DNA of 22,184 bases, taken from the IMG/VR virus record IMGVR_UViG_3300009149_000321, positions 1 through 22,184 of that record. One strand, 5' to 3'. The position numbers were made by a program, and so were the translations under genes. The notes under the pieces are model-generated. The model had not been told where the DNA came from. It worked only from the letters and a program-made list of their open reading frames with translations, and did no database searches. Shown here piece by piece: positions 1-22,184 of the stretch. Origin of the DNA: a virus. Numbering within the stretch: position 1 is the stretch's first letter; every line of letters starts with the position of its first letter.

Positions 1-1
1 A

Positions 2-1300
2 AAAGGAAACGTTAGTTTAGAAATCGATATTGATGCTGATTACCTTAAAAATAATCTATCAGAAGCTACTAAAAACGCTAATAAGATTAAAGTTCTAAAA
101 ACCCGCCGTGCTGAACTAATGCGTGATATGGAACAGGAAGCTGAACTAGAAGGAGGTCCAATTGCTGACAGGTACGGTGCCATGCTTAATAAAATAGATG
201 CTGCAATCGCTAAACTTTCAGGTACAGGAGAATGGGGTCCAGAAACGGATCCTTATATGGATAAAGGTGAAATTGAAAGACGAGCAGCAATGATAAGAGA
301 AATAGGCGGAGATAAAATGGAAGCTCTTATGGAGTTACAAAACATCTTAGATGAACTTCAAACATTAGGAGACCAAGCCAGAGATATTATTGCTCAAAAT
401 TTCCCATCTTACCTTAGTAAAGGAGAAGCATATGGTGCTTTTGATTTAGGGTTTTGGAGAAACAGATACGATACCACATTAGCTTCAATTGTAGACGAAA
501 TTGAAGAATATGGTGACGAAGAAGAGGGTGATGAAGAAATGATGCAAGAAGGAATACCAACAGTCTTTGATGATAAGAGTATGGATGACCTCCTTAACAT
601 TATCTTAAAGTATGTAGAAGATCCGGCAGATGCAGAAAAAGAATTAGAACGCTTTGACGCAGGAGGATTTGAAGCAATGTCAGATTCAGTACAAGCTAAC
701 CTTGATAGAGATGAAGAATATAAAGCTTGGTATAATAAACTACATAGCATAGAAGAAGATTTAGATCTCGGACATCAAGACAATGAACCTCATATGCTAA
801 AAGCTGACCTATATCGTATTGGAAAATACGCTATGGAATTATACCAGATGGTAGACCAGTTTGAAGGTCCAGGTGAAGTTGATTTTCCTCATTGGTGGCA
901 AGCTAAAATTATTAAAGCTAAAGATTATTTAGTAGGTGCTAAACATTATCTTGACTTTGAAACCAAAGAACCAGAAATTGATGCTATGTTAGACAAAGTA
1001 GAAGACATGGAGGTGTTTGATAATGTAGGTGTTGAGACTGAAGATGAATTATTTGAAAATAAAGATTCAAAATATACAGTAATTAGAACAGGAGGATCTG
1101 TTGGAGATAAATCTTTTAAAGAAGAATTTGATTCAGAAGAAAAAGCTAAAGAATATGCTAAAAGAATGAATAATCAACTCTCTCCTGGAGAAAAAAAATA
1201 TTATAAAATTAAATATAAAGTTATAGCTCCTAAAAATAAACCTGTATTTGAAGAAAAAACTTTAGCTGAAAAAATTGCTAAACAATTAAAATCTAAATAA
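2..1300 (+). CDS. Hypothetical acidic phage protein, 5' end outside the window
   Basis: I do not recognise a family. The reading frame is open from base 2 with no stop, so the ATG at 119 is probably internal and the gene begins upstream of the window. The visible 433 residues are strongly acidic and mostly helical, with a run of Asp/Glu around the middle (encoded near 510-545). A more basic C-terminal part (about 1075-1300) looks like a small separate alpha/beta domain with many Lys and Tyr. The stop codon overlaps the next ATG (TAATG), which suggests translational coupling with the following unknown genes. The co-directional context and composition suggest a virion or assembly protein, but nothing in the sequence proves it. 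Codon use becomes more AT-rich after about 1030. Confidence 0.75.
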
Positions 1301-1806
1301 TGACTAGAGACGAGTTTAAGGAAAAAATTAAAGTACTTGTAAAACAAATACACAAACCAGATTTTTTATCTGCTGAAGATACTGTTACTTTAGATGCTCC
1401 TAAATTTCCTGTCTTAGAAAAATTTCCTTCATTAAAAAATGTTATTATTGACTTATTAACAGACCAATATGAGTTATTCATAGTTGATATTCAATGGGTA
1501 GCACCACGTCCTACTACTTTTAGATTAATTTTAGGTAATGGTGAGTCATTTTTCTTAACATATACCCCAAGAAGTTGGATAGCTAAAATTGAAGGTAAAA
1601 ATTATTACTTAGCTAATATTGGAGAAGAAGAACAAGCTACTCAAACTTTAGCTAGAGTATTATCTTATGGTCAAAAAGCTGAAGGTGAAGTAGGAGCTGA
1701 AGCAGGAGCTGAAGCAGGAACTGAAACAGCTACAGATACTACAACAGAACCAGAAGCTCCAGCAGAAGAACCAGCAGCAGAAGAAGATACAACAGCAGAA
1801 GCATAA
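1300..1806 (+). CDS. Hypothetical phage protein with Ala/Glu/Thr-rich tail
   Basis: This 168-residue protein of unknown function has a compact N-terminal domain (about residues 1-125). That domain has an aromatic, beta-rich core containing FIVDIQWVAPRPTTF followed by SWIAKIEGKNYYLANIGEEE. From memory, similar small proteins occur in environmental T4-like phages, usually without an assigned role. The last 40 residues are low-complexity Ala, Glu, Thr and Pro (GAEAGAEAG and similar) and are probably disordered. The start codon overlaps the previous stop and the stop overlaps the next start, so it belongs to a coupled four-gene run ending at 3751. The acidic tail could be a linker or a DNA-mimic-like segment, but this is speculation. 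Confidence 0.8.
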   Translation: MTRDEFKEKIKVLVKQIHKPDFLSAEDTVTLDAPKFPVLEKFPSLKNVIIDLLTDQYELFIVDIQWVAPRPTTFRLILGNGESFFLTYTPRSWIAKIEGKNYYLANIGEEEQATQTLARVLSYGQKAEGEVGAEAGAEAGTETATDTTTEPEAPAEEPAAEEDTTAEA

Positions 1807-2759
1807 TGGAATTATCTAGGGAACATATAATTTATAATTTAGGCATTCCTGTTCCTTTAAATGAATCTATTCATTTTAGCAGACCAATGGAACTTAGGAT
1901 ACTTCATGAGCAAATGCTTTATGAAACTTTCTTAGATTCAATTAAAACCTTTGCTAAAGAAAAATTTAATCAAGTAATAACAACTATTAAAGATTGGAAA
2001 GACGCAGCTGTAGTTATAGGTAAAGTATTGTCTAATGGAGATTTATTAAATGATTTTTTAAAACCATTAGAAAGAAGAGTAGAAAAATTAATCCAACCAC
2101 TTACAGATTTTCTTAAAAAAATTAAATTAGATTCTTTTATTGAAAAGATTAAACAATTTATAGAAAAAATTAAATCTTTACAAGGTTGGAAAAAATTTAT
2201 GGCCTTAGTTACAGCAGGAAGTATAATAACTTTTATTATAGAAAAATTAAAATCTTTAGCTCCTGATGCTGTTAAAGACTTTTTAACAAAATATTTTTCA
2301 CCTACTTTTGTAACAGACATTTTAGGAAAATTAACTGATTTTCAATCATACTTAGGATTTTTACAACCTATTGTAAAAGGAGCTGAAATTATATTTAATT
2401 TTTTAAAACCATTAATAGAAGCATTTGCCGTTGCTCTTAAATCTGGGGGTAAATTTGCAACAAAATTAGTTAAAGAAAATAAAATGAGAAAATCAGAATT
2501 AAAAAACTTAATTCGTGAAAGAATTTTAAAAGAAGCTGAAGAAACAGCTTTACCTAACCTTGATGGTATTAAAACAAGTGATGCTAAACAAGCAGCTAAT
2601 TTTATTAGAAATAATAAACAAATACAAAAATTAATAGGTAATATTAATAACCCAAATGAGGTAAATGAATTCTTTTCAGTACTTTTAGGTTATATGCAAG
2701 ACATTAAAGGAGTAAATAAACAAAACCTTAAAGGTTTAATAGATACTAAATTCAAATAA
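1806..2759 (+). CDS. Hypothetical helical protein with an internal tag-like start
   Basis: This 317-residue, Lys-rich, almost entirely alpha-helical protein has no family I recognise. Residues about 30-120 are amphipathic helices. Residues about 133-150 (FMALVTAGSIITFIIEKL) are hydrophobic enough to touch a membrane but are not a clear transmembrane segment. The N-terminal region has several L/I-x-E motifs (LNE, LHE) of the kind cut by T4-type prohead proteases. At residue 227 (base 2484) an internal Met begins MRKSELKNLIRERILKEAEE, which resembles the N-terminal tags of several neighbouring proteins and is preceded by an A-rich stretch. The last 91 residues could therefore be a fused module or a second product. 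It is coupled to both neighbours by TAATG overlaps. A structural or injected virion protein is possible. Confidence 0.8.
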   Translation: MELSREHIIYNLGIPVPLNESIHFSRPMELRILHEQMLYETFLDSIKTFAKEKFNQVITTIKDWKDAAVVIGKVLSNGDLLNDFLKPLERRVEKLIQPLTDFLKKIKLDSFIEKIKQFIEKIKSLQGWKKFMALVTAGSIITFIIEKLKSLAPDAVKDFLTKYFSPTFVTDILGKLTDFQSYLGFLQPIVKGAEIIFNFLKPLIEAFAVALKSGGKFATKLVKENKMRKSELKNLIRERILKEAEETALPNLDGIKTSDAKQAANFIRNNKQIQKLIGNINNPNEVNEFFSVLLGYMQDIKGVNKQNLKGLIDTKFK

Positions 2760-3751
2760 TGGATATATTAGATAAATTTTTAAACAAAGTTGCTTACAAG
2801 TTCCCTAAAGGCTATCCTGATATGAATAGTCCTGAGGATGTTTTATTATTAAAAACATTATTAGAATCATACACTAAAGAAGAAGTTTCTTTAATTAAAG
2901 AAGGTTCTGAAGTATATGATACTACTATTAAAAAAGCATTAGGTGTTGATGAAATACCTAGATCAAAAAATAAATACCCATTCCCAGGTGAGGGAGGATC
3001 TACTTTTTCTATTCAAGTTAAAGCTGATGATAAAGAAGTTTTTGATCAATTATATGGAATAGCTCCACCTAAAAAAGGTGAAGAAGAAGGTGAAACTAAA
3101 GGTGTAGGTAATGGTGAAATTGCCTTATATTGGCTTTATAACTTTTCAAACAGTGGTGTAAGTGTTGAAGAAGGTAGAAAAGGAGATGATCCTGATTTAT
3201 TCTTTAATGAAGTAGGTATTGAGGTTAAAGCTTATAAATCACATAATGGTAAAATTCCAATAGGAAGATTTGGTACTGATACAGAAAACTTAGGTCTTTT
3301 AGGTGTTATATTTGGTATTAATGCTTTAAGTAAAGCTTTAGGTGGTGGAGATGTAGCTAGAACAGTTAACCCAACAAATTTTTCAGGTGTAGATTTAATG
3401 CCTGCTTTTGAACAAGTATTAGATTTAGAAAAAATAGATGATTTAGATGGTTTAGCTACAAAATATCCTATTTTTAAAACATTAAAAGATAATCTTAATA
3501 CTATCAATACAGCTTTAGAAAATCCGGATGATGCTAAAGATGCTGCCATTGCTATGGCATATAAAATGCTAGAGGCTAAATTAGGTAGAAAACCAGGTGA
3601 TGGAGGGTATTTAGCTAATATATTAAAAAATGGAGATATTAAGTTTTTTGCTATTAATTTAGATAAATTAAGATCTTCAGAAGATTTATTAAATAATTTT
3701 TCTGCTAAACAAAGTGCTTTAATACTTAATTTTGGTAAAGTATTTGGATAA
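2759..3751 (+). CDS. Hypothetical protein with PD-(D/E)XK nuclease-like motif
   Basis: This 330-residue protein contains the series E120, then DPD at 144-146, then E155-V156-K157. The spacing PD-x8-EVK within a hydrophobic strand pair (DPDLFFNEVGIEVKAYK) matches the active-site signature of the PD-(D/E)XK nuclease fold, with E120 (GNGEIAL) as a plausible upstream acidic helix residue. That superfamily includes restriction enzymes, resolvases and phage DNA-processing nucleases. I infer a DNA-cleaving or degenerate nuclease-like role, because the motif alone is short and the overall family is unknown to me. The C-terminal half is helical and ends in the short strand-like SALILNFGKVFG. It closes the coupled four-gene run, and its stop codon merges with the ATATTTATAA motif before the next gene. 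Confidence 0.78.
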   Translation: MDILDKFLNKVAYKFPKGYPDMNSPEDVLLLKTLLESYTKEEVSLIKEGSEVYDTTIKKALGVDEIPRSKNKYPFPGEGGSTFSIQVKADDKEVFDQLYGIAPPKKGEEEGETKGVGNGEIALYWLYNFSNSGVSVEEGRKGDDPDLFFNEVGIEVKAYKSHNGKIPIGRFGTDTENLGLLGVIFGINALSKALGGGDVARTVNPTNFSGVDLMPAFEQVLDLEKIDDLDGLATKYPIFKTLKDNLNTINTALENPDDAKDAAIAMAYKMLEAKLGRKPGDGGYLANILKNGDIKFFAINLDKLRSSEDLLNNFSAKQSALILNFGKVFG

Positions 3752-3760
3752 TATTTATAA
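3751..3760 (+). promoter_or_regulatory. Junction decamer ATATTTATAA (copy 1)
   Basis: This is an exact copy of a decamer found at five gene junctions in the window. The last base of the upstream TAA stop is its first base, and it lies 2 bases before the ATG at 3763. Its reverse complement contains TATAAATA, the T4 late-promoter core. Its function is unknown: it could be a start-context or promoter element. Confidence 0.35.
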
Positions 3761-3762
3761 CC

Positions 3763-4431
3763 ATGAACCTTAGAAAAGTCATAACAGAAGCATTAATAGC
3801 CAAAAAAGTAATCAGTGATTGCAATTGCGGTTGTAAAGCTTCAGAAAAATGTAATAAAGCGCCTATATTAAACGAAAGTATTGCTCCGCGCGAAATATTG
3901 TCTGAAGGTTTAAAATACCATATAGACAATAATAAGCCACTTACTGAGCATCTTTATCGTGCCGGATCTAAAAATTATTTTAATTTATGGTCTGAAGCAA
4001 GAGCATTATATGTTCGTAATATATTAGACTTTTCAGGTGATGATTTAGAAATTTTAACTGAAACTCACTTAGGTGAATTTGGTATATTTGAAGGTAAAAA
4101 AGTTCCATTAGATTTTATTATGGAAGATGAATACCTTGATTTAAATGAAGAAAAAAAGAAAAACCCACCATTAAATAAACCTAAAAGAGGTGGATCTAAA
4201 GCATATTATGTTTATGTTAAAGATCCTAAAACCAAAAGAATTAAAAAAGTATCATTTGGTTCAGGTGGATTAAAAGCAAAAATTAATAATCCAAAAGCAA
4301 GACAAGCATTTGCTAAAAGACATAGATGTTCAGAAAAGAATGACAAAACAAAAGCATCTTACTGGAGCTGCCGTTTACCAAGATATGCTAAATTGTTAGG
4401 ATTAAAATCTAACTTTTCAGGATTTTGGTAA
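3763..4431 (+). CDS. Tagged phage protein with C-terminal YWSC basic module
   Basis: This is a 222-residue two-part protein. The N-terminal tag-like helix MNLRKVITEALIAKK is followed by a short cluster with four Cys (CNCGCKASEKC, about residues 22-32) and many L/I-x-E sites (LNE, LSE, LTE, LNE). From about residue 145 comes a basic module: AYYVYVKDPKTKRIKKVSFG, an NPKARQAFAKRHRC element, then KTKASYWSCRLPRYAK. From memory, this NPxxRxxFxxRHxC...KTKAxYWSC pattern is a recurrent uncharacterised module in marine T4-like phages. The tag and the cleavage-like sites suggest a protein packaged into and processed in the prohead, which is inference. It ends in -NFSGFW, and its stop overlaps the TTG start of the next gene. 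Confidence 0.82.
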   Translation: MNLRKVITEALIAKKVISDCNCGCKASEKCNKAPILNESIAPREILSEGLKYHIDNNKPLTEHLYRAGSKNYFNLWSEARALYVRNILDFSGDDLEILTETHLGEFGIFEGKKVPLDFIMEDEYLDLNEEKKKNPPLNKPKRGGSKAYYVYVKDPKTKRIKKVSFGSGGLKAKINNPKARQAFAKRHRCSEKNDKTKASYWSCRLPRYAKLLGLKSNFSGFW

Positions 4432-4589
4432 AATTAACAGACATATTGAAAGAACTTCTTCAAGAAAAGAAGAAAAAACGAGACAGATGTCTTCGTATTG
4501 CTGACCGTAAATTCAAAAAACCATCAGCATATAAATCAGGTGCTGTAGTTAGATGTCGTAGAGGTAAAATTTGGAAAGGTATAAAATGA
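4425..4589 (+). CDS. Small basic tagged phage protein, TTG start
   Basis: This 54-residue protein starts at TTG (4425), overlaps the previous stop and ends TGA with the next ATG overlapping it (ATGA). The start is supported by comparison with the next gene: read from TTG, the N-terminus (M)VKLTDILKELLQE aligns residue for residue with MIKLTDIILEIIKE. The rest, DRCLRIADRKFKKPSAYKSG then AVVRCRRGKIWKG, is Lys/Arg-rich with two Cys. It matches a common environmental-phage pattern of a PSAY-S-G-x-V-x-C-R-x-G core, which I recognise from memory as uncharacterised. It is probably a small DNA- or metal-binding virion-associated protein. An alternative is that it is the product of a -1 frameshift extending the upstream protein, but no classical slippery heptamer is present. 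Confidence 0.75.
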   Translation: MVKLTDILKELLQEKKKKRDRCLRIADRKFKKPSAYKSGAVVRCRRGKIWKGIK

Positions 4590-4852
4590 TAAAGTTAACT
4601 GACATAATTTTAGAAATTATTAAAGAAGACGAATCATTACATAAATGGTTTAAACGTCAAGGTACCTCTGGTAAAGAAGGTGGTTGGGTAGATTGTAATA
4701 CCTGTAGAAAAGATAAAAAAACAGGTAGATTAAAATGTAAAGCCTGTGGTAGAAAAAAAGGTGAAAAAAGATCTAAATACCCTTCTTGTCGTCCTACTCC
4801 ATCTAAATGTAAATCAAAAGGTAAAGGTAAAACATGGGGCAAAACCAAGTAA
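4586..4852 (+). CDS. Small basic Cys-rich phage protein (KYPSCRPTPSKC type)
   Basis: This 88-residue protein is read from the ATG at 4586, which overlaps the previous TGA. An upstream in-frame TTG at 4571 is less likely, because the ATG start gives an N-terminal tag (MIKLTDIILEIIKED) matching the preceding gene. Residues about 18-35 read LHKWFKRQGTSGKEGGWVDC. They are followed by two CxxC pairs (CNTC, CKAC) and a GEKRSKYPSCRPTPSKCK stretch. This WF...GGWVDC...KYPxCRP pattern is familiar from phage proteins of the DUF5872-like kind, with no known function. The two CxxC pairs could bind zinc. The C-terminus is almost all Lys, Gly and Ser, which fits nucleic-acid binding or packaging with DNA in the head (inference). 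Confidence 0.8.
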   Translation: MIKLTDIILEIIKEDESLHKWFKRQGTSGKEGGWVDCNTCRKDKKTGRLKCKACGRKKGEKRSKYPSCRPTPSKCKSKGKGKTWGKTK

Positions 4853-4855
4853 AAA

Positions 4856-5287
4856 ATGAAAAATTTTAATTTAAAAAAATATTTAATTGAAGGTAAGTTA
4901 CATGAAAAATCAATGTCTTGTCCTCTCCCAACTCAAGATTTAGAATTAAATACCAAAAATAGAAATTCAGCAATTAAAGCTGATTATATTCAATATGGTC
5001 CTCTTAATTTAAGCGATGAAGAATATTGGGAAAGAGCAGCTAAACATTGGAATACAACTCCAGATGAAGCTAAAAAATCAAAATGTAAAAATTGTGTTGC
5101 TTTTGATATATCAGAAAGAATGTTAGAATGCATGCCAGGTTCAGTACAAGAAGATGGTTATTTAGGATATTGTTGGATGCATAGTTTTAAATGCCATAGT
5201 GAAAGAACATGTTACACTTGGGCAGCTGGAGGTCCTATTGATGAAGATAAAGTATCTTATGAATGGCAGGAACGTAAAGGAAAATGA
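4856..5287 (+). CDS. Tagged Cys-rich protein, high-potential iron-sulfur protein-like
   Basis: This 143-residue protein has an N-terminal tag-like segment (MKNFNLKKYLIEGKLHEKS) with L/I-x-E sites, a Tyr/Trp-rich middle, and a Cys cluster: C77-x2-C80-x11-C92-x13-C106, then C113 and C119. The local text CKNCVAF, ECMPGS and GYLGYCWM resembles the CxxC...C-x-x-PG...GWC layout of high-potential iron-sulfur proteins, which hold a [4Fe-4S] cluster and carry electrons. The resemblance is by eye, and a zinc or structural disulfide site is the main alternative. Similar proteins with the C-W-M-H...KCHSxRTCxTWAxGGPI end are, from memory, widespread in aquatic phages. The next gene overlaps it at ATGA, which implies coupling. 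Confidence 0.82.
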   Translation: MKNFNLKKYLIEGKLHEKSMSCPLPTQDLELNTKNRNSAIKADYIQYGPLNLSDEEYWERAAKHWNTTPDEAKKSKCKNCVAFDISERMLECMPGSVQEDGYLGYCWMHSFKCHSERTCYTWAAGGPIDEDKVSYEWQERKGK

Positions 5288-5544
5288 GACCATACATTGA
5301 CTTAGAAGTCACAGACAAATATATTATTAGGGAATTTTCTGAAAACATTGACCCAATAGAATTATTGTGGCATCGTGATGATGAAAATAGAACAGTTGAA
5401 ATAATTGGAGAAACAGATTGGAAGTTACAACTTGATAATCAATTGCCGACTTCTATAAATGAACCTATATTTATACCAAGACATGAATGGCATCGTGTTA
5501 TAAAAGGAACAGGAAAGTTAAAACTAAAAATACATAAAGACTGA
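5284..5544 (+). CDS. Small cupin-like phage protein
   Basis: This 86-residue protein is nearly all beta-strand. It contains LLWHRDDENRTVEI, then DWKLQLDNQLP, then PIFIPRHEWHRVIKGTGKLK. The pattern H-x-D/E...(G)...IP-x-x-x-x-H-R-V-I-K-G is the layout of a single cupin barrel, with His residues that could bind a metal. The length (under 90 residues) is the minimum for such a fold. Small HRD...IP..HRVIKG proteins recur in T4-like marine phages. Their role is unknown, with structural decoration or small-molecule/metal binding both possible. It is translationally coupled to the Cys-rich gene upstream, and a strong terminator follows it after about 40 bases, so it is the last gene of its operon. 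Confidence 0.8.
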   Translation: MRPYIDLEVTDKYIIREFSENIDPIELLWHRDDENRTVEIIGETDWKLQLDNQLPTSINEPIFIPRHEWHRVIKGTGKLKLKIHKD

Positions 5545-5585
5545 TTCATAGCCAGTCGCCCGTAAGGGATAAAAAATATGGAGCT

Positions 5586-5615
5586 GTGGCCCACCTTAAA
5601 AAGTGGGCCACTTTT
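5586..5615 (+). terminator. Rho-independent terminator after the cupin-like gene
   Basis: A perfect 9-bp GC-rich stem (GTGGCCCAC at 5586-5594 with GTGGGCCAC at 5603-5611) has an 8-base A-rich loop and is followed by TTTT. It ends the operon running from the window start. A smaller CCC-GTAA-GGG hairpin lies just upstream, around 5559-5569, and its meaning is unclear. Confidence 0.85.
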
Positions 5616-5650
5616 AGTTTGGCTTTAAATGTAAAGAATGATATATTAAA

Positions 5651-7021
5651 ATGTTAAATATGGCAAAGAAAATTGTAATCGTAGGAGCAGGTGTAGCAGG
5701 TGTAAATGCTGCTACCAAATTAGTTGACAATGGTTATCCTGGAAAAGACATTACTATTATTGATATGGGTAATGATCCTTATAACAGGAAACCTGAAGAA
5801 GTAATGACTGGTTTCTTAGGAGCTGGTGGATGGTCAGATGGTAAATTAACTTATCATACAGCAATTGGAGGACAATTATCTAAGTATGTTGGTGAGAAAA
5901 AAGCTATGTCTTTAATGGATGAAGTAATTACTAATTTTAAACGTTTCCATCCTAAACCAGAAGAAGTACAATGTTCTAATCCAGAAGAAGAACCAGAGTT
6001 TATTAAGCCATATTTTGGTCTTCGTTTGTTTCCTGTATGGCATGTTGGTACAGATTATCTACATGAGATTGGAAAAAATTGGTATGATTATTTAGTATCA
6101 AAAGGTATCAATTTTATTTGGAATGAAAAAGTATTCAAAGTTGACTTTGAATCAAATTTAGTATATTGTACTCATAAAGGTAAACAAGGAGAAAATGCTA
6201 TTTCTTATGACCAATTGATTTTTGGTGTAGGTAAATCAGGCATTGATTTTGCTCAAGAAATTCAAGATGAGTATCAATTAGAAACAGAACCTAAATCAGT
6301 TCAAATCGGTGTTCGATTTGAAGCACCACAAAAACACTTCCAGAAACTAATTGACATCAGTTACGATTTTAAATTGTATCGTAAATTTGAAAATAAAGGA
6401 GTATCACTTCGTTCATTCTGTACAAATAATAATGCGGCTTATGTTGCTGTAGAAAAAACTTATGGTGATAACAGTTATAATGGTCATGCTAAAAAAGATG
6501 AAAAATATAGAAATAACATGACTAATTTTGGTATCTTGATGGAAATTCAAGGTGTTAAAAATCCATTTAAATGGTCACGTAATGTTGTAAATAAATGTCA
6601 AATCAAAGGAAAAGGTTTGTATTACTCTCCTTCACGTACTGTTTCTCAAACATCTGAAGGTAATCAAGTAGAGGCTTTCCAAATTGGTTTAGAAGAATTG
6701 AGTGAAATTAAAAAAACATTCCAAGGTTATTTTGATTACATTACTGACTTTATTGATGATATGAAAAAAGTATTCCCAACATTAGGTGATGATTGGGGTA
6801 TTTATATTCCTGAAGTAAAATATTTGTCACCTGAACCACTTGTTTATGACAGTGATTTAGCTCTTATTGATTATCCAAATGTTCACTTTGTAGGAGATGC
6901 TTTATCAGCACGTGGTATTACAGTTTCAGGAGCTCAAGGTATCTTATCAGTTTCTAAAATTCTAAAACCAATAGAAGACGAATGGGATAATCATATTGGT
7001 GACGTTATTCAATGGCGCTAG
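5651..7021 (+). CDS. FAD-dependent dehydrogenase, COG2509-like
   Basis: This 456-residue flavoprotein has the Rossmann dinucleotide signature KIVIVGAGVAGVNAA near its N-terminus. It is followed by an FLGAGGWSDGKLTYHTAIGG segment, which resembles the G-x-x-G-A-x-S-D-G-K-L block of the uncharacterised FAD-dependent dehydrogenases of COG2509. The C-terminal VGDALSARGITVSGAQGIL element matches the second FAD-binding signature (GD...G-x-x-x-A-x-x-G) of that family. It should bind FAD and oxidise or reduce an unknown substrate in the cytoplasm. The length is normal and no key motif is missing. Either the ATG at 5651 or the one at 5660 (MAKKIV) could be the start, and the second fits the family better. 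It is the first gene after a terminator, so a promoter is expected in 5616-5650. Confidence 0.85.
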   Translation: MLNMAKKIVIVGAGVAGVNAATKLVDNGYPGKDITIIDMGNDPYNRKPEEVMTGFLGAGGWSDGKLTYHTAIGGQLSKYVGEKKAMSLMDEVITNFKRFHPKPEEVQCSNPEEEPEFIKPYFGLRLFPVWHVGTDYLHEIGKNWYDYLVSKGINFIWNEKVFKVDFESNLVYCTHKGKQGENAISYDQLIFGVGKSGIDFAQEIQDEYQLETEPKSVQIGVRFEAPQKHFQKLIDISYDFKLYRKFENKGVSLRSFCTNNNAAYVAVEKTYGDNSYNGHAKKDEKYRNNMTNFGILMEIQGVKNPFKWSRNVVNKCQIKGKGLYYSPSRTVSQTSEGNQVEAFQIGLEELSEIKKTFQGYFDYITDFIDDMKKVFPTLGDDWGIYIPEVKYLSPEPLVYDSDLALIDYPNVHFVGDALSARGITVSGAQGILSVSKILKPIEDEWDNHIGDVIQWR

Positions 7022-7052
7022 TTTGGAAATCCATAAAAAAGATGTTATATTA

Positions 7053-7307
7053 ATGATTATGAATGACAAGTATAAACAGTCAAAAAGACTTAGAAAAACA
7101 GACGGAACTATCGCTTATGTGTTTGATGGAAAACTTCATAATTGGGAAGGACCAGCTTTAATTCCTGAAGGTAATGAGCGTAAACGTGAATATTATCTTC
7201 ACGGTATTCAATACACTGAAGAAGGTTGGAAAGAAGCTCGTCGTAATCGTGAAGGTTTGCCTTGGTACAAGACAGCGATGGGTCAAGCAGGACAAAATAG
7301 AAACTAA
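7053..7307 (+). CDS. Small conserved phage protein (DGKLHNWEGPA type)
   Basis: This protein has 84 residues from the ATG at 7053 (or 82 from 7059). An in-frame TTG at 6996 would add 19 residues overlapping the dehydrogenase gene and is less likely. The core reads GTIAYVFDGKLHNWEGPALI, then EYYLHGIQYTEEGWKEARRN and GLPWYK. The D-G-x-x-H-x-x-x-G-P-A and Y-x-x-G-x-x-Y-T pattern resembles a MORN/YwqK-type beta-hairpin repeat found in many phage and bacterial proteins. From memory, close relatives occur in T4-like marine phages. The function is unknown. It lies between two enzyme genes, 31 bases after the first and 2 before the next, so it is probably co-transcribed with them. Confidence 0.75.
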   Translation: MIMNDKYKQSKRLRKTDGTIAYVFDGKLHNWEGPALIPEGNERKREYYLHGIQYTEEGWKEARRNREGLPWYKTAMGQAGQNRN

Positions 7308-7309
7308 TC

Positions 7310-7840
7310 ATGAAAATAGGTTTATGTGGGACAATGAGTGTAGGTAAAACTACATTAGTAAATGCTTTAAAAAAATTACCTGAATTTAAAGACTACAATT
7401 TTGCTACTGAGCGTTCAAAATATCTTCGTGATTTAGGTATTCCATTAAATACTGATTCAACATTAAAAGGTCAAATTATATTTTTAGCAGAACGTGCTGC
7501 TGAGTTATTACAAGAAAATGTTATTACTGATAGAACAGTAGTTGATGTGATGGCTTTTACTAAAGCAGCTGAATCAATTAATTATTATGAGGCTGATGCT
7601 TTTGATGAATTAGCTCGTAATTTATTACATGAATATGATTATATATTTTATGTATCTCCTAATGGTGTTGAAATGGAAGATAATGGTGTTCGTGAAACTG
7701 ATTTAAAATATAGAAATTTAATTGATTTTATTATTGGATTAAATTTACAAAGAAATAAACATCGTATTAAAAAACTCACAACATTATCCGGTACCACTGA
7801 AGAACGTATAGAAACCATTAAAGAAACAATTTTTAGCTAA
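7310..7840 (+). CDS. P-loop nucleotide kinase-like ATPase (AAA_28/NadR-like)
   Basis: This 176-residue single-domain protein starts with a P-loop, GLCGTMSVGKTTLVNAL (Walker A G7-x4-G12-K13-T14). It continues with an ATERSKYLRDLG segment, VITDRTVVDVMAF (a likely Walker B/base-binding strand) and a C-terminal lid-like helix. The T-E-x-x-R...DR-x-x-x-D pattern is that of the ATP-binding domain seen in NadR ribosylnicotinamide kinase and related AAA_28 proteins. T4-like phages use several such kinases for nucleotide or NAD metabolism. The substrate cannot be read from the sequence: a deoxynucleoside monophosphate, a nucleoside or nicotinamide riboside are all possible. It directly follows the small conserved gene with a 2-base gap. 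Confidence 0.8.
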   Translation: MKIGLCGTMSVGKTTLVNALKKLPEFKDYNFATERSKYLRDLGIPLNTDSTLKGQIIFLAERAAELLQENVITDRTVVDVMAFTKAAESINYYEADAFDELARNLLHEYDYIFYVSPNGVEMEDNGVRETDLKYRNLIDFIIGLNLQRNKHRIKKLTTLSGTTEERIETIKETIFS

Positions 7841-7845
7841 TATTT

Positions 7846-8487
7846 ATGGACATGAAATTATCTGAATTAAAGAAGCAAATTAAAGATAACATATACGAAA
7901 TTTTATCTGAGGAACCAGTAATAGAAAATTTTGGTCCTGCGGTTCAATCAACTGATCCTACAGCTAGAGAAATTGAGGATAAAATTAATAAAGATCCAAA
8001 AATTGTAACAAAAATAGCCCAAATAATGGCTCAAGCTGAAAAAGGAGGTGATACTACAAAATTATTAGGTCAAATGACTGGACTTTTTGAATCAGATGAT
8101 GAAGATAAAGTAGTAGCTAAAGGTGAAGGCATTGAAATTACTAAAGCTCAAATGGATAAACTTCATGCTGGTCAAACAGTAAAATTACCTAATGGTAGTA
8201 CTTTAACCTTTATTAAAGAAGAAGATGAAGATAGAGAACCAACTAAAGCTGAACTTGAAAAAGAAAAAGTAAAAGGTGCTCCTTCTAAATTTAAAGTGCC
8301 AACTGACCAATTTGAAGATTTTAAATTAAAATTAAAAACTTTAGTTGGTAAAATTAAAGATATGGAAAAAGGAGAAGCTAAAGATAAAAAAATGGCTGCC
8401 TTAAAACAATTTATCAAAAAACCTGAATTAATTAAAGCGTTTAAAGAAAGAGACGTTAAAATTGATACTGGTGGGTTAGTAGGATAA
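7846..8487 (+). CDS. Hypothetical tagged helical protein
   Basis: This is an unrecognised protein of 213 residues from the ATG at 7846, or 211 from the ATG at 7852. The second start may be correct. It begins MKLSELKKQIKDNIYEILSE, an amphipathic tag like those of several neighbours, and it lies 2 bases after an ATATTTATgg variant of the junction motif, the same spacing as at 3763. The middle contains a small GEGIEITKAQMDKLHAGQTV element and a beta-like LPNGSTLTFIKE element. The C-terminal third is charged helix (FKLKLKTLVGKIKDMEKGEA) ending TGGLVG. Packaging into the capsid or a structural role is possible. Nothing indicates an enzyme. Confidence 0.78.
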   Translation: MDMKLSELKKQIKDNIYEILSEEPVIENFGPAVQSTDPTAREIEDKINKDPKIVTKIAQIMAQAEKGGDTTKLLGQMTGLFESDDEDKVVAKGEGIEITKAQMDKLHAGQTVKLPNGSTLTFIKEEDEDREPTKAELEKEKVKGAPSKFKVPTDQFEDFKLKLKTLVGKIKDMEKGEAKDKKMAALKQFIKKPELIKAFKERDVKIDTGGLVG

Positions 8488-8488
8488 C

Positions 8489-8830
8489 ATGAAAAAATAC
8501 ATTATTCAAGGGGTTATAGTTTGGGGAGCTATAGGGTTGCTATGGCTTCTTTTCACCTATACTGGTTTAAAAAAATCAAGTAAAGAAAAAGAATATCAAG
8601 CAAAAATTGATTCTCTTCAGATTGAAATAGACTTGAATAAAGCAAAAATTGATTCTTTATCATCAGCAAAACTAGTCTTAGACTCATTAGTAGCTATAGA
8701 TAAAGCTAAGTTAAACGAAGTTTCTAAAAAAGCAGAAACTTATAGAAAAAAATACAATGAAGAACATAATCGTCTTATTGATATGTCTGATGATGATATC
8801 ATCAGCGAGTTCACAGCAGCGTTCCAGTGA
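8489..8830 (+). CDS. Membrane-anchored coiled-coil protein, candidate inner-membrane spanin
   Basis: This 113-residue protein has one N-terminal membrane segment (about residues 4-26, IIQGVIVWGAIGLLWLLF within it). A long periplasmic coiled coil follows (about 32-105) with the repeated unit AKIDSL, ending in DDDIISEFTAAFQ. A single N-terminal signal-anchor plus a coiled coil of about 80 residues is the usual form of Rz-type inner-membrane spanins, which fuse the two membranes at the end of Gram-negative phage lysis. The identification rests on topology, not sequence homology. The next gene begins inside its 3' end in another frame, as Rz1 does within Rz, which supports the idea. No endolysin or holin is visible in this window. 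Confidence 0.72.
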   Translation: MKKYIIQGVIVWGAIGLLWLLFTYTGLKKSSKEKEYQAKIDSLQIEIDLNKAKIDSLSSAKLVLDSLVAIDKAKLNEVSKKAETYRKKYNEEHNRLIDMSDDDIISEFTAAFQ

Positions 8831-9161
8831 TTCAACTGTAGTAGTTCCTATTAAAGCCTTAAGGAATGCTATGTTAATGAAAGTCTCCTATGATAATTGT
8901 AGGAATGAACTTGAAGTGTCTAGAGATTCTATTCGTATTCAAGATAGTATTATTAACAACCAGGATGAAACTATTGTAAATTTAGTACATCAAACTGAAG
9001 TTTATAAAGCTAACAAAAGAAATTATGAAGAAGTTGTAGAAAATAAAGATAAAATAATTGAAATTAAAGAGGAAGAAATAACAAAGTTAAAAGCTACAGT
9101 AAGAGGAGCTTGTGTCGCTATTGTATTAACTACTGTTAGCTTTGTCTTAATCTTACTATGA
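8757..9161 (+). CDS. Secreted/tail-anchored coiled-coil protein overlapping the spanin candidate
   Basis: This is a 134-residue protein. Residues 1-20 look like a signal peptide (MKNIIVLLICLMMISSASSQ, cleavage near SASSQ), followed by an extended region. Residues about 50-112 are charged coiled coil, and residues 117-134 (ACVAIVLTTVSFVLILL within it) form a membrane segment that ends the protein. An N-terminal export signal with a C-terminal membrane anchor is the topology of unimolecular spanins. There is no good lipobox, because the only Cys in the signal (C10) comes too early and follows Ile. The start is preceded by AAAAAAATACA, an A-rich context. Its first 74 bases overlap the upstream gene in another frame, and its stop overlaps the terminase start. 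Together they look like a two-gene lysis unit. Confidence 0.72.
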   Translation: MKNIIVLLICLMMISSASSQQRSSDSTVVVPIKALRNAMLMKVSYDNCRNELEVSRDSIRIQDSIINNQDETIVNLVHQTEVYKANKRNYEEVVENKDKIIEIKEEEITKLKATVRGACVAIVLTTVSFVLILL

Positions 9162-10732
9162 GCCAACCTGATTTAAAGAAAATAATAAGAGAAGAATATA
9201 TTAAATGTGTGCAAGACCCAGCACACTTTATGAAAAAATACTGCAACATTCAGCATCCACAAAGAGGTAGAGTAGTATTTAATTTATATCCTTTTCAAGA
9301 TAAAGTTTTAAATCTTTGGAAAGACCATCCTTATTCAATTGTTTTAAAATCAAGACAGTTAGGTATTTCAACATTAGCCGCCGGTTATTCTTTATGGATG
9401 ATGTTATTCCATAAGGATAAAAATGTGTTATGTATTGCAACAAAACAGGAAACTGCTCGTAACATGGTTACAAAGGTTAAGTTTATGTATGATAACTTAC
9501 CTTCTTGGCTTAAAATTAATGCGGATGAAAATAACAAATTATCGTTACGATTAAGTAATGGTTCACAAATTAAAGCCACTTCAGCAAGCAGTGATGCGGG
9601 TCGATCAGAAGCCGTTTCTTTGCTGATAGTGGATGAGGCAGCTTTTATTGAACAAATTGGAGAAATATGGGCATCAGCACAACAAACACTAGCAACGGGT
9701 GGTGGAGCAATAGTACTTTCAACACCGTATGGAACTGGAAATTGGTTCCATCAGACATGGAGCAAAGCAGAGTCAGGAGAAAACGACTTCTTACCAATCA
9801 AACTACCTTGGCACGTCCATCCAGAAAGAAATGATGATTGGAGAAAACGTCAAGATGAATTACTAGGTGATCCTAGATTAGCAGCCCAAGAATGTGACTG
9901 TGATTTTAGTACTTCTGGTGATGTAGTATTTTATCCTGAATGGATAGAATTTTTAAATCAAACCACTATTAAAGAACCTTTAGAAAGAAGAGGAGCTGAC
10001 CAAAATCTATGGATTTGGGAACCAGCTGATTATTCTAGAGAATATATGGTTGTAGCAGACGTAGCTAGAGGTGATGGTAAAGACTCTTCTGCTTGTCATA
10101 TAATTGATATAGCAACTAATACACAAGTTGCTGAATATAAAGGTCAATTACCTCCTAAAGAATATGGTTACTTTTTAACAGGTTTAGCTACTGAATATAA
10201 TAACGCTATGCTTGTTGTTGAAAATGCTTCAATTGGTTGGGCTACAATAGATGCTATTATTGAAAGAGGATATAGAAACCTATATCACTCTCCTAAATCC
10301 GACCAGCTAACAGCAGAATCATATCTAAGAGTATTTGAAGGTACTTCAGATATGACTCCTGGATTTACAATGTCTTTAAGAACAAGACCATTAGTTGTAA
10401 ATAAATTTAGAGAATATGTTGGTGACAAAAGTGTAACTATTCGCTCAAAACGATTAATAGAAGAAATGAAAGTATTCATTTGGAAAAATGGTCGACCAGA
10501 AGCTCAAACAGGATACAACGATGACTTGGTTATGTCATTTGGGATCGGTATGTTCCTACGAGACACGTCACTTAAGTTTCAACAACATTCTCAAGATATG
10601 ACTAGAGCAGCATTAGGTAATTTTTCAAAAGGAACTACTCCATTTAAAGGAGCATATGGGTCTAACAATATTCCTAATCCTTACTCTATACAAACTAGAG
10701 ATGGAGAAGAGAACATTAGCTGGCTTTTATAA
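9158..10732 (+). CDS. 17: Terminase large subunit, T4 gp17-like
   Basis: This 524-residue packaging motor and headful nuclease pumps DNA into the prohead through the portal. The ATPase domain has a deviant Walker A, LKSRQLGISTLAAG (residues 63-76, with the Lys displaced to the front, as in many terminases). It also has Walker B LLIVDEAAF (155-163, D159/E160 catalytic) and a coupling motif VLSTPYGTG (186-194). The RNase H-like nuclease domain has D301 (VVADVARGDG), E355 (LVVENASIG) and D455/D456 (YNDDLVMS), the expected metal-binding acids. The length is slightly less than T4 gp17 (610). It overlaps the preceding gene (ATGA). The N-terminus PDLKKIIREEYIK happens to resemble the tag found on other proteins here. 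No small terminase is visible. Confidence 0.96.
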   Translation: MSQPDLKKIIREEYIKCVQDPAHFMKKYCNIQHPQRGRVVFNLYPFQDKVLNLWKDHPYSIVLKSRQLGISTLAAGYSLWMMLFHKDKNVLCIATKQETARNMVTKVKFMYDNLPSWLKINADENNKLSLRLSNGSQIKATSASSDAGRSEAVSLLIVDEAAFIEQIGEIWASAQQTLATGGGAIVLSTPYGTGNWFHQTWSKAESGENDFLPIKLPWHVHPERNDDWRKRQDELLGDPRLAAQECDCDFSTSGDVVFYPEWIEFLNQTTIKEPLERRGADQNLWIWEPADYSREYMVVADVARGDGKDSSACHIIDIATNTQVAEYKGQLPPKEYGYFLTGLATEYNNAMLVVENASIGWATIDAIIERGYRNLYHSPKSDQLTAESYLRVFEGTSDMTPGFTMSLRTRPLVVNKFREYVGDKSVTIRSKRLIEEMKVFIWKNGRPEAQTGYNDDLVMSFGIGMFLRDTSLKFQQHSQDMTRAALGNFSKGTTPFKGAYGSNNIPNPYSIQTRDGEENISWLL

Positions 10733-10741
10733 TATTTATAA
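10732..10741 (+). promoter_or_regulatory. Junction decamer ATATTTATAA (copy 2)
   Basis: This is an exact copy overlapping the terminase stop TAA, 9 bases before the portal ATG at 10751. It is part of the longer AT-rich stretch TAATATTTATAATATATTTC. The role is unproven, with a late-promoter or start-context signal the leading guess. Confidence 0.35.
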
Positions 10742-10750
10742 TATATTTCT

Positions 10751-12643
10751 ATGGCAGATACTACTTTATTTAAACGTTTAAAAAGATTATTTTCAACTGA
10801 TGTAATTATAAGAAATCAGGGTGGAAATGAACTTAAAGTTTTAGACGTTGATAGCATCCAAAGATCAGGTGATATAGCTACTAACTCTTTGTTAGATAGA
10901 TATAATAGGATTTATTCACCTAACTCAACTTCACTTTTTGGTCAACAATTAAATGTTAACTATCAATACCTAAGAACATTCATATACTCAGACTATGATG
11001 TAATGGACAATGATGCTATTGTAGCTTCTGCCTTAGATATTATAGCTGAAGAAAGTACTTTAAAAAATGAAATGGGAGAAGTGCTTCAAATTAGATCAAG
11101 TGATGAAGATATTCAACAAATACTTTATAACTTGTTTTATGATGTATTAAACATTGAATTTAATTTATGGTCTTGGATTCGCCAAATGTGTAAGTATGGT
11201 GATTTTTTCTTAAAACTAGAAATTGCTGAAAAATATGGTGTATTTAATGTAATACCTTACCAGGCTTACCATATTGAAAGACAAGAAAACTATGACCCAG
11301 AACATCCAAACTCAGTAAGATTTGCTTATTCACCAGAAGGATTTTATGGAGGTAGTTCAGGATATTATGGTGTACCTGAGGTACAAGCTAAAATAAAAGA
11401 ACAAAATACAATTGTTTTTGAAAATTATGAAATGGCTCATTTCCGTTTAATGACGGATGTTAACTACCTTCCATATGGTAGAGCTTATATTGAACCGGCT
11501 CGTAGAATATTTAAACAATATTCATTAATGGAAGATGCTATGTTAATTCATAGAATCTCTCGCTCACCTGATAGACGTGTTTTCTATATTAATGTTGGTT
11601 CAATCCCACCAAATGAAGTAGAAAACTTTATGCAAAAAACAATTTCTACTATGAAACGTACTCCATTAGTAGACAATCAAACAGGTGAATATAACTTAAA
11701 ATATAACATGCAAAACCTAATGGAAGACTTTTATATTCCAGTTAGGGGTAATGACCAAACAACAAAAATTGAAACTTCACCTGGTTTAAATTATGACGGT
11801 ATAGCAGATGTTGAGTATTTAAGAGATAAATTATTTGCTGCTCTTAAGATACCTAAAGCTTATATGGGTTATGAAAAAGATTTGACTGGTAAAGCAACAT
11901 TAGCAGCTGAAGATATTAGATTTGCCCGTACAATTGATAGAATACAAAGAATTGTATTGTCTGAGTTATATAAAATAGCTTTAGTACATTTATATACACA
12001 AGGTTACACATCTGATAATTTAACTAATTTTGAATTATCATTAACTACACCTTCTATCATTTATGACCAAGAGCGTATTGCGTTAATGACTGAAAAAATG
12101 ACATTAGCTCAACAAATGATTGAAAGTAAAATTATATCTACTGACTGGATTTATGAAAATATTTTCCACTTCAGCCAAGATCAATATGAAGAAATGAGAG
12201 ATTTGGTTGCTCAAGACCAAAAACGTAAATTCCGTTTAACACAAATTGAGGCTGAAGGTAATGATCCATTAGAAACAGGTAAATCATATGGTACACCTCA
12301 TGATTTAGCTTCATTATATGGTCGTGGTAGATATGAAGCTACAGCATTACCAGATGGATATGACGAAAAAGCACCTTTAGGAAGACCTAAAGAAAAATTA
12401 ACTGATAGAAACACTCAACAAAGTCCATTTGGTAAAGATAGATTAGGTAATCAAGCATTAACTGGTGATGATAATGAAAATGAACAGGGTTCTATTCAAC
12501 CAAATTATAAAGGTGGTTCACCATTAGCTTTAGAACTTATAGCTAAAAATAAAACTTTATTAGAGAGTTTAGATAAAAAAACAGTGTTTAGTAAAACTAA
12601 TAAAAAGAAAGATTTATTAGATGAATCTAATTTAAAGAAGTAA
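10751..12643 (+). CDS. 20: Portal vertex protein, T4 gp20-like
   Basis: This 630-residue portal forms the dodecameric DNA channel at one capsid vertex and docks the terminase. Recognisable T4 gp20-type blocks are the YDVMDNDAIVASALDIIAEE helix early on, SWIRQMCKYGDFFLKLE, RSPDRRVFYINVGSIPP in the clip/stem region, and ADVEYLRDKLFAALKIPKAY near the crown. The protein is longer than T4 gp20 (524), mainly through a charged C-terminal extension of about 100 residues (from about residue 530) rich in Gly, Lys and Asp, probably flexible. It follows the terminase by 18 bases, whereas T4 has the tail sheath and tube genes between them. The 33 bases after it contain another junction decamer. Confidence 0.95.
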   Translation: MADTTLFKRLKRLFSTDVIIRNQGGNELKVLDVDSIQRSGDIATNSLLDRYNRIYSPNSTSLFGQQLNVNYQYLRTFIYSDYDVMDNDAIVASALDIIAEESTLKNEMGEVLQIRSSDEDIQQILYNLFYDVLNIEFNLWSWIRQMCKYGDFFLKLEIAEKYGVFNVIPYQAYHIERQENYDPEHPNSVRFAYSPEGFYGGSSGYYGVPEVQAKIKEQNTIVFENYEMAHFRLMTDVNYLPYGRAYIEPARRIFKQYSLMEDAMLIHRISRSPDRRVFYINVGSIPPNEVENFMQKTISTMKRTPLVDNQTGEYNLKYNMQNLMEDFYIPVRGNDQTTKIETSPGLNYDGIADVEYLRDKLFAALKIPKAYMGYEKDLTGKATLAAEDIRFARTIDRIQRIVLSELYKIALVHLYTQGYTSDNLTNFELSLTTPSIIYDQERIALMTEKMTLAQQMIESKIISTDWIYENIFHFSQDQYEEMRDLVAQDQKRKFRLTQIEAEGNDPLETGKSYGTPHDLASLYGRGRYEATALPDGYDEKAPLGRPKEKLTDRNTQQSPFGKDRLGNQALTGDDNENEQGSIQPNYKGGSPLALELIAKNKTLLESLDKKTVFSKTNKKKDLLDESNLKK

Positions 12644-12653
12644 AAATCCTTAT

Positions 12654-12663
12654 ATATTTATAA
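12654..12663 (+). promoter_or_regulatory. Junction decamer ATATTTATAA (copy 3)
   Basis: This is an exact copy in the short gap between the portal stop and the ATG at 12677, 13 bases upstream of the start. It is the only exact copy not fused to a stop codon. Its role is unproven. Confidence 0.35.
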
Positions 12664-12676
12664 CAAAACCTCAAGA

Positions 12677-13534
12677 ATGAATATTAAACATTCTAAGTAT
12701 AAGAATACCGGCCTTTTGTTTGAACTTTTAGTAAGACAAATTACAGCGGATACTTTATCTGGTAAAGATTCTAAGGCTACTGGTATTTTAAAAAAGTACT
12801 TTGTAAAAACTGAATTAGGAAGAGAGTATAAATTATATGAAACTCTTTCCAAGCATAAGAATATTACTGAAGGTAAAGCAGAGATTATTATCAATACAAT
12901 AGTTGAGTCTTCTAAAGATCTTAATAGAGGAGCTTTAAAAAGACAAAAATATAACCTTATTAGTGAAATTCAAAAACATTATAATTTAGAAGAATTTTTT
13001 AAAACTAAATTACCTAACTATAAAGTATTTGCTTCTTTATATACTTTATTAGAAGTTTATAATAGTGAAAACTTATCCAACCCAGACCAAATTATTGACA
13101 ATAAAATGTCTCTTTTAGAGCATTTAACTTCTAAAAATATTAAAAAACAAAAAGTAGAAGATGAATTGTTAGAAGAATTTAAGTCTTATGATAAAGATTT
13201 ACGTATTCTAACTTACAAAGTAATGTTAGAAAAATTCAATGGTAAGTATGAGTCATTAAATGACAATCAAAAGATTGTTTTAAAAGAATTTATTAATTCA
13301 GTTGACTCAACTCCAAAATTAAGAGAATTTTATAACAGTAAAGTTGGAGAAATTAAAGAAGAAATAAATAAATTATCTAAAAAAATTACTGATAAAGCTG
13401 TTCAGATTAAATTAAATGAGGTAACCAACTTACTTTCTCCATTAAGTAAAACAGCCAATGTTGGTAACGATAACTTAGTTAATTTATTACAATATTTTGA
13501 ATTGTTAGAAGAATTAACTAAAGTTCATGGCTAA
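12677..13534 (+). CDS. Hypothetical helical protein in the head-assembly module
   Basis: This 285-residue, Lys/Leu/Asn-rich, almost purely helical protein begins MNIKHSKYKNTGLLFELLVR. I recognise no domain. Residues about 170-260 form long charged helices (KSYDKDLRILTYKVMLEK, then EIKEEINKLSKKITDKAVQI) compatible with coiled coil. It lies between portal and prohead protease, where T4 carries the small core proteins gp67 and gp68, so an assembly or core role is a reasonable positional inference. It has no sequence similarity that I can see to those proteins. The next gene starts 8 bases inside its 3' end, which implies coupling. Confidence 0.8.
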   Translation: MNIKHSKYKNTGLLFELLVRQITADTLSGKDSKATGILKKYFVKTELGREYKLYETLSKHKNITEGKAEIIINTIVESSKDLNRGALKRQKYNLISEIQKHYNLEEFFKTKLPNYKVFASLYTLLEVYNSENLSNPDQIIDNKMSLLEHLTSKNIKKQKVEDELLEEFKSYDKDLRILTYKVMLEKFNGKYESLNDNQKIVLKEFINSVDSTPKLREFYNSKVGEIKEEINKLSKKITDKAVQIKLNEVTNLLSPLSKTANVGNDNLVNLLQYFELLEELTKVHG

Positions 13535-14447
13535 TTACAAGTATAAATTAAAAGAGGCTGACGGAGTACTTAAACCTAAAGACGTTGACCCTGAGTTAAT
13601 ATCCAGGATTGAAAGACGTTATGGCGAAGTTGACTTCAAAAATGACTTTTTTAATAATACTTTAAGTACTTACTTTAAAGCAGTTAATGTTGATAATGAA
13701 ACTGGTAATATAGACCATAAAATAATTAAATTAGCTAACTTTGGAGATGCTTTAAGAGAAATGTCTGAAGCAGTTAAAGCTTTAACAGACTTATCTAAAA
13801 CAGCAGATGGTAAAACCGATCCTAAATTATCAGTATTAGCCCAAGACGCCCGTGATGTATTTAATAAATTTAGAACACATATTAGAAAGGAATATCCTGA
13901 ACAATATGTTCAAATTAAAAATTTATTAGATGAAATGAGTATGACAGGAGGAGGAGCAGGAGGTGCTCATTTTACTTCTGGTACTGAAGGAGCTAATTAT
14001 CCTACCAAATATGCTTTTGGTAAAAAGAAAAAGAAAATAGAAGAAGGTCCTGGAGCAACACTTGGCCCCGGTCCATCTGCTGGTCCTGAAGGTGTTACTA
14101 ATAACACTTATGTTAAAAACTTTAAATATAAATTAGTTGATAAAAAAGCTTTAAACAAAGCGGCTAAAGGTATTGAAGTAAAACAACTTTGGGAAGATAC
14201 AGATGTTGAAACCTATTTAAAAGATGCTAATATAAATAAAGACTCCAATAAAAAATTTATTGGCAGCCGAGTATTAGCCTTTGATACAATTGAAAAACAA
14301 TTAAACGAGTTAATTCCATTATTACAACAAGCAAAACATAAAACTTTGGATTTTTATAAACAAAATCCAGACTCGTTTAACGTTGTATATGGAACTGATT
14401 TAGCACAAGATTATTTAAAAGATATAATAGAACTATTTAAAGACTAA
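13527..14447 (+). CDS. Hypothetical head-module protein with two KYKL elements
   Basis: This 306-residue protein is of unknown function. It begins MANYKYKLKEADGVLKP, and a similar element, NFKYKLVDKKALNKAAKG, recurs at about residue 197, which suggests an internal duplication. The first helical domain (about 15-135) is followed by a Gly-rich linker, MSMTGGGAGGAHFTSG, leading to NYPTKYAFGKKKKK. A similar Gly-then-(T/S)-x-Y-A-F-G element occurs in many marine phage proteins, from memory. A second Pro/Gly linker (GATLGPGPSAGPEG) comes before the second helical domain. The layout of two helical domains joined by flexible linkers suits a scaffold or tether, but this is inference. It overlaps the previous gene and is 3 bases from the next. 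Confidence 0.8.
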   Translation: MANYKYKLKEADGVLKPKDVDPELISRIERRYGEVDFKNDFFNNTLSTYFKAVNVDNETGNIDHKIIKLANFGDALREMSEAVKALTDLSKTADGKTDPKLSVLAQDARDVFNKFRTHIRKEYPEQYVQIKNLLDEMSMTGGGAGGAHFTSGTEGANYPTKYAFGKKKKKIEEGPGATLGPGPSAGPEGVTNNTYVKNFKYKLVDKKALNKAAKGIEVKQLWEDTDVETYLKDANINKDSNKKFIGSRVLAFDTIEKQLNELIPLLQQAKHKTLDFYKQNPDSFNVVYGTDLAQDYLKDIIELFKD

Positions 14448-14450
14448 AAC

Positions 14451-14687
14451 ATGGCAAACATACCAGTAAACCCAACCGCCCTTTATACTTCAACTACAGC
14501 AACAGGTAGTTTTGCTGGATTTACAGTAGTATCAGGCTCAAGCGCTGTTATTACAGGGCTAAAAGATTATCAAGGTCAAGTATTAGCAACAGCTGCTGCT
14601 CCTATGGTTATCCCTGCAGGACATACAATTCCTGTTTATGTAACTAGTGCTTCTTTATCTACAGGAGCAATTTTACTTTATCCATAA
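14451..14687 (+). CDS. Small beta-rich protein, possible capsid decoration
   Basis: This 78-residue protein is rich in Thr, Ser, Ala and Val with almost no charged residues, starting MANIPVNPTALYTSTTATGS. The alternating hydrophobic/Ser-Thr pattern (FTVVSGSSAVITGL, MVIPAGHTIPVYVTS) predicts a small beta-sandwich or barrel. Such composition and size are typical of phage capsid-surface or neck proteins, and the position between portal and protease genes fits a virion part. It has no resemblance that I can identify to T4 Soc or Hoc. Its stop codon TAA is fused to a junction decamer. Confidence 0.78.
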   Translation: MANIPVNPTALYTSTTATGSFAGFTVVSGSSAVITGLKDYQGQVLATAAAPMVIPAGHTIPVYVTSASLSTGAILLYP

Positions 14688-14696
14688 TATTTATAA
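14687..14696 (+). promoter_or_regulatory. Junction decamer ATATTTATAA (copy 4)
   Basis: This is an exact copy fused to the upstream TAA stop and 3 bases before the ATG at 14700, almost the same layout as copy 1. Its role is unproven. Confidence 0.35.
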
Positions 14697-14699
14697 CAT

Positions 14700-15251
14700 A
14701 TGGCAACGCTACAACAACAATATAACTTAATTAAAGAAGGCAAAGGAGATAAAAATTTTTTCCTTAAACAAGCCATAAACCAATTCCCAGAGTTTATAAC
14801 TGTACATAATACATTTGATCAAACAGTTAGTATTTTAAAAGGTAAAAGCATTATCTCCGAAGGAGCTGGTGGTGTAACTACTGGTAGAAAAGATTGGTTT
14901 AAAATCTTTGAAGCTGAAGTTAAGGCTCATAATAAAGAAACTGAAAAAGAATTAGTTGACTTAGAAACTAAAAACTTTGACTATAAAGACAAAAAGAATA
15001 TTGATAATGTTTATGGTCAATCTTTCTTGATTGGTTATTTAGCTGAAATGGGTGATCCTAAAAACGCTAAAAAAACAGTAGATGAATTAAAAGCTATTGT
15101 AGCTAAAAACATGGCTAAAGATGCTAACTACTATGCTAAAAATGGTATGTTTGGTGTTAAAGGAATTGGTTTAGAAACTTCAACTGAACCTAAAGCACCT
15201 AAAGGTAAATACAAAGCAAGTGGTTACGGTGATTTAGACAAGAAAAAATAA
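14700..15251 (+). CDS. Hypothetical prohead-core-region protein
   Basis: This 183-residue, Lys-rich, mostly helical protein begins MATLQQQYNLIKEGKGDKNF, with the phage-typical FFLKQAINQFPEFI following. The middle contains a helical KTVDELKAIVAKNMAKDANY stretch. The tail (PKAPKGKYKASGYGDLDKKK) is basic and flexible. The stop overlaps the protease start (TAATG), so it is translated together with gp21. In T4 the genes directly before 21 are 67 and 68, small prohead-core proteins needed for correct head shape. A matching role here is suggested only by position and size. There is an I-S-E motif at residues about 53-55 that the protease might cut. Confidence 0.8.
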   Translation: MATLQQQYNLIKEGKGDKNFFLKQAINQFPEFITVHNTFDQTVSILKGKSIISEGAGGVTTGRKDWFKIFEAEVKAHNKETEKELVDLETKNFDYKDKKNIDNVYGQSFLIGYLAEMGDPKNAKKTVDELKAIVAKNMAKDANYYAKNGMFGVKGIGLETSTEPKAPKGKYKASGYGDLDKKK

Positions 15252-15856
15252 TGAAACAAGTATTAATTGAAACCATACCATTTACAATTGGTCGTACCCA
15301 ATTGCATGAGGGAATGAAAGCTCCATCTGGTAATCCTTTAGTTGTAGGTATTTTAGCTACTGCTGAAGTAAAAAATGGTAATGGTAGATATTATGCTAAA
15401 GAGTTATGGGAAAGGGAAATTGATAAATATCAAGAAGTTATTAAACAAAATAGAGCAACAGGCGAATTAGATCATCCTGAATCCTCTATTATTTCTCTTA
15501 AAAATGTTTCTCATATTATTAGAGATTGTTGGTGGGATGGAGATAAAGTAATGGGTAAAATAGAAATACTACCTACCACCTCTGGAAATATTTTAAAAGC
15601 ACTTATTGATAATAATGTAACAGTAGGTGTATCATCTCGTGGAATGGGTTCATTAAAAGAAATTAGTGAAGGCACATTAGAAGTACAAGATGATTTTGAA
15701 CTACTATGTTGGGACTTCGTATCAACACCTTCAAACCCAGGTTCATATATGCACCTAGTTAAAGAAGGTAAAGAAGTTAATACATACCAATATGGTAAAG
15801 TTAACGGATTATTATCCGAAATTCTTTGCGCAAACGGCTCTTGCCCTGTTTTTTAA
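15251..15856 (+). CDS. 21: Prohead core scaffold protease, T4 gp21-like
   Basis: This 201-residue serine protease (MEROPS S80 type) is trapped inside the prohead, where it digests the core and trims the capsid protein so that DNA can enter. GELDHP at residues 71-76 supplies the catalytic His75, matching GELNHP in T4 gp21. GVSSRGMGS (126-134) supplies the nucleophilic Ser, matching GVSSRGLGS. The WWDGDKVMGKIEIL segment between them is also conserved. The N-terminus (MKQVLIETIPFT) resembles that of T4 gp21 (LLIETWG). It is about 10 residues shorter than T4's. The last residues contain two Cys (CANGSC). Its expected cleavage rule (L/I-x-E) is met by sites in gp22, gp23 and several small proteins here. 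Confidence 0.95.
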   Translation: MKQVLIETIPFTIGRTQLHEGMKAPSGNPLVVGILATAEVKNGNGRYYAKELWEREIDKYQEVIKQNRATGELDHPESSIISLKNVSHIIRDCWWDGDKVMGKIEILPTTSGNILKALIDNNVTVGVSSRGMGSLKEISEGTLEVQDDFELLCWDFVSTPSNPGSYMHLVKEGKEVNTYQYGKVNGLLSEILCANGSCPVF

Positions 15857-16014
15857 ACCCTTTGCGATTTTAAAAAATCTTTATATACGTATACCTGACA
15901 ATATACCATTTTCTATATGGTATCGAGATTTTTAATATCTATTACGCTTCGACATTAGTCAATAATAAGCGTACTTCCAACACAATTTAATTGAGGAAAA
16001 AACTAAAAAAAAGT
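15857..16014 (+). promoter_or_regulatory. Structured leader/promoter region before the scaffold gene
   Basis: This 158-base gap is the longest in the window. It holds a perfect 10-bp palindrome TATACGTATA (15884-15893), a 7-bp inverted repeat ATACCAT/ATGGTAT (15903-15909 with 15917-15923) and a second 7-bp inverted repeat TACGCTT/AAGCGTA (15943-15949 with 15967-15973). A purine/A-rich stretch then leads to the ATG. Neither hairpin is followed by a clean T-tract, so they are not obvious terminators. The region probably contains the promoter or mRNA-stability leader for the highly expressed gp22-gp23 unit. No consensus promoter can be assigned with confidence. Confidence 0.5.
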
Positions 16015-17325
16015 ATGGCAAACAGAGACTTACTCAAAGAAGCCATTGCCGATGCTAAAGCTGTTAAGGAAACAGCCATCGCCAATGCAAAAGCTGCTTT
16101 GGAAGAGGCCTTTGCTCCACGTATGCAAGAATTGTTAAAAGTAAAACTTGAAGAAATGGACAAAGACATTGAAGAAGCAGAAGAAGTAACTGAGGGAGAT
16201 GACATTTACGAAACTGAGGACAACATGGAAGAAGCTATGGGTGATACCATGGAAGAAGCTATGGACGACAAAGTTGAAGAAAACGAAGTTGATCTTGAGG
16301 AACTTCTAAGAGAATTAGATGAATTAGAAGAAGAAGATTCAGTAGAAGAAACCGAAGAACCAGTAATGGAAGCTGAGGAAGAAGAAGCTGAGGAAATGGA
16401 GGACACAGAAGAGGAAGAAATCGACCTTGAAAACATGTCTGAAGATGACCTTAAGAAATTTATCGAAGATGTAATCGCAGACATGGTTGAAGCTGGTGAA
16501 TTAGAAGCTGGTGAAGGCATGGAAGGCGAAGAAGAAGATGAAGAAGAAGGTGAAGAAGAAGTAGAAATTAACGAACGTAAAAAGTACGGTGGTAACAAAG
16601 GTGACGTTCCTGCTGCTAAACGTGGTGACAAAAAAGACATTGCTGAAGAAGAAGGTGCTGAAGATGAAATCGCTGCTGCTTTAAACAAAGTACACGATGA
16701 CAAGTCTTTAGATTCTGAACCAGAAATCAAGAAAGCATTAGCTGATCTTGAGAAGAAAGTTCATGAAGGTGCAGATCTTGAGGAAGGTCAAATTAATGAA
16801 GGGTACGGAGTATTCTTACCTATTATTAAGATGATTGCTGCCAAGTTTGGAATTGGAATGGCAGGTGCAACAGTAGTAGCTGGTATGATACCATTTACGG
16901 CTATTGCTACCGGAGCAGTAACTGCGGTTATGATCGCTAAAGCTGTTAAAGCCTACAAAGAAAAGAAAGCAGCTGGTGATCTAGCAGAAGCTCTTAAAAC
17001 CGTTGAAATTCTAAAAACTGAACTTAACGAGGTTAATCTTTTTAATTCTAAGTTACTTTACACAAACAAAATCTTTAAAGCTAAGAACTTAACCGAAGCT
17101 CAGAAAGTTAAAGTATTAACTACTTTTGACAAAGCTGAGACAGTAAAAGAAGTTAAGCTTATCTATGAAACCTTATCAGAAGGATTCACTTCTAAGAAAG
17201 CTCCTATGAATGAGTCATTAATCCGTGGTGGTGCCTCTAAAGCTGCTGGTGTAGCTACTAAGAAGCCAATTATGGAAGCTAATGACCAGGTTGCTAGATG
17301 GCAAAAATTAGCCGGTATTAAATAA
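16015..17325 (+). CDS. 22: Prohead core scaffold protein, T4 gp22-like, with hydrophobic insert
   Basis: This 436-residue protein, read from the ATG at 16015 (MANRDLLKEAIADAKAVKE), forms the major scaffold around which the capsid shell assembles; gp21 then digests it. The TTG at 15991 would add only eight basic residues and is not needed. Residues 1-50 are a helical Ala-rich segment and about 51-185 are extremely acidic (Glu/Asp runs). The C-terminal part (LNEVNLFNSKLLYTNKIF, NLTEAQKVKVLTTFDKAE, then VARWQKLAGIK) is the conserved end of gp22-type cores. Unusually, residues about 264-312 form a long hydrophobic Ala/Gly/Val/Ile segment (FLPIIKMIAAKFGIGMAGA onward), preceded by a QINE-G protease-like site. 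T4 gp22 has no such segment. The codon use is richer in C-ending codons than neighbouring genes. Confidence 0.92.
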   Translation: MANRDLLKEAIADAKAVKETAIANAKAALEEAFAPRMQELLKVKLEEMDKDIEEAEEVTEGDDIYETEDNMEEAMGDTMEEAMDDKVEENEVDLEELLRELDELEEEDSVEETEEPVMEAEEEEAEEMEDTEEEEIDLENMSEDDLKKFIEDVIADMVEAGELEAGEGMEGEEEDEEEGEEEVEINERKKYGGNKGDVPAAKRGDKKDIAEEEGAEDEIAAALNKVHDDKSLDSEPEIKKALADLEKKVHEGADLEEGQINEGYGVFLPIIKMIAAKFGIGMAGATVVAGMIPFTAIATGAVTAVMIAKAVKAYKEKKAAGDLAEALKTVEILKTELNEVNLFNSKLLYTNKIFKAKNLTEAQKVKVLTTFDKAETVKEVKLIYETLSEGFTSKKAPMNESLIRGGASKAAGVATKKPIMEANDQVARWQKLAGIK

Positions 17326-17352
17326 AAAACAAAAAAATAAAAAACAAAAACA
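17326..17352 (+). promoter_or_regulatory. A-rich, non-Shine-Dalgarno leader of the capsid gene
   Basis: The 27 bases between the scaffold stop and the capsid ATG are A with a few C and one T (AAAACAAAAAAATAAAAAAC and on), with no G at all. No Shine-Dalgarno sequence is possible here. Highly expressed Bacteroidota genes typically have such unstructured A-rich leaders, so this is the best host clue in the window. Confidence 0.7.
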
Positions 17353-19035
17353 ATGTCACAAGTACAACAATTATTAGAGAGCGCTGCAGGTTCTTGGAAG
17401 AATTTGCAAAGCGACGCAGCCAAATTGGCTGGTAAGTGGACTAAGACTGGTTTATTGGAAGGTTTAGGCGAGATTGAAAAAAATAACATGTCAGTCTTGT
17501 TGGAAAACCAAGCCAAGCAATTAGTAACTGAAACACAAAACATCATTTCTACTAACTCATATTTTACTTCTGGTACTCAGGGTGAGAACTGGGCGGGTAT
17601 TGCTTTACCATTAGTACGTAAGGTATTCGGAACTATCGTAGAAAAAGAATTTGTTAGTGTTCAACCAATGATCATGACTTCAGGTCTTGTGTTCTTCTTG
17701 GATTTCCAATATGGAGATACTAAGAACCCATTCACTGCTGGTGATTCTTTATACGGTACTAGAAACGCTTCTGGTGAGTTCCCATTCCAAACTACTGAAA
17801 CTGCTGGTGGTTTGTATGGTACTGGTAGATTCACTTATTCTACTAACCAAACTTCATCTGTAGTAACTGTAACTTCAGCTTCAAACTTCAGTTCAGCTTC
17901 TTTCCAAGATGTAAATTTTGATTCTACTTACTCAGCTTCTGTAGCTAGAGGTGAGATCAAGAAAATTGCTATCTCTGCTTCAACTACTAACTTAGCTGAC
18001 TTCGATCCAGATGCTGTACGTGGTTTCATTATCACTTCAGGTTCAGAAATCGTTGCTGCTGATAACTTACAACAGTTTGCTAATTACGATTACACTAACA
18101 ACACTATTAACTTCTTCGTAACTGCTTCAGTTGCTGAATTGAACCCACCAGCTGGTGTTGGTGCTATGACAATCTTCTACAACAAGAAGACTACTGACCA
18201 GTACAGAGGTGATTTCGAAGATTCAAGCTCATACGCTGTTCCAAACGCTGCTTCTGCAACTACTATCTCTATCCCACAGATTAACGTTAAGATGCAGTCA
18301 CAAGCTATTACTGCTAAAACTAAGAAGTTGAAGGCTGTATGGACTCCTGAGTTTGCTCAAGACTTAGCTGCTTACCAAAACATCGATGCTGAAGCTGAAT
18401 TGACTAACATCATGAGTGAGTACATTTCAATGGAAATTGATTTGGAAATCTTAGATATGTTGATCGAAGATGCTGCTGCTGGAACTGAGTATTGGTCAGC
18501 TGTTAACAACACTGTAATCACTGGTTCTGGAGCTACAAACGCTCCTCAAACTTTGGCCTCAGGTTTCTACAACACTCAAGGTCAGTGGTTCGCTACTTTG
18601 GGAACTAAGTTACAAAAGTTAAGCAACAGAATCCACCAGTTAACTCTTCGTGGAGGTGCTAACTTCATCGTAACTTCTCCTACAGTTGCTACTGTGTTAG
18701 AGTCAATCCCAGGATTTGCTGCTAACTCAAACGGTGATGCTGCTCAAATGGAATATGCTTTCGGTGTACAGAAAGTTGGTGCCTTGAATAACAGATATAC
18801 TGTTTACAAGAACCCATACATGACTGAAAACTTGATCTTAATGGGCTACAAAGGTTCACAATTCTTGGAAACTGGTGCTGTATTTGCTCCATACATTCCA
18901 TTAATCATGACTCCATTGGTGTACGATCCTGATACCTTCACTCCACGTAAAGGTTTATTGACTCGTTACGCTAAGAAGATGTTACGTCCTGAATTCTACG
19001 CTAAGGTGTATGTTCATGGATTGAACACTATCTAA
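17353..19035 (+). CDS. 23: Major capsid protein, T4 gp23-like
   Basis: This 560-residue shell protein is somewhat longer than T4 gp23 (521). Its N-terminal propeptide aligns by eye with that of gp23: GLLEGLGEIEKNN and LLENQAKQL correspond to T4's PLLEGEGLPEIANSK and IFENQEKDF. The predicted maturation cut is after LVTE (residue 60), against FLTE65 in T4. The HK97-like body follows, with VRKVFGTIVEKEFVSVQPM early and a conserved C-terminal region (FAPYIPLIMTPLVYDPDTF, then GLLTRYAKKMLRPEFYAKV). A Ser/Thr-rich stretch at about residues 140-300 probably holds the inserted surface domain. Codon choice (AAC, TTC, GAC frequent) differs from most neighbours and fits very high expression. A strong terminator follows after 24 bases. 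Confidence 0.97.
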   Translation: MSQVQQLLESAAGSWKNLQSDAAKLAGKWTKTGLLEGLGEIEKNNMSVLLENQAKQLVTETQNIISTNSYFTSGTQGENWAGIALPLVRKVFGTIVEKEFVSVQPMIMTSGLVFFLDFQYGDTKNPFTAGDSLYGTRNASGEFPFQTTETAGGLYGTGRFTYSTNQTSSVVTVTSASNFSSASFQDVNFDSTYSASVARGEIKKIAISASTTNLADFDPDAVRGFIITSGSEIVAADNLQQFANYDYTNNTINFFVTASVAELNPPAGVGAMTIFYNKKTTDQYRGDFEDSSSYAVPNAASATTISIPQINVKMQSQAITAKTKKLKAVWTPEFAQDLAAYQNIDAEAELTNIMSEYISMEIDLEILDMLIEDAAAGTEYWSAVNNTVITGSGATNAPQTLASGFYNTQGQWFATLGTKLQKLSNRIHQLTLRGGANFIVTSPTVATVLESIPGFAANSNGDAAQMEYAFGVQKVGALNNRYTVYKNPYMTENLILMGYKGSQFLETGAVFAPYIPLIMTPLVYDPDTFTPRKGLLTRYAKKMLRPEFYAKVYVHGLNTI

Positions 19036-19059
19036 TAATTAGATTAGAGTCTTATAAAG

Positions 19060-19089
19060 AAGCCCCGAGAAATCGGGGCTTTTTTTTTT
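19060..19089 (+). terminator. Rho-independent terminator after the capsid gene
   Basis: The stem AGCCCCGA (19061-19068) pairs perfectly with TCGGGGCT (19073-19080) across a GAAA tetraloop, followed by nine T residues from 19081. It closes the head-gene transcript and separates it from the DDAH-Psd-PhoH cassette. Confidence 0.95.
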
Positions 19090-19147
19090 ACTAGTATAGG
19101 TCTATATAATATGTATAGGTAACACAAGTTATATAAATAAAAACATT
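19090..19147 (+). promoter_or_regulatory. Probable promoter region of the DDAH-Psd-PhoH cassette
   Basis: This 58-base gap lies between a strong terminator and a gene start, so it must carry a promoter unless readthrough is used. It contains a direct repeat GTATAGGT (19094-19101 and 19113-19120, 19 bases apart), an imperfect palindrome TATAGGTCTATA (19095-19106), and TATAAATA on the + strand (19132-19139), identical to the T4 late-promoter core. That core is only 8 bases before the ATG, so a transcript started from it would be nearly leaderless. The A-rich end AAATAAAAACATT suits a non-Shine-Dalgarno start. Confidence 0.5.
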
Positions 19148-20062
19148 ATGAAAGAGACCCCAAGTCAGTTACCTATCCAAAGTTATGTAATGAACTTTCC
19201 ATTTACCTTATCCACATCTGATCCTAATAATATTTGGATGCAAGAGCTGAGCGATGAAGAACTCCAAATCAACAGACCTAAAGCATACAAGCAATTTATG
19301 GACTTGTATAATTTTATGGCTGGTCAATCATTAGTACATTTACTCCCATCTGAAGGAAATTTCCAAGATCAAGTTTATGTAGCAAATTTAGGTTTACAAT
19401 TACCTCACATTAAAGATGAGAACCATATTTTATTATCAAACTTTACATCAGACCCTCGCAAAGGTGAAGAATTGGTTGGTGAGAAATTTTTCCAACAAAT
19501 GGGTTATAAAACTCACATCTCTCCTTACAAATGGGAAGGTGAAGCTGATATCAAATATCTTTATGATAATGTTTATATTGGGGGTTATGGTATTCGTTCC
19601 AATATTAAGACTTATGAGTGGATGGAAAAAAACTTTGATATGGATATTATCAAGGTAGCAATGACTGATGAATATTTATATCATTTAGATTGTTCAATCT
19701 TTCCATTAAATCAAGACAAAACTTTAATTTGTACTGAACTGTTCGACCCTCAAGAGGTAGCGCAAATAGAACAGTATACTGAAATTATAGACGTAAATAT
19801 TGATTATGCCTTGGGCGGAATGACAAACTCTGTACGCTTAGGAAACATGATTTTATGTGCGTCAAATATTGCTGAAATGAAAAAGTCTCATGAATATTAT
19901 GAGGCTGAAAAACATAAAATTGAATCATTAGAAAAAATTTGTTCTGATGAAGGTATGGAACCAGTAATTTTCAACCTCTCAGAATATATGAAATCAGGTG
20001 CTATGTTATCATGTATGGTAATGCATTTGAATAGAGTTGACCATAATAAAACGTTATTATAA
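19148..20062 (+). CDS. Dimethylarginine dimethylaminohydrolase-like guanidine-modifying enzyme
   Basis: This 304-residue member of the amidinotransferase/DDAH/arginine deiminase fold hydrolyses or transfers groups from guanidino compounds through a Cys thioester. The active-site series is in order: an acidic D74 in QDQVYVANLG, the E-G-E-A-D block at 130-134, H179 in YLYHLDCSIFP, an ALGGMTNSVRLG loop (221-232), and C289 in SGAMLSCMVMHLNR. The last matches the GG-x-x-S-C-x-x-x-x-x-x-R context of the nucleophilic Cys. The exact substrate (arginine, methylarginine, citrulline-like or agmatine-like) cannot be read from the sequence. It is the first gene of a cassette after the capsid terminator. 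Its stop overlaps the start of the decarboxylase gene, implying linked expression. It is not a standard T4 gene, so it is a likely acquired host-type metabolic gene. Confidence 0.85.
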   Translation: MKETPSQLPIQSYVMNFPFTLSTSDPNNIWMQELSDEELQINRPKAYKQFMDLYNFMAGQSLVHLLPSEGNFQDQVYVANLGLQLPHIKDENHILLSNFTSDPRKGEELVGEKFFQQMGYKTHISPYKWEGEADIKYLYDNVYIGGYGIRSNIKTYEWMEKNFDMDIIKVAMTDEYLYHLDCSIFPLNQDKTLICTELFDPQEVAQIEQYTEIIDVNIDYALGGMTNSVRLGNMILCASNIAEMKKSHEYYEAEKHKIESLEKICSDEGMEPVIFNLSEYMKSGAMLSCMVMHLNRVDHNKTLL

Positions 20063-20802
20063 TGGCACAAACATTAGAAGATTGGTTAAACGGTGAGGTT
20101 AAAGAACTCTCTAAACTGCCTGTAGGTGAGCTAAGTAACACATTTTTCTTTAGAGATCCTATCCGTCCAAATTACATTGACCATGAACATTTCTATAGTC
20201 CAGCTGATGGAACCATCTTGTACCAAAAAGTTGTCCAACCAGATGAAGCAGTTGTAGAAATTAAAGGTATGAATTATACCTTAAAAGACGTAATGGGAAA
20301 TGATGAATATGATAAACCATCCTTAGTGATTGGTATTTTTATGTCATTCTATGATGTTCATATTAATAGAATTCCTTATGGAGGAATATTAACTTATGAA
20401 CATTTAGAGCCTATTGAGTCTACAAACTTACCTATGTTGGCGGTTGAGAAGGACATTCTAAATCAGGTAGTTAACCCGAACAACATGGAGTATTTAAAGT
20501 ACAATGAACGTATGTTTAACCAAATATATGTTCCTTCTTTAAACTACACATATTATTTAATACAAATAGCCGATGAAGACGTAAATGTAATTGCTCCATT
20601 TAAGAAGCAATTAGATCTTTGTGCTCAAAATGAAAGATTTAGTCTAATTAGATGGGGCTCTCAAGTAGATCTAGTATTACCACTAGATGGGAGGTTTGAA
20701 TTCGAGACAGTGTTAGACAATGCTATGCATGTTAATGCTGGACTTGATAAATTAGTAAAAATTAATGTAAAAAATAATGACATCAAAACCACACACCGAT
20801 GA
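20062..20802 (+). CDS. psd: Phosphatidylserine decarboxylase-like pyruvoyl enzyme
   Basis: This 246-residue enzyme of the Psd family converts phosphatidylserine to phosphatidylethanolamine at the inner membrane. Family motifs in order are FFFRDPIRP (28-36), FYSPADGTI (44-52, with D49), IGIFMSFYDVHINRIP (90-105, with H100) and FSLIRWGSQVDLVLP (193-207). The last contains the Gly199-Ser200 bond where self-cleavage creates the pyruvoyl cofactor on Ser200. The Asp, His and Ser residues needed for maturation are all present, so it is predicted to be active. The length suits the shorter Psd class without N-terminal membrane segments. A related decarboxylase acting on another amino-alcohol lipid cannot be excluded. 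It overlaps the DDAH-like gene by one base and the phoH gene by 26 bases, indicating one operon. Psd is not a T4 gene. Confidence 0.88.
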   Translation: MAQTLEDWLNGEVKELSKLPVGELSNTFFFRDPIRPNYIDHEHFYSPADGTILYQKVVQPDEAVVEIKGMNYTLKDVMGNDEYDKPSLVIGIFMSFYDVHINRIPYGGILTYEHLEPIESTNLPMLAVEKDILNQVVNPNNMEYLKYNERMFNQIYVPSLNYTYYLIQIADEDVNVIAPFKKQLDLCAQNERFSLIRWGSQVDLVLPLDGRFEFETVLDNAMHVNAGLDKLVKINVKNNDIKTTHR

Positions 20803-21511
20803 GGTGCATAGACAACAAAGAGTGATAAAAAATCCTATTAAATTCAAAATTCAACTTAACGAAGAGCAAAAATTAGCTAAAGAAGAAATACTAAATAATA
20901 CTTTAACCTTATTAGCAGGTTCAGCTGGTTCAGGTAAAACATTATTAGCAGTTCAAGTAGCTTTAGATGGTCTTATAAGAAGACATTACGAAAAAATTAT
21001 TATAACTAGACCAACAGTGTCTAAAGAAGAAATAGGATTTCTACCAGGAGACTTAAGAGAAAAAATGGATCCTTGGATACAACCTATCTACCAAAACATG
21101 TATGCTCTTTATGATAAAGAAAAAGTAGAAAAACTTATTGAAGACGGAAAAATTGAAATTGTACCTTTAGCCTTTATGAGAGGTAGAACATTTTTAGATT
21201 CTTGCATTATTGTAGATGAGGCCCAAAACGTCACCCACGAACAGATGGAAATGATTGCTACTCGTATTGGTTTACGAAGCAAAATGATTGTTTGCGGAGA
21301 TGACCACCAGGTAGACTTAAAAGCAAAACGTGATTCTGGTTTTAGATTCTTATACACAGCTGCTCGTAAAGTAAAAAATATGACTGCTATTACTTTAAAA
21401 CAAAATCATAGAGACCCGATTGTACAAGATTTGATAAATATTTATGAAGAGGCAGCAGAACAAGGTCTTAATTTAGGAACCTCAGGAACTAACGGAACTT
21501 CAAAGAGATAA
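20777..21511 (+). CDS. phoH: PhoH-like P-loop ATPase
   Basis: This 244-residue PhoH-family ATPase has Walker A LLAGSAGSGKTLLA (45-58), Walker B CIIVDEAQN (143-151) and the sensor-like IVCGDDHQVDL (171-181). TRPTVSKEEIGFLPGDLREK lies between them, the diagnostic PhoH block. The fold is like that of superfamily 1 helicases, and PhoH proteins have been linked to phosphate starvation and RNA handling. In marine phages phoH is one of the most common auxiliary genes, with no settled function. The last 20 residues are Gly/Thr/Asn-rich and probably flexible. The start lies 26 bases inside the psd gene, so its translation is coupled. The stop is fused to a junction decamer. Confidence 0.94.
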   Translation: MTSKPHTDEVHRQQRVIKNPIKFKIQLNEEQKLAKEEILNNTLTLLAGSAGSGKTLLAVQVALDGLIRRHYEKIIITRPTVSKEEIGFLPGDLREKMDPWIQPIYQNMYALYDKEKVEKLIEDGKIEIVPLAFMRGRTFLDSCIIVDEAQNVTHEQMEMIATRIGLRSKMIVCGDDHQVDLKAKRDSGFRFLYTAARKVKNMTAITLKQNHRDPIVQDLINIYEEAAEQGLNLGTSGTNGTSKR

Positions 21512-21520
21512 TATTTATAA
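21511..21520 (+). promoter_or_regulatory. Junction decamer ATATTTATAA (copy 5), with + strand TATAAATA
   Basis: This is an exact copy fused to the phoH stop codon and 9 bases before the ATG at 21530. Here the following bases also create TATAAATA on the + strand (21516-21523), the T4 late-promoter core in the direction of the genes. It is therefore the best late-promoter candidate of the five copies. Confidence 0.4.
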
Positions 21521-21529
21521 ATAAATACA

Positions 21530-21931
21530 ATGTCAGCAGGTAAATATTCTTTTGTAATTGAACAAGGAGCTACATTTGAGCTTGAACTTCAGTATACTGA
21601 TCCTGAAGGAAATGCTATTGATCTTAATGGATATAATGGTAGAATGCAAGCTCGTCCAAGTAACACCTCTGATACTGTTTATTTTACTCTTTCTAGTAGT
21701 TTAGATGCTTGTGGTACAGGATTAAATTTTAGTGGCTCATCAGGAGATAAAGATCCTTCCTCTGGATCAATTGGAATTTACATTTCTGCAGCTTCATCTT
21801 CAGCTTTTGACTTTACTCAAGGAGTGTATGATTTAACCATTTATTCAGGTAGTGGTGATTGTACATATGTTTTAAGATTGTTAGAAGGAAATGTTAAATT
21901 ATCAAACGACGTAACTAGACCCTCATATTAA
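21530..21931 (+). CDS. Probable baseplate/fibre-support protein, BppU-N-like
   Basis: This 133-residue protein is nearly all beta. It begins GKYSFVIEQGATFELELQYT, then GNAIDLNGYNGRMQARPS, and ends with DFTQGVYDLTIYSGSG and YVLRLLEGNVKLS. The E-Q-G-A-T-F...D-L-x-G-Y-x-x-R-M-Q-x-R pattern followed by a second strand set is the form of small phage domains related to the N-terminal domain of baseplate upper protein BppU. Those domains connect receptor-binding fibres to the tail. In T4-like marine phages such genes lie directly before fibre genes, as here: a collagen-like/fibre gene starts 6 bases after this one. It is therefore probably a virion structural protein at the tail tip. Confidence 0.8.
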   Translation: MSAGKYSFVIEQGATFELELQYTDPEGNAIDLNGYNGRMQARPSNTSDTVYFTLSSSLDACGTGLNFSGSSGDKDPSSGSIGIYISAASSSAFDFTQGVYDLTIYSGSGDCTYVLRLLEGNVKLSNDVTRPSY

Positions 21932-21937
21932 AATAAA

Positions 21938-22184
21938 ATGGCAGCAAATATAGTTAAAGTATACTCAGTAGGTTTACAAGGTCCAGCAGGATCACCTGGC
22001 CCAACTGGCTCTTTATCATCAGACAATTCAGGTAGTTTTACAATTACAGGATCTTTAAACATAACAGGTTCAGTTACTAGTTCCTTTTTTACAGGTTCAT
22101 ATTATGGTGATGGTTCCAATTTAACAGGAATAAACTCAACAGGATCTACTAAAGAATATGGATATTATAATTTAAATACTCAAA
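21938..22184 (+). CDS. Start of a fibre-like gene with collagen and GSxxITGS repeats (3' partial)
   Basis: The frame opens at ATG 21938 after an A-rich TTAAAATAAA context and runs off the window after 82 codons. After MAANIVKVYSVGLQGPAGSP comes a short collagen-like G-P-x-G element. A repeat-like beta region follows (SFTITGSLNITGSVTSS, then FTGSYYGDGSNLTGIN). The G-x-x-x-G-D-G-S-x-L-T-G-I motif is typical of trimeric phage tail-fibre stems and chaperoned adhesins. The product is very likely a tail fibre or adhesin, and its receptor-binding end lies outside the window. Confidence 0.78.
   Translation, partial: MAANIVKVYSVGLQGPAGSPGPTGSLSSDNSGSFTITGSLNITGSVTSSFFTGSYYGDGSNLTGINSTGSTKEYGYYNLNTQ

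What the first reader, a model, noticed from the sequence alone, without database searches (positions are those of the whole stretch)
3763..8487. A family of capsid-targeting-like N-terminal tags on at least five small proteins
Seen: the products starting at 3763 (MNLRKVITEALIAKK), 4425 (MVKLTDILKELLQE), 4586 (MIKLTDIILEIIKE), 4856 (MKNFNLKKYLIEGKLHE) and 7852 (MKLSELKKQIKDNIYEILSE) all begin with a short amphipathic Lys/Leu/Ile/Glu helix containing L/I-x-E. An internal copy sits at 2484. Known: T4 internal proteins use a short N-terminal capsid-targeting sequence, which gp21 removes after an L/I-x-E site, and are then injected with the DNA. Inference: this phage may pack a set of Cys-rich basic and possibly iron-sulfur proteins into its head using a different, so far undescribed, tag.
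Basis: partly seen in the sequence, partly recalled or inferred. Interest (0 to 1): 0.78.

Follow-up and report, generated by a model that had tools for sequence, protein, structure and literature searches.

The report
Head-packing tags of a marine phage
A T4-related phage, probably of Bacteroidetes, puts short interchangeable peptide tags on the front of several unrelated small proteins; they follow the rule known from T4's capsid-targeting tag, so the proteins are probably packed into the phage head, clipped there by the phage's own protease, and injected with the DNA.

Summary
All five N-terminal tags and the internal copy at 2484 exist. They share one pattern, hydrophobic-x-x-hydrophobic-[LIV]-x-E, with the spacing of the residues mapped by mutation in T4's IPIII capsid-targeting sequence (4 and 7 targeting; 8 and 10 processing). 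In 58 non-redundant tags defined only by the conserved body behind them, 54 carry it (shuffled: 2.9). In that helical context the last residue is Glu in 89% of tags, against 9% inside proteins. Relatives swap tags while keeping the body. T4-type tags sit on the same bodies in other T4-like phages, and in Synechococcus phage S-CREM2 such tags mark non-structural proteins found in virions by mass spectrometry. The same bodies in most of 11 sampled phages without gp21 are untagged. One tag class copies the conserved C-terminal peptide of the scaffold gp22. Best reading: an expanded, diversified capsid-targeting system cut by gp21. Packaging and cleavage are inferred, not shown, for this phage. 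It is a new variant of a known kind, not an unrelated tag. Caveats: the 3763 tag is absent from many orthologues; TerL also fits the code.

The parts
3763..3789 (+). Tag of ORF 3763-4431: MNLRKVITE|A (code LRKVITE9)
   Evidence: optional in the family
3763..4431 (+). Tagged protein, C-terminal phrog_7595/HVA1-like basic domain
   Evidence: phrog_7595 E=7e-11; the same domain is untagged in gp21-less pelagiphages
4425..4454 (+). Tag of ORF 4425-4589: MVKLTDILKE|, second site LQE14 (to 4466)
   Evidence: replaced by MDNLKNLVKEILAE in syntenic relative L247
4425..4589 (+). Tagged small basic protein, DRCLRIAxRK body (DUF5872-like / phrog_727, both weak)
   Evidence: Pfam DUF5872 E=7.5e-4, below the curated cut-off; phrog_727 E=0.0015; 54 distinct N-termini collected
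4586..4615 (+). Tag of ORF 4586-4852: MIKLTDIILE|, second site IKE14 (to 4627)
4586..4852 (+). Tagged Cys-rich basic protein (fused behind the 4425 body in Flavobacterium phage immuto)
4856..4891 (+). Tag of ORF 4856-5287: MKNFNLKKYLIE|, second site LHE17 (to 4906)
4856..5287 (+). Tagged HiPIP-like protein with 7 invariant Cys
   Evidence: alignment; annotation of relatives
7852..7911 (+). Tag of ORF 7846-8487: MKLSELKKQIKDNIYEILSE|
   Evidence: conserved in type over the 91-member family
2484..2519 (+). Internal tag copy MRKSELKNLIRE| in ORF 1806-2759; second site LKE17 (to 2534)
   Evidence: separate tagged gene L247:8680-9003 with the same body
13527..13556 (+). N-terminal MANYKYKLKE|A of a protein between gp20 and gp21 (place of T4 gp67/gp68); processing site only, no full targeting code
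   Evidence: [LIVM]xE10 in 77/80 homologues; full code absent
14700..14738 (+). N-terminal MATLQQQYNLIKE|G of a protein between gp20 and gp21; processing site only
   Evidence: [LIVM]xE13 in 76/80 homologues
15251..15856 (+). gp21 prohead protease, the presumed tag-cleaving enzyme; own sites LIE7 and LHE20
   Evidence: phrog_207 E=1e-55; sites in 78/80 and 79/80 homologues
16015..17325 (+). gp22-like acidic scaffold by position; C-terminus RWQKLAGIK
   Evidence: QKLAGI motif in 34 gp22 homologues and shared with class D N-terminal tags; no PHROG match
17353..19035 (+). gp23 major capsid protein; predicted gp21 site LVTE60|T (E60 ends at 17532)
   Evidence: phrog_138; E60 and E51 conserved 63/63; T4 gp23* residue 30 aligns to residue 84

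Best explanation
The tags are capsid-targeting sequences of the T4 type, expanded into several interchangeable sequence classes. Each is a short N-terminal amphipathic helix with hydrophobic residues at P7 and P4 that docks the protein onto the scaffold core of the prohead, followed by [LIV]-x-E, where gp21 cuts. The cut body stays in the head and is then probably ejected with the DNA. Shown here: the shared code, its Glu specificity, tag swapping between bodies, co-occurrence with gp21, and identity of the code with T4's mapped CTS and with tags of mass-spectrometry-detected virion proteins of a cyanophage. Inferred: docking to gp22, cleavage by this phage's gp21, and injection.
For: (1) Code PHI-x-x-PHI-[LIV]-x-E in 54/58 body-defined tags, shuffled 2.9; P4 and P7 hydrophobic in 93-94%, P2/P5/P6/P8 in 7-16%. 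T4 IPIII residues 4 and 7 govern targeting, 8 and 10 processing (PMC9026906); T4 ipII/ipIII MKTYQEFIAE fit exactly. (2) Glu at P1 in 89% of tags against 9% in the same helical context inside proteins; Asp depleted, Lys not enriched. (3) Same body with different tags, e.g. the HiPIP-like body behind MDNFDLKKYLAEGKLYEAAMA, MIKLLNILSEAELNQ, MKKSELKQIIREALEDKVKE or T4-type MKLLFENWREFINEAKDLI; syntenic tag replacement between window and L247 (tag DNA 70%, flanks 85-95%). (4) T4-type tags mark non-structural virion proteins in S-CREM2: 5/28 against 2/191 undetected proteins, p=0.0004 (mass spectrometry in PMC10665884). (5) Same bodies start without a tag in phages without phrog_207, e.g. MAKYxGRTVKLNKP, against MKKFKQYIDEGCC...LTE|AEYQGKKVTLNKP in a gp21+ phage. 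(6) 12 of 14 tag-bearing records of at least 100 kb not fetched via gp21 encode gp21. (7) Class D tag carries the gp22 C-terminal RxQKLAGI peptide. (8) In immuto the code is in 13/30 genes of the head region, 11/182 elsewhere (p=6e-7).
Against: No virion proteomics exists here for this phage or its near relatives. Many orthologues of 3763 have no amphipathic tag. TerL, which is not a head-core protein in T4, also begins with a fitting sequence, LKKIIRE12. Fifteen of 34 long tag-bearing fragments show no gp21, and most of these show no gp23 or portal either, though most are fragments. The S-CREM2 test has few positives and becomes weak if the whole first 26 residues are scanned (5/28 against 12/191, p=0.05). 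CRP-6 gp55, in a gp21-less phage, has a Leu-Glu-Glu near its N-terminus.
Confidence: 0.85

Rival explanations
1. The tags are generic amphipathic N-terminal helices (membrane or protein-protein contacts) with no link to the head or to gp21.
For: Amphipathic spacing explains hydrophobics at P3/P4/P7; spacings 2 and 5 to Glu are also enriched.
Against: Glu at the P1 place in 89% against 9% background; exact end of the tag at LxE before the body, e.g. MIKLTDILKELLLE|DRCKRIA; absence on the same bodies in gp21-less phages; only 7 stretches of the class A pattern in 257 Gb of cellular genomes, 4 of them virus-like contigs, against 120 or more in viral contigs.
Confidence: 0.08
2. The tags target proteins to another assembly or place (tail or baseplate, terminase/portal vertex, replication site) and the LxE is incidental.
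For: TerL shares the helix; some tags occur outside the head cluster, e.g. immuto 1803, 24569 and a baseplate-side gene at 81525.
Against: Clustering at gp17-gp23 in immuto (p=3e-6); class D equals the scaffold C-terminus; S-CREM2 tagged virion proteins are enzymes or hypotheticals, and none of the 24 structural proteins begins with the code.
Confidence: 0.05
3. The tagged proteins are prohead core (scaffold-like) components that are cut and expelled, not cargo that is injected.
For: 13527 and 14700 lie where T4 gp67/gp68 lie and carry conserved LxE sites; some tagged proteins are Lys/Glu-rich and low-complexity, such as 7852.
Against: Bodies of several are conserved Cys-rich or enzyme-like domains, unlike disposable core peptides; T4-type tagged enzymes are kept in S-CREM2 virions.
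Confidence: 0.25

Closest known systems
T4 capsid-targeting sequences of internal proteins IPI, IPII, IPIII (and the Alt propeptide), cut by gp21
   Same: N-terminal, 9-20 residues, hydrophobics at P7/P4/P3 and Glu at P1, L/I-x-E processing, on unrelated small proteins, in a phage with gp21, gp22 and gp23
   Different: Several distinct sequence classes per genome instead of one, Lys-rich helices, second LxE sites, internal copies in fused proteins, one class copying the scaffold's C-terminus, and cargo including a HiPIP-like protein
T4-type tags on virion-associated enzymes of T4-like cyanophages (S-CREM2 SAM hydrolase, kinase, cytidylyltransferase)
   Same: Same code, M-K-x-F-x-x-F-L-x-E, on proteins detected in virions
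   Different: The published paper reports the virion proteins but no tag in the parts read here; different tag class and host
Propeptides of jumbo phage ejection proteins (SPN3US, phiKZ)
   Same: Prohead protease cuts after Glu at a short motif; ejected cargo (PMC5694885)
   Different: A-x-E or S-x-E motif and mostly long propeptides of 100 or more residues

Membership tests
T4-type capsid-targeting sequence | short N-terminal propeptide (10-19 residues) on otherwise unrelated proteins | tested here: met
T4-type capsid-targeting sequence | L/I-x-E cleavage consensus at its end | tested here: met
   52/58 tags against 21.9 shuffled; Glu-specific
T4-type capsid-targeting sequence | targeting residues at the places of IPIII residues 4 and 7 | tested here: met
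   P7 and P4 hydrophobic in 94% and 93%; determinants from PMC9026906
T4-type capsid-targeting sequence | gp21-type prohead protease in the same phage | tested here: met
   window gp21 15251-15856, phrog_207 1e-55
T4-type capsid-targeting sequence | tag is cut off and the body is inside the mature head | not testable with these tools
   needs virion mass spectrometry; only indirect support from S-CREM2
T4-type capsid-targeting sequence | tag alone suffices to carry a foreign protein into heads | not testable with these tools
   tag swapping over bodies is the nearest natural evidence
Far-T4 phages | gp23 closer to RM378/far-T4 capsids than to T4, phoH near structural genes | tested here: met
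   best hits immuto 56%, Mel-JY01 47%, RM378 36%; PhoH-like ORF 20777 by reading and by the annotated PhoH at the same place in immuto; description in PMC4360716; no tree built
High potential iron-sulfur protein (body of 4856) | four-Cys cluster motif | tested here: inconclusive
   C77-x2-C80-x11-C92-x13-C106 invariant in 13 sequences, relatives so annotated; no Pfam match, AlphaFold model of low confidence (pLDDT 40)

The most novel reading that the evidence does not exclude
One grammar, PHI-x-x-PHI-[LIV]-x-E, defines the injected protein set of aquatic T4-like phages. Phages of this lineage keep a library of interchangeable tag classes, one of which mimics the C-terminus of the scaffold protein, and use them to load a redox protein (HiPIP-like), nucleotide enzymes and basic proteins into the head.
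Probability: 0.5. Interest if true: 0.85.

Novelty: new variant of a known kind. Interest (0 to 1): 0.74.

Why it matters
Which phage proteins enter the host with the DNA is largely unknown outside a few model phages. A readable tag turns that into a sequence search: tagged proteins in aquatic T4-like phages, mostly 'hypothetical', become predicted injected proteins that can be checked by mass spectrometry. It also extends T4's capsid-targeting rule, mapped in one protein of one phage, to a large natural test set, and offers new tags for packing proteins into heads.

Tried and rejected
tblastn of a 21-aa tag against isolated phages found nothing and a 26-aa tag found only immuto: too short for that method. 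Single-linkage clustering of bodies merged 438 proteins through shared domains, so tag counts were redone by body anchors. The control pattern set was too small for a strong gp21 test on its own (2/21 against 25/80), so long records and gp21-less isolates were used. AlphaFold of the 4856 family was poor (pLDDT 40) and no fold search was run. PDB sequence search gave no meaningful relative for it. I considered and dropped 'the tag is a new kind unrelated to T4' once the shared P7/P4/P3/P1 code appeared. An early class-by-class description (A-E) is kept only as a convenience; the classes were drawn after seeing the data. No paper in the open library was found that describes such tags outside T4's close relatives; subscription papers are not held, so priority is not settled.
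Full report
WHAT THE WINDOW IS. The window is a 22 kb linear virus fragment. It encodes, on the plus strand, TerL/gp17 (9158-10732), portal gp20 (10751-12643), prohead protease gp21 (15251-15856), a gp22-like acidic scaffold by position (from 16015), the major capsid protein gp23 (17353-19035) and a PhoH-like protein. The nearest isolates by gp23 are Flavobacterium phage immuto (56%), Microcystis phage Mel-JY01 (47%) and Rhodothermus phage RM378 (36%). It is therefore a far-T4-like phage, probably of a Bacteroidetes host (inference).

THE OBSERVATION. All five N-termini and the internal copy are there. In relative L247, which keeps the gene order, the internal copy is the true start of a separate gene (MKKSKLKEMIRTSILKEM...ELPNLDGIKTGDAKQAANFIRNN), so the window's ORF 1806-2759 joins an upstream protein to a tagged one, by fusion or by internal start. 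In immuto the bodies of 4425 and 4586 are fused in one protein with a tag-like stretch between them. The 3763 tag is not universal: many orthologues begin at MC.CGCNTC.

MORE THAN CHANCE. I fetched relatives and gene-called 278 loci. A profile built from the 7852 family alone finds 41 N-terminal hits above 14 bits in other families; shuffled proteins give 0.6, and N-termini are about 21-fold enriched over internal positions. In 257 Gb of bacterial and archaeal genomes there are 7 hits, 4 on virus-like contigs. The module is thus phage-specific, N-terminal and shared by many unrelated proteins.

TAG SWAPPING. Collecting proteins by their body, without looking at the tag, shows the same body behind different tags. 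The 4856 body (CPLPTQDLELNTKN) follows MDNFDLKKYLAEGKLYEAAMA, MIKLLNILSEAELNQ, MKKSELKQIIREALEDKVKE, or MKLLFENWREFINEAKDLI. The 4425 body follows MDRLDKLINEVLSE, MIKLTDILKELLLE, MKITKTKLKKIIKEEFIQVLSE, MKKLLESWDRFLNEE and more. Between the window and L247 the 4425 tag DNA is 70% identical while upstream DNA is 85%, the body 90% and the next tag 95%. Among 1101 protein pairs with at least 80% identical 4425-type bodies, 354 have tags at most 40% identical.

THE CODE. In 58 non-redundant body-defined tags, [LI]xE occurs in 52 (shuffled 21.9 +- 3.5) and PHI-x-x-PHI-[LIV]-x-E in 54 (shuffled 2.9 +- 1.6). Counted back from the first LxE, P4 and P7 are hydrophobic in 93% and 94%, P2, P5, P6 and P8 in 7-16%. 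Amphipathic helix alone does not explain this: in the context PHI-x-x-PHI-[LIV]-x-X, X is Glu in 89% of tags but 9% inside proteins, where Lys leads. The mutational map of the T4 IPIII tag, MKTYQEFIAE, puts targeting mainly at residues 4 and 7 and processing at 8 and 10 (PMC9026906): the same four places. All window tags fit: LRKVITE9, LTDILKE10, LTDIILE10, LKKYLIE12, IYEILSE20, LKNLIRE12. By contrast the gp23 sites and the 13527 and 14700 sites have LxE without the P4/P7 part, as expected if processing and targeting are separate.

LINK TO gp21. The phage's own head proteins carry conserved gp21-type sites: gp23 has LLE51 and LVTE60 in 63/63 sequences, near where T4's mature gp23 begins by alignment; gp21 has LIE7 in 78/80 and LHE20 in 79/80, like T4's LIE9 (PMC9026906). 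Of 14 tag-bearing records of at least 100 kb not fetched through gp21, 12 encode it. The natural control is stronger. The phrog_7595/HVA1-like domain of 3763 starts MAKYxGRTVKLNKP in Aegir, HTVC111P and HTVC026P, which have no phrog_207, but MKKFKQYIDEGCCEACKSLDEELELTE|AEYQGKKVTLNKP in gp21-bearing phage C48C1. The 4425-like body in CRP-902 and the HiPIP-like bodies in three spring-water phages are likewise untagged, and these phages lack phrog_207. In cyanophages S-SM1 and S-E7 the 4425-like body lies inside a larger protein right behind IQE or QME. Eleven gp21-less phages were examined; CRP-6 gp55 is ambiguous, and in DSL-LC01 only the first 60 residues of the longer protein were read.

LINK TO VIRIONS. 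S-CREM2 is a T4-like cyanophage with a published virion proteome (PMC10665884). Its non-structural virion proteins include SAM hydrolase MKDFDSFLEE, gp13 MKDLHSFLTE, kinase VKRFDAFLTE, gp136 MQTFSMFFSE and cytidylyltransferase MKNFSSFLTE. The code starting at residues 2-4 occurs in 5 of 28 such proteins, 0 of 24 structural ones and 2 of 191 undetected ones (p=0.0004; Phe was allowed at P3 to include gp136, and the result weakens to p=0.05 if all of residues 2-26 are scanned). Because T4-type tags also sit on the window's body families in other contigs, this ties the window tags to proteins seen in particles.

LINK TO THE SCAFFOLD. A further class, M(K)KQILSEEFRRMQKLAGIITE|, is found near the N-terminus in 17 proteins and shares RxQKLAGI with the conserved C-terminus of gp22 in 34 homologues and in immuto. 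The simplest reading is that it docks where the scaffold docks. This is inference.

MECHANISM. Most likely: the N-terminal helix joins the assembling core, gp21 cuts after LxE during maturation, the body stays with the DNA and is ejected. The first steps are supported by sequence and by the T4 precedent; ejection is the weakest step. The cargo: a HiPIP-like protein (7 invariant Cys; annotation of relatives), small basic Cys-containing proteins, a Lys/Glu-rich protein, and in immuto a tagged nucleotidase.

LIMITS. No proteomics of this lineage was available. Tag classes were drawn after seeing the data; the central tests used body anchors and shuffles. Tags within a body family are related by descent even after thinning at 70%. 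TerL's first helix fits the code. The gp21 association rests partly on fragments.

VERDICT.

Noticed in passing
window 17299-17322 (gp22 C-terminus) and loci: The gp22 C-terminal peptide (R)WQKLAGI is reused near the N-terminus of at least 17 unrelated proteins (class D tag).
   Followed up: partly
window 9158-9193: TerL begins MSQPDLKKIIREEY, which fits the tag code and is conserved in relatives; chance, or a shared docking helix at the portal.
   Followed up: no
window 8489-8830 and 8757-9161: Two overlapping genes with N-terminal hydrophobic segments and charged, helix-like stretches just before TerL; they look like a spanin pair or small membrane proteins.
   Followed up: no
window 5651-7021 and 7310-7840: FAD/NAD-dependent dehydrogenase-like protein (phrog_12409) and a small P-loop NTPase between the tagged genes and TerL, conserved in relatives; immuto carries NAD-synthesis genes nearby.
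   Followed up: no
L018:16742-17278, L071:15560-16138, L053:748-1395: GIY-YIG-like endonuclease genes inserted between or near head genes in relatives but not in the window.
   Followed up: no
L009:8841-9104 and 9116-9379: The small protein at window 14451 (MANIPVNPT...) is duplicated in tandem in a relative; possible decoration protein.
   Followed up: no
L441:1121-3073 (Melnitz), L442:579-2369 (HTVC008M), S-CREM2 gp154: Nucleotidyltransferase (FGRxNPPTxGH) proteins of T4-like aquatic phages begin with T4-type or similar tags; S-CREM2's copy is in the virion by mass spectrometry.
   Followed up: partly
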